Assembly: GCF_004216535.1 (NCBI RefSeq)
Contig: NZ_SGWX01000001.1
Span: 3,596,001-3,660,000, forward strand
Direction: 5' to 3'
Length of the DNA stretch: 64,000 nucleotides
Source: Xylanimonas ulmi
GTDB taxonomy: Bacteria > Actinomycetota > Actinomycetes > Actinomycetales > Cellulomonadaceae
Shown: positions 1-64,000 of the stretch, one piece after another
Numbering within the stretch: the first letter of the stretch is position 1
Layout: the number at the start of each line of letters is the position of its first letter
Translations under genes and position numbers: made by a program
The notes under the pieces: generated by a model
The model's database searches: none
What the model saw: only the letters and a program-made list of their open reading frames with translations
Told to the model about the DNA's origin: nothing

Positions 1-54
1 GCAGCACGGCAAGCGTCGAGCGTCCCGCTCGTCGACGTCTTCGAGAAGGAGTGA
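1..54 (+). CDS. 3' end of an unidentified upstream gene (partial)
   Basis: Frame 1 stays open from the window edge to a TGA at 52-54 and encodes a 17-residue C-terminus (AARQASSVPLVDVFEKE). The stop lies inside the region between the ribosome binding site and ATG of the following pdxA-like gene, so the two are probably co-transcribed. In known acid-sugar operons the partner of a catabolic PdxA is often a DUF1537 four-carbon-acid-sugar kinase, but this tail is too short to identify the product. Confidence 0.45.
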   Translation, partial: AARQASSVPLVDVFEKE

Positions 55-59
55 CGACC

Positions 60-1097
60 ATGACCACCTCCACCCCCGTCCTCGGTATCACCGTCGGGGA
101 CCCCGCCGGCATCGGCCCCGAGATCTGCCTCGCCACCGTGACGCGGCCGGAGCTGCGCGCGGCCGCGCGCAGCGTGCTGTACGCCGACCCCTCGGTCCTG
201 CGCCGCGCCGCCGACGTCCTCGGCCTCGACGTCGAGATCCGCGCCGTCGCGGATCCGGCGGACGCGTCGAGCGACCCGCGTGTCGTCGATGTCGTCGACA
301 TCGGCGTCGTCGCCGACGCCGCGGACGTCGAGCTCGGCAAGGTGCAGGAGCTCGCGGGCCGGGCGGCGGTCACCGCCATCGAGCGCGCCGTGGAGGACGC
401 CGTCGCCGGACGCACCGCGGGCATCGTCACCGGGCCGATCAACAAGGAGGCGATCTGGGCCACCGGGTCGACGTTCCTGGGCCACACCGAGATGCTGCAG
501 GACCTCACGGGCGCCGCCGCGACCGACACCATGTTCGTCGTCGACGACCTGTGCGTCTTCTTCGCGACGCGCCACATGTCGCTGCTGCGGGCGGTCCAGT
601 CGATCAAGGCCGACCTCATCGAGGGCTCACTCCTGAGGGCGCTGGAGGCGCTACGGGTCTTCGGCTACGACGAGCCACGCCTCGCCGTCGCCGCGCTCAA
701 CCCCCACGGCGGAGAGAACGGGCACTTCGGGCGTGAGGAGATCGAGGAGATCACCCCCGCGATCGAGCGCGTCAACGCCGCCACCGACGCGCGCGTCGCC
801 GGCCCCATCCCGGCGGACTCGGTCTTCCACCTCGGCACCAAGGGCGTCTTCGACGCGATCCTCTCGCTCTACCACGACCAGGGGCACATCGCGACGAAGA
901 CCTACGACTTCGACGGCACGGTCTCGGTCACCGTCGGGCTGCCCATCCTGCGCACCTCGGTCGACCACGGCACCGCGTTCGACATCGCCGGGACCGGCAA
1001 GGCCAACCCCGCGACCATGGTCTCCGCGTTCAAGGCGGCCGTGAGATTCAGCTCGGCCAACGCCCGCATCGCCCAGACCTACGCCGCGCGTCCCTGA
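60..1097 (+). CDS. pdxA: PdxA-family 4-phospho-hydroxyacid dehydrogenase, probably catabolic (PdxA2-like)
   Basis: NAD-dependent dehydrogenase/decarboxylase of the PdxA family, 345 aa, the usual length. Visible family motifs are the N-terminal GITVGDPAGIGPE segment, the HTEML and RHMSLLRAV segments, NPHGGENGHFG, and LYHDQGHIATK; these carry the metal-binding histidines. ATG 60 is preferred over GTG 51 because GAAGGAG at 45-51 is 8 nt before it. Classical PdxA makes vitamin B6, oxidising 4-phosphohydroxy-L-threonine. Homologues beside sugar-acid permeases (PdxA2) instead oxidise and decarboxylate 4-phospho-erythronate or -threonate to dihydroxyacetone phosphate. The ACS-type MFS gene 33 bp downstream favours the catabolic role, which is an inference; no pdxJ is nearby. 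Confidence 0.85.
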   Translation: MTTSTPVLGITVGDPAGIGPEICLATVTRPELRAAARSVLYADPSVLRRAADVLGLDVEIRAVADPADASSDPRVVDVVDIGVVADAADVELGKVQELAGRAAVTAIERAVEDAVAGRTAGIVTGPINKEAIWATGSTFLGHTEMLQDLTGAAATDTMFVVDDLCVFFATRHMSLLRAVQSIKADLIEGSLLRALEALRVFGYDEPRLAVAALNPHGGENGHFGREEIEEITPAIERVNAATDARVAGPIPADSVFHLGTKGVFDAILSLYHDQGHIATKTYDFDGTVSVTVGLPILRTSVDHGTAFDIAGTGKANPATMVSAFKAAVRFSSANARIAQTYAARP

Positions 1098-1130
1098 CGC
1101 CGTCGCTCACAGAGAGGCACGGTCACCACC

Positions 1131-2444
1131 ATGTCGAACCCTGTCGCAGGCGCGTCCGCGGCGATCCCTCAGAAGCGCTGGGTCTATGTCATCCCGGTCG
1201 CCGCGATCATGTACATGCTCGCCTACCTCGACCGCAACAACGTCGCCGTCATCCTGCCGTTCATCGACCAGGACGGCGGGATGACCCTCTCGGTGGCCGA
1301 CAAGGGCCTGGTCACCGGCATCTTCTTCGTCGGCTACATGGTCCTGCAGATCCCGGGGGCCGTGCTCGCGCAGAAGTGGAGCGCGAAGAAGACCGTCCTG
1401 ATCCTCATGATCCTGTGGGGCCTGGCGGCGATCTCCTGCGGCCTGGTCAACACCCGGGGCCAGTTCCTCGTCGCGCGGTTCTTCCTCGGCGTGTTCGAGG
1501 GCGGCGTGTGGCCGGCGGTCCTGGTGCTGCTCGCAAGCTGGTTCCCGCTCAAGGAGCGGGCGCGGGCCAACGCCCTGTGGATGGCCTGCCTGCCGATCTC
1601 GTCGGTCATCATGGCCCCGCTGTCGGGCATCCTGCTCGACTTCTTCTCCTGGCGCGCCGTGCTCATGATCGAGGGCGTGCCCCCGCTCGTCTGGGCCGTG
1701 GTGTGGTGGTTCGCGATGTCCGACAACCCGGCGCAGGCGCGTTGGGTCTCGGCCGCCGAGCGCGCGCACGTCGAGTCCGCGCTGGCCGAGGACGAGGCCG
1801 CCAAGCCCTACGTCAACCCGAAGGGCGGCTACCGCCGTGCCCTGAGGAACTCGCGCGTCTGGCTGCTCATTCTCATCTACTTCTGCTGGATGAGCGGCTT
1901 CTACGGGTTCAGCCTGTGGCTGCCGACCGTGCTCAAGGAGCTCACCGGAGGGTCGCCGACGCTCGTCGGATGGCTGACGGCGATCCCGTTCGGGCTGGCG
2001 CTGGGGTCGATGATCATGGTCTCCCGCTGGAGCGACACACGCCAGGACCGGCGCCTCGCGGTCGCGGTCCCGCTCCTGGTCGGCGCCGGGGCGCTCGTCG
2101 CCGGGCAGTTCGTCCACACTCCCGCCGCCAACATCGTGCTGCTGTGCGTGGCCGCGATGGCGATCTACGCCCCATACGGTCCGTTCTGGGCGATCCCGGC
2201 CGAGTTCCTGCGGATCGAGGTGCTGGCGTTCTCGATGGGTCTGATCAACGCGCTGGGCAACCTCGGCGGTTTCCTCGGCCCGTACGCCGTCGGGTACCTC
2301 AAGGAGGCCACGGGGTCGGACCTCATCGGCTACCTCTTCCTCGCGGGTCTGCTGGCCCTCGCCGCGCTCGTGACCCTGCGGGCGCTGCGCACGGGCGCCA
2401 CGGCGCCGAGCGAGCCCGTCGCGACGGACTCCGTCACGTCCTGA
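1131..2444 (+). CDS. MFS transporter, anion:cation symporter (ACS) type, probable sugar-acid permease
   Basis: A 437-aa membrane protein with about 12 hydrophobic segments. The N-terminal half has the ACS pattern: a YLDRNNVAVILP loop after helix 1, GIFFVGYMVLQIPGAVLAQK through helix 2, and a RFFLGVFEGGVWPAVLVLL segment. The family (glucarate, galactonate, hexuronate and tartrate carriers) couples organic anion uptake to protons. AGAGAGG lies about 14 nt upstream of the ATG. With the preceding PdxA-like gene it suggests a short operon for uptake and oxidation of a four-carbon or related acid sugar. The exact substrate cannot be read from sequence. Confidence 0.85.
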   Translation: MSNPVAGASAAIPQKRWVYVIPVAAIMYMLAYLDRNNVAVILPFIDQDGGMTLSVADKGLVTGIFFVGYMVLQIPGAVLAQKWSAKKTVLILMILWGLAAISCGLVNTRGQFLVARFFLGVFEGGVWPAVLVLLASWFPLKERARANALWMACLPISSVIMAPLSGILLDFFSWRAVLMIEGVPPLVWAVVWWFAMSDNPAQARWVSAAERAHVESALAEDEAAKPYVNPKGGYRRALRNSRVWLLILIYFCWMSGFYGFSLWLPTVLKELTGGSPTLVGWLTAIPFGLALGSMIMVSRWSDTRQDRRLAVAVPLLVGAGALVAGQFVHTPAANIVLLCVAAMAIYAPYGPFWAIPAEFLRIEVLAFSMGLINALGNLGGFLGPYAVGYLKEATGSDLIGYLFLAGLLALAALVTLRALRTGATAPSEPVATDSVTS

Positions 2445-2650
2445 GCGTCGCCTCGCTCGCAGCGGCGGGTTGCCGGTCGCCCCAGGAGGCCAGCAGCCCG
2501 CCGTGGGCTGTGTGCGCCCTGTGCGGCCGCTGACGTCGCGGCGACCGCGCGACGGGCGTACCGTCACGGCGACCGGCGACGCGCCGGCCGCACGCCGGCA
2601 TCGCCGCGGCGGTCCGGCGGGAGGAGTCGCGACGCCGAGAGGGGCAGCGC

Positions 2651-3562
2651 ATGGCGGCGGACGGAGCCCACCACTGGACCGGTGACCTGCGCGCGGCGCT
2701 GCGGCGCGAGGTCGCGACGATCCGCGCGCGCGACCCCGAGGTCGACGCGGCCGACCTCGGCGCGTTCGCCTCACCCCTCCTGGTGCGCCTGACGCTCATG
2801 GCCCTGTTCGGGCTGGTGCCGCTGCTCGGCATCCGGATGGCCGACGACCGCGACGCGACCGTGTTCGGCCCGCTGCTCGCCTCGGCGGCGCTCGCGGCGA
2901 TCAGCGCGACGGCGGTCGCCTGGCTGGTCGCGATCCTGCTCGCGGGGATCCTCGTGCTCGTGATGTACCGCGAGGCGCCGCGCCGGGCCTCGCGCAGCGT
3001 GAGCCACGCCGCCCGGCAGTCGTTCGAGCGCATCTCGACCTTCACCTCGACGCTCACGCTCGTCTCGCTCATCGCAGGGCTGGTGGCGCTCTCCTTCGGG
3101 CTGCCCACCCGTCGGGCGAGCGACCTGGAGACCTCGGTCCTGGAGGACCTGCTCGCCGCGCAGCTCGGCGTGCTGCTCGTGGTCCTGGCGGTGGGGTTCG
3201 TGGTCGAGGCCGAGCGCGCGGCGGCCGACGTGCTCGACGACGAGTCCCGCATCTTCGCCTGGCCGATCTCGCTGGCGCTGACCATCGTCGCGCTGTTCGT
3301 GGCGACCTCGGCCGGCCCGTTCGAGCCCACGGCCCTCATCGCGAAACTGCTGACCGAGTGGCTGCCCGCCGACGTCGGGGGGACTCCGCGCGCTGTGGCC
3401 GTGCGCGAGGCGGTGCCGTCCCACCTGCGCGGCTGGGTCGCCGTCGTGATCGTGCCGTTCGCCGTCGTGGTGTGGTTGGCCACGACGCGCACGCTCGGCG
3501 TGCTGCCGCGGTTGCGCGCCGACGTCGCCACCGCGGGCGCCGCAGCCCGACGGGAGCTGTGA
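2651..3562 (+). CDS. Hypothetical integral membrane protein
   Basis: A 303-aa protein of no family I recognise. It has a hydrophilic N-terminus of about 45 residues, then five or six hydrophobic segments (about 46-65, 74-105, 135-153, 176-192, 204-220 and 255-275) separated by short charged loops. GAGAGGGG lies about 7 nt before the ATG, so the start is well supported. It is convergent with the small membrane protein gene on the other strand, with only 4 nt between the stop codons. The 206 bp upstream of it hold no gene and no clear terminator. Confidence 0.7.
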   Translation: MAADGAHHWTGDLRAALRREVATIRARDPEVDAADLGAFASPLLVRLTLMALFGLVPLLGIRMADDRDATVFGPLLASAALAAISATAVAWLVAILLAGILVLVMYREAPRRASRSVSHAARQSFERISTFTSTLTLVSLIAGLVALSFGLPTRRASDLETSVLEDLLAAQLGVLLVVLAVGFVVEAERAAADVLDDESRIFAWPISLALTIVALFVATSAGPFEPTALIAKLLTEWLPADVGGTPRAVAVREAVPSHLRGWVAVVIVPFAVVVWLATTRTLGVLPRLRADVATAGAAARREL

Positions 3563-3566
3563 GGCC

Positions 3567-3881
3567 CTAAGGGGTCTGGCGCGCGAGCGCCCGCGCCTCG
3601 CGCCGCCAGCCGTGAAGGGCCTCGACCAGCGCGGCGGCGTCGAGCGCGATGACCACGGCGGCCACGGCCTTGATGGCGAGGATCGCGGCCGCGACCGCGC
3701 CGTGCGTCTCGGCGAGCGGGAACAGCGCGAGCGCCGACCACAGGAACAGGCCGGTCATCATCACCAGCGCGGCGCCTGACCACGCGGCGAGCGTGCGCGC
3801 GAACTCCAGGCGCTCGCGGTGCGCCTGCGCCGTCGAGGCCTGCGAGCCCTCATAGAGCCAGGAGGTGAACATGTGGCCCAT
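3567..3881 (-). CDS. Small membrane protein, hypothetical
   Basis: About 104 residues with two clear hydrophobic segments (roughly 32-54 and 60-84) and a basic C-terminus, so probably two membrane helices. An alternative ATG at 3872, giving MFTSWLYEG, is slightly better placed behind a GGTGGG/GATGGG purine stretch and may be the true start. No family is recognised. It ends 4 nt from the end of the convergent membrane protein gene and starts about 90 nt from the divergent def gene. Confidence 0.6.
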   Translation of the reverse strand: MGHMFTSWLYEGSQASTAQAHRERLEFARTLAAWSGAALVMMTGLFLWSALALFPLAETHGAVAAAILAIKAVAAVVIALDAAALVEALHGWRREARALARQTP

Positions 3882-3959
3882 CCCACCCGACGGCGGCGCC
3901 GCGAGCGCCCGCCTGGCTCACATCGGGCGCCATCGCGTCCGACGGGCGACGCCCCGCAC

Positions 3960-3965
3960 TACCCT
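3960..3965 (+). promoter_or_regulatory. Candidate -10 box of a leaderless def transcript
   Basis: TACCCT ends 6 nt before the ATG at 3972 and there is no ribosome binding site. This is the actinobacterial leaderless arrangement, in which transcription begins at the start codon. Confidence 0.45.
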
Positions 3966-3971
3966 CGGTGC

Positions 3972-4658
3972 ATGCCTCGGATCTTCGGCCGCCGTCGTCC
4001 CGGCACCTACCTGCTGGGTGAGCGTGTCGACGACTACCCCGCATACGCGCCCGAGTCTCAGCGTGGGCGCGCGCTGCGCATCACCGAGATCGGCGAGCCG
4101 GTGCTGCACGCCCCGGCCCGGGCGGTCACGGAGTTCTCGACGCCGCAGCTCGCGCGGCTCATCGACGACATGTTCGCGACCATGGACGTCGCCGAGGGCG
4201 TCGGCCTCGCCGCCCCGCAGGTGGGCGTCGACCTGCGCGTGTTCGTCTACGACCTGACCGACGAGCGCGGGGACCGTCACGTGGGCGCCGTCGTCAACCC
4301 GGTGCTCGAGCAGGACCTCGACGTCGAGCCGGAGACCGAGGAGGAGGGCTGCCTGTCGGTGCCGGGGGCGTACGCGCCGCTCGCGCGGCCGGGGGCGGCG
4401 ACGATCCGCGGCGTCGACCAGCACGGCGCCCCGGTGCAGCTTGAGGCCACGGGCTATCTGGCGCGGTGCTTCATCCACGAGGCCCAGCACCTGGACGGCG
4501 TCCTGTACTGGGACCACCTGACGCCCGAGCAGCAGGCCGACGCGCTGCGCCAACGCGACGAGCAGCGCGCCGACATCCTGGCCAACCGCCACGAGATCGC
4601 CGTCGAGCTGGAGAAGGACCCGCCGACGTACCCGGACCAGCCCGCGGGCGGGAGGTAG
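3972..4658 (+). CDS. def: Peptide deformylase
   Basis: Iron or zinc enzyme that removes the formyl group from the N-terminal methionine of new proteins in the cytosol. All three family motifs are present: GVGLAAPQVG (motif 1, GxGxAAxQ), EEGCLSVPG (motif 2, EGCLS, with the metal-binding Cys) and HEAQHLDG (motif 3, HExxH). The protein is 228 aa with an N-terminal extension of about 30 residues before the core, common in actinobacteria. The reading frame is open further upstream, but ATG 3972 is chosen because a TACCCT box lies 6 nt before it. It stands alone rather than beside fmt, so it may be one of several deformylases. Confidence 0.93.
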   Translation: MPRIFGRRRPGTYLLGERVDDYPAYAPESQRGRALRITEIGEPVLHAPARAVTEFSTPQLARLIDDMFATMDVAEGVGLAAPQVGVDLRVFVYDLTDERGDRHVGAVVNPVLEQDLDVEPETEEEGCLSVPGAYAPLARPGAATIRGVDQHGAPVQLEATGYLARCFIHEAQHLDGVLYWDHLTPEQQADALRQRDEQRADILANRHEIAVELEKDPPTYPDQPAGGR

Positions 4659-4674
4659 CGCCGAGGCGGCGCCG

Positions 4675-5247
4675 TCACTCGGTGTGGGCCAGCGTCTGGA
4701 CCCACGCGGCGACCGCGGCGGCGACCTCGGCGTCCCCACCCCTGATGTCGTGGGCGCCGGGTAGTGTCACGTGCGTGACCGGCGCCGGGATGGCCGTGGT
4801 GTGCTCAGCGAGCTCCTGCGGCGTGGCGAACGGGTCGGCGTCGCCCGAGACGAACAGCACCGGCACGGTGATGCGTTCGAAGTGCTCGACGCGCAGGTTG
4901 TCGGGGCGGGCGGGCGGGTGCAGCGGGTAGCTCAGCAGCACCAGGCCCGCGGCCGGCACGCCCTCGGCGACCGCCATGGAGCACATGCGCCCGCCGTACG
5001 AGCGCCCACCCAACAGCAGGCTCCCGTTGTCCGTGCCGAGGTCGGCGGCGAAGCGCGCCGACTCGTGCCGCAGGTGCGCGACGGCGACGGGAGCCCGGTC
5101 AGGCACGCGCTTTCCGGCGAGCCGATAGGGGAAGTCGAGTCGTTCTGTGGGCAGCGGCGCCAGTGCCTGTTCGACCGCGACGAGCGTGTGGTGGTCGCGC
5201 CCGGCACCGGCGCCCGGGGTGAGCAGGAGTCCGGCGGGTGACGGCAT
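4675..5247 (-). CDS. Small alpha/beta hydrolase (dienelactone-hydrolase/KANL3-Tex30-like)
   Basis: A 190-aa cytosolic alpha/beta hydrolase. The nucleophile elbow is GGRSYGG (residues about 79-85). The acid is probably in VSGDADPFATPQE and the catalytic His in LPGAHDI near the C-terminus, in the order expected for this fold. The short length and the N-terminal LLLTPGAGAGRDH oxyanion-loop segment match a compact KANL3/Tex30-like subgroup. The substrate is unknown. It is convergent with def, 16 nt between the stop codons. Confidence 0.8.
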   Translation of the reverse strand: MPSPAGLLLTPGAGAGRDHHTLVAVEQALAPLPTERLDFPYRLAGKRVPDRAPVAVAHLRHESARFAADLGTDNGSLLLGGRSYGGRMCSMAVAEGVPAAGLVLLSYPLHPPARPDNLRVEHFERITVPVLFVSGDADPFATPQELAEHTTAIPAPVTHVTLPGAHDIRGGDAEVAAAVAAWVQTLAHTE

Positions 5248-5349
5248 GGCGCCAGTCTGCCCGCGCCCGCTGAACGCCGCAGGGCACCCAACGGCGCGTG
5301 CAGACGATCGACGGGTTTTGACCGGTCCGACGGCGCGAACTGACAGGCC

Positions 5350-6219
5350 TCAGCGCACGACGGTGACCGGACAGGCCGCGTACTCCAGCACCTGCCGGCT
5401 GACCGAGCCGAGCAGCAGGCGGTCGAACCCGCCCAGGCCGCGGGCGCCGACGACGACGCGGTCGGCCTCACGCGACGCGTCGATGAGGGCCGAGGCGGGG
5501 GACTTGTGGACCAGGGTGCGCATGAGCTGCTCGGGGGGCAGCGTGATCCCGGAGGCCTCGATCGCGTCGTCGAGCCGGTCGCTCGCGAAGCCCTCGTACT
5601 CATCGAGCGGAGGCGCCCACCCCCACGAGCCCGGCAGTGGGGCCAGGGTGGTGATCTGCCATGCGAAGACCGCCTCAAGCACTGCCCCGGTGCGGGTGGC
5701 GACCTCGGCCGCGTGTTGGAGCGCGAGCATCGACGAGCCCGAGGTGTCGACGCCGACGACGACGCGGGGCCCCTTCGCCCGCTCCTCGTCCTGCTCCTCG
5801 TCACCGACCGGTCGGGGGCGGACCACGGTCACGGGCGCCTCGGCCCGCTCGACGACCTCCGACGAGACCGAGCCGAGCACCAGGCGGCCGAACCGGCCCA
5901 GACGCCGTCGGCCGAGCACCAGCAGGTCGACGTCCTGCGCGGCGGCGAGCAGCGCCTCCGAGGGGTCACCCTCGGCGATCTGGGCGGCCGACTCGACGCT
6001 CACCCCGGTGCGGCGCGTGGCGGCGTCGAGCAGCGCGAGCAGGTCCTCGCGGCGGCGTTCGAGCAGGTCCTGGTACTCGTGGGGCTGCACGCCGCGCGGT
6101 CCGGTCCACGCCATGACGGCGGTCAGGGGCGCGTTGCGGGACGCCGCCTCGGCCAACGCCCAGTCGAGGGCGGCGTCTGCCTCCGGCGATCCGCTCACTC
6201 CGACCACGACACCGTGCAT
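5350..6219 (-). CDS. Tandem universal stress protein (two Usp domains)
   Basis: A 289-aa protein with two UspA domains, about 1-145 and 150-289. Each carries the ATP-binding signature G-2x-G-9x-G(S/T): GRRRLGRFGRLVLGSVSSEV in the first and GARGLGGFDRLLLGSVSRQV in the second. Both domains start with the typical VVVGV beta strand followed by S/D and A-rich helix (VVVGVSGSPEADAALDWA; VVVGVDTSGSSMLALQHA). Such proteins bind ATP or other nucleotides and help survival in stasis, hypoxia or starvation. Start ATG 6219 is preceded by GGGAGG. Nothing ties it to its neighbours. Confidence 0.92.
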   Translation of the reverse strand: MHGVVVGVSGSPEADAALDWALAEAASRNAPLTAVMAWTGPRGVQPHEYQDLLERRREDLLALLDAATRRTGVSVESAAQIAEGDPSEALLAAAQDVDLLVLGRRRLGRFGRLVLGSVSSEVVERAEAPVTVVRPRPVGDEEQDEERAKGPRVVVGVDTSGSSMLALQHAAEVATRTGAVLEAVFAWQITTLAPLPGSWGWAPPLDEYEGFASDRLDDAIEASGITLPPEQLMRTLVHKSPASALIDASREADRVVVGARGLGGFDRLLLGSVSRQVLEYAACPVTVVR

Positions 6220-6338
6220 CGCCAGGGCCTCCCGTCATCGCGCGCCGCCCCGATGGGGTGACGTCCTGCGGGCAGCATAGGGGCCGCGGCGTGCGCCGCA
6301 GGAGAGGTCCGCGACGGTGCGTCGCTCACAGCGTGGGG

Positions 6339-6935
6339 TCAGGCGTCGTCTGCCTGGTGCAGCAGGCTGCGCACGGGGCGCATGACGATGTCGACGCGGT
6401 CGACGAGGTCGTCGGGTCCGGCGATGACGACGGCGCGGTCGCCCACCGCGACATAGACCGCCGCGACGCCGCGGACCGTCACGCGCGAGCAGGGCGCCGC
6501 GGCCCCGCCCACCAGGTAGGTGGCGTGCATGAGCGGCACCTCGTCGACGGCCTCGACGACGGCGCGCATCGCGCTGCGGTAGTCGTCGAACGCCTCGGCG
6601 AAGTCGGGCGCGACCTGGTCGGTGTCGGGGTCGGCGTGCAACGGCGCGGCGAGGGCGCCCGAGGCGGCGGCCCGCACGACGTCGTCGATGACGTCCATCG
6701 GGCACGGGTCGTGCAGCGTCTCGACCTCGAGCGCCTCGCCCGCGAAGGTGCGATAGGCGCGCAAGAAGCGCTGCGAGGTGGGATCGTCGGGGCGCTCGTC
6801 GCCCGTGACGGTCTCCTCCTCCAGGTCGAGTCCCCAGGTCAGCGGGTCGTCGATCTCGGCGACCACCCCGGGGAAGCGCGCGAAGCGCGCGACCAGCTGC
6901 TCCCACGACCGCCCTGACTGCCGTCGTTCCTCCAT
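6339..6935 (-). CDS. Hypothetical cytosolic protein
   Basis: A 198-aa acidic protein of no family I recognise, without a signal peptide or membrane segment. The conserved-looking part is the C-terminal half, with VPLMHATYLVGGAAAPCSRVTVRGVAAVYVA. It is divergent from clpC across a 237-bp gap. The much longer open frame that continues across clpC on this strand is an antisense shadow of clpC; the real start is taken as the ATG at 6935 (MEERRQS). Confidence 0.6.
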   Translation of the reverse strand: MEERRQSGRSWEQLVARFARFPGVVAEIDDPLTWGLDLEEETVTGDERPDDPTSQRFLRAYRTFAGEALEVETLHDPCPMDVIDDVVRAAASGALAAPLHADPDTDQVAPDFAEAFDDYRSAMRAVVEAVDEVPLMHATYLVGGAAAPCSRVTVRGVAAVYVAVGDRAVVIAGPDDLVDRVDIVMRPVRSLLHQADDA

Positions 6936-7138
6936 GGGGTACCCCCTCGGCTCGCGCCTGGGGTGCCTGGGTGGCACCTGTTGTCGAGACTGCACCGCGT
7001 CCGGGAGGTTGTCCATTGAGCGCGCCGCCTGTCGCCCGGCGTGCGCGCGTCGGGTGTTCGCCGGCGCCGCGGGGGACCAGTGATCACGCCGCTGGCGAAC
7101 ATGGGCAGAACTTCGGGGGGCGCCCCGTTGCGAGGCAA

Positions 7139-7144
7139 TAGAGT
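7139..7144 (+). promoter_or_regulatory. Candidate -10 box upstream of clpC
   Basis: TAGAGT (TANNNT) sits 28 nt before the clpC ATG, leaving room for the GAGGAG ribosome binding site at 7161-7166. No convincing -35 box is seen, as is usual in actinobacteria. Confidence 0.3.
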
Positions 7145-7172
7145 CGTCGCAGGCCCGCGTGAGGAGCAGCCC

Positions 7173-9734
<2,562 letters not shown>

Positions 9735-9761
9735 CACGCCATTCAGACCACCCACCCCGGT

Positions 9762-9841
9762 GGTTGAGCCGGTCGAAACCCGCCCCGCTGGTTTCGACAG
9801 GCTCAACCGCCGGGGTGGTGGTGGTTTCGGCGGGCTCAACC
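9762..9841. repeat. Cluster of three REP-like 19-bp repeats (GGTTGAGCCTGTCGAAACC family)
   Basis: One forward copy at 9762-9780 (one change) and two reverse copies at 9790-9808 (exact) and 9823-9841 (two changes) lie between clpC and the GH35 gene. Opposed copies could form a hairpin that ends or protects the clpC transcript. The same element recurs at 14845-14947, 58816-58933 and 60868-60886. Confidence 0.8.
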
Positions 9842-9869
9842 GTCGGGGTGGTGGGACACGGCGGCGGCG

Positions 9870-9875
9870 TAGGAT
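9870..9875 (+). promoter_or_regulatory. Candidate -10 box of a leaderless GH35-like gene
   Basis: TAGGAT ends 8 nt before GTG 9884, and no ribosome binding site lies between them. It helps to fix the start just downstream of the repeat cluster. Confidence 0.4.
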
Positions 9876-9883
9876 CACCAGCC

Positions 9884-11473
9884 GTGACGTCCCTGCCCCG
9901 CCTGGAGCGCTCGGGCTCCGCCACGCTCCTGATGGTCGACGACGCGCCGTTCCTGATCCGGGGCGGTGAGCTCGGCAACTCCAGCGCCGAGCGCGCCTAC
10001 CTCGACCCGTTCTGGCCGGGGCTGAAGGCCATGGGCCTCAACACCGTCGTCGCGCCCGTGACGTGGGAGGCGATCGAGCCCGCGGAGGGCGCGTTCGACT
10101 GGACCACGCTCGACGACCTGCTCGCGGACGCCCGCGCGCACGGCATGCGGCTGGTGCTGCTGTGGTTCGGGAGCTGGAAGAACTCGATGTCGTGCTACGC
10201 GCCCGGCTGGGTCAAGGCCGACGTCGCCCGGTTCCCGCGGGCTCGCGGCGCGCGTGGCGAGCCGCTGGAGATCCTGACGCCGTTCGCGGACGCCAACCGT
10301 GACGCCGACGCGCGCGCGTTCGCCGCGCTCATGCGCCGCCTGCGTGACGTCGACCCTGAGCACACCGTCGTGATGGTCCAGGTCGAGAACGAGATCGGCA
10401 TGATCCCCGAGGCGCGCGACCACGCGCCGCAGGCCGGCGAGGCGTTCGCCGGGCCCGTGCCCGCCGCGCTGCTCGACCACTTCGCCGCGCACCGCGACAC
10501 GCTCGGCACGGACCTGCTCACGCGGTGGACGGCGGCCGGGGCGCGCACGTCGGGCACGTGGACCGAGGTGTTCGGCCAGGGCCCGGCGACCGAGGAGGTC
10601 TTCCAGGCGTGGGCGTTCGCGCGGTACGTCGACGCCGTCGCCGCGGCCGGCAAGGCCGAGCTCGCGCTGCCGATGTACACCAACGCCGCCCTCATCCGTC
10701 CAGGGGCGCAGCCGGGGCAGTACCCGAGCGCAGGCCCGCTGCCGCACCTGGCCGACGTCTGGCGTGCGGGCGCCCCCACGCTCGACTTCCTCGCTCCCGA
10801 CATCTACTTCCCCCACTTCGCGCGCTGGGCCGACGCGTACGTCGCCAGCGGCAACCCGCTGTTCGTGCCCGAGGCCCTGCGCAGCGCCGACGCCGCCGCC
10901 AACGCCCTGTACGCGTTCGGGCGCCACGGCGCGCTCGGGTTCTCACCGTTCGGCGTCGAGTCGGTCGAGGAGCCCGCGCGCACGATGCTCGCCGGGGCGT
11001 ACGACGTCGTCGCGCAGCTGGCGCCGCTCATCACCGCGCACGCCGGCGACGGGGCGATGACGGGCCTGCTGCCGCCCGCGGACGACCTGCGCGCCCCGCA
11101 CCGCGTGCGCCTCGACGACCTCGTGCTGGAGGCGACCTACGAGCGTGTCCCCGCGCCGTCGCTCGCCGACGGCGTCATCAACGAGTCGGGCCAGGCGGCG
11201 GGGACCACGCGGCTGCCCGCGGCGGCCATCGTCATCCGCACCGGCCCCGACGAGCTCGTCGTCGCGGGCCTCGGCGTGACGCTGACGTTCGCCGCCGTCG
11301 AGCCGGGCGGCGACGTCGTCGGCATCCTCGCGTGCGAGGAGGGGCGCTTCGCGGACGGCGAGTGGCGCCGGCTGCGGCGGCTCAACGGCGACCAGACCCA
11401 CCAGGGCCGCCACGTGCGCCTGGAGCCGGGGCGGTTCGCGGTCCAGCGCGTGCGGCTGTACCGCTACCGCTGA
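9884..11473 (+). CDS. GH35-type beta-galactosidase-like glycoside hydrolase (DUF5597-like)
   Basis: A 529-aa protein with a GH35/GH42-like TIM barrel over the first two thirds. The general acid/base is likely the Glu in VQVENEIG and the nucleophile the Glu in LFVPEALRS. WEAIEPAEGAFDW is the typical GH-A clan segment near strand 2. The C-terminal about 150 residues form a beta-rich domain like the DUF5597 part of bacterial GH35 proteins. There is no signal peptide, so it acts on imported sugar. GTG 9884 is chosen; an open frame continues upstream to 9764 but would translate the 19-bp repeats. It lies just before a sugar ABC importer, which probably supplies its substrate, perhaps a beta-galactoside; the sugar is inferred. 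Confidence 0.82.
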   Translation: MTSLPRLERSGSATLLMVDDAPFLIRGGELGNSSAERAYLDPFWPGLKAMGLNTVVAPVTWEAIEPAEGAFDWTTLDDLLADARAHGMRLVLLWFGSWKNSMSCYAPGWVKADVARFPRARGARGEPLEILTPFADANRDADARAFAALMRRLRDVDPEHTVVMVQVENEIGMIPEARDHAPQAGEAFAGPVPAALLDHFAAHRDTLGTDLLTRWTAAGARTSGTWTEVFGQGPATEEVFQAWAFARYVDAVAAAGKAELALPMYTNAALIRPGAQPGQYPSAGPLPHLADVWRAGAPTLDFLAPDIYFPHFARWADAYVASGNPLFVPEALRSADAAANALYAFGRHGALGFSPFGVESVEEPARTMLAGAYDVVAQLAPLITAHAGDGAMTGLLPPADDLRAPHRVRLDDLVLEATYERVPAPSLADGVINESGQAAGTTRLPAAAIVIRTGPDELVVAGLGVTLTFAAVEPGGDVVGILACEEGRFADGEWRRLRRLNGDQTHQGRHVRLEPGRFAVQRVRLYRYR

Positions 11474-11570
11474 GCGGCTTCGCAGGACGGCCACCTGCGC
11501 GTCCGTCAGAACTTGGTCGAGTGTTCACCCGCGCGTCGCCCTGACGCCACGCCACGTCATCCGCGGTCCC

Positions 11571-11576
11571 TAGCGT
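11571..11576 (+). promoter_or_regulatory. Candidate -10 box of a leaderless ABC-permease gene
   Basis: TAGCGT ends 7 nt before ATG 11584 and there is no ribosome binding site, suggesting a leaderless start for the importer operon. Confidence 0.4.
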
Positions 11577-11583
11577 CGGGGAC

Positions 11584-12558
11584 ATGGCGTCAGGAACTGC
11601 GACCGCCGGGCGCGTCGAGACCCCCTGGGCCGTGGGCCGGCACGCCCCGAGCGTGCGGCGCACGGGCCTGCGGGCACTGTGGCACAGCCCCCGCCGCAGA
11701 AAGGACCTGTGGGCGTTCCTGCTGCTCGCCGGCCCGAACGTCGCGCTGATCGTCGCGTTCTGCTGGCGGCCCGTCGTGCTCAACCTCCAGTACGCGACGC
11801 TCGACTGGACGCTCGGCAACCAGACGGCGAGGTTCGTCGGGCTGCGCAACTTCGTCGAGTTCCTCACGGGCGAGGGTGGGCGCGTGCTGTGGACGACGCT
11901 GCTGTTCACCGTGTTCACGGTGGGCGGGTCGATGGTGCTGGGCCTGCTGCTCGCGCTCGTGCTCAACCGCCGCCTGGTCGGGACGACGTTCGCGCGCAGC
12001 GCCGTGTTCGCGCCCTTCGTGCTCTCAGGCGTGGGCGTCGGGCTCGTGTGGGTGTTCATCTTCGACCCGACGGTCGGTGTGCTGTCCAACGTGATGGGCA
12101 GGCTCCACGTCACGATGCCGCAGTGGTTCCTGCAGCCGGGGCCCGCGCTCGCCATGGTCTGCCTCGTGTTCGTGTGGAAGAACCTGGGCTACTGCGCGGT
12201 CATCTACCTCGCGGGCCTGCAGTCGGTGCCCGGCGACGTGCTGGAGGCCGCGGCGCTCGACGGCGCGGGCGCGGCGCGCCGGTTCTGGCGGATCACCCTG
12301 CCGCTGTTGTCGCCCGTGACGTTCTTCCTGCTGATCACGACGATCCTCAGCTCGCTTCAGGCCTTCGACCTCATCCGGATCATGACGCCGCTCAACCCGG
12401 GCACGACGACGCTCATGTACGACGTCTACCTGCAGGCCTTTGGCGGGTACAACCGCGGCGGCTACTCGGCGGCCCTGGCGACCATCCTGTTCGCGATCCT
12501 CGTCGTGGTCACCGTGGCGCAGGTCCGGTTCCTCGGAAGGCGGGTGCACTACGCGTGA
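11584..12558 (+). CDS. Sugar ABC transporter permease, MalF/UgpA type
   Basis: A 324-aa inner-membrane permease with six predicted helices. The cytoplasmic EAA loop that contacts the ATPase reads EAAALDGAGAARRFWRITLPLL (about residues 220-241), the classic CUT1 signature. It is the first of three genes (permease, permease, binding protein) and overlaps the next by 4 nt (GTGA), so the two are translationally coupled. No ATPase gene is present; in actinobacteria a shared MsiK-type ATPase usually serves such importers. Substrate probably an oligosaccharide related to the GH35-like enzyme upstream. Confidence 0.9.
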   Translation: MASGTATAGRVETPWAVGRHAPSVRRTGLRALWHSPRRRKDLWAFLLLAGPNVALIVAFCWRPVVLNLQYATLDWTLGNQTARFVGLRNFVEFLTGEGGRVLWTTLLFTVFTVGGSMVLGLLLALVLNRRLVGTTFARSAVFAPFVLSGVGVGLVWVFIFDPTVGVLSNVMGRLHVTMPQWFLQPGPALAMVCLVFVWKNLGYCAVIYLAGLQSVPGDVLEAAALDGAGAARRFWRITLPLLSPVTFFLLITTILSSLQAFDLIRIMTPLNPGTTTLMYDVYLQAFGGYNRGGYSAALATILFAILVVVTVAQVRFLGRRVHYA

Positions 12559-13421
12559 GCGCGCTCACCGTCGCAGGCCCGCGCCCGACGCGCGCCCGCC
12601 GCCTCCTGTCCGACGTCGTCGGCGGCTACCTGCCCCTCGTGCTCGCGACGCTCATCGTCGCGCTGCCGCTGGTGTGGATGGTCATCGGCTCGCTCAAGAC
12701 GCCCGGCGAGGTCGTCACGCAGCGCCTGATCCTGCTCCCGTCGCACCCGACGCTCGACGCCTACACGCGGGCCTCGGACCAGATCGACTTCCGGCAGCTG
12801 TTCGTGAACTCGGCCATCGTCACCGTCGTCGGCTCGACCATCAAGGTGCTGCTCGCGCTCACGACGGCGTACGCCCTGGTGTTCGTGCAGTTCCCGCTCA
12901 AACGGGTCATCTTCGCGGTCATCCTCGTCGCGCTGATGGTGCCCGCGCAGGTCTCGCTCATCCCCAACTACACGCTCATCGCGGCGCTCGGGGGAGTCAA
13001 CACCTACTGGGGCATCATCCTGCCGGGCCTCGGCACCGCGTTCGGCACGTTCCTCATGCGCCAACAGTTCCTCTCCCTGCCGGCCGAGATCGTCGAGGCC
13101 GCCGAGATGGACGGCGCGGGGCACCTGGTCCGGCTGTTCCGGGTCATCGTCCCGATCACCACGCCGACGATCGCGACCGTCGCGCTCGTGACCGTGGTGA
13201 ACGAGTGGAACGACTACCTGTGGCCGCTGGTCGTGACGAACTCGGCCCACATGATGACGCTCCCCGTGGGCCTGACCCTCCTGCGCAACAGCGAGGGAGA
13301 CGTCAGCGCCTACCCCGTGCTCATGGCCGGCGCCGTCGTGGTCATCGTGCCCGTCCTGATCCTGTTCGCCTTCCTCCAGCGCTACATCGTCGCCGGCCTG
13401 ACCCAGGGCGCGGTGCGGTAG
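12555..13421 (+). CDS. Sugar ABC transporter permease, MalG/UgpE type
   Basis: Partner permease of 288 aa with six hydrophobic segments. Its EAA loop is EAAEMDGAGHLVRLFRVIVPI. It starts at GTG 12555, which overlaps the TGA of the preceding permease gene. The MVIGSLKTPGEV segment after helix 1 is typical of MalG-like CUT1 permeases. It forms the heteromeric membrane channel with the upstream permease. Confidence 0.9.
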   Translation: MSALTVAGPRPTRARRLLSDVVGGYLPLVLATLIVALPLVWMVIGSLKTPGEVVTQRLILLPSHPTLDAYTRASDQIDFRQLFVNSAIVTVVGSTIKVLLALTTAYALVFVQFPLKRVIFAVILVALMVPAQVSLIPNYTLIAALGGVNTYWGIILPGLGTAFGTFLMRQQFLSLPAEIVEAAEMDGAGHLVRLFRVIVPITTPTIATVALVTVVNEWNDYLWPLVVTNSAHMMTLPVGLTLLRNSEGDVSAYPVLMAGAVVVIVPVLILFAFLQRYIVAGLTQGAVR

Positions 13422-13464
13422 CGCGCCCCTGTTCGGCTCCACCCCTCCGAAAGGACGAACCTCC

Positions 13465-14829
13465 ATGAAGCGACCTCGCCCCTCCCTCGTCGCGGCCGCG
13501 GCCGTGATCGCCTCGCTCGCGCTGACCGCATGCTCGGGCCCGTCCGTGGCGTCGGGCTCCGACGACGCCTCGGGCGCACCCGCGGCGGCCGCGGGCGGCC
13601 CGGACTTCGACGGGGTGACCCCGGCGAAAAAGATCACGTTCTGGTCCTCGAACCCCGGCGGCTCGGGCGACGTGACGCAGGAGATCATCGACGCGTTCAC
13701 GGCCCAGACGGGCATCGAGGTCGAGCTGGTGCCCGCCGCGAACTATGAGGACGTCGCCCAGAAGTTCCAGGCCGCGCAGGCCGGCGGCTCCCTGCCCGAC
13801 GTGCTCACGCTCTCGGACGTCTGGTGGTTCCGCTACTACCTCAACGACCAGATCATCCCGCTGGGCGACGCGCTCCAGGCGGCCGAGGTCGACACCGACG
13901 ACTACCTGCCGGTCTTCTACGGCGACTACCAGTACGCCGGCGAGCAGTGGGCCGTGCCGTTCGCCCGCTCGACGCCGCTGTTCTACTACAACAAGGCGCA
14001 GTGGGAGGCCGCGGGGCTTCCCGACCGCGGCCCGCAGACCTGGCAGGAGTTCGCCGAGTGGGCGCCGAAGCTGGCCGCCGTCAACGGCGGCAAGCCCGCG
14101 TTCGAGTGGCCCGACATCGCCGGGTACGCGGGCTGGATCGCCCAGGACCTGCTGTGGGGCTGGGGCGGGTCGTGGTCGGCCAAGGACTCGTTCGACATCA
14201 CGGCGGACTCCGACGCGTCGGTCGAGGCGCTGCAGTTCCTGCAGGACTCGATCGACAAGGAGGGGTGGGCGGCCCAGGCCGCCAAGGACGCGGGCGCCGA
14301 CCTCGCCGCGGGGGGCACGTCCGCGACGATCGCGTCCTCGGGCTCGTTCGCGGGCATCCAGAAGACGCTCGACTCGGCGGGCAACCCGTTCGAGCTCGGC
14401 GCCGCGCCGCTGCCCGGCGGGCCTGCCGCGACCACGGGCGTCAGCCCCACGGGCGGCACCGGTGTCGCCATCCCGAAGGGCATCCCGGTCGAGAACCAGC
14501 TCGCGGCCGCCGAGTTCATCGCGTTCCTCACCAACCCCGAGAACACCGTGAAGTTCTCGGCCGCCACGGGGTACATCCCCGTCGACACGTCGGCGGACAC
14601 GACGGCGCTGCGCAAGGCCGCCCCCATCATCGGCGTCGCCATCGACCAGGCGGGCCAGACCCGCTCGCAGGACTGGGCGCGCGTGTTCCTGCCCGGCGGT
14701 GACCAGGCGATGAACGCCGCGATCCAGTCGATCGCGACGCAGAAGGCGCCCGTCAAGGACACGATGGCGGACCTGAGGAGCACGCTCGAGCAGATCTACT
14801 CCTCGCAGGTCGAGCCCCACCTGAAGTGA
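13465..14829 (+). CDS. Extracellular sugar-binding lipoprotein of the ABC importer
   Basis: A 454-aa family 1 solute-binding protein. The N-terminus is a lipoprotein signal peptide with lipobox LTAC (Cys about residue 24), so it is tethered to the outer face of the membrane. The mature part has the SBP_bac_1 features KKITFWSSNPGG and an FQAAQAGGSLPDVLTLSD segment. GAAAGGA lies about 11 nt before the ATG. It delivers sugar to the two permeases encoded directly upstream. Confidence 0.92.
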   Translation: MKRPRPSLVAAAAVIASLALTACSGPSVASGSDDASGAPAAAAGGPDFDGVTPAKKITFWSSNPGGSGDVTQEIIDAFTAQTGIEVELVPAANYEDVAQKFQAAQAGGSLPDVLTLSDVWWFRYYLNDQIIPLGDALQAAEVDTDDYLPVFYGDYQYAGEQWAVPFARSTPLFYYNKAQWEAAGLPDRGPQTWQEFAEWAPKLAAVNGGKPAFEWPDIAGYAGWIAQDLLWGWGGSWSAKDSFDITADSDASVEALQFLQDSIDKEGWAAQAAKDAGADLAAGGTSATIASSGSFAGIQKTLDSAGNPFELGAAPLPGGPAATTGVSPTGGTGVAIPKGIPVENQLAAAEFIAFLTNPENTVKFSAATGYIPVDTSADTTALRKAAPIIGVAIDQAGQTRSQDWARVFLPGGDQAMNAAIQSIATQKAPVKDTMADLRSTLEQIYSSQVEPHLK

Positions 14830-14844
14830 GGCCCAGGTAGCCGG

Positions 14845-14947
14845 GGTTTCGACAGGCTCAACCAGCGTCCGGTGGTTGAGCCTGTCGAAACCCGCTGCCG
14901 GTGGTGGAGCCCGGTGGTGGAGCCCGGTGGTTGAGCCTGTCGAAACC
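14845..14947. repeat. Cluster of three 19-bp REP-like repeats plus a short tandem GGTGGTGGAGCCC
   Basis: One reverse copy at 14845-14863 and two forward copies at 14874-14892 and 14929-14947, all exact matches to GGTTGAGCCTGTCGAAACC or its complement. Between the forward copies is GGTGGTGGAGCCC twice, which looks like decayed repeat sequence. The cluster fills the gap between the convergent binding-protein and HAD genes; the first two copies are inverted and could form a bidirectional terminator. Confidence 0.85.
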
Positions 14948-14950
14948 CCG

Positions 14951-15625
14951 CTACGCGCCGAGCCCGAGCAGGCTCAGCGCCCGCGCCGCCAGGTCGGCGA
15001 CGTCGTCGACCACGGCGACGGCCCCCGCGGCCTCCAGCTCGCCGTCGGCCGCATAGCCCCAGCGCACGCCGAGGCAGTCGATGCCGTGCTCGCGGGCGCC
15101 GACGACGTCGTGCTCACGGTCGCCGACCATGAGCACGGGGCCGTCGAGCAGGGGGCCGTCGCCCGCGCGACGGTCCAGCGTGGCCAGCGCCCGGGCGATG
15201 ACGTCGGCCTTGGTGCCCTGCTCGTCGAGCGGGGCGCCGAAGACGCCGTCGACCAGCGGCGCGAGGCCGAACCGCTCGACGATCGGGACGGCGAAGACCT
15301 CGGGCTTGGACGTCGCGACGACCAGCGCGCAGCCCGCCTCGCGCAGGCGGGCGAGCTGCGCGGGGACGCCGGCGAACACCGTGGCGTCCCACATGCCCGT
15401 CGCCGCGAAGTCCTCGCGGTAGACGCGGATGGCCTCCGCGAGCCGCTCGGGCGGCACGCCGTGCGCCGGGAACGACGTCGTGATGGGCGGGCCGACGAAC
15501 GAGCGCAGCGCCCGGTCGTCGGGCGCCGGCAGGCCGAGCGTGCGGAATGCGTGCGCCACGGACGTGGTGATGCCGGGCGCCGAGTCCATCAAGGTGCCGT
15601 CAAGGTCGAGCAGGACGAGGGTCAC
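14951..15625 (-). CDS. HAD-superfamily phosphatase (Gph/phosphoglycolate phosphatase-like)
   Basis: A 224-aa HAD hydrolase. Motif I is LLDLDGTLMDSAPG, with the nucleophilic and acid/base aspartates. Motif II Ser/Thr lies in VVATSKPEVF, and motif III/IV residues in LMVGDREHDVVGA. The helical cap between motifs I and II places it with the phosphoglycolate phosphatase/beta-phosphoglucomutase subgroup. The substrate is unknown. GTG 15625 begins MTLVLLDLDGT. It ends at the repeat cluster. Confidence 0.88.
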   Translation of the reverse strand: MTLVLLDLDGTLMDSAPGITTSVAHAFRTLGLPAPDDRALRSFVGPPITTSFPAHGVPPERLAEAIRVYREDFAATGMWDATVFAGVPAQLARLREAGCALVVATSKPEVFAVPIVERFGLAPLVDGVFGAPLDEQGTKADVIARALATLDRRAGDGPLLDGPVLMVGDREHDVVGAREHGIDCLGVRWGYAADGELEAAGAVAVVDDVADLAARALSLLGLGA

Positions 15626-15661
15626 CCGAGCACCCTACGTGCGCCGTGCGCGCACCCCGCG

Positions 15662-16666
15662 TCACAAGGACCGGGCGTGCGCCACCAGGCGGTCGAACGC
15701 GGCGTCCTGCGCGGCATCGACCTGCTGCGCCTGCGGGTGCGCGTCGTACCACGCGACCTGCTCGAACGCGGCCTCGTCGTAGGTGATCGTGGTGGCGAAC
15801 TCGGGCACGAGCGCACGCACCTTCGCGCAGTCGAACACCATCGAGTGCGCCTTGTCGCCCAGCAGCCCCGCGGCGTCCTCGGGCAGCACGCGCGCGATCG
15901 TCTCGCTCGCGACGTGCACGAGCTCGGGCTCGCGCACCCCGGCGGCCGCGGCCAGCCACGTGTAGATCTGGTTCCACGTCGGGGCGTGCGTGCCCATGAT
16001 CTGGAAGGTGTCGCCGACTGCGAGCGGGTTGCCGAGCAGCCCCACGAACCCGACGGCGAAGTCCCGCGTGTGCGTCAGCGTCCACTGCGTCGTGCCGTCG
16101 CCGTGCACGACGACGGGCTTGCCGGCGCGCATCCGGGCGACGTCGGTCCAGGCGCCCGTGGTGGGGATGAGCGTGCGGTCGTAGGTGTGCGAGGGGCGCA
16201 CGATCGTGGCGGGGAAGCCGTGCTCGCGCAGCGCGCGCACCAGCACGTCCTCGCCCGCGATCTTGTCGCGCGAGTACTGCCAGAACGGGTTGACCAGCGG
16301 CGTCGACTCCGTGACCGGCATGCGCGCGGGCGGCTTCTGGTAGGCCGAGGCGCTGGAGATGAACACGTACTGGCCGGTGCGTCCCGTAAAGCGCGCGACG
16401 TCGCGCGCGACATGGTCGGGGGTGAAGGCGCGGAACTGCGCGACGACGTCGAACTCGCGGCCGGCCAGGGCGGCGTCGACGGCGTCGTGGTCGGTCGCGT
16501 CGGCGACGAGCGTCTCGATGCCGTCGGGCAGGGGGCGCTGGGACGAGCGGCCGCGGTTGAGCACCGTCACGCGGTGGCCGCGCTCGACGGCGCGGGCGAC
16601 GCTGGCGTGGCTGATGACGCCGCTGCCGCCGATGAACAGGATCGACTGGGGGTTGCACGTGGTCAT
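15662..16666 (-). CDS. NAD-dependent epimerase/dehydratase-like protein (extended SDR)
   Basis: A 334-aa Rossmann-fold protein. The N-terminal nucleotide motif is FIGGSGVIS, a variant of GGxGxIG seen in atypical SDRs, followed by VTVLNRG. The catalytic-type Tyr and Lys are in YSRDK. ISSASAYQKP supplies the active-site serine. The family includes sugar-nucleotide epimerases and reductases; this one cannot be assigned a substrate. It is followed on the same strand by the HAD phosphatase, 36 bp away, so the two are probably co-transcribed. Confidence 0.8.
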   Translation of the reverse strand: MTTCNPQSILFIGGSGVISHASVARAVERGHRVTVLNRGRSSQRPLPDGIETLVADATDHDAVDAALAGREFDVVAQFRAFTPDHVARDVARFTGRTGQYVFISSASAYQKPPARMPVTESTPLVNPFWQYSRDKIAGEDVLVRALREHGFPATIVRPSHTYDRTLIPTTGAWTDVARMRAGKPVVVHGDGTTQWTLTHTRDFAVGFVGLLGNPLAVGDTFQIMGTHAPTWNQIYTWLAAAAGVREPELVHVASETIARVLPEDAAGLLGDKAHSMVFDCAKVRALVPEFATTITYDEAAFEQVAWYDAHPQAQQVDAAQDAAFDRLVAHARSL

Positions 16667-16722
16667 GCGTCCATCCTCGCCCGCCCGCGCGCAGACCGTC
16701 GCGCAATCCGTCCGACAACGAC

Positions 16723-16757
16723 AAGACTCCCCGTCGGCCGGGCCGACGGGGAGTCTT
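16723..16757. terminator. Strong hairpin terminator, perfect 17-bp inverted repeat
   Basis: AAGACTCCCCGTCGGCC and its exact complement are separated by one G. It lies 14 nt past the stop of the surface-protein gene on the minus strand and is followed in that direction by TTGTCGTTGTCGG. It separates that gene from the epimerase gene downstream. Confidence 0.85.
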
Positions 16758-16771
16758 GGTGTGCCGACGCG

Positions 16772-17254
16772 TCAGCGCTGCTTGAGCGGGCGGCGGCGGA
16801 AGAGCAGGTAGGCGACGACCGTGATGCTCGCGAGCGAGGACAGGGCGACGCCGATCATGAGCACCGGGCCGAGGTCGGGGCCGGCGTTGATCTGGGCGAT
16901 CTCGACGTCCTCGGAGATCGGGTTGATGCCCGAGTCGACCTCGGAGATGGGCTCGATGTCGGCGGTGGTCGGCATCTCGTCGGAGCGCGCCATGTCGGCG
17001 GGCGCGTCCGGGAGACCCGGGTCGCTCGTCTCGCCCTCGACCGTCAGGACGTCCTCGGACAAGGGCTGGATGTAGGGCGAGCGCGTGCCCTCGGGCACGA
17101 CGGGATCGACCTCGTTGCCGTGCTCGTCGAGGAACACGGTCGACTGGACTGCGGCTGCCGGCTGGGCCGTGGCGACCGCACCGACAACGGGTACGACCGC
17201 GACGAGGCCCGCAAGCACGGCGGCGCCGATGCGGGGATAGATGCGGTTCTTCAT
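16772..17254 (-). CDS. Exported, C-terminally membrane-anchored protein of unknown function
   Basis: A 160-aa protein starting at MKNRIYPRIG (ATG 17254, after a TTGGGGG purine stretch). Residues 1 to about 35 form a signal peptide ending near AAAVQS. The middle about 90 residues are acidic and low in complexity, rich in Pro, Ser, Glu and Asp (EPISEVDSG, NPISEDVE). A single membrane helix (about 130-152) is followed by FRRRPLKQR. The layout resembles sortase substrates, but no LPXTG-like motif precedes the helix. It would display a short flexible stalk on the cell surface. No homologue is recognised. Confidence 0.65.
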   Translation of the reverse strand: MKNRIYPRIGAAVLAGLVAVVPVVGAVATAQPAAAVQSTVFLDEHGNEVDPVVPEGTRSPYIQPLSEDVLTVEGETSDPGLPDAPADMARSDEMPTTADIEPISEVDSGINPISEDVEIAQINAGPDLGPVLMIGVALSSLASITVVAYLLFRRRPLKQR

Positions 17255-17357
17255 GGCCCCCAAGGTACGGGACGTGAATGATCGTTGACCGTTCCCGGTA
17301 GCCTCCCGTGGCGCGCAGCGAACCAATCCTTTACCAACTGGTATGCGGGTCGCGCCC

Positions 17358-18404
17358 CTACGCGGGTGGCGCGGTCGACTCGCGGACCACGAGCTCGGTG
17401 GTGAGGTTGATGCGCAGGGACTGCGGGCTGCGCTCCTCGACCAGGTCGATCAGCATGCGCGTGGCCAGCGCGCCCATCTCCATCAGGGGCTGGCGCACGG
17501 TCGTGAGCGCCGGGGTGGCCCACTCGGCGAGGGACAGGTCGTCGTAGCCCACGACCGACACGTCGCGCGGCACGCTCAGGCCGAGCTCGTGGGCGGCGCG
17601 CAGCACGCCCAGGGCCTGCATGTCGGACCCGGCGAACACCGCCGTCGGGCGGTCGGGGCGCGACAGCAACTCGCGCCCGGCGCGGTAGCCCGTCTCGACG
17701 TAGAAGTTGCCGGGCAGGATGAGCGAGTCGTCGACGGCGACGCCGGCCTCGGCGTGCGCGCTGCGGAACCCGTCGAGGCGGGCGCGCGAGCACAGCATGT
17801 CGGTGGGGCCGCTCACCGCGGCGATGCGGCGGTGTCCGAGGGCGAGCAGGTGGCGCGTGGCCGCCAGGCCGCCGTTCCAGTTGTCGGATCCGACCGTCGG
17901 CACGTCCTTGGGCGGCTCGCCGTCGGTGTCGATGACGACGAACGGGATCGAGCGGCGTGCGAGCACGCGCTGCTGGGCGGGCGCCAGGCGTGAGGCGACC
18001 ATGAGCACGCCGACCGGCGGGCGCAGGAGGGTGGCGTCGAGCCAGGCCTGGGGTGGGCGGTGCTGGCCGCCGAGCTCGGACAGGATGACGCTCATGTGGT
18101 GCGCGGCGGCGGCGTCCTCGACCCCGCGGATGATCTCCATCGACCAGGCGGAGCCGAGCCGGTGGAAGACGAGGTCGACCAGGCCGCTGCCCTCGGGGGG
18201 AGGCGCGGCCTTGCGACGCTGGTAGTGGTGTCGCTCCAGCGCGGCCTCGACCCGGGAGCGGGTGGTGGCGGCGACGTCGGCGCGGCCGTTGAGCACCTTG
18301 GAGACGGTCGGGACGGAGACGCCGACCTCCTGGGCGATCTGAGCGATCGTGGGGGCGGCGCGTCCCGAGGCGTGCTCGGTCTGCTCTGCGCTGGGTGACG
18401 ACAT
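17358..18404 (-). CDS. LacI-family transcriptional regulator
   Basis: A 348-aa repressor. The LacI helix-turn-helix is TIAQIAQEVGVSVPTVSKVLNGRADVAATTRSRV (about residues 19-52), followed by a hinge segment and a periplasmic-binding-like sensor domain. The usual C-terminal GYDDLSLAEWATPALTTVRQP segment is present. It is divergent from the LplB-type importer operon across a 260-bp region holding a good inverted-repeat operator (18599-18618) and a related half-site closer to its own start (18434-18444). It probably represses that operon and itself until an oligosaccharide binds. Confidence 0.9.
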   Translation of the reverse strand: MSSPSAEQTEHASGRAAPTIAQIAQEVGVSVPTVSKVLNGRADVAATTRSRVEAALERHHYQRRKAAPPPEGSGLVDLVFHRLGSAWSMEIIRGVEDAAAAHHMSVILSELGGQHRPPQAWLDATLLRPPVGVLMVASRLAPAQQRVLARRSIPFVVIDTDGEPPKDVPTVGSDNWNGGLAATRHLLALGHRRIAAVSGPTDMLCSRARLDGFRSAHAEAGVAVDDSLILPGNFYVETGYRAGRELLSRPDRPTAVFAGSDMQALGVLRAAHELGLSVPRDVSVVGYDDLSLAEWATPALTTVRQPLMEMGALATRMLIDLVEERSPQSLRINLTTELVVRESTAPPA

Positions 18405-18433
18405 CGTCCCTTTCCTGCCGGGTTGGCGGGTCT

Positions 18434-18444
18434 TCGCAAGTTTC
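18434..18444. promoter_or_regulatory. Possible LacI half-operator near the regulator's own start
   Basis: TCGCAAGTTTC matches 10 of 11 bases of TCGCAACTTTC in the main operator at 18608-18618. It lies about 30 nt before the regulator gene and may serve autoregulation. Confidence 0.35.
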
Positions 18445-18598
18445 TGACCGCGACCCTACACCTGGGCTCCCGGACCCTGGGCGGAGAGGGTCATGACACC
18501 CCGCTTTGCAATCGTTATCACGCCGTGACCGGCCAAACTGCGCCACCTGTTGACGCGTGTTCGGCCGCGCGCCTATCGTCCTGACTCGCAAGCAATCG

Positions 18599-18618
18599 GA
18601 AAGTTCCTCGCAACTTTC
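18599..18618. promoter_or_regulatory. LacI-type operator upstream of the importer/GH39 operon
   Basis: Inverted repeat GAAAGTT-CCTCGC-AACTTTC, 20 bp, located 47-66 nt before the GTG of the first permease gene. GAAAGTT/AACTTTC arms are typical of actinobacterial LacI-family operators of glycoside operons. Confidence 0.65.
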
Positions 18619-18664
18619 GGAGTTCTACAGGGTCACGTCGCCGTGACCAGGGCTGGAGTGCGAA

Positions 18665-19684
18665 GTGGCGCGTCAGAACGAGGTGGTCGACCTCGTGCCG
18701 TCGACGGTGGGGTCGGGGTCCAGCCTCGCGCCCGCCGGAGGCTGGCCGATCGACCACCGGGTGGAGCAAAAGCTCCACCGCAAGGACTCGTGGGGCGTGG
18801 CCCTGCGCAAGGACTGGCGGATCTACACGTTCGTCGTGCTGCCGATCCTCTTCCTCGTCGTCTTCCGGTACGTGCCGATGTTCGGCAACATCATCGCGTT
18901 CCGGCGCTACCGGCCGGGCGGGAGCCCCATCGGCGACGAGTGGGTCGGCTTCCAGTACTTCGACCTGTTCATCCACAACCCGCAGTTCTGGACGGTGTTC
19001 TGGAACACCGTGATCCTGGGCGGCCTGTGGCTGATCATCGGCTTCCCGCTGCCGATCATCCTCGCGCTCATGCTCAACGAGCTGCGCTCGCGCAAGCTCA
19101 AGCGCACCGTCCAGACCATCTCCTACCTGCCGCACTTCCTGTCGATCGTCATCGTGGCCGGCATCGTGTTCCAGCTCGTCTCGGTCGAGGGCACGGTCAA
19201 CCAGATCCTCGGCTGGTTCGGGGCCGACCCGATCCCGTTCATGCAGCGACCCGAGTTCTTCCGGGCCATCTACATCCTGTCGGAGGCATGGCAGACGGTG
19301 GGCTGGGGCACGATCCTCTACCTCGCCGCGCTGACCACGATCGACGACCAGCTCTACGAGGCCGCACGCATCGACGGCGCCAACCGGTGGAAGCAGACCT
19401 GGCACGTCACGCTGCCGGGCATCCGCCCCACGATCGTCGTCCTGTTGATCCTCAACATCGGCACCTTCATGGCCGTCGGGTTCGAGAAGGTCCTGCTGCT
19501 GCAGAACCCGCTCATCTACTCGACCGCCGACGTGCTCAACACCTACCTGTACCGCGTCGGCATCCAGACGGGTCAGTTCTCCTACGCCACGGCGATCGGC
19601 TTGTTCGAGTCGCTGATCGGCCTCGTCCTCGTCCTCTCCGCGAACTTCACGTCGCGCAAGCTGGTGGGAGCCTCGCTGTGGTGA
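18665..19684 (+). CDS. Polysaccharide-type ABC transporter permease, LplB-like
   Basis: A 339-aa permease of the LplB subgroup of CUT1. It has a long hydrophilic N-terminus (about 50 residues), six membrane helices, and an EAA loop YEAARIDGANRWKQTWHVTLPG. FRYVPMFGNIIAFRRYRP after helix 1 is characteristic of LplB/YteP proteins, which import complex oligosaccharides. GTG 18665 follows GGAG with 6-nt spacing. It overlaps the next permease gene by 4 nt. It is the first gene of a permease-permease-binding protein-GH39 operon under a LacI-type operator. Confidence 0.9.
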   Translation: MARQNEVVDLVPSTVGSGSSLAPAGGWPIDHRVEQKLHRKDSWGVALRKDWRIYTFVVLPILFLVVFRYVPMFGNIIAFRRYRPGGSPIGDEWVGFQYFDLFIHNPQFWTVFWNTVILGGLWLIIGFPLPIILALMLNELRSRKLKRTVQTISYLPHFLSIVIVAGIVFQLVSVEGTVNQILGWFGADPIPFMQRPEFFRAIYILSEAWQTVGWGTILYLAALTTIDDQLYEAARIDGANRWKQTWHVTLPGIRPTIVVLLILNIGTFMAVGFEKVLLLQNPLIYSTADVLNTYLYRVGIQTGQFSYATAIGLFESLIGLVLVLSANFTSRKLVGASLW

Positions 19685-20610
19685 CCGACCTCGACGCCGC
19701 CCCGGACATCGCACGCGTCCGCACCTCGCTCACCCAGATCAAGGACACCCGCGGCACCCGCGTCTTCCGCGTGGTCAACGGCGTCATCCTCGCGATCGTC
19801 TGCGTGCTGATGCTGTACCCGTTCCTCAACATCGTCGCCAAGGCGTTCTCGGCCGAGAGCTACATCGCGGCCGGCCAGGTCAATGTGATTCCGCGCGGGT
19901 TCAACCTCACGACCTTCAACGCGGTCATGAGCGACGCGATGTTCTGGACCAACTACAAGAACACCGTGGTCTACACCGTCGTCGGCACGGTCATCGCCAT
20001 GCTCCTGACGACGACATTCGCGTACGCGCTCAGCCGCAAGCACCTGCGCGGGCGCAACGGGTTCATCGGCATCGCCGTCTTCACCATGTTCTTCAGCGGC
20101 GGCCTGATCCCGAACTACATCCTCGTCGCGCAGTGGCTGCACATGCGCAACACCCTCTGGGCCATCGTGCTGCCGGGCGCCATCTCGGTGTTCAACCTGC
20201 TCGTGATGAAGTCGTTCTTCGACGGCTTCCCCTCCGAGCTGGAGGAGGCGGCGGCGCTCGACGGCATGTCGACCTACGGGGTCTTCTTCCGGATCGTGCT
20301 GCCGCTGTCCAAGGCCATCCTCGCGACGATGACCCTCTTCTACGCGGTCACCCAGTGGAACTCGTGGTTCAGCGCGTTCCTGTACCTCGATCAGAAGAGC
20401 TTGTTCCCCGTGATGATGTACCTGCGCAACCTCATCGCGGCCGCCTCGGGAAGCACCGAGGTCACGGGTGACATGCAGGACGCCGTGCAGATCGGCGCGA
20501 ACATCCAGTCCGTCACGATGCTGCTCACGGTGCTCCCGATCATCTGCGTCTACCCGTTCATCCAGAAGTACTTCGTCTCCGGAGTCATGCTCGGCTCGGT
20601 CAAGGGCTGA
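19681..20610 (+). CDS. Polysaccharide-type ABC transporter permease, LplC/YtcP-like
   Basis: Partner permease, 309 aa. Features are YPFLNIVAKAFSAESYIAAG after helix 1, FFSGGLIPNYIL, and the EAA loop EEAAALDGMSTYGVFFRIVLPLS. These mark the LplC/YtcP group. Two consecutive GTG codons (19678, 19681) are possible starts; 19681 overlaps the upstream TGA and is preferred. It builds the importer with the LplB-like permease. Confidence 0.9.
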   Translation: MTDLDAAPDIARVRTSLTQIKDTRGTRVFRVVNGVILAIVCVLMLYPFLNIVAKAFSAESYIAAGQVNVIPRGFNLTTFNAVMSDAMFWTNYKNTVVYTVVGTVIAMLLTTTFAYALSRKHLRGRNGFIGIAVFTMFFSGGLIPNYILVAQWLHMRNTLWAIVLPGAISVFNLLVMKSFFDGFPSELEEAAALDGMSTYGVFFRIVLPLSKAILATMTLFYAVTQWNSWFSAFLYLDQKSLFPVMMYLRNLIAAASGSTEVTGDMQDAVQIGANIQSVTMLLTVLPIICVYPFIQKYFVSGVMLGSVKG

Positions 20611-20672
20611 CGGACGAAGCACCCCGGGCGATCCGCCCACGTCGGACAACGACGTTCCAACGAAGGAGAACC

Positions 20673-22358
20673 ATGAGAAAGATCCGCAGGGGCTCGGCAG
20701 CTCTGGCGTCGGTCGCCACGCTCGCCCTCGCCCTGACTGCCTGCTCCTCGGGCGGCGACGACAACGCGTCGCCGAACGAGACTGGGGGCACGTCCGAGGC
20801 CACCATCGACGACGCCCACTCCGTGGGCGCGATGGACGACTTCGCGGCGGGCACGACGTTCAAGGCGACCGAGCCGGTCGACTTCTCGCTCATGTACCGC
20901 GACCACCCGAACTACCCGGTGAAGGACGACTGGTCGATCCTCCAGCACCTGGACTCCGACCACAACGTCACCTTCACGCGCACCGACGTGCCGCTGGCCG
21001 ACTGGGACAACAAGAAGTCGCTGCTCATCGGCTCGGGTGACTTCCCCGAGATCGTCCCGGTCACCTACGCCGGCCAGGAGACGCAGTTCGTCGCCTCGGG
21101 CGCGCTGCTGCCCGTGTCGGACTACCTGCAGTACATGCCGAACTTCGAGCAGAAGGTCAAGGACTGGGGCATCCAGGCCGAGCTCGACACCCACAAGCAG
21201 GAGGACGGCAAGCTCTACATCCTGCCCGGCCTGCGCGAGGTGCCGGACGTCCAGTACTCCGTCCTCATCAACGAGGAGATGTGGGAGAAGGCGGGCATCA
21301 CCGAGGACCCGGCCACGTGGGACGACTTCGCCGAGGACCTCAAGAAGGTCAAGGACGCGAACCCGGAGATCAAGTACGCGTTCTCCGACCGCTGGAACCA
21401 GACGCCCTCCCCGCTCGGCGCCTTCCTGCAGATGACCGCCCCGAACTTTAAGACCGAGGCGGGCTGGGACCAGGCCGCGATGACGTTCGACCAGGACGCC
21501 AAGAAGTTCGAGGTCGCGGGCACGTCGGCCAACTACAAGGACCTGGTGACCTACGTCTCCGGGCTCGTGAGCGACGGGACGCTCGACCCGGAGATCACGC
21601 AGACCGACGACCAGGCGATCCAGAAGTTCATCACCGGCCAGTCGGCGACCATCTCCGGCAACACGCAGTACTCCACCGACATTGGCGCCAAGCTCGCCGA
21701 CGCCGGCAAGTCCGACCTCAAGATGCGTCTGCTCACGCTGCCCGCCGGCCCGAAGGGCGACAACCTGCGCGGCTCGCAGCTGACCTCGGGCGTCATGATC
21801 TCGGCCAAGGCCAAGGACGACCCGCACTTCAAGGCGCTGCTGCAGTACATCGACTGGCAGTACTTCAGTGACGAGGGCCTCGAGTTCGCCCAGTGGGGCG
21901 TCGAGGGCGAGACCTTCCAGAAGGGCTCCGACGGCGCCCGCACGCTGCTGCCCGGCATCGACTGGAACGGCATCAACCCGGACGCCGGCGACAACCCGAA
22001 GCTGCTGAACACCGACTTCGGCTACTCCAACGGCGTGTTCATGCTCGCCAACGGATCGACGCGTGACCTGGTCCAGTCGGTCATGGCTCAGGACACCAAG
22101 GACTGGGTCAACTCGATCCTCGACCGCAAGACCCTGCTGCCGGTCAAGCCGTCGGCCGGCCTCAACGAGGCCGAGCTCGAGCAGACGTCGCTGCTCGAGA
22201 CCCAGGTGAAGGACGCCGTCAACACCGCGACGGCCGAGTTCATCACCGGCAAGAAGTCGCTGAGCGACTGGGACGCCTACGTCGCGCAGATCGACGGACT
22301 GGGCGGCTCGCAGCTCACCGAGCTCTACAACACCGCCTACCAGCGGTCGCAGGGCTGA
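20673..22358 (+). CDS. LipO-type extracellular solute-binding lipoprotein
   Basis: A 561-aa binding protein, longer than average as in the LipO/YtcQ group that pairs with LplBC permeases. The signal peptide ends at lipobox LTAC (Cys about residue 24), followed by a Ser/Gly/Asp/Asn linker. GAAGGAGA lies 7 nt before the ATG. It catches an oligosaccharide at the cell surface. The downstream GH39 enzyme suggests a xylo-oligosaccharide or similar plant-derived substrate, which is inference. A strong hairpin directly after its stop may stabilise the mRNA or reduce read-through into the GH39 gene. Confidence 0.92.
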   Translation: MRKIRRGSAALASVATLALALTACSSGGDDNASPNETGGTSEATIDDAHSVGAMDDFAAGTTFKATEPVDFSLMYRDHPNYPVKDDWSILQHLDSDHNVTFTRTDVPLADWDNKKSLLIGSGDFPEIVPVTYAGQETQFVASGALLPVSDYLQYMPNFEQKVKDWGIQAELDTHKQEDGKLYILPGLREVPDVQYSVLINEEMWEKAGITEDPATWDDFAEDLKKVKDANPEIKYAFSDRWNQTPSPLGAFLQMTAPNFKTEAGWDQAAMTFDQDAKKFEVAGTSANYKDLVTYVSGLVSDGTLDPEITQTDDQAIQKFITGQSATISGNTQYSTDIGAKLADAGKSDLKMRLLTLPAGPKGDNLRGSQLTSGVMISAKAKDDPHFKALLQYIDWQYFSDEGLEFAQWGVEGETFQKGSDGARTLLPGIDWNGINPDAGDNPKLLNTDFGYSNGVFMLANGSTRDLVQSVMAQDTKDWVNSILDRKTLLPVKPSAGLNEAELEQTSLLETQVKDAVNTATAEFITGKKSLSDWDAYVAQIDGLGGSQLTELYNTAYQRSQG

Positions 22359-22368
22359 ACGACCCCAC

Positions 22369-22403
22369 GCCGCCGCCCGTCAGCCTCGCTGGCGGGCGGC
22401 GGC
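22369..22403. terminator. Hairpin between binding-protein and GH39 genes
   Basis: GCCGCCGCCCG (22369-22379) pairs exactly with CGGGCGGCGGC (22393-22403); the loop has inner pairing TCAGC/GCTGG. There is no T-run, so it may be an attenuator or mRNA stabiliser within the operon rather than a full stop. Confidence 0.6.
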
Positions 22404-22508
22404 GCCGCGTGGAGGCCCCGCTCCCGCGGCAGTCGTGGGGCGAGACCCGCGCGGTTCGCCCCATTCGCCCCGTTCCACCCGAGCCACGACAATCCTGGAG
22501 CGCCTCCC

Positions 22509-24038
22509 GTGAGCAGCGTCATCGTTCCCTCTCAGCCGATCGGCGCCCTGAGCGACGCCTGGCGCAAGGTCGTCGGGACCGGCGAGTTCGTCCTCGGCCT
22601 GCGTCGCGACTATCTCGACTCGTTGGCGGTGGTGCAGGCGGAGATCGGGTTTGGCCATCTTCGGGGTCATGGGATCTTCCATGACTGGATGGGGTTGGTG
22701 CGTCAGTACGACGCGGCGGGTCATGTGGGCACGCGCTATGTGTGGACGTATCTGGATCAGATCGTGGACGCGTATCTGGAGGTCGGGATCAAGCCGTTCC
22801 TCGAGCTGGGGTTCATGCCCCAGGCGTTGGCCTCGGGCGATGAGACGGTGTTCTGGTGGCGGGGGAACATCACCCCGCCGCGCGACTACGCCGAGTGGGG
22901 CGCGTTGGTGCGCGCCACGCTGCGGCACCTGATCGACCGGTACGGGCTGGCCGAGGTGCGCACCTGGCCGATCGAGGTGTGGAACGAGCCGTCGTTGAAG
23001 GAGTTTTGGCAGGGCGCCTCGAAGTCGGAGTACTTCCGCCTGTATGACCAGACCGCGTTCGCGGTCAAAGACGTCGACGCGGACCTGCGGGTGGGGGGCC
23101 CGGCCACCTCCCCGGAGTCGGACGACTGGTACCTGCCGTTCGCCGAGCATGTGGCCGCCTCGGGCGCCCCGGTCGACTTCTTCTCCTTCCACGCCTACGC
23201 GACCGGCCCGGCCCAGCACGTCCCGTTCGGGGTGTACCAGACCCTGCGCCACCCCTCGACGCTGCTGGAGCAGTTCGCCCGCCCCCGCACTCTCCTGACG
23301 GGCACCGCGCTCGAGCGCCTGCCGATGCACGTGACCGAGTTCAACACCAGCTATCGGCCCGACAACCCGGTCCACGACACCGCCTACAACGCCGCCTACC
23401 TCGCCCCGACCCTGGTCGGCGGCGGCGACCTCGTCGACTCCTTCGCCTACTGGACCTTCTCGGACATGTTCGAGGAGCAGGGCGTGCCCGCCTCGATCTT
23501 CCACGGCGGGTTCGGGCTGCTGACCCACCGCCAGATCAAGAAGCCCACCTTCCACCTGTACGCGTTCATGGCCGCCATGGGCCCCGACATCCTGGCCCGC
23601 GGCCACGACCACCTCGTCACCCGCGACCACAACGGCCGCGTCGCCATCCTGGCCTGGCAGCCCGTGGGCGGCACCGACGACCCCGCCGAGCCCGACCACC
23701 ACCACCTGTCCCTGTCCGTGCCCGTGGCCCACCCCGACGGCACGGTCCCGGCCACCGCCTACGCCCACCGCTCACGCGTCAACGACGAGTCGGGCAACGC
23801 GTTCACCGCCTGGCAGCACATGGGCCGCCCCGCCACCCCGACCTCACGCCAGCTCGACGACCTGCACGCCGCGGCCGAGCCCACCATCACCCACCAGTCC
23901 CTCCCCCTGGACCCGACCACCGGCCGCGCCGAGATCACCCTCACCCTCGCCCGCCACGAGATCACCCTCCTCCAACTCACCCCGGTCCACGACGAGACCC
24001 CGCCATGGCTCGACGACGCCCGCATCCTGGGCCGCTGA
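22509..24038 (+). CDS. GH39-like glycoside hydrolase (beta-xylosidase type)
   Basis: A 509-aa intracellular glycosidase with no signal peptide. The GH-A clan acid/base Glu is in IEVWNEPSLKEFW and the nucleophile in MHVTEFNTSY. GFGHLRGHGIFHDWMGL near the N-terminus and FFSFHAYATG match the GH39 barrel, and a beta-sandwich accessory domain follows at the C-terminus. GGAG lies 9 nt before GTG 22509. It probably hydrolyses short xylosides imported by the adjacent ABC system. The 5' half (to about 23100) uses many more T- and G-ending codons than the 3' half, which is almost entirely C-ending. Confidence 0.88.
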   Translation: MSSVIVPSQPIGALSDAWRKVVGTGEFVLGLRRDYLDSLAVVQAEIGFGHLRGHGIFHDWMGLVRQYDAAGHVGTRYVWTYLDQIVDAYLEVGIKPFLELGFMPQALASGDETVFWWRGNITPPRDYAEWGALVRATLRHLIDRYGLAEVRTWPIEVWNEPSLKEFWQGASKSEYFRLYDQTAFAVKDVDADLRVGGPATSPESDDWYLPFAEHVAASGAPVDFFSFHAYATGPAQHVPFGVYQTLRHPSTLLEQFARPRTLLTGTALERLPMHVTEFNTSYRPDNPVHDTAYNAAYLAPTLVGGGDLVDSFAYWTFSDMFEEQGVPASIFHGGFGLLTHRQIKKPTFHLYAFMAAMGPDILARGHDHLVTRDHNGRVAILAWQPVGGTDDPAEPDHHHLSLSVPVAHPDGTVPATAYAHRSRVNDESGNAFTAWQHMGRPATPTSRQLDDLHAAAEPTITHQSLPLDPTTGRAEITLTLARHEITLLQLTPVHDETPPWLDDARILGR

Positions 24039-24064
24039 CCGCCCCGCGACGACAAACTGCCGCA

Positions 24065-24103
24065 GGGACGGCGTCGCGCCCGCGCGGGGGAGTGCGCCGT
24101 CCC
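24065..24103. terminator. Possible terminator after the GH39 gene
   Basis: GGGACGGCG (24065-24073) and CGCCGTCCC (24095-24103) form a 9-bp stem with a 21-nt GC-rich loop, between the GH39 stop and the LacI start. It is preceded by CGACGACAAACTGCCG (24047-24062), which matches one arm of the hairpin at 42274-42329 in 15 of 16 bases. Confidence 0.45.
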
Positions 24104-24154
24104 GCTCGGGGCCGATAGGCTCGCGCGATCTCACCTGCTGAGGAGCTGTTTGAC

Positions 24155-25129
24155 GTGGTCACGGTTCGCGACGTCGCCCGTGTGGCGGGCGTCTCCATCT
24201 CGACGGTCTCACGCGCGCTCTCGGCCCCCGAGAAGGTGGCCGCGCAGACCCGCGACCGCATCACCGCCATCGCCGACGACCTGGGCTACCAGCCCAACCG
24301 CGCCGCGGCGGGCCTGCGCGCGGGCCGCACCGGCGCCGTCGGCCTGCTGGTGCCCGACCTCGCCAACCCGTACTTCGCCGCCGTCGCCAAGGGAGCCGCC
24401 GCGGGCGCGCGCGCCCACGGGCTCGGGGTGTTCGTCGTCGACTCCGAGGAGGACCTGCGCCTGGAGGTCGACCTGCTGCGCAGCCTCGCCGCACAGACCG
24501 ACGGCGTCATCCTGGCCTCGCCGCGCGCGCTCGACGCCGATCGCCCGGCCGCGGGCGGCAAGCCCGTCGTCGTCGTCAACCAGGAGGGCCCGCTGGCCGT
24601 CGGCGTCGACAACGCGGGCGGTGTGAGCCTCGCGCTCGAACACCTGCGGGCGCTCGGGCATCGGCGGATCGCATACGTCGGCGGACCGGCGGTGTCCTGG
24701 TCGGACGCGCAACGGCGTGCCGCGCTCGCCACGGCCGCCGGGACCGGCGTCGAGGTCGTCGCGCTCGGCGCCCACAGCCCCACCGTCGACGGCGGCGCCG
24801 CGGCCGCCGCCTCGGTCATCGCCTCGCACGCCACCGCGGCGATCACCTTCAACGACGTCGTCGCGGTCGGCCTGGTGCGCGCCGTGCGCGCGCGTGGGCT
24901 GCGCGTGCCCGAGGATCTGTCGGTCCTCGGGTTCGACGACACGTTCCTGGCTCCGCTCGTGACGCCCGCGCTGACGAGCGTCGGCGCCGACCTGCGCGAG
25001 ATCGGACGCCGCGCCGTCGACCTGCTCGTGGGCCGGCTCGCCGCCGGGACCACCGAGGGGCCGACGAGGCGCCTGCTGCTGCCGGCCACGCTCGCGGTGC
25101 GCGAGTCGACGGCGCGCCCCCGCGCGTAG
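24155..25129 (+). CDS. LacI-family transcriptional regulator
   Basis: A 324-aa regulator. The helix-turn-helix VTVRDVARVAGVSISTVSRAL begins at residue 2, followed by the LGYQPNRAAAGLR hinge. The sensor domain shows VGLLVPDLANPYFA and LGFDDTFLAPLVTPALTSV. GAGGAG is 9 nt before GTG 24155. It follows the GH39 gene on the same strand and may be a second local regulator of sugar use, although its targets are unknown. Its TAG stop abuts the stop codon of the convergent M24 gene with no base between. Confidence 0.9.
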   Translation: MVTVRDVARVAGVSISTVSRALSAPEKVAAQTRDRITAIADDLGYQPNRAAAGLRAGRTGAVGLLVPDLANPYFAAVAKGAAAGARAHGLGVFVVDSEEDLRLEVDLLRSLAAQTDGVILASPRALDADRPAAGGKPVVVVNQEGPLAVGVDNAGGVSLALEHLRALGHRRIAYVGGPAVSWSDAQRRAALATAAGTGVEVVALGAHSPTVDGGAAAAASVIASHATAAITFNDVVAVGLVRAVRARGLRVPEDLSVLGFDDTFLAPLVTPALTSVGADLREIGRRAVDLLVGRLAAGTTEGPTRRLLLPATLAVRESTARPRA

Positions 25130-26266
25130 TCACAGTTCGAGGGGGAAGTCGCTCATCACCTCGCCGGCGTCAGGGCCGACGTAGATCATCCACTCAAGGC
25201 GTACTCCGCCAACGGCAGGGTCATAGGCGCCCGGTTCGAGCAGGATGACCATGCCCTCCTCCAGAGGGACGTCGACCCCCGGCGCGATCGTCGGGAACTC
25301 ATGGCTGGCGGCGCCGACGCTGTGTCCGGTGTGGTGGGGATAGGAATGGCCCTCTCGGGCGAGCGCCGAGCGTACGACCTCGTCCAGCGCGTGCGCTGTG
25401 ATCCCCGGGCGGATCGCCGCGATGCCGGCGTCGAGTGCGCGCGTGACGGCGGCGTGCATCGAACGCAGCGGGCGTTGTGCCTCGCCGAGGACGAACGTGG
25501 AGGCGCTGTCGCCCCAGTAGCCGTCCAGGCGGGGAGCCAGATCGGTGATGATCGGGTCGCTCTCCCTCAGGACCCGATCGGTTGCCCAGCCCACGATTCC
25601 CGCGGTGCGCTCAGATCCGGAGAGGAAGTCACCCGTCACCTCGCACCGGTGCCCGAGGGCGCTGTCCCACACGGCGCGAAGGTCGGAGAACACCTCGAGC
25701 TCAGTGCGCCCAGCGCGAGCGGCGCGACGCGCCTCGCGCTGAGCCGCCGATGTCAGCAGGGCACAGTTCCGCAGCGCCTCCATCTCCGCGGCGGTCTTGA
25801 CCTTCCGCGCCGCCCAGATCGCGTCGGTGCCGTCGACAAGCGTGTGGCCACGGGCGCGCAGCAAGTCGGCCACGGCGCCTGTCAGCGACCCGGTCTCGAC
25901 CAAGACGCCGCCTCTTCCGCTCGGCGCCACGGTCTGAACCACGGTGCGGACGGCCTGGACATACCGACTGATGGGCGTGACGGTTCCGAGAGTGTCGTCG
26001 CCATACTCGACGACGTGGTCGGCGCGCGAGGCGTAGGCCGCACTCGCGCGCATTCGGGGGATGATGAGCCACGTCGCTCCGTCGGGGGTGACGACGGCGA
26101 TGTCCGGCCCACCAGCCACGAATGGGACCCCGAGTTCCTGCGGGACGAGCAGTCCGGTTGCGTAGAAGACGGAGTCGTACCCGCTGAGCACAGCAAACCG
26201 CGCACCCGAAGCGCGCAGCGCGGCGGCGATCCTGCTCGTGCGCTCGTCGAGGAGTGCGGCGGTCAT
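25130..26266 (-). CDS. M24-family metallohydrolase (Xaa-Pro dipeptidase/creatinase-like)
   Basis: A 378-aa pita-bread-fold protein with an N-terminal creatinase-like domain (about 1-150) and a C-terminal M24 domain. All five metal ligands are visible: D and D 11 residues apart in TDLAPRLDGYWGD, H in HHTGHSVG, E in LLEPGAY and E in VRLEWMIYV. M24 members include proline dipeptidases and non-peptidases such as creatinase, ectoine hydrolase and the DMSP lyase DddP. ATG 26266 overlaps the stop of the MFS gene by 4 nt (ATGA), so the two are translationally coupled. Its role beside a sugar-acid-like pathway is unclear; it may hydrolyse a conjugate taken up by the MFS carrier. Confidence 0.85.
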   Translation of the reverse strand: MTAALLDERTSRIAAALRASGARFAVLSGYDSVFYATGLLVPQELGVPFVAGGPDIAVVTPDGATWLIIPRMRASAAYASRADHVVEYGDDTLGTVTPISRYVQAVRTVVQTVAPSGRGGVLVETGSLTGAVADLLRARGHTLVDGTDAIWAARKVKTAAEMEALRNCALLTSAAQREARRAARAGRTELEVFSDLRAVWDSALGHRCEVTGDFLSGSERTAGIVGWATDRVLRESDPIITDLAPRLDGYWGDSASTFVLGEAQRPLRSMHAAVTRALDAGIAAIRPGITAHALDEVVRSALAREGHSYPHHTGHSVGAASHEFPTIAPGVDVPLEEGMVILLEPGAYDPAVGGVRLEWMIYVGPDAGEVMSDFPLEL

Positions 26267-27621
26267 CGGACACCCACCCGACCCGTCACGGCACGGCGAA
26301 CAGGGTTGGTCTCCGGGGCGAACGCGCGCAGCACGATGATCAGAAGCGAGAAGCCGACCATGATGCCGTACACGATGTAGTAGGCGCCGGCGTTCGCGAA
26401 TCCGCCGTTGCGCTCGAGCACCTGAGACGCCAGAAGTGACCCAGCGACGCCGCCCAGCCACAGGGCAGTGAACACGACGCCGAGAACGGACCCGGTGCGG
26501 CGCCCGCCGATGTCCGACGCCGTCGAGAACAGCACCGGGAAGACGGCGTTGAGCGTGACCCCGTAGAGCAGTTGGACGGCGACGATCCCGAACAGGCTCG
26601 TCGAGACGGGCAACAACACGAACACCAACGCCTGGATCGCTCCAGCGAAGAGGATGAACCACTTGCGCCCGATGGCGTCGGTGAGCGTCGGCCACAGGTA
26701 CTGGAAGAACGCGCCGGTGATGCCCCACAGGACGCTCAGTGAGGCGACCGTCGCGAAACTGTAGCCGCCGACGAACTTGAGGTACTGCGGGTAGCTCGAC
26801 TGGAACACGTTCTGCATCGCCTGGAACAGGAGCGCACACGCAGCCACGATGAGCACGGACCGATTGCGGAGCACCTCGAGGCAACTGCGCACGGTGACCT
26901 TGTCGTGGGTCTCGGCCACCGACGGGGTCAGGCCCCGAGCGAGGGTCTCGCGGGTCACCGTCTCGAAGTTGTGCCTCCGGGACAGGAACCAGTACCAGAC
27001 TGCGAACGGCAGCGTCGCCAGCCCGATGAGGTAGGCGTAGCGCCAGGAGTCCTCCCCGAAGGTCGACAGGACCCATGACGTGAAGAACCCGCCCAGCATC
27101 GCGCCAATGGGGTACCCGGTGTGATGGAGTCCGACCGCAAAGCCCCGGTGCTCGCGCGGCCACCACTCGACGGTCGCGACGACGCCGATCGCCTCACTCG
27201 CGGTTGTTCCGAGGGCGATTCCGGCTAGGAGGAGAAAGAGGCCCAGCAGGGTGTCGGTCAGTCCCGGAACCGCGACGAGCGCGGCGAGGATCGAGTAGAC
27301 GATCATGACGGGGAACCACACCGTGCGACGCCGCCAACCGTTGCCCAGGCGGTCGCTGAGGATCGTCAGCGGGAGGTCGAAGACAACCCGCATGCCGAGG
27401 TAGCCCGCGATGAGCCAGCCCCATGCCGCGGGCGAGAGGTGGAACTCCTCGATGATCAGCGCGCCGAGGTTGTACAGCATCGTGAACGTCACGACGTTGA
27501 GCGCCCACGTGATCCATGTGTTGAGCAGCGTCAGCCAACTCAGCCGTGAGGCGCCGCGCGGGACGAGCCGGACTCTCGGCCTGGAGCGGGGTGGGGCGGC
27601 CTGGTCGAGCGAGGTGTTCAC
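26263..27621 (-). CDS. MFS transporter, first of the catabolic cluster
   Basis: A 452-aa permease with 12 predicted helices and a hydrophilic N-terminus. DLPLTILSDRLGNGWRRRTVW is the helix 2-3 loop signature (GxxxDRxGRRR type), and VEWWPREHRGFAVGLHHTGYPIGAMLGGF covers helices 4-5. AAGGAGAG precedes GTG 27621. It is divergent from the TIM-barrel gene and co-transcribed with the M24 gene. An operator-like CCTATAGG site (27703-27715) lies about 80 nt upstream. Substrate unknown, probably a small organic acid or sugar derivative. Confidence 0.85.
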   Translation of the reverse strand: MNTSLDQAAPPRSRPRVRLVPRGASRLSWLTLLNTWITWALNVVTFTMLYNLGALIIEEFHLSPAAWGWLIAGYLGMRVVFDLPLTILSDRLGNGWRRRTVWFPVMIVYSILAALVAVPGLTDTLLGLFLLLAGIALGTTASEAIGVVATVEWWPREHRGFAVGLHHTGYPIGAMLGGFFTSWVLSTFGEDSWRYAYLIGLATLPFAVWYWFLSRRHNFETVTRETLARGLTPSVAETHDKVTVRSCLEVLRNRSVLIVAACALLFQAMQNVFQSSYPQYLKFVGGYSFATVASLSVLWGITGAFFQYLWPTLTDAIGRKWFILFAGAIQALVFVLLPVSTSLFGIVAVQLLYGVTLNAVFPVLFSTASDIGGRRTGSVLGVVFTALWLGGVAGSLLASQVLERNGGFANAGAYYIVYGIMVGFSLLIIVLRAFAPETNPVRRAVTGRVGVR

Positions 27622-27702
27622 GGTCTCTCCTTCGTGACCTGTGGCGGTGCGTTCATGCCGACGGTGGTCAGCCGCACGCGGGCGTCAGTGCCTAGATCCT
27701 GG

Positions 27703-27715
27703 ATCCTATAGGGAT
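27703..27715. promoter_or_regulatory. Operator-like site 1 (CCTATAGG core)
   Basis: ATCCTATAGGGAT has the same CCTATAGG centre as the exact palindrome at 27780-27793, 78 bp away. It sits on the MFS side of the divergent promoter region. Proposed target of the GntR/FCD regulator at the end of the cluster. Confidence 0.55.
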
Positions 27716-27779
27716 TGCTGCCGCTGTCAACGGTTTCGCCGACGACCGGGACGCGCTTGACCGAAGACCCGACATGGTG

Positions 27780-27793
27780 TTTCCTATAGGAAA
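27780..27793. promoter_or_regulatory. Operator-like site 2, exact 14-bp palindrome
   Basis: TTTCCTATAGGAAA is a perfect palindrome 27 nt before the ATG of the TIM-barrel gene, well placed to block transcription. An AT-rich palindrome stands out in this GC-rich background. Confidence 0.65.
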
Positions 27794-27819
27794 TACGAAC
27801 TCGGATCGACGGAGATCAC

Positions 27820-28749
27820 ATGCGCACCGCTCAGACCTGGCCCATCGCGGCCAACATGTTGTCGTTCGGCTCTCGGGCCGCGGACGGCACCCCCAATCTG
27901 CTGGCCCCGGCAGAGTCATGGGTCGCCCAGCTCGCGCAGGTGGCGGACCTCGGGTTCACCGAGGTCGACCCCACAGATGCATGGCTGTCGATCGGGGAGT
28001 TGCCCGAGGCCCGCTTCGCCGAGCTGCTCGTCGTCCTCAAGGAGGTCGGGCTCACGGTTCCTTCGGTCTCGACGACTCGGCGCAGCGTCGTCGACGTCGC
28101 TCGGGGCGACGACTACTTGCGATGGGGACACGCGATCGTCGACCGGGCTCCTGCGCTCGGGGCGGAGGTCGTGAACTTCGGGTTCATGCAGGCCCTGACC
28201 CCCGCGCAGGAGCGGGCGCTCTGGTTCTGGCTCGCCGATGGCCACCATGACGATCTCTACGACAACGAGACGCGCGACCTGGCGGTGCGGCGTATCCGCG
28301 AGTTGGCCGACCACGCCGCCCAGGTCGGCGTGCAGATCAGCCTCGAGATGTACGAGGACACGTATATCGGCACCCCTGACCTGGCTGTTCAATTCCTCGC
28401 CGACGTCGACCGGGAGAACGTCGGGCTCAACCCGGACCTCGGGAACTTGGTCCGCCTCCACCGCCCTGTCGAGGACATTCCGACGATGTTCGAGAAGGTC
28501 CTGCCGTACACGAACTTCTGGCACATCAAGAACTACACGCGTGACGAGGACCCGATCGCGGGCACGTACGCCACGTTCCCGACGCCGCTCGTGCAGGGGG
28601 TAGTCAACTACCGCGCCGTGATCCGCCGAGCGCTCGATTTTGGTTTCGAAGGCGTCTTCGTCTGCGAGCACTACGGTTCTGACAGCCTCGGCGTCGCGGC
28701 GATCAACCGCGACTACATCCGCGAGGTGCTGCGCGGCGCTGGCCGCTGA
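27820..28749 (+). CDS. Xylose-isomerase-like TIM-barrel protein (AP_endonuc_2 fold), possible 3-oxo-acid decarboxylase or isomerase
   Basis: A 309-aa cytosolic TIM barrel. Metal-binding-type residues are visible in QISLEMYEDTY (Glu), VGLNPDLGNLVRLH (Asp, His), FWHIKNYTRDEDP (His) and FVCEHYGSDS (Glu, His), the usual spacing for this superfamily. It heads the plus-strand operon, with GGAG before ATG 27820. Relatives include hydroxypyruvate isomerase, the 2-oxo-tetronate isomerase OtnI, EryC and the 3-oxo-isoapionate decarboxylase OiaC. Because the downstream genes look like L-erythrulose enzymes and a 3-hydroxyacid dehydrogenase, an OiaC-like decarboxylation yielding L-erythrulose is my preferred reading, but isomerisation is possible. 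Confidence 0.8.
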   Translation: MRTAQTWPIAANMLSFGSRAADGTPNLLAPAESWVAQLAQVADLGFTEVDPTDAWLSIGELPEARFAELLVVLKEVGLTVPSVSTTRRSVVDVARGDDYLRWGHAIVDRAPALGAEVVNFGFMQALTPAQERALWFWLADGHHDDLYDNETRDLAVRRIRELADHAAQVGVQISLEMYEDTYIGTPDLAVQFLADVDRENVGLNPDLGNLVRLHRPVEDIPTMFEKVLPYTNFWHIKNYTRDEDPIAGTYATFPTPLVQGVVNYRAVIRRALDFGFEGVFVCEHYGSDSLGVAAINRDYIREVLRGAGR

Positions 28750-28808
28750 CGGCCCCGCGTCGACGGCGCCCGCGCCCGTCCCCATTCGACTGAACAAAGG
28801 TGTAGGTC

Positions 28809-30548
28809 ATGACGTATGTCCACAATCGACCCGAGGACTTTGCGCGGGAGGCCCTTAGTGGCCTGGTGAAGGCGCACCCCGGGCGTCTGCGATCCGTTCC
28901 GGGCGGTGTCGCCCGCGCGGACGGGACGCGACCTGGCAAGGTCGCCGTCGTCGTCGGAGGCGGCTGCGGGCACTACCCCGCGTTCGCCGGTCTGGTCGGC
29001 GACGGGGTCGCCGACGCCGCGGTGTGTGGGGAGATCTTCGCCTCGCCGTCCACCCGACAGGTGATCGACGTGTGCCGCGCGGCCGACGCCGGCGCCGGCA
29101 TTTGGCTCGCGTTCGGCAACTACGCCGGCGACGTGCTGAACTTTGGCGCGGCCGCGAGCAGATTGCGCGCCCAAGGGATCGACGTCGTCGTCCAGGCGGT
29201 GACCGACGATGTGGCGTCCGCGCCCACGGAGCGGGTGACCGAGCGTCGAGGAGTGGCCGGCGACCTCGTCGTCTTCAAGATCGCGGGCGCGGCCGCCGAG
29301 GCTGGCGCCGACCTGGCGGAGGTCTCGCGCCTCGCCGCGCTAGCCAACGAGCGCACGCGATCGTTCGGCGTGGCGTTCGACGGTTGCACGCTTCCTGGGC
29401 GCAGCCATCCGCTGTTCTCACTGCCCGACGCAACGGTCGGTTGGGGGCTCGGCATCCACGGCGAGCCGGGCATCGGTGACGAGCCGCTGCCGAGTGCCGC
29501 TGACCTGGCCGACGAACTCGTCGAACGCGTGCTCGCCGAACGCCCGGCCGGCGCCGAGCGTGCCACCGCCGTGCTGAACGGTCTCGGCACGGTCAAGTAC
29601 GAGGAGCTCTTTGTCCTGTGGGACCAGGTGACGGACCTCCTCGCCACGAGCGGCGTCACCCTCATCGCGCCGCTGGTCGGTGAGTATGTGACGAGCCTCG
29701 ACATGGCAGGGTGCTCGCTGACGGTGACGTGGCTCGACGACGAACTCGAGCCCCTGTGGCTCGCACCCGCCGATACCCCCGCGTTCCATCACGGGTCGTG
29801 GCGGCCCGCGCCCGTGGCGCCGGCTCCGCAGGTCGCAGCCGAGCCTGAACCAGTGCTGACCTTGGCCCGGACACCCGAAGCGCGTGACGCGGCCGCGACG
29901 GTCCTGCACGCCATCGAACGCGCGCAGGCGGTGCTGCACGAGGCCGCGCCGCGACTTGGCGAGCTCGACGCAGTGGCAGGCGACGGTGATCACGGGATCG
30001 GTATGTGCCGAGGAGTGGATGCCGCGGTAGACGCCGCGCGCACCGCCGTCGGGTTCGACGCAGACGCCCCCTCGGTGCTCAGGCGGGCGGCCGACGCGTG
30101 GGCTGACCGCGCGGGTGGCACGTCAGGCGCACTGTGGGGGATCGGACTGCTTGCCGTCGCCGAGCACCTCCCGCCCGAACGGACTGCTGGCGTGGCGCAC
30201 GTCGTGGCCGGCGCCCGCGCTGCGCTCGACCAGGTCGCCGAGGTCGGTGGAGCGCGCCCTGGGGACAAGACGCTGGTCGATGCTCTGAACCCGGCGGTCG
30301 ACGCCCTCGAGGCCGCGGTCGGCACCGGTGCGAGCCTGGCAGACGCGTGGGCAAGCGCTGTGCGGGCGGCCGAGCACGGCGCGCGGCGGACTGCGGACAT
30401 CGTGGCGAGGCGTGGCCGCTCCCGTGTGCTCGCAGACAAGAGCCTCGGTACGCCTGATCCCGGAGCGACTTCTCTGGCCCTTCTCCTGCGGGAGGTCGGC
30501 TTGACCCTCGCAGCGACCGTTCCTGACGAGACGAAGGTGGGTGCGTGA
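28809..30548 (+). CDS. DhaK-DhaL fusion kinase, probable L-erythrulose (or dihydroxyacetone) kinase, LerK-like
   Basis: A 579-aa single-chain ATP-dependent kinase. The N-terminal DhaK domain (about 1-330) has the substrate loop [19 protein letters not shown] and the covalent-binding His in [10 protein letters not shown]. The C-terminal DhaL domain (about 355-570) has the nucleotide-site aspartates in [11 protein letters not shown]. Such fusions phosphorylate dihydroxyacetone or, in tetritol pathways, L-erythrulose. The next two genes are RpiB- and TpiA-like, exactly the partners of LerK, so L-erythrulose is the likely substrate. The gene ends in a TGATG overlap with the RpiB-like gene. Confidence 0.88.
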
Positions 30549-31042
30549 TGGCTGGCCTGCGCATTGTTGTCGGTGCTGACGACGCTGGATACGACTACAA
30601 GGAGATCCTGAAGAGGGATCTGGGAGCCGACGATCGGGTGGCGTCTGTGACCGACGTCGGCGTCGGGGGCGACGAGCACACCCACTATCCGTATGTCGGT
30701 GCGGCCGCCGCCCGCATGGTGGCCTCCGGTGAGGCCGACAGGGCCCTGCTGATCTGCGGGACAGGGCTCGGCGTCGCGATCGCAGCCAACAAGGTGCCTG
30801 GCGTCCGCGCCGTGACGGCCCACGACTCGTTCTCTGTCGAGCGTGCGGTGCTCTCCAACGACGCCCAAGTGCTGTGCATGGGTCAGCGCGTGGTCGGGGT
30901 TGAGCTGGCGCGCCGCCTGGTGCGCGAGTGGCTGGGGTACAGGTTCGACCCAGCCTCGCCTTCGGCCCCGAAGGTCGCGGCGATCGGCGAGGTGGAGGCG
31001 GGGGCCGACATCCTGCCTGAACCGGTCGGGGCGTGCGGGTGA
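30548..31042 (+). CDS. RpiB/LacAB-family sugar-phosphate isomerase, DerI/EryI-like
   Basis: A 164-aa RpiB-fold isomerase. Key features are [19 protein letters not shown] at the N-terminus, the catalytic Cys in [22 protein letters not shown], and the [22 protein letters not shown] segment. ATG 30548 overlaps the upstream stop as TGATG; GTG 30545 is a less likely alternative. In erythritol and threitol pathways this family member converts D-erythrulose 4-phosphate to D-erythrose 4-phosphate. The first-strand HAGY motif of classical RpiB is DAGY here. The role rests on the neighbours. Confidence 0.88.
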
Positions 31043-31803
31043 CCACGCCCCTCGTCGCAGTCTCGCTCAAGGCCTACCTGGGCGCCGCGCAGACACGCGT
31101 CTGGCTGGGCGGTGTGCGAGCACTCGCCGACGCCGGTCGCGTCCCCGCAGACGTCGAGCTGGCGGTGCTGCCCAGCATGCCGTTGCTTCCCGCGGCCGTG
31201 GAGCTGCTCAGCGGAACACACGTGGCGTGGGGCGCCCAGGACGTGGCTCCTGGCTCCGGCGGCGCTCAGACCGGCGCTGTCACCGCCGCGCTCCTGGCCG
31301 AACTCGGCTGCCGTTTTGCCGCGGTTGGGCACGCCGAGCGGCGCAGCCTGTTCCGAGAGACGGACGCCGATGTGCGTGCCAAGGTCGCCAGGCTGAAGGC
31401 AGACGCGCTCACACCGATTGTGTGCGTGGGTGAGGTCGAACGCATCGGCGCACGCGCGGCCGCGGTGGCCGCCTCCGACCAGCTCGCAGCGGCCCTCGCG
31501 GGGACAGAGGCGGGCGAGGTTGTTGTGGCGTACGAACCCGTCTGGGCCATCGGGGCGCCACAGCCTGCTGGCGGCGATCACGTCGCCGCCGTCGCGCACG
31601 CTGTGCGCGAACGTATGCAGGACCTGGGCTGGCGGGGTCGCGTGCTCTATGGCGGCGCTGCCGGCCCGGGCACGCTCGGGGCGCTCGGCGCCAGTGTCGA
31701 CGGACTCTTCCTCGGCCGCTTCGCGCACGACCTCGGCGCTCTCGCCGAGGTGCTGGACGAAGCCCGGACGGCGGCGCCACGCGCCGTCGGCGCCGGGGCA
31801 TGA
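31039..31803 (+). CDS. Triosephosphate-isomerase-family protein, LerI/EryH-like tetrulose-phosphate isomerase
   Basis: A 254-aa TIM. Catalytic Lys is in VSLKAYLG, catalytic His in GHAERRSLF, and catalytic Glu in [11 protein letters not shown]. The usual N-terminal NWK is replaced by SLK, so the phosphate-end Asn is Ser, a change seen in divergent paralogues rather than the glycolytic enzyme. The start GTG 31039 overlaps the stop of the RpiB-like gene (GTGA). Paralogues in tetritol clusters (EryH, LerI) interconvert L-erythrulose 1-phosphate and D-erythrulose 4-phosphate; the context strongly suggests the same here. Confidence 0.87.
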
Positions 31804-31832
31804 TCACGGATCACCACAAGGAAGGAAGACCA

Positions 31833-32792
31833 TTGGTCACCACCATCACGAGCGTTGCGGTCGTCGGCGCCGGTTATATGGGCGGCGGCATCGCGCAGTC
31901 GCTCGCGCTCGCCGGACTCCCCGTCACGATCGCCGACGTCTCTGCTGACGCCACGTCCGCAGCCTACGAACGCCTACTCATCGAGGCGCGCGATTTCGAA
32001 GACGCCGGCCTGTTCGATGTCGGAGCCGCCGAGAAGATCAGAGCGAACCTGCGCACGGCGTCCTCGATCGAGGAGGCCGTCGCAGACGTCGACTTTGTCG
32101 AGGAGGCAGTCTTCGAGTCTGTCGAGGTGAAGCACGAGGTGCTCTCCCGCATCTCGGCGGCGGCTCGGCCCGAGGCGATCATCGGCTCCAACACGTCGAC
32201 CATCCCGGCCCGAGTCCTTGGAACAGTCGTCAAGCACCCCGAGCGGTTCCTCACGGTGCACTTCTCCAACCCGGCTCCGTTCATTCCGGGCGTGGAGTTG
32301 GTGCTGGGGGAGCACACCGACGAGGCCATCGTGCCGGTCGTCAAGGAACTCCTCACGACGGCCGGTCGGCAGGCGGCGCTCGTTGCGGACGTCCCGGGGT
32401 TCGTGCTCAACCGCCTCCAGTACGTGCTGCTCAAGGAGGCGATGTCAATCGCCGAGGAGGGCATCGCCTCGCCCGAGGACATCGACACAGTCGTGCGCAC
32501 CACGTTCGGGTTCCGTCTCGGGTTCTTCGGCCCGTTCGCCATCGCCGACCAGGCGGGGCTCGACGTCTACGCGAGCGGATTTCGCACGTTTGAGGAGGCA
32601 TTCGGGGAACGTCTGGCGACGCCACAACTCGTGCAGGACGCTGTGGCGTCGGACCGCCGTGGCGTGAAGAACGGCAAGGGACTGTTGCGCGATTACACGC
32701 CCGAGGAGGTTAAGGCGCTGGTCGCCCACCGCAACAGGGCGTACAGCGAGATGGGCCGCCTCGTGCGCTCTCTCGGCTCCACCCCGGCCTGA
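31833..32792 (+). CDS. 3-hydroxyacyl-CoA dehydrogenase-family oxidoreductase, possible 3-hydroxy sugar-acid dehydrogenase
   Basis: A 319-aa NAD-dependent dehydrogenase. The Rossmann motif is VAVVGAGYMGGGIAQSLA, and the catalytic His and its environment are in FLTVHFSNPAPFIPGVELV, followed by the C-terminal 3HCDH domain. I place the start at TTG 31833 because AAGGAAGGA ends about 5 nt before it; an upstream in-frame ATG at 31800 overlaps the previous stop but has no such site. The family includes L-gulonate 3-dehydrogenase and carnitine dehydrogenase as well as acyl-CoA enzymes. With no other fatty-acid gene nearby, oxidation of a sugar acid at C3 fits better. Confidence 0.83.
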   Translation: MVTTITSVAVVGAGYMGGGIAQSLALAGLPVTIADVSADATSAAYERLLIEARDFEDAGLFDVGAAEKIRANLRTASSIEEAVADVDFVEEAVFESVEVKHEVLSRISAAARPEAIIGSNTSTIPARVLGTVVKHPERFLTVHFSNPAPFIPGVELVLGEHTDEAIVPVVKELLTTAGRQAALVADVPGFVLNRLQYVLLKEAMSIAEEGIASPEDIDTVVRTTFGFRLGFFGPFAIADQAGLDVYASGFRTFEEAFGERLATPQLVQDAVASDRRGVKNGKGLLRDYTPEEVKALVAHRNRAYSEMGRLVRSLGSTPA

Positions 32793-32853
32793 GTCCGGGC
32801 AGCAGCACCCAACCAGCGCGCCGGCCAGGCGCCGAAGACGAAGGAGTCTTGGA

Positions 32854-34197
32854 GTGGTCACCGTCCACGAGGCAGACATTGTCAAGCGCGTCACGCGCAA
32901 ACTGCTACCGCTGCTCGTCGTCCTGTACACCGTCGCCTACGTCGATCGGTCCGCCGTCGGATTCGCCCAGCTCCACATGGGCGCCGACCGCGGCATTGGC
33001 GATGCGGCCTTCGGGCTCGGTGCAGGTTTGTTCTTCATCGCGTACTTCCTGTTTGAGGTGCCGAGCAACGTCCTCATGCAGAGGTTTGGGCCGCGCATGT
33101 GGTTTGTGAGGATTCTCGTGACGTGGGGCGCCATCACGATGCTCATGGCGCTCACACAGGGGCCCGGGACCTTCTACGTCCTGCGCTTCCTCCTGGGCGT
33201 TGCCGAGGCCGGGTTCTATCCCGGAGTGATCTTCTACCTCACGACGTGGTTCCCCCACCGTCACCGCACGAAGGCCACCGGCATCTTTGTGATCTCGGCG
33301 CCGTTGGCCTTCCTGCTGATGTCTCCGCTCGCCGGATGGCTGCTCGAAGTCGAAGGGCTCGGGATGGTCGGCTGGCAGTGGCTTTTCCTCGTCGTCGGGG
33401 CCACGGCTGTGCTTATGGCGCTGCCGACTTGGCGGTATCTGCCCGAGGGGCCCCGGTCGGTGAAGTGGCTCTCGCGAGCCGAGGCCGACTGGATCGAGGG
33501 CGAGTTGGCGCGTGACAAGGTCGAGCGTGGCCAGGAGGACGGCAAGAACCCGCTGCGAACTCTCGTGGACAAGCGCGTGTTGACGTTCGCACTTCTGTTC
33601 TTCCCCTCGACGGTGGGTGTCTACGGCCTCTCCTTCTGGCTGCCCCAGGTGGTCGACAGGTTCTCGGGGTCGACGCTGAACACCGGGCTGTTGACCGACG
33701 TGCCCTACGTTTTCGCCCTCGTGGGTGTGCTCGTCACGTCGCGCTGGGCTGCCAAGAGGTTCCGCGACAACTGGGTGCCGCTTGCGGTGCTGTTCGTCGG
33801 CGCCGGAGTCGGCATGGGCGCGAGCGCCTTCTTCACGACCCCGGCCCTGCAACTTGCGGCGCTCTCGCTCGCGGCGTTCTGCGTCTACTCGATCGCTGGT
33901 GTGTTCTGGGCGCTGCCCAGCGGCGTGCTCGCGGGCGCGACGGCGGCGGTGGCCATCGCCGCGATCAACTCGTTCGGCAATCTCGGCGGGTTCATCGGCC
34001 CCTATGTCGTGGGCGTGTTCACGCAGGCATCTGGGAGCACCGCCGCGGGGATGTACTTCCTGATGGCCGTGCTGTGGCTCGGCGCGCTCGGGACCGTCAT
34101 CGCGCGCCGCGCGATCGCCCGCCTACAGCGATCTGTCGTCGCTTCCCGTGACGATGCGGACGAGGTCGTGGTGACCGTGGGCACGAGCGCCGCCTGA
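32854..34197 (+). CDS. MFS transporter, ACS type, second permease of the cluster
   Basis: A 447-aa permease with 12 predicted helices. VDRSAVGFAQLHMGAD, FFIAYFLFEVPSNVLMQRFGPRMW and RFLLGVAEAGFYPGVIFYLTTWFP are classic ACS-family segments, shared with hexuronate, phthalate and tartrate carriers. AAGGAG lies 7 nt before GTG 32854. It is the last gene of the operon and is followed by a strong bidirectional terminator. An ACS carrier supports a carboxylated substrate (a sugar acid) for the pathway. Confidence 0.88.
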   Translation: MVTVHEADIVKRVTRKLLPLLVVLYTVAYVDRSAVGFAQLHMGADRGIGDAAFGLGAGLFFIAYFLFEVPSNVLMQRFGPRMWFVRILVTWGAITMLMALTQGPGTFYVLRFLLGVAEAGFYPGVIFYLTTWFPHRHRTKATGIFVISAPLAFLLMSPLAGWLLEVEGLGMVGWQWLFLVVGATAVLMALPTWRYLPEGPRSVKWLSRAEADWIEGELARDKVERGQEDGKNPLRTLVDKRVLTFALLFFPSTVGVYGLSFWLPQVVDRFSGSTLNTGLLTDVPYVFALVGVLVTSRWAAKRFRDNWVPLAVLFVGAGVGMGASAFFTTPALQLAALSLAAFCVYSIAGVFWALPSGVLAGATAAVAIAAINSFGNLGGFIGPYVVGVFTQASGSTAAGMYFLMAVLWLGALGTVIARRAIARLQRSVVASRDDADEVVVTVGTSAA

Positions 34198-34212
34198 CCG
34201 GCGACAGAGGCA

Positions 34213-34256
34213 GCGCGTGAGGCCGCACCCCAGGCCCGGGGTGCGGCCTCACGCGC
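34213..34256. terminator. Strong bidirectional terminator, 19-bp perfect stem
   Basis: GCGCGTGAGGCCGCACCCC (34213-34231) pairs exactly with 34238-34256 around a 6-nt loop AGGCCC. It lies between the convergent MFS and GntR genes and can serve both. Confidence 0.88.
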
Positions 34257-34286
34257 ATGCTCAGGGAGCGTGAGGCGGTGAGGCCC

Positions 34287-34976
34287 TCAGGCGTCGTGCC
34301 GCTCCGCGAGCGAGCGACTCTTGACAGCCTCGATATGCGCTCGCATCAGATCTCGCGCTCGGTCACTGTCACCGTCACGGAGCGCGACGAGGACCGCGCG
34401 GTGTTCTGCCACCGCCTGGTCGCGGTCGGTCACCCCGACGCCGGAGAACTGGCGGAACCGCTGGATCAGGCCGCCGAGAGCCTGATAGGCGGCCAGCAGG
34501 TATGGGTTGTCCGCAGCCTCCGCGATGAGTTGATGGAACCGTTCGTCCGCGGCCCAGTAGTCGCGAAACTCCTGGTAGGTGGGCCCAGTGCGGACGGTCT
34601 CAAGCAGAGTCACTGCCTCGTCGAGTTCGGCGAGGAACTGCCCGGTGCCGCGCTGTCCCGCGTGCCACGCGCTCACCGGTTCGATGGCGATCCGCGCGTC
34701 CATCAGGTCGGCCAACTCCTTGTCGGTGGGCGACGGCGCCACCGAGTAGCCGCGTAGTGCCACCCGGCGGACCATGCCTGTCGACTCAAGTCGTGCCAGC
34801 GCCTCGCGCACGGGTGTCGGTGAGACGTCGAGCTGCCGTGCGATCCCGTCGATGTTCAGACTGCTGCCCGCCGCGAGGCTCCCGTCGAGCAGCATTGCCA
34901 AGAGCTCGTCGAAGACGTGGTCCGCGAGCAGCCTGCGCCGCAGCGGTGCGCCAGTGGATCGGGAGGTTGCGGGCAC
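34287..34976 (-). CDS. GntR-family regulator with FCD domain, probable regulator of the adjacent cluster
   Basis: A 229-aa repressor. The N-terminal winged helix contains GIARQLDVSPTPVREALARLESTGMVRR. The FCD sensor domain shows the metal-ligand positions DARIAIEP, ERFHQLI, AEHRAVLVAL and RAHIEAV, which coordinate a metal that helps bind small carboxylates. It closes the 25-35 kb cluster, convergent with its last gene. The CCTATAGG palindromes at 27703-27793 are its likely operators. The start is GTG 34976 with TAGACT 6 nt upstream and no ribosome binding site, so it appears leaderless. Confidence 0.9.
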   Translation of the reverse strand: MPATSRSTGAPLRRRLLADHVFDELLAMLLDGSLAAGSSLNIDGIARQLDVSPTPVREALARLESTGMVRRVALRGYSVAPSPTDKELADLMDARIAIEPVSAWHAGQRGTGQFLAELDEAVTLLETVRTGPTYQEFRDYWAADERFHQLIAEAADNPYLLAAYQALGGLIQRFRQFSGVGVTDRDQAVAEHRAVLVALRDGDSDRARDLMRAHIEAVKSRSLAERHDA

Positions 34977-34982
34977 CTCGCG

Positions 34983-34988
34983 AGTCTA
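34983..34988 (-). promoter_or_regulatory. Candidate -10 box of the leaderless GntR/FCD gene
   Basis: On the minus strand TAGACT ends 6 nt before the GTG start. The identical hexamer and spacing precede the other GntR gene at 37106. Confidence 0.45.
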
Positions 34989-35037
34989 TCGGGGTGCGGC
35001 ATGGGCGCCGTGCCGCTGACCTGCGCAGGCCGCGCCG

Positions 35038-36237
35038 TCAGACCCGGGCGAGCGAGGCGGCGCGGTCCAGCACGGACGAGTACCCCGACAGCATCCGCAC
35101 GTGGCTGAACCGCGGGCGGACCCTGCTCAGCGCGGGGCGCAGCTCGGCGCGGCAGGCCGCCGCCTGGATCCAGGCCTCGGCGATCTCGACGGGGTCGAAG
35201 CCGGTCACGAAGCCGATGCCCTCGACGATGCGCGCCGAGTCCCCGACGGGCGTGGTCACGGGGATCGCGCCGCACATGGCGCCCTCGATGAGGCACAGCG
35301 GCGCGGCCTCGCCGAACACCGACGTCAGCGCGACGACGTCGGACGCCGCGAAGACGCGCTCCATGTCGGTGCGCACCCCGAGCGGATGCACCCGTGCGAG
35401 CAGGTCGGGGTGGTCGCCGAACGCGAGGTCGAGTTCGGCCACGAGGTCGGGGTTGGCGCTCGACATGCCCGCGCCGCACATCAGCACGTGCCCCGACGGA
35501 TCGCGGTCGAGGAACTGGCGGGCGGCGGCGATGAACAGGCCCGGGTTCTTCATGGTGTCGAAGCGTGCGGCGAACACGACGACGGTCGCGTCGGCGCCGA
35601 TGCCCTCGGCGCCGCGCAGCGCGAGGCGGCGCGCGCCCGAGACCGGGCGGAACCGCGCGAGGTTGATGCCGTTGGGCACCACGCGCAGCAGCGACGCGGG
35701 CACGCCCGCGGCGCGGTAGGCGTCGCGCGTCGACTCGGCGCAGCAGACCACGGCGGCGAGGCGGCCGGCGCCGGCCGCGACGAGCAGGTCGTCGAGCGCG
35801 GGGCCTTGGTGCTCGGGGTCCGAGCGGTGCAGACACGCGACGACGGGCCGGTCGAGGCGGGCGAGCTGGTTGACCAGGCGCAGCGGCTGCTCCTTGAGCG
35901 ACATGACCACGTCGCTCGCCCGGACCTCGGCCGCCGCGCGCTCCAGCTCGGCGGCGGTGAACACCGACGGGTCGAGGCCGTCGTCGGTGGCTCGGCCCAG
36001 CGTGCTCACGCGCACGCCCGCGGCCAGCAGCCTCTGGTAGCGCTGGTCGTCGGCCATGCGCTGCAACGTCGCCTCGCGCCGCACCTCGGCGTGGATGCTC
36101 AGCGCCGCATGGCGCTGGCGCCCGCTGGTGTGCAGCCCGGCGACGACCGTCGTGTGCAGCTGGCGGGCGCCGCCGGCGAAGAAGCCCTCGTACAGGGAGA
36201 GCACGCGCAGTGCGCGCGGGGACTGGCTCAGGGTCAC
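35038..36237 (-). CDS. Glycosyltransferase family 4 (GT-B fold)
   Basis: A 399-aa GT-B glycosyltransferase. The N-terminal domain begins LRVLSLYEGFFAGGARQLH. The C-terminal donor domain has VVFAARFDTMKNPGLFIAAARQF, HPLGVRTDMERVFAASDVVALTSVFGEAAPLCLIEGAMCG (containing the nucleotide-sugar-binding E-x7-E region) and a PVTTPVGD segment. The start is taken at the second GTG (36237) because AGGAGGTGATC sits ideally before it. No signal peptide or membrane helix; probably a peripheral enzyme making a glycolipid or polysaccharide. No other glycan genes are adjacent. Confidence 0.85.
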   Translation of the reverse strand: MTLSQSPRALRVLSLYEGFFAGGARQLHTTVVAGLHTSGRQRHAALSIHAEVRREATLQRMADDQRYQRLLAAGVRVSTLGRATDDGLDPSVFTAAELERAAAEVRASDVVMSLKEQPLRLVNQLARLDRPVVACLHRSDPEHQGPALDDLLVAAGAGRLAAVVCCAESTRDAYRAAGVPASLLRVVPNGINLARFRPVSGARRLALRGAEGIGADATVVVFAARFDTMKNPGLFIAAARQFLDRDPSGHVLMCGAGMSSANPDLVAELDLAFGDHPDLLARVHPLGVRTDMERVFAASDVVALTSVFGEAAPLCLIEGAMCGAIPVTTPVGDSARIVEGIGFVTGFDPVEIAEAWIQAAACRAELRPALSRVRPRFSHVRMLSGYSSVLDRAASLARV

Positions 36238-36240
36238 GGG

Positions 36241-36251
36241 GATCACCTCCT
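36241..36251 (-). promoter_or_regulatory. Shine-Dalgarno site fully complementary to the 16S rRNA 3' end
   Basis: On the minus strand AGGAGGTGATC precedes GTG 36237, 8 nt after AGGAGG. It is an unusually long match to anti-SD GATCACCTCCT and decides the start of the GT4 gene. Confidence 0.75.
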
Positions 36252-36304
36252 GCCGCCAGCGTCAGGGCTGTCGATGAGGCGAGCGTGTCGTCCGCGTTAA
36301 CTTT

Positions 36305-36976
36305 CTATGACGTTTTGGGGGAAGCGTTGGGGGATTCTTGACCGGCCAAAGCGCGAATCGTGCGCTCGGCCTCCGCGGGCGTCGCCACTCGGCATCCCAG
36401 AGCCACCCATCCGTCCACGAGTCGCGGCTCGGAGCGCATGAGGCTCCACCCCCGGCGCAGCAGGGTGGGCAGCGGCTTGCGCGCCTCCGCGACGTCGCGC
36501 AGCAGGCGGAACCAGAAGGTCACCCAGGCCGGGCGGCGCAGGCAGATGGCGTCGGCCAGGATGCCCTCGGCCCCGCATGCCGCGACCAGCTGGGCGGCGA
36601 AGATCCCCTCGGCGATCACGACGCGGGCGCCGGCGGCGTCGACGACCGTGGACCCGGTGCGCGCGTTGCTCGGGATGTCGTACACGGGGATCTCGGCCCG
36701 GCCCGTGGTGGCCAGCGCGCGCAGCGCCTCAAGCGCGCCGTCGCCGTCCCAGGTGCGCGGGTCGTCCCAGTCGACGACGCCGTACCGCTGGGGAAGGTCC
36801 GGGTGGTCGCCGTCGAGGTAGAAGTCGTCGAGGGTGACGACGGGCAGGCCCAGGCGCCGGGTCAGCGCCGTCTTGCCCGACCCCGAGGCCCCCGTCAGCA
36901 GCACCACGCGCAGCAGCGGACGGCGGGCGCCGTCGGGCACGTCGAAGAGGGCGTCAGGTTCGTGGGCGCTCGTCAC
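36305..36976 (-). CDS. P-loop kinase of the uridine-kinase type
   Basis: A 223-aa ATP-binding protein. Walker A is LLTGASGSGKTALTRRL (about 25-41). The TLDDFYLDGDHPDLPQRYGVVDWDDPRTWD stretch resembles the substrate region of uridine and pantothenate kinases, and VVIAEGIFAAQLV is the Walker B-like strand. GTG 36976 is the most likely start. It is probably a nucleoside or related small-molecule kinase; the substrate is not certain. It ends about 60 bp from the GT4 gene start on the same strand. Confidence 0.75.
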   Translation of the reverse strand: MTSAHEPDALFDVPDGARRPLLRVVLLTGASGSGKTALTRRLGLPVVTLDDFYLDGDHPDLPQRYGVVDWDDPRTWDGDGALEALRALATTGRAEIPVYDIPSNARTGSTVVDAAGARVVIAEGIFAAQLVAACGAEGILADAICLRRPAWVTFWFRLLRDVAEARKPLPTLLRRGWSLMRSEPRLVDGWVALGCRVATPAEAERTIRALAGQESPNASPKTS

Positions 36977-37093
36977 GGTCGACCATTGTCCCCTGACGCG
37001 GCGCGTCAGGTGGAACCGCGGCTCAAGGTCGCGCCGCGCGGTCCTGTTGGTCGAAATGCGACGTGTCCGCCGTGTGTGGTCCGTCCACAGGCC

Positions 37094-37099
37094 TAGACT
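37094..37099 (+). promoter_or_regulatory. Candidate -10 box of a leaderless GntR gene
   Basis: TAGACT ends 6 nt before ATG 37106. GAGGGG between them is too close to the ATG for a normal ribosome binding site. Confidence 0.45.
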
Positions 37100-37105
37100 G
37101 AGGGG

Positions 37106-37804
37106 ATGCGTACCCATGAACGAGTTCTGGCTCAGATCGAGGAGAACCTCCGCACGGGCGCGTGGGCACTCGGGGAGCGTCTGCCGGGCGAACGCGCCCT
37201 GGCCGAGCAGATGGGCGTCTCGCGCCCGTCGGTCCGCGAGGCCGTGCGAGTCCTGGAGGCCATGGGCATCGTCCGCACCGCCGTGGGCTCGGGCCCCGAG
37301 GCCGGGGCGACCGTCGTCGACCGCCCCGCCGCGGGCCTCGGCTCGGCGGTCCGCCTGCACATCGCCTCGGGCACGCTGCCCGTGCGCGACGTCGTCGCGA
37401 CGCGCGCGGCGCTCGAGACGTGGGCGGTCGGGCAGGCCGCGGCGCGATTCGCGCCCGAGACCGACCTCGCCGAGGCGCACCGCCTGCTCGACGAGATGGA
37501 TCTGCCGGGCCTGTCGCCCACCGAGTTCGTGCACCTTGACCAGCAGTTCCACCTGGGTCTGGTGCAACTCGGCGGCAACCAGCTCGTCGAGGCGATCCTG
37601 GGCGGTCTGCGCACCGCGGTCGGCGACTATGTGACCGTCGGCGCCGAGCGTCTGCCCTCGTGGACGACCACGTGCGGGCGGCTATGCGGTGAGCACCGGT
37701 CGATCCTCGACGCCGTCACGAGCGGTGACGCGGGGCTCGCCGAGAAGCTCGCGCACGACCACATCTGGGGCTTCTACGAAGAGGCGGGCCTCGCCTCCGA
37801 GTAG
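37106..37804 (+). CDS. GntR-family regulator, FadR/FCD subgroup
   Basis: A 232-aa regulator. The winged helix includes LPGERALAEQMGVSRPSVREAVRVLEAMGIVRT, a near-canonical GntR signature. The FCD domain follows with HLDQQFHLGLVQLGGN, EHRSILDAVTSGD and HDHIWGF, giving the usual histidine ligands. Divergent from the kinase gene. The target is unknown; this fold usually senses carboxylates or sugar acids. The LLM/berberine-bridge fusion gene follows on the same strand and may be controlled by it. Confidence 0.9.
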   Translation: MRTHERVLAQIEENLRTGAWALGERLPGERALAEQMGVSRPSVREAVRVLEAMGIVRTAVGSGPEAGATVVDRPAAGLGSAVRLHIASGTLPVRDVVATRAALETWAVGQAAARFAPETDLAEAHRLLDEMDLPGLSPTEFVHLDQQFHLGLVQLGGNQLVEAILGGLRTAVGDYVTVGAERLPSWTTTCGRLCGEHRSILDAVTSGDAGLAEKLAHDHIWGFYEEAGLASE

Positions 37805-37868
37805 CCGCGCGCGTCCGCCGCGCGGCGGACGCGGTGTGAGGTTCGCCGGCGTCGGCGCTGGGCGGAAC

Positions 37869-37876
37869 AAACGTTT
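37869..37876. promoter_or_regulatory. Possible operator AAACGTTT
   Basis: An 8-bp palindrome within GGAACAAACGTTTCC, about 25 nt before the LLM/berberine-bridge gene. It resembles LacI-type cores with a central CG, but the owner is unknown. Confidence 0.3.
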
Positions 37877-37899
37877 CCGTCCCGCCGGTTGACGCCCCT

Positions 37900-40164
37900 A
37901 TGACGGACTACGGCCACGACCTGGCCTTCGGCAGCTTCATCACGCCGACCAACGCCGACCCCCAGGCGCCCGTGCGCCTCGCCCGCCTGAGCGAGGACTC
38001 CGGGCTCGACCTGGTCACCTTCCAGGACCACCCGTATCAGCCCGCGTTCCTGGACACCTGGACCCTGCTGACATGGGTCGCCGCGGCGACCGAACGGGTG
38101 ACCGTCGCGGGCAACGTGCTCAACCTCCCGCTGCGCCCGCCCGCGGTGCTGGCCCGCGCGGCCGCGTCCCTCGACCTGCTCAGCGGCGGGCGCGTCGCCC
38201 TCGGCGTCGGCGCCGGCGGCTTCTGGGACGCCATCGAGGCGATGGGCGCCACGCGCCTGACGCCCGGCGAGTCGGTCGACGCGCTGAGCGAGGCGATCGA
38301 CGTCATGCGCGGCATCTGGGACGTCGGGCAGCGGCGCGCGCTGCGCGTCGAGGGCGTCCACCACCGCGTCGTCGGCGCCAAGCGCGGCCCCGCCCCCGCG
38401 CACGACATCCCGCTGTGGGTCGGCGCCTACAAGCCGCGCATGCTGCGCCTGCTGGCGGCCAAGGCTGACGGCTGGCTGCCCTCGGCGCCCTACCTGAAGG
38501 ACGGCGACCTCACGCGCGGCAACACCGTCATCGACGAGGCCGCGCTCGCCTCCGGACGCGAGCCGGCCGAGATCCGCCGCCTGCTCAACCTCGGCTCCCC
38601 GAGCGGGAGCACCGCCGCATGGGTCGAGGAGCTCGTGCGGCTCGCGATCGACGACGGCGTGGGCACGTTCATGGTCATGGGCGACGACCCCGACCTGATC
38701 CGCCGCTTCGGGCAGGAGGTCGCGCCCGCCGTGCGCGAGGCCGTCGCGGCCGAGCGCGCCTCGCGCGGCACGACGCCGGCCGTCGCACGCCGCGGCGCCA
38801 ACGCGATCGCGCTGCGACGCGAGCACATCGCCTACCACGACGTGCCGCGCTCGTTACAGGACCGCGCGGTCGAGCCCGGCGACCGCGCCTACGAGGGCGT
38901 GCGGCACAACTACCTGCGCGCCGGATCGCCCGGCCTGGTGCTGCGCCCCCGCGACGCCGACGAGGTCGCGCAGGCGCTCGCGTTCGCCCGCGCCCAGCGC
39001 CTGCCCGACGGCGGCGCCGTGCCGCTCGGCGTGCGCTCGGGCGGGCACGGCATCAGCGGCCGGTCGACCAACGACGGCGGCGTCGTCGTCGACCTGGGCG
39101 CCCTCGACGGGATCGAGGTGCTCGACGCCGCGACCCGCCGCGTGCGCGTGGGCGCCGGCGCCACCTGGGGCGCCGTGGCCGCCGCGCTCGCCCCGCACGG
39201 GTGGGCGATCACCTCGGGCGACTTCGGCGGCGTCGGCGTCGGCGGGCTGGCGACCACCGCGGGCATCGGGCTGCTGGGCCGCTCGCAGGGCCTGACGATC
39301 GACCACGTCGTGGCCGCCGACGTCGTGACGGCCGATGGGCGACAGGTGCGCGCCTCGGCGCACGAGAACCCCGAGCTGTTCTGGGGGCTGCGCGGCGCGG
39401 GCGCCAACCTCGGCGTCGTGACGTCGTTCGAGCTGGAGGCGGGCGCGCTGGGCGACGTCGTCTACTCGCAGATGACGCTCGACGCCTCCGACACCGCGGG
39501 CCTGCTCGAGCGGTGGGCCACGACCGTCGAGCAGGCGCCGCGTGAGCTCACGTCGTTCCTCATCCTGTCGCCGCCCCGGCGCGGTCAGTCACCCGTGGCG
39601 CAGCTCATGACGGTCTGGGCGGGCGACGACACCGACGCCGCCGTCGGGCAGCTGGAGGCGCTCGCGGACGCCGGGCCGCTACTGGGCCACCAGGCCTACC
39701 TGCTGCCCTACAGCGGCGTGGTGCAGCCCGTCGAGCGCCACCACGCGGGCGGCGGCGACCCAGCCGTGCGCTCGACGCTCGTGACGCACCTCGACGACCG
39801 CGTGGCGCGGGACTTCGAGAAGGTCGCCTGGTCGGGCGAGGCGTACTTCCTGCAGGTGCGCGCGACCGGGGGCGCCACCAACGACGTCGACCCCGACGCC
39901 ACCGCCTACGCCCACCGCAGGCAGAACTTCCTGCTCACGGCCATGTCCGGGTCGCAGGAACGGCTCGACCCGCTGTGGGACGAGCAGATGGGGCCGCACG
40001 CCGACGGGCTGTACCTGTCGTTCGACACCGACACCCGGCCCGAGCGGCTGGCCGACGCGTTCCCCGGGCGCACGCTCGATCGCCTGCGCGCGCTCAAGCG
40101 CGACTGGGACCCGGACTGCGTGTTCCGCAGCAACTTCCCGATCCCGCCGGCGCCGCCCGCCTGA
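37900..40164 (+). CDS. Fusion of luciferase-like (LLM) flavin oxidoreductase and berberine-bridge FAD oxidase
   Basis: A 754-aa two-enzyme protein. Residues about 8-290 form a luciferase-like monooxygenase domain (FQDHPYQP, LDLLSGGRVALGVGAGGFWD, IPLWVGAYKPRML), which uses FMN or F420. After a linker, residues about 330-750 form a PP-loop FAD oxidase: FAD-binding segment with RSGGHGISG, where His383 is the likely covalent attachment point, and the C-terminal BBE segment WDPDCVFRSNFPIPP. The second covalent residue of bicovalent enzymes, a Cys, is not obvious in GVGVGGLATTAGIG. No signal peptide. Both halves look intact. Substrate unknown; a two-step oxidation of one compound is plausible. Confidence 0.85.
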   Translation: MTDYGHDLAFGSFITPTNADPQAPVRLARLSEDSGLDLVTFQDHPYQPAFLDTWTLLTWVAAATERVTVAGNVLNLPLRPPAVLARAAASLDLLSGGRVALGVGAGGFWDAIEAMGATRLTPGESVDALSEAIDVMRGIWDVGQRRALRVEGVHHRVVGAKRGPAPAHDIPLWVGAYKPRMLRLLAAKADGWLPSAPYLKDGDLTRGNTVIDEAALASGREPAEIRRLLNLGSPSGSTAAWVEELVRLAIDDGVGTFMVMGDDPDLIRRFGQEVAPAVREAVAAERASRGTTPAVARRGANAIALRREHIAYHDVPRSLQDRAVEPGDRAYEGVRHNYLRAGSPGLVLRPRDADEVAQALAFARAQRLPDGGAVPLGVRSGGHGISGRSTNDGGVVVDLGALDGIEVLDAATRRVRVGAGATWGAVAAALAPHGWAITSGDFGGVGVGGLATTAGIGLLGRSQGLTIDHVVAADVVTADGRQVRASAHENPELFWGLRGAGANLGVVTSFELEAGALGDVVYSQMTLDASDTAGLLERWATTVEQAPRELTSFLILSPPRRGQSPVAQLMTVWAGDDTDAAVGQLEALADAGPLLGHQAYLLPYSGVVQPVERHHAGGGDPAVRSTLVTHLDDRVARDFEKVAWSGEAYFLQVRATGGATNDVDPDATAYAHRRQNFLLTAMSGSQERLDPLWDEQMGPHADGLYLSFDTDTRPERLADAFPGRTLDRLRALKRDWDPDCVFRSNFPIPPAPPA

Positions 40165-40252
40165 CGCGACCAGGGCGGGCGCGTGGCGCTGTTCGCCGCG
40201 CCCCGCCCGGCCTGGCGAGGTCCCCCACCCGGGAAGGTGAGAGCCTGAGCGC

Positions 40253-41314
40253 ATGCCCATCGCACCCCGGTACCTCGCCGACGAGGCCCGCTACGCGTCC
40301 ATGACCTACCGCCGCACCGGCCGCTCGGGTCTCGACCTGCCCGCGCTCTCGCTCGGCCTGTGGCACAACTTCGGCGACACCACCCCGTTCGCGACCCAGC
40401 GCGACGTCGCCCGCCGGGCGTTCGACCTGGGGATCACGCACTTCGACCTCGCCAACAACTACGGCCCGCCCTACGGGGCGGCCGAGGAGAACTTCGGGCG
40501 CATCCTCGCCAAGGACCTGCGCCCCTACCGCGACGAGCTCGTCATCTCGACCAAGGCCGGCTACGACATGCTGCCCGGCCCCTACGGCGACCACGGCTCG
40601 CGCAAGTACCTGCTGTCCTCGCTCGACGCGTCACTCGAGCGCATGGGCCTGGAGTACGTCGACGTCTTCTACCACCACCGCCCCGACCCGGCCACGCCGC
40701 TCGAGGAGACCATGGGGGCGCTCGCCGCGGCCGTGCACGCGGGCAAGGCGCAGTACGTGGGCGTGTCGAACTACTCGCCGTCGCGCACCCGCGAGGCCGC
40801 GGCCCTCCTCGACGACCTGGGCGCGCCGCTGCTCATCCACCAGCCCAGCTACTCGATGTTCAACCGTCACGTCGAGAACCCCGCGCACGTGGACGCCTAC
40901 GACGGGCAGCAGTCCGAGTCGCTGCTCGACGTCGTCGAGGACCTGGGCGTGGGCTCCATCGTGTTCTCGCCGCTGCAGCAGGGGTTGCTGACCGGGCGCT
41001 ACCTGTCGGGCTCGGCGCCCGCGGGGTCGCGCGCGGCCCGCCCCGACTCGCCGTTCCTGTCGGCCTCGAACCTGTCGGACACCTACCTGGAGCGGGCGCG
41101 GGCGCTCGACGCCGTCGCGCGCGGGCGCGGGCAGACGCTCGCGCAGCTCGCCGTGGCGTGGGTGCTGCGCGACCCGCGCGTCACCTCCGCGCTGGTCGGC
41201 GCGTCGAGCGTCGCCCAGTTGGAGGACACCGTCGGGGCGCTCGCGGCGCCGGCGCTGAGCGAGCAGGAGATCGCGGCGATCGAGCCCTACGCCGTCGACG
41301 GCACGGGCCGCTGA
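40253..41314 (+). CDS. Aldo/keto reductase (YghZ/Gpr, Kv-beta-like)
   Basis: A 353-aa NADPH-dependent reductase. The catalytic tetrad is visible as Asp in HFDLANNYG with its Tyr, Lys in ISTKAGYD and His in VFYHHRPDP. GPPYGAAEENFGRIL and the long loop after strand 4 mark the YghZ/Kv-beta subgroup, which reduces aldehydes such as L-glyceraldehyde 3-phosphate and methylglyoxal. GAAGGTGAG lies upstream of the ATG. It may be co-transcribed with the PfkB kinase that starts 17 bp further on. Confidence 0.9.
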   Translation: MPIAPRYLADEARYASMTYRRTGRSGLDLPALSLGLWHNFGDTTPFATQRDVARRAFDLGITHFDLANNYGPPYGAAEENFGRILAKDLRPYRDELVISTKAGYDMLPGPYGDHGSRKYLLSSLDASLERMGLEYVDVFYHHRPDPATPLEETMGALAAAVHAGKAQYVGVSNYSPSRTREAAALLDDLGAPLLIHQPSYSMFNRHVENPAHVDAYDGQQSESLLDVVEDLGVGSIVFSPLQQGLLTGRYLSGSAPAGSRAARPDSPFLSASNLSDTYLERARALDAVARGRGQTLAQLAVAWVLRDPRVTSALVGASSVAQLEDTVGALAAPALSEQEIAAIEPYAVDGTGR

Positions 41315-41331
41315 CGGCGGCGGGAGTGAGC

Positions 41332-42270
41332 ATGGCGGTGTGCTGGTTCGTCGGGCTGACCACGCTCGACGTCGTCCACCGCGCCGATGCGCCGCCCGCG
41401 CGCAACCAGAAGGTCACCGCGACGCGGCAGGACGTCGCCGCCGGTGGGCCCGCCGCCAACGCCGCCGTGACCGCCGCCGCGCTGGGCGGGCGCGCGGTGC
41501 TGGTCAGCGCGCTGGGCGCCGGGCCGGTGGCCGTCGCGGCGGGCGCCGACCTGCGCGAGCACGGCGTCGAGGTGTTCGACGTCGCCGGCGCCGGGTTCGC
41601 GCTCGCCGTCTCGGCCGTGCTGGTCGACGACGCCACGGGGGAGCGGTCGGTCGTCTCGCCCGACGGGGCGCTGGCCCGCGCGCCGGCCCCGGCGCCGGGG
41701 GAGCTCGACGCGCTGCCCCACCCCGACGTCGTGCTGCTCGACGGGCACCACCCCGCGCTCGCGCGCGCCGTGCTCGCCTGGATCGCGACGGCGTCGCCCC
41801 GTCCGCGCGTGGTGCTCGACGGCGGGCGGTGGCGGCCCGTGTTCGCCGACCTGCTGCCGGTGGCCGACGTCGCGGCGCTGAGCGACGACTTCCGCGTCCC
41901 GCCGGACGCGGGTGGGGCGGGCGCCGGCGAGGCCGGCGCCGCGGAGTTGGGCGACGACCCCCTCGCCGCGGCGCTCGCGCTCGGGGCGCGCGCCGTCGTC
42001 GTCACGCACGGCGCCGACCCCGTCGAGTGGCGCACGGCGGCCGGCGCGGCCGGGACCGTGGCGGCGCCCCGCGTCGAGGCGCGCGACACGCTCGGCGCCG
42101 GCGACGCGTTCCACGGCGCCCTGACGGCCGCGCTCGCCCACGGCGCCGCGCTCCCCGCCGCCGTCGCACAGGCGGCGGGTGTGGCGAGCGCCCGTGTCGC
42201 CCACGTCGGCCCACGGGCCTGGCTCACCCACCTCCCACAGCCCCCACAGCTCCCGCTCCCACAGCCCTGA
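41332..42270 (+). CDS. PfkB-family sugar kinase
   Basis: A 312-aa kinase of the ribokinase family. The N-terminal signature is VAAGGPAANAAVTAAALGG and the C-terminal signature DTLGAGDAFHGAL, with the catalytic Asp in GAGD. ATG 41332 follows GGGAG by 5 nt; GTG 41326 is an alternative. The N-terminus VCWFVGLTTLDVVHR is close to a group of actinobacterial PfkB kinases without a settled substrate. It is next to the aldo-keto reductase gene. Confidence 0.87.
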   Translation: MAVCWFVGLTTLDVVHRADAPPARNQKVTATRQDVAAGGPAANAAVTAAALGGRAVLVSALGAGPVAVAAGADLREHGVEVFDVAGAGFALAVSAVLVDDATGERSVVSPDGALARAPAPAPGELDALPHPDVVLLDGHHPALARAVLAWIATASPRPRVVLDGGRWRPVFADLLPVADVAALSDDFRVPPDAGGAGAGEAGAAELGDDPLAAALALGARAVVVTHGADPVEWRTAAGAAGTVAAPRVEARDTLGAGDAFHGALTAALAHGAALPAAVAQAAGVASARVAHVGPRAWLTHLPQPPQLPLPQP

Positions 42271-42273
42271 ACT

Positions 42274-42329
42274 CGGCAGTTCGTCGTCGACTCGTGCGCT
42301 CGGGCTGCCGCGCCGACGACGAACTGCCG
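42274..42329. terminator. Hairpin between convergent PfkB and trmL genes, 16-bp arms
   Basis: CGGCAGTTCGTCGTCG (42274-42289) and CGACGACGAACTGCCG (42314-42329) are exact complements around 24 nt. It starts 3 nt after the kinase stop. The right arm is nearly repeated at 24047-24062. Confidence 0.75.
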
Positions 42330-42366
42330 CGCCGAGGGCGCGCCGGGAGGGCAGGAGGGGTGGGGC

Positions 42367-42972
42367 TCAGGCGCCGGGGAAGCCCAGTTGGCGCCAGGCC
42401 TCGTAGGTGGCGATCGAGGCGGCGTTGGTCAGGTTGAGGGAGCGGCGGCCGGGGAGCATCGGCAGCACCACGCGTTGGGTCACCCTCGGGTGGGCGAGGA
42501 CCTCCTCGGGCAGGCCCGTCGGCTCCGGGCCGAACAGCAGCACGTCGCCGGGCTGGTAGGCAACCTCGGTGTACGGCGTCGTCGCCCCGACCTCGAACGC
42601 GAACACGCGCGCCCTGGGCAGGGCGTCCATCGCGGCCTGGAAGTGGGGGTGCACGTCCAGGACGGCGAGGTCGTGGTAGTCGAGCCCCGCCCGGCGCAGC
42701 TTGGACTCCTCCAGGTCGAAGCCGAGCGGCTCGACCAGGTGCAGGCGGGCGCCGGTGACCGCGGCGAGGCGGATCGCCGAGCCCGTGTTGCCCGCGATGC
42801 GGGGCTCGAAGTAGACCAGGTGCGCGAACGGGGCCGACGGCGCGGCGGGCGCGAAGGCGTGCGGGTTGCCGGCCGGGGCCGGGCGCTCGGGCGTGGTGGG
42901 CTCGGGCGCGGTGGGCCCGGGCGCCGCGGGCTCGGGCGCGGTGGGCCCGGCCTGGTCGGTCGGCGCGCTCAC
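42367..42972 (-). CDS. trmL: tRNA (cytidine/uridine-34-2'-O)-methyltransferase TrmL-like (SPOUT)
   Basis: A 201-aa SPOUT methyltransferase. The core (about 48-201) has all TrmL motifs: NTGSAIRLAA, LHLVEPLGFDLEESKLRRAGLDYHDL, LLFGPEPTGLP (motif 2) and LPMLPGRRSLNLTNAASIATYEAWRQL (motif 3, the knot that binds AdoMet). TrmL methylates the wobble ribose in leucine tRNAs. The first about 45 residues are an added low-complexity stretch of Pro, Ala, Glu and Thr (APEPAAPGPTAPEPTTPERP). GTG 42972 overlaps the stop of the DUF808 gene by 4 nt. Confidence 0.9.
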   Translation of the reverse strand: MSAPTDQAGPTAPEPAAPGPTAPEPTTPERPAPAGNPHAFAPAAPSAPFAHLVYFEPRIAGNTGSAIRLAAVTGARLHLVEPLGFDLEESKLRRAGLDYHDLAVLDVHPHFQAAMDALPRARVFAFEVGATTPYTEVAYQPGDVLLFGPEPTGLPEEVLAHPRVTQRVVLPMLPGRRSLNLTNAASIATYEAWRQLGFPGA

Positions 42973-43991
42973 GCGGCCGCGCCGCCCTCGTCGTGCCCGC
43001 CGTCGTGCCCGCCCTCGTGCCCCGCGGCGGGCGCGGCGTGCGTGCGGCCGAAGGGCAGCGCGTGCACGATCGCGAGCACCACGGCGCCTACGGCCAGGCC
43101 GACGACGGCCGAGCACAGCGTCTCGAACAGCCACCCGAGCGCGCCGCCCACCCCCGCGACGCCGTCGGCGATGGCGTGTTCGACGTGGCGGATCGCGTCG
43201 AACGGGGCCGTCCAGCCGAGCTCGTGCGCGCCGTTGAGCAGGATGTGCCCGCCGACCCAGAGCATCGCGACGGTGCCGACCGCGGCGATGACGCCCAGGA
43301 TCCGGGGCATGCCGACGACCAGCGCGCGGCCGAACGCCTGCACGCCGCGGCCCCGCCGTCGGGACAGGGCCAGGCCGATGTCGTCCATCTTCACGATGAG
43401 GCCGACGACGCCGTACACACCCACCGTGATGACGAGCGCGACCACCACCAGGATGATCAGGCGGTCCCAGAACGTCTCGTGTGCGACCTCGTTGAGCGAG
43501 ATGACCATGATCTCGGCCGACAGGATGAGGTCGGTGCGCACGGCGCCCGAGATCAGGGTGCGCTCGGCGCTGGCGCCCTGGACGGTGACGGGCGCCGAGG
43601 AGTCGACGGCGCCGGGCTCGTGGGCAGCCTCGTGCCCGCGCACGCGCTCCCAGATCTTCTCGGCGCCCTCGTAGGACAGGTACAGGCCGCCGAGCATGAG
43701 GATGGGCGCGAGCGCCCACGGGGCGACCCACGACAGCAGCAGCGCGACCGGCAGGATGATCAGCAGCTTGTTGCGGATCGAGCCGAGCGCGATGCGCTTG
43801 ACGATCGGCAGTTCTCGGTCGGGCGTGACGCCGGTGACGAACTGCGGCGTCACCGCGGTGTCGTCGATGACGACGCCGGCGGCCTTGGCGGTGGCCTTGC
43901 CCGCGGCGGCCGTCACGTCGTCGAGCGACGCGGCGGCCGCCTTCGCGATGGCGGCGACGTCGTCGAGCAGGCCGAGCAGCCCGGCGCTCAC
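42969..43991 (-). CDS. DUF808/YedI-family inner membrane protein
   Basis: A 340-aa membrane protein of the DUF808 family. The N-terminus MSAGLLGLLDDVAAIAKAAAASLDDVTAAA, the VVIDDTAVTPQFV segment and IVKRIALGSIRNKLLIILPVALLLS are diagnostic. About eight hydrophobic segments are seen. The C-terminal tail is rich in His, Gly, Asp and Glu (GHEGGHDGGHDEGG) and could bind a metal. The biochemical role of the family is unknown. It is translationally coupled to trmL. Confidence 0.88.
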   Translation of the reverse strand: MSAGLLGLLDDVAAIAKAAAASLDDVTAAAGKATAKAAGVVIDDTAVTPQFVTGVTPDRELPIVKRIALGSIRNKLLIILPVALLLSWVAPWALAPILMLGGLYLSYEGAEKIWERVRGHEAAHEPGAVDSSAPVTVQGASAERTLISGAVRTDLILSAEIMVISLNEVAHETFWDRLIILVVVALVITVGVYGVVGLIVKMDDIGLALSRRRGRGVQAFGRALVVGMPRILGVIAAVGTVAMLWVGGHILLNGAHELGWTAPFDAIRHVEHAIADGVAGVGGALGWLFETLCSAVVGLAVGAVVLAIVHALPFGRTHAAPAAGHEGGHDGGHDEGGAAA

Positions 43992-44103
43992 CGGGCGGAC
44001 CTGAGGGCGGAGGAGTCGACCATGCGCGCAGCGACCATGCGCGCAACTCTAAGCGGCGCCGACGACTGCGGACGCCCGGATGACAGCGCCCGGGTGGGGT
44101 CGG

Positions 44104-44925
44104 TCAGGAGGCGATCCAGGCGAGCAGGTCGGCCGTGAACTCCTCCTCGTAGGCGCCGTGCAGGCCGTGCGGGGCGCCCGGGTACACCTTGAGCGTGGCG
44201 TCGGCGACGATCTTGGCGGTCTTGTGCGCGGCCGCCGCGATGGGCACGATCTGGTCGTCGTCGCCGTGCGCGACCAGCACCGGGACGTCGATCCTCTCCA
44301 GATCGGCCGTGTAGTCGACCTGCGAGAACTGCGCGACGCAGTCATACGCGGGCACCAACCCGGCCTGCATCGACAGGCGCCAAAACTGGTCGCGCACACC
44401 CTGGGTGAGCGTCGAGCCGTCGCGGTTGCCGCCGTAGAAGGGCACCGCGAGGTCCTGGTAGAACTGCGACCGGTCGGCCACGACGCCCGCGCGGATGCCG
44501 TCGAACACCTCCAGCGGCGTGCCCTCCGGGTTCTCGGGCGTCTGGACCATGAGCGGCGGCACCGCGCCCAGCAGCACGGCCTTGCGCACGCGCGCCGAGC
44601 CGTGACGGGCCAGGTAGTGCGCCACCTCGCCCCCGCCAGTGGAGTGGCCCACCAGGACGGCGTCGGTCAGGTCGAGCGTGTCGAACAGCGCCGCGAGGTC
44701 GTCGGCGTAGGTGTCCATGTCGTTGCCGGTGGACGTCTGGGTCGAGCGTCCGTGGCCGCGCCGGTCGTGCGCGATCCCGCGGAACCCGGCGTCGGCGACG
44801 GCCTTGAGCTGGCGGTCCCAGGCGTCGGCGTTGAGCGGCCAGCCGTGGCTGAACACCACGGGACGCCCGGCGCCCCAGTCCTTGTAGAAGATCTCGGCGC
44901 CGTCGGAGGCGGTGAGGAATGGCAT
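44104..44925 (-). CDS. Alpha/beta hydrolase of the non-haem chloroperoxidase/esterase type
   Basis: A 273-aa hydrolase. Oxyanion loop FSHGWPLNADAWD, nucleophile elbow VGHSTGGGEVAHYLARHG, Asp in VAHGDDDQIVP and His in GAPHGLH give a complete triad in the right order. This close match to bacterial non-haem haloperoxidases (perhydrolase/arylesterase) suggests esterase activity in vivo. AAGGGGA precedes the ATG. Another hydrolase gene lies just upstream on the same strand. Confidence 0.9.
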   Translation of the reverse strand: MPFLTASDGAEIFYKDWGAGRPVVFSHGWPLNADAWDRQLKAVADAGFRGIAHDRRGHGRSTQTSTGNDMDTYADDLAALFDTLDLTDAVLVGHSTGGGEVAHYLARHGSARVRKAVLLGAVPPLMVQTPENPEGTPLEVFDGIRAGVVADRSQFYQDLAVPFYGGNRDGSTLTQGVRDQFWRLSMQAGLVPAYDCVAQFSQVDYTADLERIDVPVLVAHGDDDQIVPIAAAAHKTAKIVADATLKVYPGAPHGLHGAYEEEFTADLLAWIAS

Positions 44926-44973
44926 GGCGGTCCCCTTCGTGGTGGCTCTCGTGGTGGGCTGTGCGGTGGGATC

Positions 44974-45819
44974 TCAGAGACTCAGGGCCGGGGTGTCGAC
45001 CCTCTCCTCGATCCAGGCGAGGACGGCGTCGGCCACCTCGCCCCAGCCGTGGTCGATCGTGAGCGAGTGCCCGCGATCGACCTCCAGCAGGTCTGTGGGC
45101 GCGCTGGACGCGCGCCGGTGCAGGCGCGCCGTCGTGCGGGTGATCGACGGCGGCACGGTGCGGTCGCGCAGCCCGGCCACGAGCAGCAGCGGGCCGCGCT
45201 GTGCGTCGAAGTCGACGCGCGCGGGCGAGCGGGGCAGCAGGTTGGTGGCCGCGTCCTCGAACAGCGGGCGCCCCGGCGAGGGGATGGCCCAGCGCTCGAA
45301 CAGCTCGTCCGACTCGGCGGGCGGCAGCGCGTTGCCGAACCCGTAGCGGAACTCCGCACGCGTCAACGCCACGGTGCCCGACCAGTGGGCCGGTCTGCGC
45401 AACGCGACCGAGGCCACCCGCAGCGCCGAGAGCGGCAGCGCGACGACGCCGCGCACCGGCGCCGCGTCGATCGCGACCGCGGCGCGCGCGTGCCCCTCGG
45501 CGAGCATGCGCTGCGCTACGAGCCCGCCGAACGAGTGGCCCACGACGACGGGCCGTGAGCCCAGCGACGCCGCGACGGCCGCGAGGTGGTCGACCACCGA
45601 GTCGATGCCGTGGCCGCCGCCGCGGGCGGGCTCGGCGCGCGCCTGCGCGACCGTCGCCGCCTCGTCGGGCCAGCGGGGTGCGACGACGACGCGGCCGGCC
45701 GCCGTGAGCCGCTCGACCCACGGCCCCCAGGAGTCGGCGTGCAGCCACAGGCCGTGCACGAGCAGCACGGGGGCTCGCCCGTCCGGCGTGGGCGCGTGGT
45801 TCACGGTCGCATCGCTCAT
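44974..45819 (-). CDS. Alpha/beta hydrolase
   Basis: A 281-aa hydrolase. LLVHGLWLHADSWGPW is the oxyanion region and VVGHSFGGLVAQRML holds the nucleophile Ser. The acid may lie in LLLVAGLRDRTVP and the His in EVDRGHSLTID. No signal peptide. It lies between the large LuxR regulator and the chloroperoxidase-like hydrolase on the same strand, with 40-50 bp gaps, so the three may be one operon under the regulator. Confidence 0.85.
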   Translation of the reverse strand: MSDATVNHAPTPDGRAPVLLVHGLWLHADSWGPWVERLTAAGRVVVAPRWPDEAATVAQARAEPARGGGHGIDSVVDHLAAVAASLGSRPVVVGHSFGGLVAQRMLAEGHARAAVAIDAAPVRGVVALPLSALRVASVALRRPAHWSGTVALTRAEFRYGFGNALPPAESDELFERWAIPSPGRPLFEDAATNLLPRSPARVDFDAQRGPLLLVAGLRDRTVPPSITRTTARLHRRASSAPTDLLEVDRGHSLTIDHGWGEVADAVLAWIEERVDTPALSL

Positions 45820-45859
45820 GCGGCCAGCGTGCGCCGCGGGCGCGTGCCCGCGGCATCCG

Positions 45860-48802
45860 TCAGATGACTGGTCGTGCGTCGCCGACGACGTCGCGCAACT
45901 GGGCGCGTGAGGTCACGCCGAGCCTCGGGAACACCTGGTACAGGTGGAAGCCGACCGTGCGCGGCGAGAGGAACAGCCGCTCGCCGATCTGCCGGTTGGT
46001 CAGGCCCGCCGCGGCGAGCAGCACGATCTGGCGCTGCTGCGCCGACAGGGTCGCGAGCCCCGGGACCCCGCCACGGTCGGGCGCGCCCGCCGCCCGCACT
46101 CCCGCGGCCCGCAGCTCGCCGACCGCCCACGCGGCGTAGGGGCGCGCCCCGAGCCGTGCGAACGTCTCGGCCGCCCGGGACAGGTCCTCGCGGGCTTCCA
46201 CGACGCGCCGCCGACGGCGCAGCCACGCGCCGCGGTCGGCGAGCGCGCGGGCGCGCTCGAAGGGCCACTCACCGCCGCGCGGCTGGGTCAGCGCGCTGGC
46301 GAATAGCGCCTCGGCCGCGTCGTCATCGGCGGCCACCAGCGCCTGCGCGTGCGCGGCCAACAGGTGGAGGCGCGGAGACGAGCCCGGCCCGACGGCGTCG
46401 CGCAGCGTGTGCGCGGCCGCGCGGGCCTCGGCGTTGCGTCCGGTGCGCAGCGCGCACGTGACCAGGTCGACCAACGCGTACAGCGACAGGTGCGGGTGGG
46501 CCGGGGCGCCGTCGTCGAGCACCAGGCGCAGCACCTGGTGCGCCCGCTCCCAGTCGCCCTCGCTCGCGGCCGCGACGCCGAGCGCCCACCGGGCGCGGAC
46601 GCCCACCACGCGCGTGGCGTCCGGGTCGATCCCGACGAGCGCGGCGGCCGCCAGGTCGCGAGCCTCAGGTTCACCGCGCAGCGCCGCCAGGTGCGCGAGC
46701 GCGCCCTGCGAGGCCAGGCCCACGGTCTCGTTGCCCGTCGCGCTCGCGACACGCCGGGCCTCCTCGAGGCGCGCCCACGCCTCGTCCCACCGCCCGGCCT
46801 CCAACAGTGCGGCCCCATAGGTGTCGAGCACCAGCGCGTTGACGCCCTCGTGGTCCGGTCCGTCGAGCTTGCGCAGGTAGGCCGCCATGAGGTCGCAGGC
46901 CCGCGCCGTGTCGTCGATGACCCACGCGGCGCCCGACAGGCCGTTGAGCGCGATGTGGTCGAGCCCGTCCGGGTTGCCGTCGACGGCGTCGAGCAGGCGA
47001 TCGATCGCGGCGCTCGTCACGGTCGCGTGCGCCGTCGGGTCGCACGCGGCGCGCGCCCACAGCAGTTGGGGGTGGTCGCTCGGGTCCCAGCCGGCGAGCG
47101 CCTCGCGCACGCGCGCGGTCAGGGCGGGGTCGCCCGACAGGTACGCGGCGACGGCGGCCGGGGCGATCGCGGCGCCCGCGGCGTCGGCCGTGCCGGCCGC
47201 GCCGGGGGCGCCGGAGGCGTGGGCCGGGTCGGGGTCGGCGGCGCCGTCCGGCCCGCCGCCGTGCGCGCCGCCGTGCGCGCTGTCGTGCCCGCTGTCGTGC
47301 TCGCTGTCGCCGCGGCCGTCGGGAGGGGCGCCGGGACCGCCGGGCCCGGCGGCGCTGGTCGGGGTGGGCGGCGCCAGCGTCCCCAGGAGCAGTGTCACCG
47401 CCTCGGCGTGCCGCGGTGTGCCCGTCAGCGCCCAGCCGGTCAGCCCGTCGACGGCGGCGCGTCGTGCGGGGGAGGCGAGCGCCCGAGCCCGCTCCATGAG
47501 CTCCAGCACCCAGGGACCCTGACCCGCGTACAGCGCGCACCAGCCCGCGTGCAGCAGGCGCTCGACGGCGACGTCGGGGTCGGGGGTCAGACCCGCGGCG
47601 CGTTCGAGCGCCCGGCCCGCCGACGACCAGCCGCCGCGCAGCCGGGCGCGCTCGGCGGTCGCGTCGAGCAGCGCGGCGGCCTCCTCGTCGGGCCCCACGG
47701 CGGCCGCGGCCACGTGCCAGGCGTGCCGGTCGGCGTCGTGACGCACCAACTGGGCCAGCTCACGGTGCGCGGCCGTGCGGCGGGCGAGCGTCGCCGCCCC
47801 GTAGACCGCCGAGCGCACGAGCGGGTGCCGGAACTCGACCGCCGGCGCGCCGCCACCCGCCGCCGTCAGGCGCACCAGTCCCGCGCGCTCGGCGGGCTCC
47901 CAGTCCTCCAACCGCGTGTGGGCGGCGAGGACGGCGCTCAGGTCGGCGGCGCCGGCGGCGGCGGCCAGCAGCAGCAGGTCGCGGGTCGCGGGCGGCAGCG
48001 TCTGCGTGCGGTCGGTGAAGGCGCGTTCGAGCCGGGCGGTCAGCGGCGCCGGGGCCGCGTCGTCGACCGGCAGGCGGGCGTCGGCCCGCGCGAGCTCGAC
48101 CAGCGCGAGCGGGTTGCCCTCGGCGTGCCGCAGCACGCGCCGTCGCCGCTCGCCGCGGGGTGGGGTGGGCTGGGCGTCGACGAGGGCGGCGGCCGCCCCG
48201 GGCTCCAGGGGGCCGAGGTGGAGCGTGGTCAGGTGCCGGGTGTCGCGGCCCGTGGGCCGCGAGCCCAGCAGCAGCGCGACCGGCTCGCCGTCGAGCCGTG
48301 TGGCGACGAAGTCGAGCACCCGCGCGCTCGCCGGGTCGACCCAGTGCAGGTCGTCGACGACGGCGAGCACGCGCCGGTCGTCGCGCGCGAGGTCCGACAG
48401 CAGGGTCAGGACGCCGATCGCGAGGCGCAGCGGGTCTGGCACGGCTGAGTCAGGCACGGCCGGGTCGGGCGACGTCACGGCGAGGCCGAAGGCCGCCCGG
48501 AGCGCGGCGGCCTGCGCGCCGGGCAGGGCGTCGACGCCGTCGAGCGCCGGGCGCAGCAGGCGGTGCAGCGCGGCGTGGTCCGCGTCCTGCTCGTGCGCGG
48601 TGCCGCGGGCCACGAGCACGGCCTGGCCCTCAGCGCGCGCCCGCTCGACCGCGTGGGTCAGCAGCGTCGTCTTGCCCGTGCCCGCGTCCCCGAGCACCAG
48701 GAGGGCCGCAGGGCCGCGGCCCGCGACGACGTCGTCGACGCGGGCGAGCTCGTCGTCGCGTCCGAGGACGCCAGCGCCAGCCACCGCCCCAGCATGACGC
48801 AC
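45860..48802 (-). CDS. Large ATP-binding LuxR-family regulator (LAL/MalT-like)
   Basis: A 980-aa STAND-type regulator. The N-terminal NTPase has Walker A LGDAGTGKTTLL (about 38-48) and Walker B VLAVVDDLHWVDP. A long helical-repeat (TPR-like) middle follows. The C-terminal LuxR helix-turn-helix contains LSAQQRQIVLLAAAGLTNRQIGERLFLSPRTVGFHL (about 910-945). A Gly, Ala, Pro, His and Asp-rich stretch (about 475-540), with GHDSAHGGAHGG, interrupts the middle. These proteins integrate ATP and an inducer and usually act on neighbouring genes; here the two hydrolase genes downstream are candidates. Confidence 0.92.
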   Translation of the reverse strand: MRHAGAVAGAGVLGRDDELARVDDVVAGRGPAALLVLGDAGTGKTTLLTHAVERARAEGQAVLVARGTAHEQDADHAALHRLLRPALDGVDALPGAQAAALRAAFGLAVTSPDPAVPDSAVPDPLRLAIGVLTLLSDLARDDRRVLAVVDDLHWVDPASARVLDFVATRLDGEPVALLLGSRPTGRDTRHLTTLHLGPLEPGAAAALVDAQPTPPRGERRRRVLRHAEGNPLALVELARADARLPVDDAAPAPLTARLERAFTDRTQTLPPATRDLLLLAAAAGAADLSAVLAAHTRLEDWEPAERAGLVRLTAAGGGAPAVEFRHPLVRSAVYGAATLARRTAAHRELAQLVRHDADRHAWHVAAAAVGPDEEAAALLDATAERARLRGGWSSAGRALERAAGLTPDPDVAVERLLHAGWCALYAGQGPWVLELMERARALASPARRAAVDGLTGWALTGTPRHAEAVTLLLGTLAPPTPTSAAGPGGPGAPPDGRGDSEHDSGHDSAHGGAHGGGPDGAADPDPAHASGAPGAAGTADAAGAAIAPAAVAAYLSGDPALTARVREALAGWDPSDHPQLLWARAACDPTAHATVTSAAIDRLLDAVDGNPDGLDHIALNGLSGAAWVIDDTARACDLMAAYLRKLDGPDHEGVNALVLDTYGAALLEAGRWDEAWARLEEARRVASATGNETVGLASQGALAHLAALRGEPEARDLAAAALVGIDPDATRVVGVRARWALGVAAASEGDWERAHQVLRLVLDDGAPAHPHLSLYALVDLVTCALRTGRNAEARAAAHTLRDAVGPGSSPRLHLLAAHAQALVAADDDAAEALFASALTQPRGGEWPFERARALADRGAWLRRRRRVVEAREDLSRAAETFARLGARPYAAWAVGELRAAGVRAAGAPDRGGVPGLATLSAQQRQIVLLAAAGLTNRQIGERLFLSPRTVGFHLYQVFPRLGVTSRAQLRDVVGDARPVI

Positions 48803-48863
48803 CCACCTGTGTGCCGCGTCACAACCCGAGGGCGTGGCGAGCGTGCGAGGGGCCCTGCGGGGA

Positions 48864-48890
48864 GGCCCTGCGGGGGAGGCCCGCAGGGCC
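48864..48890. terminator. Terminator after pckG
   Basis: GGCCCTGCGGG (48864-48874) pairs with CCCGCAGGGCC (48880-48890) around GGAGG. GGCCCTGCGG is also directly repeated at 48851-48860. It lies 6 nt past the pckG stop on the minus strand. Confidence 0.7.
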
Positions 48891-48896
48891 AGCCCG

Positions 48897-50777
48897 TCAG
48901 GCCGTGGCCTGGGCGCTCGTCAGGCGCCGGCGCAGGCTCGCGAGCTGGTCGCGCAGACGCTGCGGCACGCGGTCGCCGAAGACGGCGAAGAACTCCTCGG
49001 TCAGATCGGCCTCGCGCAGCCATGGCTCGGGCTGGACGTCGAGCAGCGCCGCCAGGTCCGCCTCGGGGACGTCGAGGCCAGTGACGTCGAGTGCGCCGGG
49101 GGCCGGGACCAGGCCGACGGGCGAGGCCGCGGCGCCCTCGGCGACGCCGGAGCCCGCGGCGCGGCCGCGCTCGACCTGGTCGGCGATCCACGCCACCACG
49201 CGCGAGTTCTCGCCGAAGCCGGGCCACAGATAGCGCCCGTCGGCGCCCTTGCGGAACCAGTTGACCTGGAAGATGTGCGGGCGGCGGGCCGGGTCGAGCC
49301 CGTCGCCGACGGCGAGCCAGTGTGCCCAGTGGTCGGCCATCATGTAGCCGCAGAACGGCATCATGGCGAAGGGGTCGCGGCGCAGCTCGCCCACGGCGCC
49401 CTCGGCGGCCGCGGTGCGCTCGGAGCTGATGGTCGCCCCGAGGAACACGCCGTGGTCCCAGCTCAGCGCGTGCGTCACGAGCGGCACGTTGGTCGCGCGC
49501 CGCCCACCGAACACGATGGCGTCGACCGGCACGCCGGCCGGGTCGTCCCAGTCGGGCGCGATCGTCGGGCACTGCGCGGCCGCGACCGTGAAGCGCGCGT
49601 TGGGGTGCGCGGCCGGGCGGCCCGCGGCGCCGTCGTCGGGCGTCCAGTCCTGGCCGGTCCAGTCGATCAGATGCGCGGGCGCCTGCGGGGTCAGGCCCTC
49701 CCACCACACGTCGCCGTCGTCGGTCAGGGCCACGTTGGTGAAGATGACGTCGTGGCCGAGCGTCGCGATGGCCGTGGGGTTGGTGTCGACGCCGGTGCCG
49801 GGCGCCACGCCGAAGAACCCGGCCTCGGGGTTGATGGCGCGCAGGGCGCCGTCGTCGTCGGGGCGCATCCACACGATGTCGTCGCCGAGCGTCTCGACCT
49901 CCCATCCCGGCAGCGTGGGGCGCAGCATCGCGAGGTTGGTCTTGCCGCACGCGCTGGGGAACGCCGCGGCCAGGTGGTAGCGCCGGCCCTGGGGGGAGGT
50001 GACGCGCACCAGCAGCATGTGCTCGGCGAGCCAGCCCTCGTCGCGGGCCATGACCGAGGCGATGCGCAGCGCGAAGCACTTCTTGCCCAGCAGCGCGTTG
50101 CCGCCGTAGCCCGAGCCGTAGGACCAGATCTCGCGCGACTCGGGGAACTGGACGATGTACTTGGTGTCGTCGCACGGCCACGGGACGTCCTGCTCGTCCG
50201 GCGCCAGGGGCGCGCCGACGCTGTGCACCGCGGGAACCCACTGCTGGCCCGCGTCGATGAGCCGGAGCACCTGGGTCGACACGCGCGTCATGACGTGCAT
50301 CGAGACCACGACGTAGGGCGAGTCGGTGATCTCGACGCCCACCTGGGAGATGGGACCGCCGAGGGGGCCCATCGAGAACGGCACGACGTACATGGTGCGT
50401 CCGCGCATCGACCCGGCGAAGACCTCGCGCAGCTCGGCGCCCATGGCCGCGGGCGAGCGCCAGTTGTTGGTCGGGCCCGCGTCCTGCTCGCGCTCGGAGC
50501 AGATGAACGTGCGCGCCTCGACGCGCGCGACGTCGGACGGGTGCGAGCGGGCGAGGTAGGACCGGGGGCGCTTGGCCTCGTCAAGTTTGATGAGTGTGCC
50601 GGAGGCGACCATCTCGTCGAGCAGCCGCCGCTTCTCCGCCGCCGATCCGTCGCACCACACGATGGCGTCGGGGAGCGTGAGCGCGGCGACCTGCGCGACC
50701 CAGGCTTCGACCGATCCGTCGGCCGGGGCGACCACGGCCTGGGCGCGGGTGGGGACGGGTGCGGTGCTCGTCGGCAT
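48897..50777 (-). CDS. pckG: Phosphoenolpyruvate carboxykinase (GTP)
   Basis: GTP-dependent PEPCK converting oxaloacetate to PEP, the first committed step of gluconeogenesis, in the cytosol; 626 aa, near the typical 600-620. The signature segment [13 protein letters not shown] holds the hyper-reactive Cys and P-loop Lys, [10 protein letters not shown] is kinase motif 2, and [14 protein letters not shown] is also family-specific. ATG 50777 has GAGGAGAA 5-6 nt upstream; the longer upstream frame is unlikely. It is divergent from a ScfR/RamB-like regulator, and a palindrome between them suggests shared control of carbon metabolism. Confidence 0.97.
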
Positions 50778-50851
50778 GGGGTTCTCCTCGTTTCTGGCCG
50801 GACACCCTCGACGATTCCGCAATCAGCGCCCCATTTGCCAGCATTCGAGGT

Positions 50852-50873
50852 GTCAAGAACGCAGGTTCTTGAC
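50852..50873. promoter_or_regulatory. Palindromic operator in the pckG/XRE divergent region
   Basis: GTCAAGAAC-GCAG-GTTCTTGAC, 9-bp exact arms. It ends 1 nt before the TAGCGT -10 box of the XRE gene and lies about 75-95 nt upstream of the pckG start, so a bound regulator could control both directions. Confidence 0.65.
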
Positions 50874-50874
50874 G

Positions 50875-50880
50875 TAGCGT
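50875..50880 (+). promoter_or_regulatory. Candidate -10 box of the leaderless XRE regulator gene
   Basis: TAGCGT ends 7 nt before ATG 50888. The GAAGGG between them is too close to the ATG to act as a ribosome binding site. Confidence 0.45.
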
Positions 50881-50887
50881 GAAGGGC

Positions 50888-52372
50888 ATGGCTTCCGACG
50901 ACGCCGCGCCCGACCTCCTCACGCTCGGCCGCCGCGTGCGTCACCTGCGCACTCGCCGCGGGCTGACGCTCGACGCGCTCGGCTCCGCCGTCGGATGCGG
51001 GCCGTCACTGCTGTCGCTCATCGAGAACGGGCGGCGCGAGCCGCGCCTGTCGCTGCTGCGCGCGCTCGCCGACGCGCTGGGCGTCGACGTCGCCGACCTG
51101 CTCGCCCCCGAGGCGCCCGACCGGCGCTCGGCGCTCGAGATCGAGCTCGAGCGCGCCCAGCGCGGGCCGCTGTTCGACGCGCTCGCCCTGCCCGTCGTCA
51201 AGCCCTCCCAGCGCCTGCCGATGCCCGTGCTCGAACAGCTCGTGGGCCTGCACGCCGAGCTCACGCGCCGCGAGAAGGCCGCGATCGCCACGCCCGAGGA
51301 GGCCCGCCGCGCCAACACGGAGCTGCGTCTGGAGCGGCAGGCCCGCGGCAACTACTTCCCCGAGATCGAGGTGGTCGCCGAGCAGATGATCACGCAGGCC
51401 GGCTACGTGGGCGGCGGCGCGGTGACGCACCGCAGCGTCGCGCGCCTGGCGCAGTCATTGGGCTTCGAGATCCTCTACGTCACCGACCTGCCGCGCTCGG
51501 CGCGCACCGTGACCGACCTCAAGCACGGGCGCATCTACCTGCCGCAGGCCTCGACACCGGGGGGCCACGGCCTGCGCTCGCTCGCGCTGCAGGCCGTCGC
51601 GCACCGCGTGCTGGGCCATGAGCGCCCACGCTCCTACGCCGAGTTCCTGCGCCAGCGGGTCGAGATCACCTACTTCGCCTCGGCGTGCCTGGTGCCGCGC
51701 ACTGCCGCCGTCGACTACCTGCGGGCGCGCAAGCGCGAGCGGGACCTCGCCGTCGAGGACTTCCGCGACGCGTTCGGCGTCACCCACGAGGCCGCGGCGA
51801 TGCGCCTGACCAACCTCGCCACCTCACACCTCGACATGCCGCTGCACTTCCTGCGCATCGGCGCCGACGGCGCCCTGTTCCGCGGCTACTCCAACGACGG
51901 CATGCCGTTCCCGCAGGACGTCACGGGCGCCATCGAGGGCCAGCTCGTGTGCCGCAAGTGGGCCGCGCGCGCGGCGTTCGAGCGCCGCGACCGGGCGACC
52001 GAGTACTACCAGTACACCGACACGCCCGCCGGGACGTACTGGGGCTCGGTGCAGATGGGAGCGAGCGGGCCCGTGCCGCCCGACGGCTTCGGCTCAGGCG
52101 CCTTCTCGATCACCGTGGGCGTGCCCTACGCGCACGCCAAGTGGTTCCGCGGGCGTGACACGCGCCTGCGCCGCGTGTCGACCTGCCCCGACCCCGCGTG
52201 CTGCCAGCTCCCGCCCGCCGACCTCGCCGAGCGCTGGGCCGCCAGCTCGTGGCCCAGCGCGCGCATCCACCAGCAGGTGCTCACCGCACTGCCGCGCGGC
52301 GCCTTCCCCGGCGTCGACGACGCCGAGCTGTACGCGTTCCTCGACCGGCACGCGCCGCTGGAGGACGGCTGA
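50888..52372 (+). CDS. XRE-family regulator with IrrE-like domain (ScfR/RamB-like)
   Basis: A 494-aa short-chain-fatty-acid-type regulator. The N-terminal helix-turn-helix is LGRRVRHLRTRRGLTLDALGSAVGCGPSLLSLIENGRREP. A central IrrE/ImmA-like region follows (ARGNYFPEIEVVAEQMI; AVAHRVLGHERPRSYAEFLRQRVEITYFASACLVP). The C-terminal domain has Cys residues in TCPDPACCQLPPADLAERWA. The group includes RamB of Corynebacterium, which controls acetate and glyoxylate genes. Its place opposite pckG fits control of gluconeogenic or acetate metabolism. ATG 50888 is chosen over GTG 50879 because of the TAGCGT box. Confidence 0.9.
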   Translation: MASDDAAPDLLTLGRRVRHLRTRRGLTLDALGSAVGCGPSLLSLIENGRREPRLSLLRALADALGVDVADLLAPEAPDRRSALEIELERAQRGPLFDALALPVVKPSQRLPMPVLEQLVGLHAELTRREKAAIATPEEARRANTELRLERQARGNYFPEIEVVAEQMITQAGYVGGGAVTHRSVARLAQSLGFEILYVTDLPRSARTVTDLKHGRIYLPQASTPGGHGLRSLALQAVAHRVLGHERPRSYAEFLRQRVEITYFASACLVPRTAAVDYLRARKRERDLAVEDFRDAFGVTHEAAAMRLTNLATSHLDMPLHFLRIGADGALFRGYSNDGMPFPQDVTGAIEGQLVCRKWAARAAFERRDRATEYYQYTDTPAGTYWGSVQMGASGPVPPDGFGSGAFSITVGVPYAHAKWFRGRDTRLRRVSTCPDPACCQLPPADLAERWAASSWPSARIHQQVLTALPRGAFPGVDDAELYAFLDRHAPLEDG

Positions 52373-52382
52373 GCGAGGGGCC

Positions 52383-53387
52383 TCACCCGCCCCGGACGGC
52401 GTCGCTGGGGGGCGCCACTGCGCGGTCGTCCGACGGGGGCGCGTGCCGCTCGGCCAGGTCCGCGGCGAGCTGACGGATGCGTTCGCGTGCAGACGGCGGG
52501 GTGAGCACCTCGATGTGGTCGCCGAACTGGAGGAGTTGGCGCACCGCCTCGACGTCCCGGTAGCGGACGACGACGGTGCACCACCCCCGCTCGGCGTCGC
52601 GGACCTCGTGGAGGCGGGCGCCGAGGATGCGCCGCGCGAGGTCGAGTCGGCTCTCGCGCAGACGCGCGGTCACGCTCACCTGACCTGAGGTCTCGGTGCG
52701 CTCCCGCAACGCCGCCCACACGGTCCGCAGGCTCTGGCCTGGGCGGATTGCGGCCGGCGCGTCGAGCGGCTCGTAGTCCGAGAGCCGTTCCAGGGCGAAC
52801 AGCCGGCCGGCGCCCTGGTCGTCGGCGATGAGGTACCAGCGGCCCGACTTCGCCACGAGCCCGTACGGGTCGACGACCCGCGTGGACGCCCGCCCCTCGG
52901 CGCTGCGCCGGTACTGGATGCGCAGCCGGCGTCGATGACGCAGCGCCTGGGCGAGTTCAGCGACGTCCACGCCCGCCGTCGGACCCGTCAGCCACGCGCT
53001 GCTGTCCACCACGACCAGGTCGGCCAACCGCAAGAGGTTCGCGCTCCCGGGCGCCGCCTGGCGGGCGGCGATCTTGCCCACGGCCCTCTCGTGCGCCGCG
53101 CTCAGCCCGAGGCGCTCCAACGGCTCGCCGTCCAAACCGGCGACGGACAACGCCTCCAGCTCGCCGGGCTCAAGGTGGGCGGCGTCGAACCGCGCGCCGG
53201 GGAGCAGGACGATCCCGCCGTTGCGCCCCCGCTCCGCGTACACCGGCACACCGGCGATCGAGAGCGCCTCGACATCTCGCAGCACCGTGCGCCGGGAGAC
53301 CTCCAGGCGCTCGGCGAGTTCGGTGGTGGTCATGCGCTGGCGCGTCTGCAAGAGCAACAGCATGCGCAACAACCTCGCGGCCTTCAT
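52383..53387 (-). CDS. YafY/WYL-domain transcriptional regulator
   Basis: A 334-aa regulator with an N-terminal DeoR-type helix-turn-helix (MTTTELAERLEVSRRTVLRDVEALSIAGVPVYAERGRNGG) and a C-terminal WYL sensor domain (GRWYLIADDQGAGRLFALERLSDYEPL). ATG 53387 is used; TTG 53396 is an alternative. Divergent from a small VOC-family protein across about 106 bp that contains GACAG-GTT-CTGTC. This regulator-VOC pairing is frequent in actinobacteria, and it probably represses the VOC gene. The WYL ligand is unknown. Its stop is 10 nt from the end of the convergent XRE gene. Confidence 0.9.
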   Translation of the reverse strand: MKAARLLRMLLLLQTRQRMTTTELAERLEVSRRTVLRDVEALSIAGVPVYAERGRNGGIVLLPGARFDAAHLEPGELEALSVAGLDGEPLERLGLSAAHERAVGKIAARQAAPGSANLLRLADLVVVDSSAWLTGPTAGVDVAELAQALRHRRRLRIQYRRSAEGRASTRVVDPYGLVAKSGRWYLIADDQGAGRLFALERLSDYEPLDAPAAIRPGQSLRTVWAALRERTETSGQVSVTARLRESRLDLARRILGARLHEVRDAERGWCTVVVRYRDVEAVRQLLQFGDHIEVLTPPSARERIRQLAADLAERHAPPSDDRAVAPPSDAVRGG

Positions 53388-53412
53388 GGTGAGCAACTCT
53401 CGCAGAAAAGGT

Positions 53413-53425
53413 GACAGGTTCTGTC
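53413..53425. promoter_or_regulatory. Operator-like palindrome GACAG-GTT-CTGTC
   Basis: Exact 5-bp arms around GTT, 25 nt before the WYL regulator start and 68 nt before the VOC gene start. A likely WYL regulator binding site. Confidence 0.55.
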
Positions 53426-53493
53426 GTGATTCGGGGGTCTGCTGACCTGGCGAGAACCCGTCAACAACAACCCGTCAACCCCAGGAGCCCTCC

Positions 53494-53859
53494 GTGCCCA
53501 CACCCAACCTGTTCCTGACCTGCGTCCGCGACGCCGAGGCGGCCACCGCCTTCTACAGCAGCCTGTTCGAGGTCGAGCCGACCTTCACCAGCCCCCGCTA
53601 CGTGGCCTTCGACGTGGCCCCAGGTGTCGCGTTCGCGTTGTGGACCGGCCGCAGCGAGCACGCCGTGGCGAGCACCCCGCGCACGAGCGAGGTCGGGCTG
53701 ATGGTGCCCGGTCCGGCGTCCGCGGTGGACGAGATCTTCACGAGGTGGGTCGCCCAGGGCGCCCAGGTCGTGCAGGAGCCGTACGACGACGTCTTCGGCC
53801 GCACCTTTGTGGTCGCGGACCCGGACGGCAATCTCATCCGGGTCTCCCCGACCGACTGA
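53494..53859 (+). CDS. VOC-family (glyoxalase/bleomycin-resistance-like) protein
   Basis: A 121-aa vicinal-oxygen-chelate protein with two beta-alpha-beta-beta-beta modules. LTCVRDAEAATAFYSSLF starts the first and GRTFVVADPDGNLIRVSP ends the second, the latter typical of PhnB/glyoxalase-like proteins. AGGAG lies 8 nt before GTG 53494. Possible metal-site residues are not conclusive, so it might be an enzyme or a binding protein for a toxic compound. It is divergent from and probably controlled by the WYL regulator. Confidence 0.87.
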   Translation: MPTPNLFLTCVRDAEAATAFYSSLFEVEPTFTSPRYVAFDVAPGVAFALWTGRSEHAVASTPRTSEVGLMVPGPASAVDEIFTRWVAQGAQVVQEPYDDVFGRTFVVADPDGNLIRVSPTD

Positions 53860-53883
53860 CCCGATCAGCCGCCCTTCCCCGCG

Positions 53884-53922
53884 GTCAGCCCGTCTGGTCA
53901 GCCTGTCTGGTCAGCCTGTCTG
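53884..53922. repeat. Three tandem 13-bp repeats, GTCAGCCYGTCTG
   Basis: Three adjacent units (53884-53896, 53897-53909, 53910-53922), differing at one position, with a partial fourth running into the stop codon of the M1 peptidase gene. They lie between convergent genes. No open frame crosses them usefully. Confidence 0.8.
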
Positions 53923-53923
53923 G

Positions 53924-55240
53924 TCAGCGCGGCGAGATCGCGGGGAGGGGGGCGGCGTCGAGCCACGGGGTCAGGCCGTCTGCGGCCGGGGCGCCGCAGC
54001 GCTCGGCGACCAGCGCGCGGAAGTCCGCCGTCGTCACGACCGCCCCGCTGTGCCGGCGGGTCCACTCGCGCACCAGCGCGAAGAACGCCTCGTCGCCCAC
54101 GCGCGTGCGCAGCGCGTGCAGCGTCAACGCCCCGCGCTTGTAGACCCGGTCGTCGAACACCCGCTCGGGGCCGGGGTCGGTGAGCACCAGGTCCTGCGGC
54201 GCCCGAACCAGGCGCGCGTGGTGCTCGTCCGCCAGCGCCTGCGCGCTCGGGCCGCCCGAGCGCTGCGACCACAGCCACTCGGCGTAGCAGGCGAACCCCT
54301 CGTGCAGCCAGATGTCCGCCAGCGTCCGCGCGGTCACCGCGTTGCCGAACCACTGGTGCGCGAGCTCGTGCGCCACCAGGCGGTCCTCGGGGCGCGTGCC
54401 GTCGAGGTGGTTGGCGCCGAACACGGCCGTGCCATGCGCCTCGAGCGGGATCTCCAGTTCGTCGGAGGTCACCACCACGGTGTAGGAGCCGAACGGATAG
54501 GGGCCGAACAGCTCCTCGAAGCACTCCAGCAGCTCGTCGTGCCGGTCCAGGTCGTGCGCGACGGCGGCCGCCTGCGCGGCCGGGCGCGCGACCCGCACCC
54601 GCGGAGTCTCCCGCGCGCCCAGCGCGACGACGTCGTAGCGACCGATCTGCACCGTGGCCAGGTAGGTCGACAGCGGCTCGGTGCGCTCGAACACCCAGGT
54701 GCGCGTCCCGGCGCGGCGCGTGACCGTCGCGACGGGCGCGTTGGCCACCACGGTGTAGGGCGCGTCGGTCGTGAGCGTGAGGTCGAGCGTGGCCTTGTAG
54801 CCCGAGTGGTCGTTGCACGGGAACCACGTCGGGGCGCCGTCGGGCTGGCCCGCGACCAGCACGCCCTCGCTCAGCTCCTCCCACCCGGTCTCGCCCCACG
54901 GCCCCTTGGCGGGCCTCGGGTTGCCCGCGTAGGTGACTGCGACCGTCGTCGTCGCCCCGGCCTCCAGCGGGCGCGGCAGCCGCACGCGCAGCGAGCGGGG
55001 CTTGCGCGTGAACTTGGCCGCTTTGCCGCCCACCTCGGCGCGCGTGACGCGCAGGCCCACCAGGTCGAGCCGCACCTCCTCCAGGGGCGCCAGGGCCCGC
55101 ACGCTCAGGCGCGCGACGCCCTCCAGCCGGTTGGGCTCGACGCGATAGCGCAGGTCGAGCGCGTAATGGTCGACGACGTAGTCACCGCTCCCGTGGTGCG
55201 GCAGGTAGCGGTCGGGGTCGGCGGACCGGCGTTGCGGCAT
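53924..55240 (-). CDS. M1-family zinc aminopeptidase (gluzincin)
   Basis: A 438-aa peptidase with the zinc site RLVAHELAHQWFGN (HExxH) and the third ligand Glu 18 residues on in ADIWLHEGFACYAEW. The N-terminal about 190 residues form the M1 beta-sandwich domain. The usual GAMEN substrate motif is replaced by EIPLEAHGT, so the substrate may differ. At 438 aa it lacks the large C-terminal helical domain of PepN, like short actinobacterial M1 proteins. It starts 11 nt after the stop of the Pls-like NRPS gene on the same strand, so the two are co-transcribed. No signal peptide is seen. Confidence 0.9.
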   Translation of the reverse strand: MPQRRSADPDRYLPHHGSGDYVVDHYALDLRYRVEPNRLEGVARLSVRALAPLEEVRLDLVGLRVTRAEVGGKAAKFTRKPRSLRVRLPRPLEAGATTTVAVTYAGNPRPAKGPWGETGWEELSEGVLVAGQPDGAPTWFPCNDHSGYKATLDLTLTTDAPYTVVANAPVATVTRRAGTRTWVFERTEPLSTYLATVQIGRYDVVALGARETPRVRVARPAAQAAAVAHDLDRHDELLECFEELFGPYPFGSYTVVVTSDELEIPLEAHGTAVFGANHLDGTRPEDRLVAHELAHQWFGNAVTARTLADIWLHEGFACYAEWLWSQRSGGPSAQALADEHHARLVRAPQDLVLTDPGPERVFDDRVYKRGALTLHALRTRVGDEAFFALVREWTRRHSGAVVTTADFRALVAERCGAPAADGLTPWLDAAPLPAISPR

Positions 55241-55251
55241 GGCCGGTGACC

Positions 55252-58200
55252 TTACCGCGCCCGGCTGGTCCGGTCAGCGCGCCGATCGCGCGCGTCACGC
55301 CCACTCGGCGCGGTCCGCCCGCCGGCCCACGGCCCCACGGGGTTGCCCTGCCAACGCGAGGCCGCGGGCAGCACCTCGCCGCGCATGACGAGCGACGCCG
55401 GCCCGGCCACCGTGCCTGCCCCGAGGCGCGCGGCGGGCAGCACCACCGAGTGCGGCCCGACGGTCCCGCCGTCCTGCACCGCGACGGTGTCGAGGCTCAT
55501 GACCCGGTCGTGGAACAGGTGCGTCTGCAGCACGGTTCCACGCCCGACGGCGGCGCCGTCGCCGAGGGTGACCAGGTCGCCCTCGGGCAGCCAGTACGTC
55601 TCGCACCACACGCCGCGCCCGATGCGCGCGCCCATGGTGCGCAGCCACGCGGTCAGCAGCGGCGTGCCGAGCACGTGGTTGGCGAACCAGGGCGCGGCGA
55701 CCACCTCGGTGAACGTGTCGGCCAGCTCGTTGCGCCACACGAACCCGCTCCACAGCGGGTGCTCGGTCGCCCGGAACCGGCCCACGAGCGCCCACTTGAC
55801 GCCCGTGGTGACCGCCGCGGCGAGCAGTCCCGCCACGATGAGCGTGGCCCCGGCCGCCAGCCCGGCCGCGGCCCAGCCCGCCAGGCGCGCGACCTCCAGC
55901 ACCGCGACGACGACGCCCGCCCCCAACGCCGCCGCGACCACGACGGCGCTCAGCCGCGCCGCCTCGATGGCGCCGCGCGCCCACAGCAGCCGCGCGGGCG
56001 GGTCGTAGGTCAGCCCCTCGTCGTCGGACCCGGCGGCCGCGCGCGGCAGCAGCACGGGCGGGCTGCCGATCCACGACGAGCCCTTCTTGGCCTTGTGCGG
56101 CGCCGCCGACAGCACCGCGACGAGCCCGTTCTTGGGCACCGAGCGTCCGGGGGCCGTGATGCCCGAATTGCCGAGGAACGCGCGCCTGCCGACCTTGGCG
56201 CGCTCGACGCGCATCCATCCGCCGCCCAGCTCGTAGGGGGCGACCATGGTGTCGTCGGCGAGGAACGCGCCGTCGGAGGCCTCCATCATCTTCGGGATGC
56301 CCACCACGGTCGACGCCTCGACGCGCCGCCCCATCTTCGCGCCCAGCAGCCGCAGCCAGCCGGGCGTGAACACGCTGGAGTACAGCGGGAACAGCGCCGT
56401 GCGCGCGGCGTCCATGACCCGCTCGGTGCACCACGCCTGCCATCCGACCCGGCTGCGCACCGGGTGGAACCCCGGCGTCATCTCCAGGCTCAGCAGCCGC
56501 ACCAGCACGAGGGCGCCGAGCGCGTAGGCCGCGAACGCCGCCAGCGTCGCGAGCGGCAGCCACGCGAACGCCGACCCGAGCGCCGCGGCGGGCGTGGCGG
56601 CGTCGTCGGCGGCCCGCAGCAGCACCAGCACGCCCACGCCGACGGCGGCGAGCGGGTGCAGGGCCAGCACGGCGCCGCTGACCTGGTAGGCCGCCGCCCA
56701 GCGGCGAGCGCGCGGTGGCCGCCGCTCGGGCCACGGGTGCTTGACCTGGCTGCGCCGCCGCGTCGCGGGCGACCCCTCCCAGTACTCGTCCTTGCCCGTG
56801 GCGCCGACGACGGCGGAGCCCGCCGCGACGTCGGTGCCACGCCCCACGCGCGCCCCGGGCAGCAGCACGCTGCGCGCGCCCACCGTGGCGCCAGGACCGA
56901 TGACCACGCGCCCCACGTGCAGCACGTCGCCCTCCAGCCAGTGCCCGGCGAGGTCGACCTCGGGCTCGACGGCCGCGCGGTCGCCGACCGTCAGCAGGCC
57001 CGTGACGGGTGGGAGGGTGTGCAGGTCGACACCGCGCCCGACGCTCGCGCCCAGCGCGCGGGCGTACACGCCGACCAGGGGAGCGGCCGCGATCGTCAGG
57101 CCGCCGAAGGCCTCGACCACCTGCTCGGCGAGCCACAGACGCCGGTGGACCGACCCGCCGCGCGGGTGGTCGCCGGGCTTGACGCCGCGCAGCAGCAGGC
57201 GCGCGGCGCCCGCGGACAGCGCGAGGCGGCCCGGTGCGCTGACCAGCGCGAGCCAGGCGACGGCGAGCGCAGGCCACGGCGCCACGGGCAGGTCCTCGAC
57301 CAGCCGCGTCACGCCCGTGCCCAGGTCCCACCCCGCAGGCAGCGCGGCCAGGATCGTGACGACCAGCGCCGCCCACACCGCCCACCGCAGCCCGGCCACG
57401 AGCCGCAGCACCGCGAGCATGACGACCTGGAAGGCCTGCGTCGACGCCGGGGTCGGCGTGCCGCGCGGGGGAGTGTCGGCGCCGACGGTGTCCGGGGCGC
57501 CGTAGGCGGACTCCAGGTGCGCCGCCAGATCCTCGACCGTCGGGTTCGCGTACAGGTCGGCGACTGTCGCGAGCGGGTAGCGCTCGCGCACCGCCGAGAC
57601 GACCTGGGCCGCTGTCAGGCTCCCGCCGCCCAGGTCGAAGAAGTCGTCGTCGGGGGCGGTGGGCGCGACGCCGAGCACGCGCGCCCACAGGCCCGCGACC
57701 CAGCCCGCCGTGCCGCCGCCCAGGTCGGCGGCCTCGACGGCGCCGGCCACCTCGTCGTCCAGCGGCCACGGCAGCGCGTCTCGGTCGACCTTGCCGCTCG
57801 TGCGCGTGGGGATGTCCTCGACCACCCCGACCAGCGGCACGAGCGCCGCGGGCAGCACCGCGCGCAGGTGCGCCGTCAGCGCGGCGGCGTCGAACGCGTC
57901 CGGGTCGGCGGGCACCACGTACCCGACGATGACCTGGTTGCCCGCCGCGGCCCGACGCACGGCGGCGGCCGCCGCGCCGACCTGCGGGTCGGCGAGCAGC
58001 GCCGCGTCGACCTCGCCCAGCTCGATGCGCCGCCCGCCCACCTTGACCTGGTCGTCGGCGCGGCCCACGAACAGCAGGCCCGCGGGGTCGTTGACCACCA
58101 GGTCGCCTGACCGGTACGCCCTCTCCCAGCCGAGCGAGGGCAGCGGCGCGTACTTCTCGGCGTCCTTCGCGGTGTCGAGATAGCGCGCCAGGCCGACCCC

Positions 58201-59358
58201 ACCGATGACGAGCTCACCCGTGGCGCCGGCCGCGACCGGCTCGCCCGCCTCGTCGACCACGACGAGGTCCCACCCGTCGAGCGGCAGGCCGATGCGCACG
58301 GACCCCTGCCCGTCGAGCGGCGCCGCGCACGCGACCACGGTCGCCTCGGTGGGGCCGTAGGTGTTCCACACCTCGCGGCCGGGGGCGACGAGCCTGGCCG
58401 CGAGGTCGGGCGGCACCGCCTCGCCGCCGAAGATCAGCAGGCGCACACCCGCCAGGTCGGCGGGCGGCAACAGGCCCGCCAGCGTGGGCACCGTCGAGAT
58501 GGCCGTGATGCCCTGTGCGGCGACCCAGGGGCCCAGGTCGAGGCCCGTGCGCACCAGCGCGCGGTCGGCGGGCGCGAGGCACGCGCCGTGGCGCCAGGCG
58601 AGCCACATCTCCTCGCACGACGCGTCGAACGCGACCGACAGTCCCGCCAGCACGCGGTCGCCCGGCCCCAGCGGGGCGCCGGGGACGAAGAGGCGCGCCT
58701 CGGCGTCGACGAAGGCGGCCGCGCTGCGATGGGTGACCGCGACGCCCTTGGGGACGCCGGTCGAGCCCGAGGTGAAGATGATCCACGCGTCATCGTCGGG
58801 CGCGGGCCCCCCGCTGGTTGAGCCTGTCGAAACCGGCTCCCCGCTGGTTGAGCCTGTCGAAACCCGGTTGGGGGTGGTTTCGACAGGATCAACCACCAGT
58901 GTGGTGGTGGGGGTGGTTTCGACAGGCTCAACCACCGGGGGCTCAACCACCGGTGGGGTGACGGGAGTGATCGTCGCGTCGTCGCCCACGACGGCGACCA
59001 CGCCCGCCTCGCCGAACACCAGGTCGGCGCGCTCGGCGGGGTCGTCCTTGTCGACCGGGACGTACGCCGCGCCCGCGTGCAGCACCGCAAGGATCGACAG
59101 GTACAGGTCCGCGCGGCCCGACGTCGCCCGCACGCCGACGCGGTCGCCGCGCCGCACCCCAGCAGTGGCCAGCGCGTGCGCCCGTGCGCGCACCTCGTCG
59201 GCGACCTGCGCGTACGTCCACGTCCGGGCGCCGTCGTCGATCGCGGGCGCGTCCGGGTGGGCGGCGGTCGTCGCGGCGAGCACGTCGACCAGCGTGCGCG
59301 CGGCGGGTGCGCGGTCGCCGGCGAGCAGGGCAGGGCAGGGCCCCGAGGGCAGGGTCAC
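55252..59358 (-). CDS. NRPS-like A-T-transmembrane protein, Pls/PosA type
   Basis: A 1368-aa NRPS-like protein. Residues 1 to about 530 form an adenylation domain with A3 FTSGSTGVPKG (195-205), A5 NTYGPTEATV, A7 YRSGDLV and A10 SGKVDRDALP. A carrier domain follows with DLGGGSLTA (Ser580, the phosphopantetheine site). The rest has several membrane helices and alternating hexapeptide-like (left-handed beta-helix) segments such as VGDRAAVEPEVDLAGHWLEG, as in the terminal region of epsilon-poly-lysine-type synthetases (Pls/PosA). No classical condensation or thioesterase domain is seen. Residues about 134-183 are an insertion made of the 19-bp repeat. GTG 59358 has GAGAGGA upstream. Confidence 0.9.
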   Translation of the reverse strand: MTLPSGPCPALLAGDRAPAARTLVDVLAATTAAHPDAPAIDDGARTWTYAQVADEVRARAHALATAGVRRGDRVGVRATSGRADLYLSILAVLHAGAAYVPVDKDDPAERADLVFGEAGVVAVVGDDATITPVTPPVVEPPVVEPVETTPTTTLVVDPVETTPNRVSTGSTSGEPVSTGSTSGGPAPDDDAWIIFTSGSTGVPKGVAVTHRSAAAFVDAEARLFVPGAPLGPGDRVLAGLSVAFDASCEEMWLAWRHGACLAPADRALVRTGLDLGPWVAAQGITAISTVPTLAGLLPPADLAGVRLLIFGGEAVPPDLAARLVAPGREVWNTYGPTEATVVACAAPLDGQGSVRIGLPLDGWDLVVVDEAGEPVAAGATGELVIGGVGLARYLDTAKDAEKYAPLPSLGWERAYRSGDLVVNDPAGLLFVGRADDQVKVGGRRIELGEVDAALLADPQVGAAAAAVRRAAAGNQVIVGYVVPADPDAFDAAALTAHLRAVLPAALVPLVGVVEDIPTRTSGKVDRDALPWPLDDEVAGAVEAADLGGGTAGWVAGLWARVLGVAPTAPDDDFFDLGGGSLTAAQVVSAVRERYPLATVADLYANPTVEDLAAHLESAYGAPDTVGADTPPRGTPTPASTQAFQVVMLAVLRLVAGLRWAVWAALVVTILAALPAGWDLGTGVTRLVEDLPVAPWPALAVAWLALVSAPGRLALSAGAARLLLRGVKPGDHPRGGSVHRRLWLAEQVVEAFGGLTIAAAPLVGVYARALGASVGRGVDLHTLPPVTGLLTVGDRAAVEPEVDLAGHWLEGDVLHVGRVVIGPGATVGARSVLLPGARVGRGTDVAAGSAVVGATGKDEYWEGSPATRRRSQVKHPWPERRPPRARRWAAAYQVSGAVLALHPLAAVGVGVLVLLRAADDAATPAAALGSAFAWLPLATLAAFAAYALGALVLVRLLSLEMTPGFHPVRSRVGWQAWCTERVMDAARTALFPLYSSVFTPGWLRLLGAKMGRRVEASTVVGIPKMMEASDGAFLADDTMVAPYELGGGWMRVERAKVGRRAFLGNSGITAPGRSVPKNGLVAVLSAAPHKAKKGSSWIGSPPVLLPRAAAGSDDEGLTYDPPARLLWARGAIEAARLSAVVVAAALGAGVVVAVLEVARLAGWAAAGLAAGATLIVAGLLAAAVTTGVKWALVGRFRATEHPLWSGFVWRNELADTFTEVVAAPWFANHVLGTPLLTAWLRTMGARIGRGVWCETYWLPEGDLVTLGDGAAVGRGTVLQTHLFHDRVMSLDTVAVQDGGTVGPHSVVLPAARLGAGTVAGPASLVMRGEVLPAASRWQGNPVGPWAGGRTAPSGRDARDRRADRTSRAR
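58816..58933. repeat. Four 19-bp REP-like repeats inside the NRPS-like gene
   Basis: Forward copies at 58816-58834 and 58846-58864 (exact) and reverse copies at 58876-58894 (one change) and 58915-58933 (exact). Together with short decayed stretches they encode about 50 in-frame residues (VEPVETT, VSTGSTSG and similar) between the A2 and A3 regions of the adenylation domain. Confidence 0.9.
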
Positions 59359-59549
59359 GCGTGGTCCTCTCGTCGCCGGGCGAGCGGCGCGCCGCCGCCT
59401 GCAAGGATAGGCGCCGCTCGCCCGGGAGCGCCGCCGCGGACGAGCGTGTGAGCGGTCGGCGCCCCGTCCGGACGCCGGTCAGCCGTGTGCGTCGCGCGGC
59501 CGGGCCCCGGTCAGGTGAGTGGGCCGCGGGGCCAGGGTGGGTCGGCGCC

Positions 59550-60842
59550 TCAGTGGAGCGGGCCGCCGCGCTCGTCGAGGCGGCGCAGCAGCGTCGCCAG
59601 CACGTCGCCCATGCGCAGGCCGTCGTGCTCGTGCTCGTTGGTGACCCACGCCGCGGCGTTGCCGACATGCGCGGCCGTCTCGAGCGACAGCCCGGCGTCG
59701 ACGTACATGTCGTCGAAGTACACGGCGGCCTCGACCGGCGCCTCGTTCGCGCCCAACCGCGCCAGGTCGTACAGGTCGCCCCAGCCGTCGCGCCGCGCGA
59801 GCGCCTCGGCCGCCGCGCGATACCCGCGCAGCTCGGCCTGCTCGAACATGTGGGGGTAGATCATCTCGCCCGTCAGCAGCAGCGGGTCGGCGCCCGGCGC
59901 GAAAGCCGGATCCGCCTCCAGCACGCGCTGCGCGGCCCACGCCGTCGGCCCGGTGTGCGACTGCGCGTATATCGACTCGTGCACGACGGCGTACAGCGGG
60001 TTGGTGCGAAACGACGTCGCCGCCTCGACCTCCGCGAGGAACGTGTCGGTCAGCTCGCCGTCGGCGTCGAAGGCCTCGTCGAGGATCCAGTGCGCCCGCT
60101 CGAACCCCGGCCGCATGCCGAAGCCCATCCCGAGCGCCTGCACACGCGGAACCGTCAACGGGTCGCCGCACGGCAGGACGACGCCACCCGCCGCGACGCG
60201 GTCGACGACGCGGCGCAGCGCCCCGGCGTCGTGCGGGTAGCGCGCGTGGAAGACGGCGTTCTTGGCGGCCACGCGCGGCTGCGTGCGCACGTAGACCTGC
60301 GTGGCGCTCGCCGTCAGGCCAGGCAAGCCGCCCGTGACGTAGCACGCGTCGAGCGCCTCGGGCGCGAGCGACAGGTAGGTCAGGGTGATGAACCCGCCGT
60401 ACGACTGGCCCAGGGACGACCAGCGGCGCCCGTCGTACAGCGTGCGGCGGATGTGCTCGGCGTCGCGCACGATCGCGTCGGCGCGGAAATGGGACAGGTG
60501 CTCGGCCTGGGCGGCGCCGTCGCCGACCGCCGCGAGGCGCCGCGCGGACACCGGCGACGAGCGGCCGGTGCCGCGCTGGTCGAGCAGCACGACGCGGAAG
60601 CGCTCCAGCGCGGTCGCCAGCCAGCCGTCGGCGCCCATCGGACGCGGACCCTTGCCGCCGGGGCCGCCCTGGAGGAACACCAGCAGCGGCAGATCCTCGA
60701 ACCGGCGGTGCGCGGCCACGACCTCGCGCACGAACACCGACACGGACGCGGCGTCGTCGGGCGCCGACCAGTCGAGGGGGACGTCGAGGACGCGGTCGAC
60801 GACGTGCACGCCGGGAATGGTGTAGGCGACTTCGCTGCTCAC
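59550..60842 (-). CDS. Proline-iminopeptidase-like alpha/beta hydrolase (S33)
   Basis: A 430-aa S33-type hydrolase. The oxyanion loop LLVFLQGGPGGKGPRP carries the GGPG motif of proline iminopeptidases, and the nucleophile lies in SLGQSYGGFITLTYL. The His is likely in TNEHEHDGLR near the C-terminus. A long helical cap lies between. The start is GTG 60842; the open frame continues upstream through the repeat but without support. No signal peptide, so it probably releases N-terminal residues from small peptides in the cytosol. Whether it acts with the M1 and NRPS-like genes downstream is unknown. Confidence 0.85.
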   Translation of the reverse strand: MSSEVAYTIPGVHVVDRVLDVPLDWSAPDDAASVSVFVREVVAAHRRFEDLPLLVFLQGGPGGKGPRPMGADGWLATALERFRVVLLDQRGTGRSSPVSARRLAAVGDGAAQAEHLSHFRADAIVRDAEHIRRTLYDGRRWSSLGQSYGGFITLTYLSLAPEALDACYVTGGLPGLTASATQVYVRTQPRVAAKNAVFHARYPHDAGALRRVVDRVAAGGVVLPCGDPLTVPRVQALGMGFGMRPGFERAHWILDEAFDADGELTDTFLAEVEAATSFRTNPLYAVVHESIYAQSHTGPTAWAAQRVLEADPAFAPGADPLLLTGEMIYPHMFEQAELRGYRAAAEALARRDGWGDLYDLARLGANEAPVEAAVYFDDMYVDAGLSLETAAHVGNAAAWVTNEHEHDGLRMGDVLATLLRRLDERGGPLH

Positions 60843-60867
60843 GGTCGCCAGCCTACGAGGGCCGCGG

Positions 60868-60886
60868 GGTCTCGACAGGCTCGACC
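60868..60886. repeat. Diverged copy of the 19-bp REP-like repeat
   Basis: GGTCTCGACAGGCTCGACC differs at two positions from the reverse form of the family, 25 nt upstream of the hydrolase start. Confidence 0.6.
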
Positions 60887-60917
60887 GGCTGGTGGGGTCC
60901 GCAGGCACGACCGGCGG

Positions 60918-60951
60918 GCTGGGCTGGGCCGCCGTCGCGGCCCAGCCCAGC
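60918..60951. terminator. Terminator of the glp operon, 15-bp perfect stem
   Basis: GCTGGGCTGGGCCGC (60918-60932) pairs exactly with 60937-60951 around CGTC, 4 nt after the glpK stop on the minus strand. Confidence 0.85.
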
Positions 60952-60955
60952 GCCG

Positions 60956-62470
<1,515 letters not shown>

Positions 62471-62511
62471 GGTGCTGCGTCTCCTTCACGTCGTTGTGTT
62501 CGGTCAGGGTC

Positions 62512-63252
62512 TCATCCTGTGACCACGAGGCGGGCGAGGCATCCCGCGACGACGGCGCCGATGGTCGGTCCGACGACCGGGACCCACGAGTAGGACCAGT
62601 CGGAAGAGCCCTTGCCCGGGATCGGCAGCACGGCGTGCGCGATGCGGGGTCCCAGGTCACGGGCGGGGTTGATGGCGTATCCGGTCGGCCCTCCGAGCGA
62701 GGCGCCGATGCCGACGACGACGAGCGCGACGGCGAGCGGGCCGAGCTGCGCGGGCGTCTCGCCCGAGGCCAGAACCCAGTAGACCAGCACGAACGTCGCA
62801 ATGGCCTCGGTGACCAGGTTCCAGGAGTAGGAGCGGATATTAGGCCCCGTCGAGAACACGGCGAGCTTGACGCCCGCGTCCGCGTCCTCGTCGAAGTGCC
62901 TCTTGTAGGCGAGCCAGGCGAGCACCGCGCCGAGGAACGCGCCGACGAACTGGCCGGCGAAGTACACCATCGCGTTGCCGAACGTCGGGTCGATCGTCCC
63001 GGCGTCGCCCGCGAAGAACGGCTTGTCGGCCACCCACAGGCCGATGGTCACGGCGGGGTTGAGGTGGGCGCCCGACCTGAACGCCGCGTAGACGCCCATG
63101 AAGACACCCAGGCCCCACCCGAAGTTGATGAGCAGCCAGTCCCGCCCGGCCCCCTTCGTGCCGGGCAGGATGACATTGGCGACCACCCCGGCGCCGAGCA
63201 GGAGCAGGATCCCCGTACCGAGCACTTCTGACCAGAATGCGTCAAGGAGCAT
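62512..63252 (-). CDS. glpF: Glycerol facilitator (aquaglyceroporin)
   Basis: A 246-aa MIP-family channel with six membrane segments and both half-helix NPA motifs: HLNPAVTIG and YAINPARDLGPR. The Asp directly after the second NPAR is typical of glycerol-conducting members. AAGGGAA precedes ATG 63252. It lies between glpD and glpK, with 32-bp and 41-bp gaps, in one transcription unit. Confidence 0.95.
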   Translation of the reverse strand: MLLDAFWSEVLGTGILLLLGAGVVANVILPGTKGAGRDWLLINFGWGLGVFMGVYAAFRSGAHLNPAVTIGLWVADKPFFAGDAGTIDPTFGNAMVYFAGQFVGAFLGAVLAWLAYKRHFDEDADAGVKLAVFSTGPNIRSYSWNLVTEAIATFVLVYWVLASGETPAQLGPLAVALVVVGIGASLGGPTGYAINPARDLGPRIAHAVLPIPGKGSSDWSYSWVPVVGPTIGAVVAGCLARLVVTG

Positions 63253-63284
63253 CGTCGTTCCCTTCTGTCAGCCTTCCAGCTCTC

Positions 63285-64000
63285 TCAGCGTTCCAGCGGC
63301 GCCATGGCGGCGATGTCCCCGGCGCTCAGGCGGGCCGCCTGGGCGCTGGCGTCGTCGTCCTGCGTGGCCGCCGTCCCATAGGCCTCGACGCGCGCGCGGT
63401 ACGCGGCGATCTCCGCCTGTGTGGTGGTGTCGTCCCACCCGAGCAGGGGTGCGACGATCTGCGCGATCTCCGGCAGCGCGGCCAGGCCCGCGTCGGGAAC
63501 CTCGTAGACGAGGCGCGTGCGATGCGCCAGCACGTCCTCCAGGTGCAGGGCGCCCTCATGCGACACCCCGTAGTGGATCTCGGCCCGCAGGTAGGCGGGC
63601 GCGTGCTCCAGCGGCCGGGCCAGCGACGGGTCGGCCTCGCACAGGTCGACCAGGTCCGCGACGTCGGCGCCGTAGCGGTGCAGCAGGTGGTCCACCATCG
63701 GCGGGCTCCACCCGAAGCGCTTGGCCACGTGGCGCGACTGGCGGGCCACGGCCTGCAGCCCGACGGCGCCCACGAGCGGGATCTTGTGGGTGATCGAGGG
63801 CAGTGCGGCCGCGCGCTGCCCGATGGCGTGGTCGACGGCGTCCTTGGCCATGACCCGGTAGGTGGTGAGCTTGCCGCCCGCGATGACCGACAGGCCCGGC
63901 GTCGGGCTCGCGACCGTGTGCTCGCGGCTGACCTTGGCGGAGGAGGTGCCCTCCTTGGTGCCCGGCTGCAGCAGTGGGCGCAGGCCCGCGTACGTGCCGA
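63285..64000 (-). CDS. glpD: Glycerol-3-phosphate dehydrogenase, C-terminal part (cut by window edge)
   Basis: The 3' part of the FAD-dependent aerobic GlpD, which oxidises glycerol 3-phosphate to dihydroxyacetone phosphate at the membrane. The visible stretch includes the strongly conserved GLSVIAGGKLTTYRVMAKD segment at the end of the FAD domain, then the helical C-terminal DAO_C domain. The frame stays open to 64000, so the gene begins beyond the window. It is the first visible gene of glpD-glpF-glpK. Confidence 0.93.
   Translation of the reverse strand, partial: GTYAGLRPLLQPGTKEGTSSAKVSREHTVASPTPGLSVIAGGKLTTYRVMAKDAVDHAIGQRAAALPSITHKIPLVGAVGLQAVARQSRHVAKRFGWSPPMVDHLLHRYGADVADLVDLCEADPSLARPLEHAPAYLRAEIHYGVSHEGALHLEDVLAHRTRLVYEVPDAGLAALPEIAQIVAPLLGWDDTTTQAEIAAYRARVEAYGTAATQDDDASAQAARLSAGDIAAMAPLER

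Follow-up and report, generated by a model that had tools for sequence, protein, structure and literature searches.

Gene content and limits of the cluster

In the window, the whole 64,000-nucleotide stretch of Xylanimonas ulmi DNA that we analysed, six plus-strand genes lie in one operon. They encode a 309-residue TIM-barrel enzyme (27820-28749; PF01261); a DhaKL fusion kinase (28809-30548), LerK-like (L-erythrulose 1-kinase) by its identity to a Pantoea At-9b kinase; an RpiB-family isomerase (30548-31042), DerI-like by its likeness to the Pantoea counterpart; a TpiA-family isomerase (31033-31803), LerI-like in the scores and motifs that it shares with its Pantoea counterpart; an NAD dehydrogenase of the 3-hydroxyacyl-CoA dehydrogenase (3HCDH) family (31833-32792; PF02737 and PF00725), proposed here to be a sugar-acid 3-dehydrogenase; and an ACS-type MFS carrier (32854-34197), for which the best model is TIGR00893 (271 bits, under the model's cut-off of 395). 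The dehydrogenase frame is open from an ATG at 31800, and its likely start is the TTG at 31833 behind AAGGAAGG. A GntR/FCD regulator gene (34287-34976, minus strand; PF00392 and PF07729) converges on the operon, and an operator-like palindrome, TTTCCTATAGGAAA (27780-27793), lies 26 bases 5' of the TIM-barrel start codon. The conserved unit is 27780-34976, from the operator to the convergent GntR/FCD gene.

A divergent minus-strand pair (25130-27621) consists of a second MFS carrier (26263-27621), a doubtful member, and an M24 peptidase/prolidase-family protein (25130-26266; PF00557, 138 bits), probably outside the pathway. We compared the cluster with 80 related loci, kept from 136 confirmed in a neighbourhood survey that was seeded with the TIM barrel and that includes many close kin. 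The second carrier has a relative in one of the 80 (31% identity) and the M24 peptidase in none, and we therefore place both outside the conserved cluster. A sequence-only reading had assigned two MFS carriers to the cluster; both exist, but only the ACS-type carrier belongs to the conserved unit. Every family it named is confirmed by profile matches, and it missed the M24 gene and the palindrome.

The operator and its regulator

The palindrome at 27780-27793 is the sole match in the window at up to three mismatches, with none in 100 shuffles, and a whole-genome search for TTCCTATAGGAA allowing up to one mismatch gives a single location. Across the related loci TCCTATAGGA occurs 55 times, in 41 of the 80, and none of 319 other palindromes matched in composition exceeds 12 occurrences. 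The exact site is absent from the other 39 loci, which counts against our best explanation. Thirty-seven sites precede the TIM barrel (32 loci) and 22 precede DhaKL (19 loci), with both arrangements in 12 loci. Of 21 distinct ATCCTATAGGA sites in 13 whole genomes, 20 are at the cluster and the remaining one precedes an ACS-type MFS gene. Judged from these site positions, the palindrome ties the TIM-barrel and kinase operons into a single putative regulon. An imperfect copy, ATCCTATAGGGAT (27703-27715), and a TTGACA-16-TAGGAT match lie ahead of the second MFS gene.

Of the 41 loci that have the site, 19 hold a GntR/FCD relative with at least 40% identity, compared with 6 of the 39 that lack it; at any identity the counts are 33 and 16. 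We propose that the regulator encoded at 34287-34976 pairs with the TCCTATAGGA site, through which it would act as a repressor.

Kinase and isomerases

The lower half of the pathway was compared with an operon on plasmid pPAT9B04 of Pantoea At-9b, chosen by gene context as a proxy for apionate-type systems. The DhaK+DhaL fusion is nearer to the kinase of that operon (52% identity, 506 bits), which counts as LerK by operon context only, than to the host DHA kinase (208 + 75 bits), and it is predicted to phosphorylate L-erythrulose at O1. The RpiB-family protein scores 120 bits against its Pantoea counterpart (46% identity) and 48 bits against the RpiB of its own genome. On NF051858, the Rhizobiales DerI model with a cut-off of 240, it reaches 148.8 bits, and the Pantoea counterpart is likewise below the cut-off at 179.2; it passes TIGR02133, the actinobacterial ribose-5-phosphate isomerase model (193.8 against 168.2). 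The TpiA-family protein is 47% identical to its Pantoea counterpart (200 bits, versus 114 for the housekeeping TpiA) and has the motifs SLK, GHAERR and YGGxAGPG in common with it; the Pantoea protein reads SLK/GHAERR/YGGSAGPG and the housekeeping enzyme NWK/GHSERR/YGGSVKSSN. The loci hold 48 TpiA genes, of which 8 carry GHAERR, 39 GHSERR and one neither.

The conversion of L-erythrulose to D-erythrose 4-phosphate by the predicted LerK/LerI/DerI set, as the sequence-only reading had it, is well supported, because the kinase and isomerases are nearer to the Pantoea set than to host paralogues and because ApnO- and OiaC-like genes occur in 10 of the 80 loci. The same evidence bears on a reading in which a C4 acid (threonate or erythronate) is oxidised at C3 and decarboxylated to dihydroxyacetone, with DhaKL as a DHA kinase. 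The DhaKL family comprises DHA kinases, and some relatives carry DenD-like or PdxA-like enzymes, which are known from C4 acids. However, the affinities of the kinase and both isomerases to the apionate-type set, the lack of a clear role for a dedicated TpiA and RpiB beside housekeeping copies, and the ApnO-/OiaC-like genes at shared loci make this reading improbable.

The dehydrogenase

3HCDH enzymes act on beta-hydroxy acids or their CoA esters. The residues S120, H141, E153 and N191 (P0005 numbering) are present in all 53 aligned cluster 3HCDH sequences; we take them to be the catalytic Ser, His, Glu and Asn, with roles as in human HAD. The nearest solved relative is FHMPC dehydrogenase (4om8, 174 bits) and not L-gulonate 3-dehydrogenase (lambda-crystallin, 3ado, 107 bits). 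Nor is the protein a homologue of ApnO, with which the sequence-only reading proposed a comparison: it carries PF02737 and PF00725 instead of PGDH_C (PF16896), and the two have no pairwise similarity.

That the protein is an ordinary 3-hydroxybutyryl-CoA dehydrogenase, placed here by chance, is suggested by its Pfam family and by its NCBIfam matches, PRK08269 (208 bits) among them. Yet it falls under the curated cut-off of all 21 NCBIfam families matched, and in 13 other genomes, which were picked from loci carrying the 3HCDH, the cluster copy scores at least 333 bits and the best paralogue at most 146. With the cut-offs missed and the same-genome paralogues so distant, we rejected a beta-oxidation role and find a chance placement barely credible; the clustering with 3-hydroxyacyl-CoA dehydrogenases that would tell against a sugar-acid role is not seen in comparisons with the paralogues of the same genomes. 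By sequence comparison the cluster proteins are a subfamily of their own, adjoining the TIM barrel, in keeping with the earlier proposal that a 3HCDH-type enzyme oxidises the acid.

In a draw of 396 genomes from the phylum, with up to five 3HCDH candidates scored per genome, the TIM barrel is found at E <= 1e-30 in four, X. ulmi included. All four carry a 3HCDH above 300 bits at a distance of 39 bases to about 3.1 kb, and in none of the draw genomes lacking the TIM barrel does a scored 3HCDH exceed 300 bits. Because of this co-occurrence the pairing is not attributable to chance. In one draw genome a further 3HCDH, scoring 314 bits, is not near the TIM barrel, which counts against our best explanation. 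The next-nearest 3HCDH group (225-256 bits) comprises 12 genomes of one family, and in one of its neighbourhoods (L163) no TIM barrel was found in the 10 frames scanned of 24 listed. One of those 10 frames carries PhaC-like alpha/beta hydrolase domains.

The TIM-barrel protein

The TIM-barrel protein scores 90.5 bits on PF01261 against a threshold of 31.1 and is 59% identical to PDB 5tnv (E 2.9e-118); its predicted model (pLDDT 95.2) superposes on 5tnv with a TM score of 0.96. E176, D206, H235 and E283, presumably the Glu-Asp-His-Glu metal site of the PF01261 family, are unchanged in 28 of 28 aligned sequences. The sequence-only reading had it act as OiaC does, but the comparisons do not bear out homology to OiaC: with Pantoea At-9b as the single proxy, together with the f14 family, it matches the OiaC-like protein at E 0.19, and at 2e-4 over 72 columns. 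In contrast, the OiaC-like protein of locus L026 is 44% identical to the Pantoea one. Of seven ApnO-bearing plasmid neighbourhoods viewed, a TIM barrel is annotated beside ApnO in that of Pantoea At-9b only.

The TIM barrel probably yields L-erythrulose by decarboxylating a 3-keto acid, an OiaC-like chemistry that we infer. A less likely reading, which nonetheless deserves serious weight, makes it an isomerase or epimerase. The dehydrogenase product would lose its CO2 either spontaneously or while still on that enzyme, and the barrel would convert D- to L-erythrulose or shift a 2-keto group to the 3-keto position. After 5tnv, the nearest solved folds are the Art22 isomerase, UlaE and D-tagatose/L-ribulose 3-epimerases, and partners of PdxA type (11 of 80 loci) or DenD-like ones (5 of 80) are consistent with this reading. 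The profile of the TIM barrel is also close to hydroxypyruvate-isomerase-like proteins (96.6, about equal to the 97.3 for OiaC-like ones, with ten comparators per kind whose frames were picked by mutual similarity, one of them passing the curated cut-off of TIGR03234 and none that of TIGR04379). But the model of the OiaC-like protein, whose family we take to be decarboxylases as named, matches the same epimerase folds best, and fold rank therefore says little about the reaction. Neither fold ranking nor profile scores separate the two readings. Further, a D-erythrulose kinase, known from the D-threitol pathway, would be a shorter way for D-acids, and L-erythrulose from ApnO and OiaC appears to enter through the same kinase without an epimerase.

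Carriers and dehydrogenases at related loci

Acid-type carriers (GntP, ACS-MFS, TctA) occur in 55 of the 80 loci, 47 at 40% identity, which supports the earlier view that the substrate is an acid. A dehydrogenase of some family is present in 78 loci (75 at 40% identity), and relatives have PdxA + Tct or an SDR in place of the 3HCDH. This swap is visible in sister loci L008 (3HCDH) and L011 (PdxA + TctA), both of which keep TIM-DhaKL-RpiB-TpiA. PdxA-family enzymes usually effect decarboxylation themselves, which would make a separate decarboxylase superfluous where PdxA is present, a point against our best explanation. DenD oxidises a C4 acid at C2; of the five loci with DenD-like enzymes near the TIM barrel, three have no kinase in view, a further point against that explanation.

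ApnO- and OiaC-like genes (57% and 44% identical to those of Pantoea) share the same 20 kb with the module in 10 loci, and in seven of these a DhaKL is in view, as a single copy each. Since these genes stand near the TIM-barrel module, D-apionate itself is unlikely as its substrate.

LerK, LerI and DerI have a role in the breakdown of tetritols (PMC10733421), and the cluster might be an erythritol or threitol operon with an SDR or the 3HCDH as tetritol dehydrogenase. SDRs with at least 40% identity occur in 28 of the 80 loci, and one at L066 scores 133 bits against the cut-off of 286 set for the GolD/DthD model. Against this, the carriers are of acid type, the window operon has no SDR, 3HCDH enzymes act by textbook account on beta-hydroxy acids or CoA esters, and the L021 SDR has FabG reductases as its best solved relatives. 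As the sequence-only reading held for this cluster, the proteins scanned include no identified tetritol dehydrogenase, and, the SDRs notwithstanding, none was recognised as a conserved partner elsewhere; we consider a tetritol operon very improbable.

Proposed pathway

Our best explanation, with belief and doubt in equal measure, is that the operon is inducible and breaks down a C5 sugar acid by way of L-erythrulose, its core being fed in relatives by several dehydrogenase-carrier pairs. The MFS carrier (32854) would import the acid, and the 3HCDH enzyme would oxidise its C3 hydroxyl with NAD+. The TIM barrel, as a metal-dependent enzyme, would then strip CO2 from the 3-keto acid to leave L-erythrulose. 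The starting acid would be an L-pentonate, its C4 becoming C3 of the ketose. The LerK, LerI and DerI homologues would lead on to L-erythrulose 1-phosphate, D-erythrulose 4-phosphate and D-erythrose 4-phosphate. Elsewhere PdxA + Tct or SDR + MFS may feed the same TIM barrel and kinase, which would make the core a funnel for several acids.

More tentatively, with doubt somewhat outweighing belief, we suggest that the 5tnv family are new beta-keto sugar-acid decarboxylases making L-erythrulose, a hub for C3-epimeric pentonates reached through interchangeable 3HCDH, SDR or PdxA dehydrogenase-carrier pairs and, in many actinobacteria, controlled from a single GntR-type operator. If so, a structurally solved orphan family would gain a function, and sugar acids would have an oxidative-decarboxylative entry into the erythrose 4-phosphate pool, a pentonate route additional to the dehydratase ones and separate from that for apionate, whose lower half it shares. 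Soil actinobacteria and rhizobia would then illustrate how exchangeable upper modules can supply one lower pathway. We found no mention of a pentonate 3-dehydrogenase in the open-licence literature under the terms searched.

Comparison with known systems

The D-apionate pathway was reportedly described by Carter et al. in 2018 (cited in PMC6302742). With ApnO, OiaC, LerK, LerI and DerI and a non-phosphorylated decarboxylation, it resembles the proposed route in leading from a C5 acid through a beta-keto acid and a PF01261 decarboxylase to L-erythrulose, and the LerK/LerI/DerI counterparts in Pantoea are 46-52% identical to the cluster proteins. Unlike it, the cluster has a 3HCDH dehydrogenase dissimilar to the PGDH_C enzyme, and its TIM barrel is only a distant relative of OiaC. 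A mention of 3-oxo-isoapionate was found in the open-licence literature. PDB 5tnv, of the same family as the cluster protein, is a Mycobacterium smegmatis xylose isomerase-like TIM barrel with magnesium; its entry title names no function, and no mention of it was found in the open-licence literature searched.

A tetritol pathway is known from M. smegmatis as well. Tetritol catabolism by EltD, LerK, LerI and DerI, described in a paper that also presents an E. coli growth selection for erythrose 4-phosphate (PMC10733421), has its lower pathway in common with the cluster; in contrast, the cluster has acid-type carriers and no identified tetritol dehydrogenase. L-gulonate breakdown (PMC12435205) uses L-gulonate 3-dehydrogenase (lambda-crystallin, of the 3HCDH family) and then a separate 3-dehydro-L-gulonate decarboxylase, C11orf54; like the proposed route, it couples 3HCDH-family oxidation at C3 to a separate decarboxylation that gives a ketose. 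It differs in its C6 acid and DUF1907 decarboxylase, and lambda-crystallin is a more distant relative of the cluster dehydrogenase than FHMPC dehydrogenase is.

Conservation of the operon and its neighbours

The cluster forms a unit that is both conserved and regulated, and it probably converts a sugar acid to L-erythrulose. Its operon, on the forward strand of a 3.97-Mb genome, opens with a TIM-barrel enzyme (PF01261; 27820-28749) and continues with a DhaKL kinase (28809-30548), an RpiB-type enzyme (30548-31042), a TpiA-type enzyme (31033-31803), an NAD dehydrogenase of the 3HCDH type (PF02737 and PF00725; ending at 32792) and an MFS carrier (32854-34197). A convergent GntR/FCD gene lies 3' of the operon (34287-34976, minus strand), and a divergent pair encoding an MFS carrier and an M24 peptidase lies upstream (25130-27621, minus strand). 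The nearest named relatives of the TIM barrel, at 83-85% identity, belong to the actinobacterial family Promicromonosporaceae. Genes for a solute-binding protein, a GH39 glycoside hydrolase and a LacI regulator (20673-25129, plus strand), which end at the base preceding the M24 gene, seem to form a sugar system of their own. A single open frame at 37900-40164 (plus strand), carrying a luciferase-like monooxygenase domain (PF00296), an FAD-binding oxidase domain (PF01565) and a weak BBE match, looks like an unusual fusion.

The TIM barrel was scanned against 84,980 genomes, giving 136 confirmed places, of which the best 80 were kept; many of these loci are close kin and 12 are shorter than 15 kb. 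Neighbouring genes were sought by tblastn up to 10 kb on either side, and all counts are conditional on the TIM barrel because it was the seed. Among these best 80 of 136 (loci at ≥40% identity to the query in brackets), DhaKL occurs at 62 (62), RpiB at 53 (52), 3HCDH at 52 (52, the lowest at 52%), GntR at 49 (25), TpiA at 48 (10, most being another type), GntP permease at 34 (32), SDR at 32 (28), ACS-type MFS at 19 (13), PdxA-like at 11 (8), TctA at 11 (6), 2-hydroxyacid dehydrogenase-like at 11 (9), OiaC-like (apionate-pathway decarboxylase) at 11 (11), ApnO-like (apionate-pathway dehydrogenase) at 10 (10) and DenD-like at 5 (5) loci. Relatives of the divergent MFS were found at one of the 80 (31% identity) and of the M24 peptidase at none. 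A 3-hydroxyisobutyrate-dehydrogenase-like protein (PF03446/PF14833; locus L039, 12035-13009, plus strand), present at nine of the same 80 loci (seven at ≥40%), may be a further alternative dehydrogenase.

The sequence-only reading had a sugar acid enter through a dehydrogenase, and its logic holds up well. Acid-type carriers are found at 55 of the best 80 of 136 loci (47 at 40%), and the 68 loci not under 15 kb include 67 with some dehydrogenase, 57 with DhaKL and 47 with 3HCDH. The substrate is very probably an acid.

An operator-like site marks a proposed regulon

One form of an operator-like palindrome, TTTCCTATAGGAAA, lies at 27780-27793 and is the sole match in the window at up to three mismatches; another, TTCCTATAGGAA, has a single occurrence in the genome when up to one mismatch is allowed. 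TCCTATAGGA occurs 55 times, at 41 of the best 80 of 136 loci (1.53 Mb), against a top count of 12 in the same sequence among 319 other palindromes of the same make-up. Thirty-seven sites (32 loci) are within 350 bases 5' of the TIM barrel and 22 (19 loci) 5' of DhaKL, with both at 12 loci, a site between divergent genes being counted for both. In 13 whole genomes, ATCCTATAGGA has 21 distinct sites in 11 genomes and its reversed control none; in the sites of X. ulmi and of L012, T replaces the first A. Twenty of the 21 belong to the cluster, an assignment made by contig number or by spacing, and the last is 5' of an ACS-type MFS gene (L192, 44-1537, minus strand; TIGR00893 at 300.6 bits, below the cut-off of 395), likely a further carrier of the regulon. 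The exact site is absent from 39 of the best 80 of 136 loci, including all nine Pseudomonadota-branch rows of the tree. GntR relatives at ≥40% occur at 19 of the 41 loci with the site versus 6 of the 39 without, and we infer that the GntR protein binds it. In the gap 5' of the divergent MFS-M24 pair (27621-27820), an imperfect copy, ATCCTATAGGGAT (27703-27715), overlaps a minus-strand TTGACA-16-TAGGAT match, and the pair may therefore be co-regulated in this strain.

The dehydrogenase is a distinct subfamily tied to the TIM barrel

The 3HCDH gene is on the same strand as the TIM barrel at 52 of 52 loci and within 300 bases of it at 30. Among 396 genomes drawn from the phylum, a sample not seeded on linkage, four contain the TIM barrel, X. 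ulmi included. All four have a 3HCDH above 300 bits, and the distance between it and the TIM barrel is 39 bases, 63 bases, about 2.4 kb or about 3.1 kb; one of the four has a second copy elsewhere. With at most five candidates scored per genome, none of the draw's TIM-barrel-less genomes has such a 3HCDH. The next-nearest group in the draw (225-256 bits) comprises 12 genomes of one family with no TIM-barrel match. In 13 other genomes, picked from loci already having the enzyme, the cluster 3HCDH scored at least 333 bits versus at most 146 for the best paralogue.

The catalytic Ser, His, Glu and Asn are kept in all 53 aligned cluster enzymes. These carry HFSNP or a near form, whose Ser, also invariant in the 53, is Phe or Tyr in 16 of 16 aligned paralogues. 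The nearest solved relative is 4om8 (174 bits), an enzyme acting on a free carboxylic acid; lambda-crystallin scored 107 bits. It is quite probable that the 3HCDH oxidizes the sugar acid.

Decarboxylase or isomerase

The TIM barrel belongs to the 5tnv family (59% identity, TM 0.96). All 28 aligned rows keep Glu176, Asp206, His235 and Glu283, and likewise R87, K237 and R241. In six OiaC-like rows an invariant Arg (R78) stands two residues past strand 3 and a Lys (K192) directly past strand 7; in the TIM barrel R87 stands three residues past strand 3 and K237 directly past strand 7, a similar placement that hints at carboxylate binding. The TIM-barrel profile scored 97.3 for OiaC-like, 96.6 for hydroxypyruvate-isomerase-like and 70.0 for IolE-like proteins, and the fold neighbours of an OiaC-like model are epimerases. 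Profile and fold results thus do not separate a decarboxylase from an isomerase, and the latter remains a rival, the nearest solved folds to the TIM barrel after 5tnv being an isomerase and epimerases. We favour a decarboxylase, at about even confidence, because the 3HCDH would yield a 3-keto acid, because L-erythrulose is then reached without an epimerase, and because L-gulonate 3-dehydrogenase offers an analogy, being paired with a separate decarboxylase (PMC12435205).

Upper modules are exchanged

Two Isoptericola loci, which pair as sisters in the tree of TIM barrels (99/81), keep the order TIM barrel, DhaKL, RpiB, TpiA; one (QY 916, L008) has 3HCDH and MFS, the other (4D.3, L011) PdxA and TctA. 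At L021 an SDR and MFS occupy the slot of 3HCDH and MFS, and plasmids of Sinorhizobium (pSymB), Pararhizobium and Paracoccus carry PdxA, Tct genes, the TIM barrel and DhaKL. Firm branches of the tree imply at least 13 changes of 3HCDH label, a number that cut contigs inflate. Since 3HCDH enzymes act on L-3-hydroxy acids and FabG-type SDRs on D-3-hydroxy acids, C3-epimeric substrates would fit the two modules.

A TIM barrel of Carnimonas, a gammaproteobacterium (L072, 9989-10918), is nested within a Brachybacterium branch, with operator and 3HCDH present, and is likely a transfer between phyla. At three pseudomonadotal loci (L078, L080, L081) a DenD-like protein precedes the TIM barrel and no DhaKL is in view; the L081 protein passes the D-erythronate dehydrogenase model with 453.9 bits (cut-off 325). 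In those loci the TIM barrel may have a different role.

Comparison with known pathways

Plasmid pPAT9B04 of Pantoea At-9b carries an apionate-type set of DhaKL, TpiA, a TIM barrel and a PGDH_C protein, with RpiB and transketolase nearby; from gene context we take its proteins to be OiaC, ApnO and so on. With the NCBIfam models OiaX and OiaK, the apionate reading is confirmed in related loci of Rhizobium and Paraburkholderia, which encode a protein with the same annotated PGDH C-terminal domain, but not in Pantoea itself. An OiaC-like family (f14, at L026) is 44% identical to the Pantoea OiaC and an ApnO-like family (f17) 57% to its ApnO. The two occur together at 10 of the best 80 of 136 loci, seven with DhaKL in view, a single copy each. 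At L044, L046 and L066 a minus-strand series runs OiaC, ApnO, GntP, then DhaKL, RpiB and TpiA, with the operator 5' of DhaKL, and the TIM-barrel module runs the opposite way. From this layout and the single DhaKL, the same lower pathway appears to serve two distinct upper modules. These shared lower genes are the strongest argument that L-erythrulose is also the end point of the TIM-barrel module. Identity of the TIM barrel with OiaC itself was rejected, as loci sharing both hold a separate OiaC-like gene.

According to PMC10733421, LerK, LerI and DerI take L-erythrulose to erythrose 4-phosphate, the lower pathway first proposed here from the window's genes. That proposal held up well: kinase, TpiA and RpiB are 52%, 47% and 46% identical to the Pantoea apionate-type enzymes, and their scores against paralogues in the host genome are much lower. 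Pantoea-type motifs are present in the window TpiA, and 39 of 48 TpiA genes across the loci are of the GHSERR type. We consider a lower pathway of this type quite probable in the operon. What is new is a variant of a known pathway type built with two enzyme subfamilies, the TIM barrel and the 3HCDH, that lack an assigned function.
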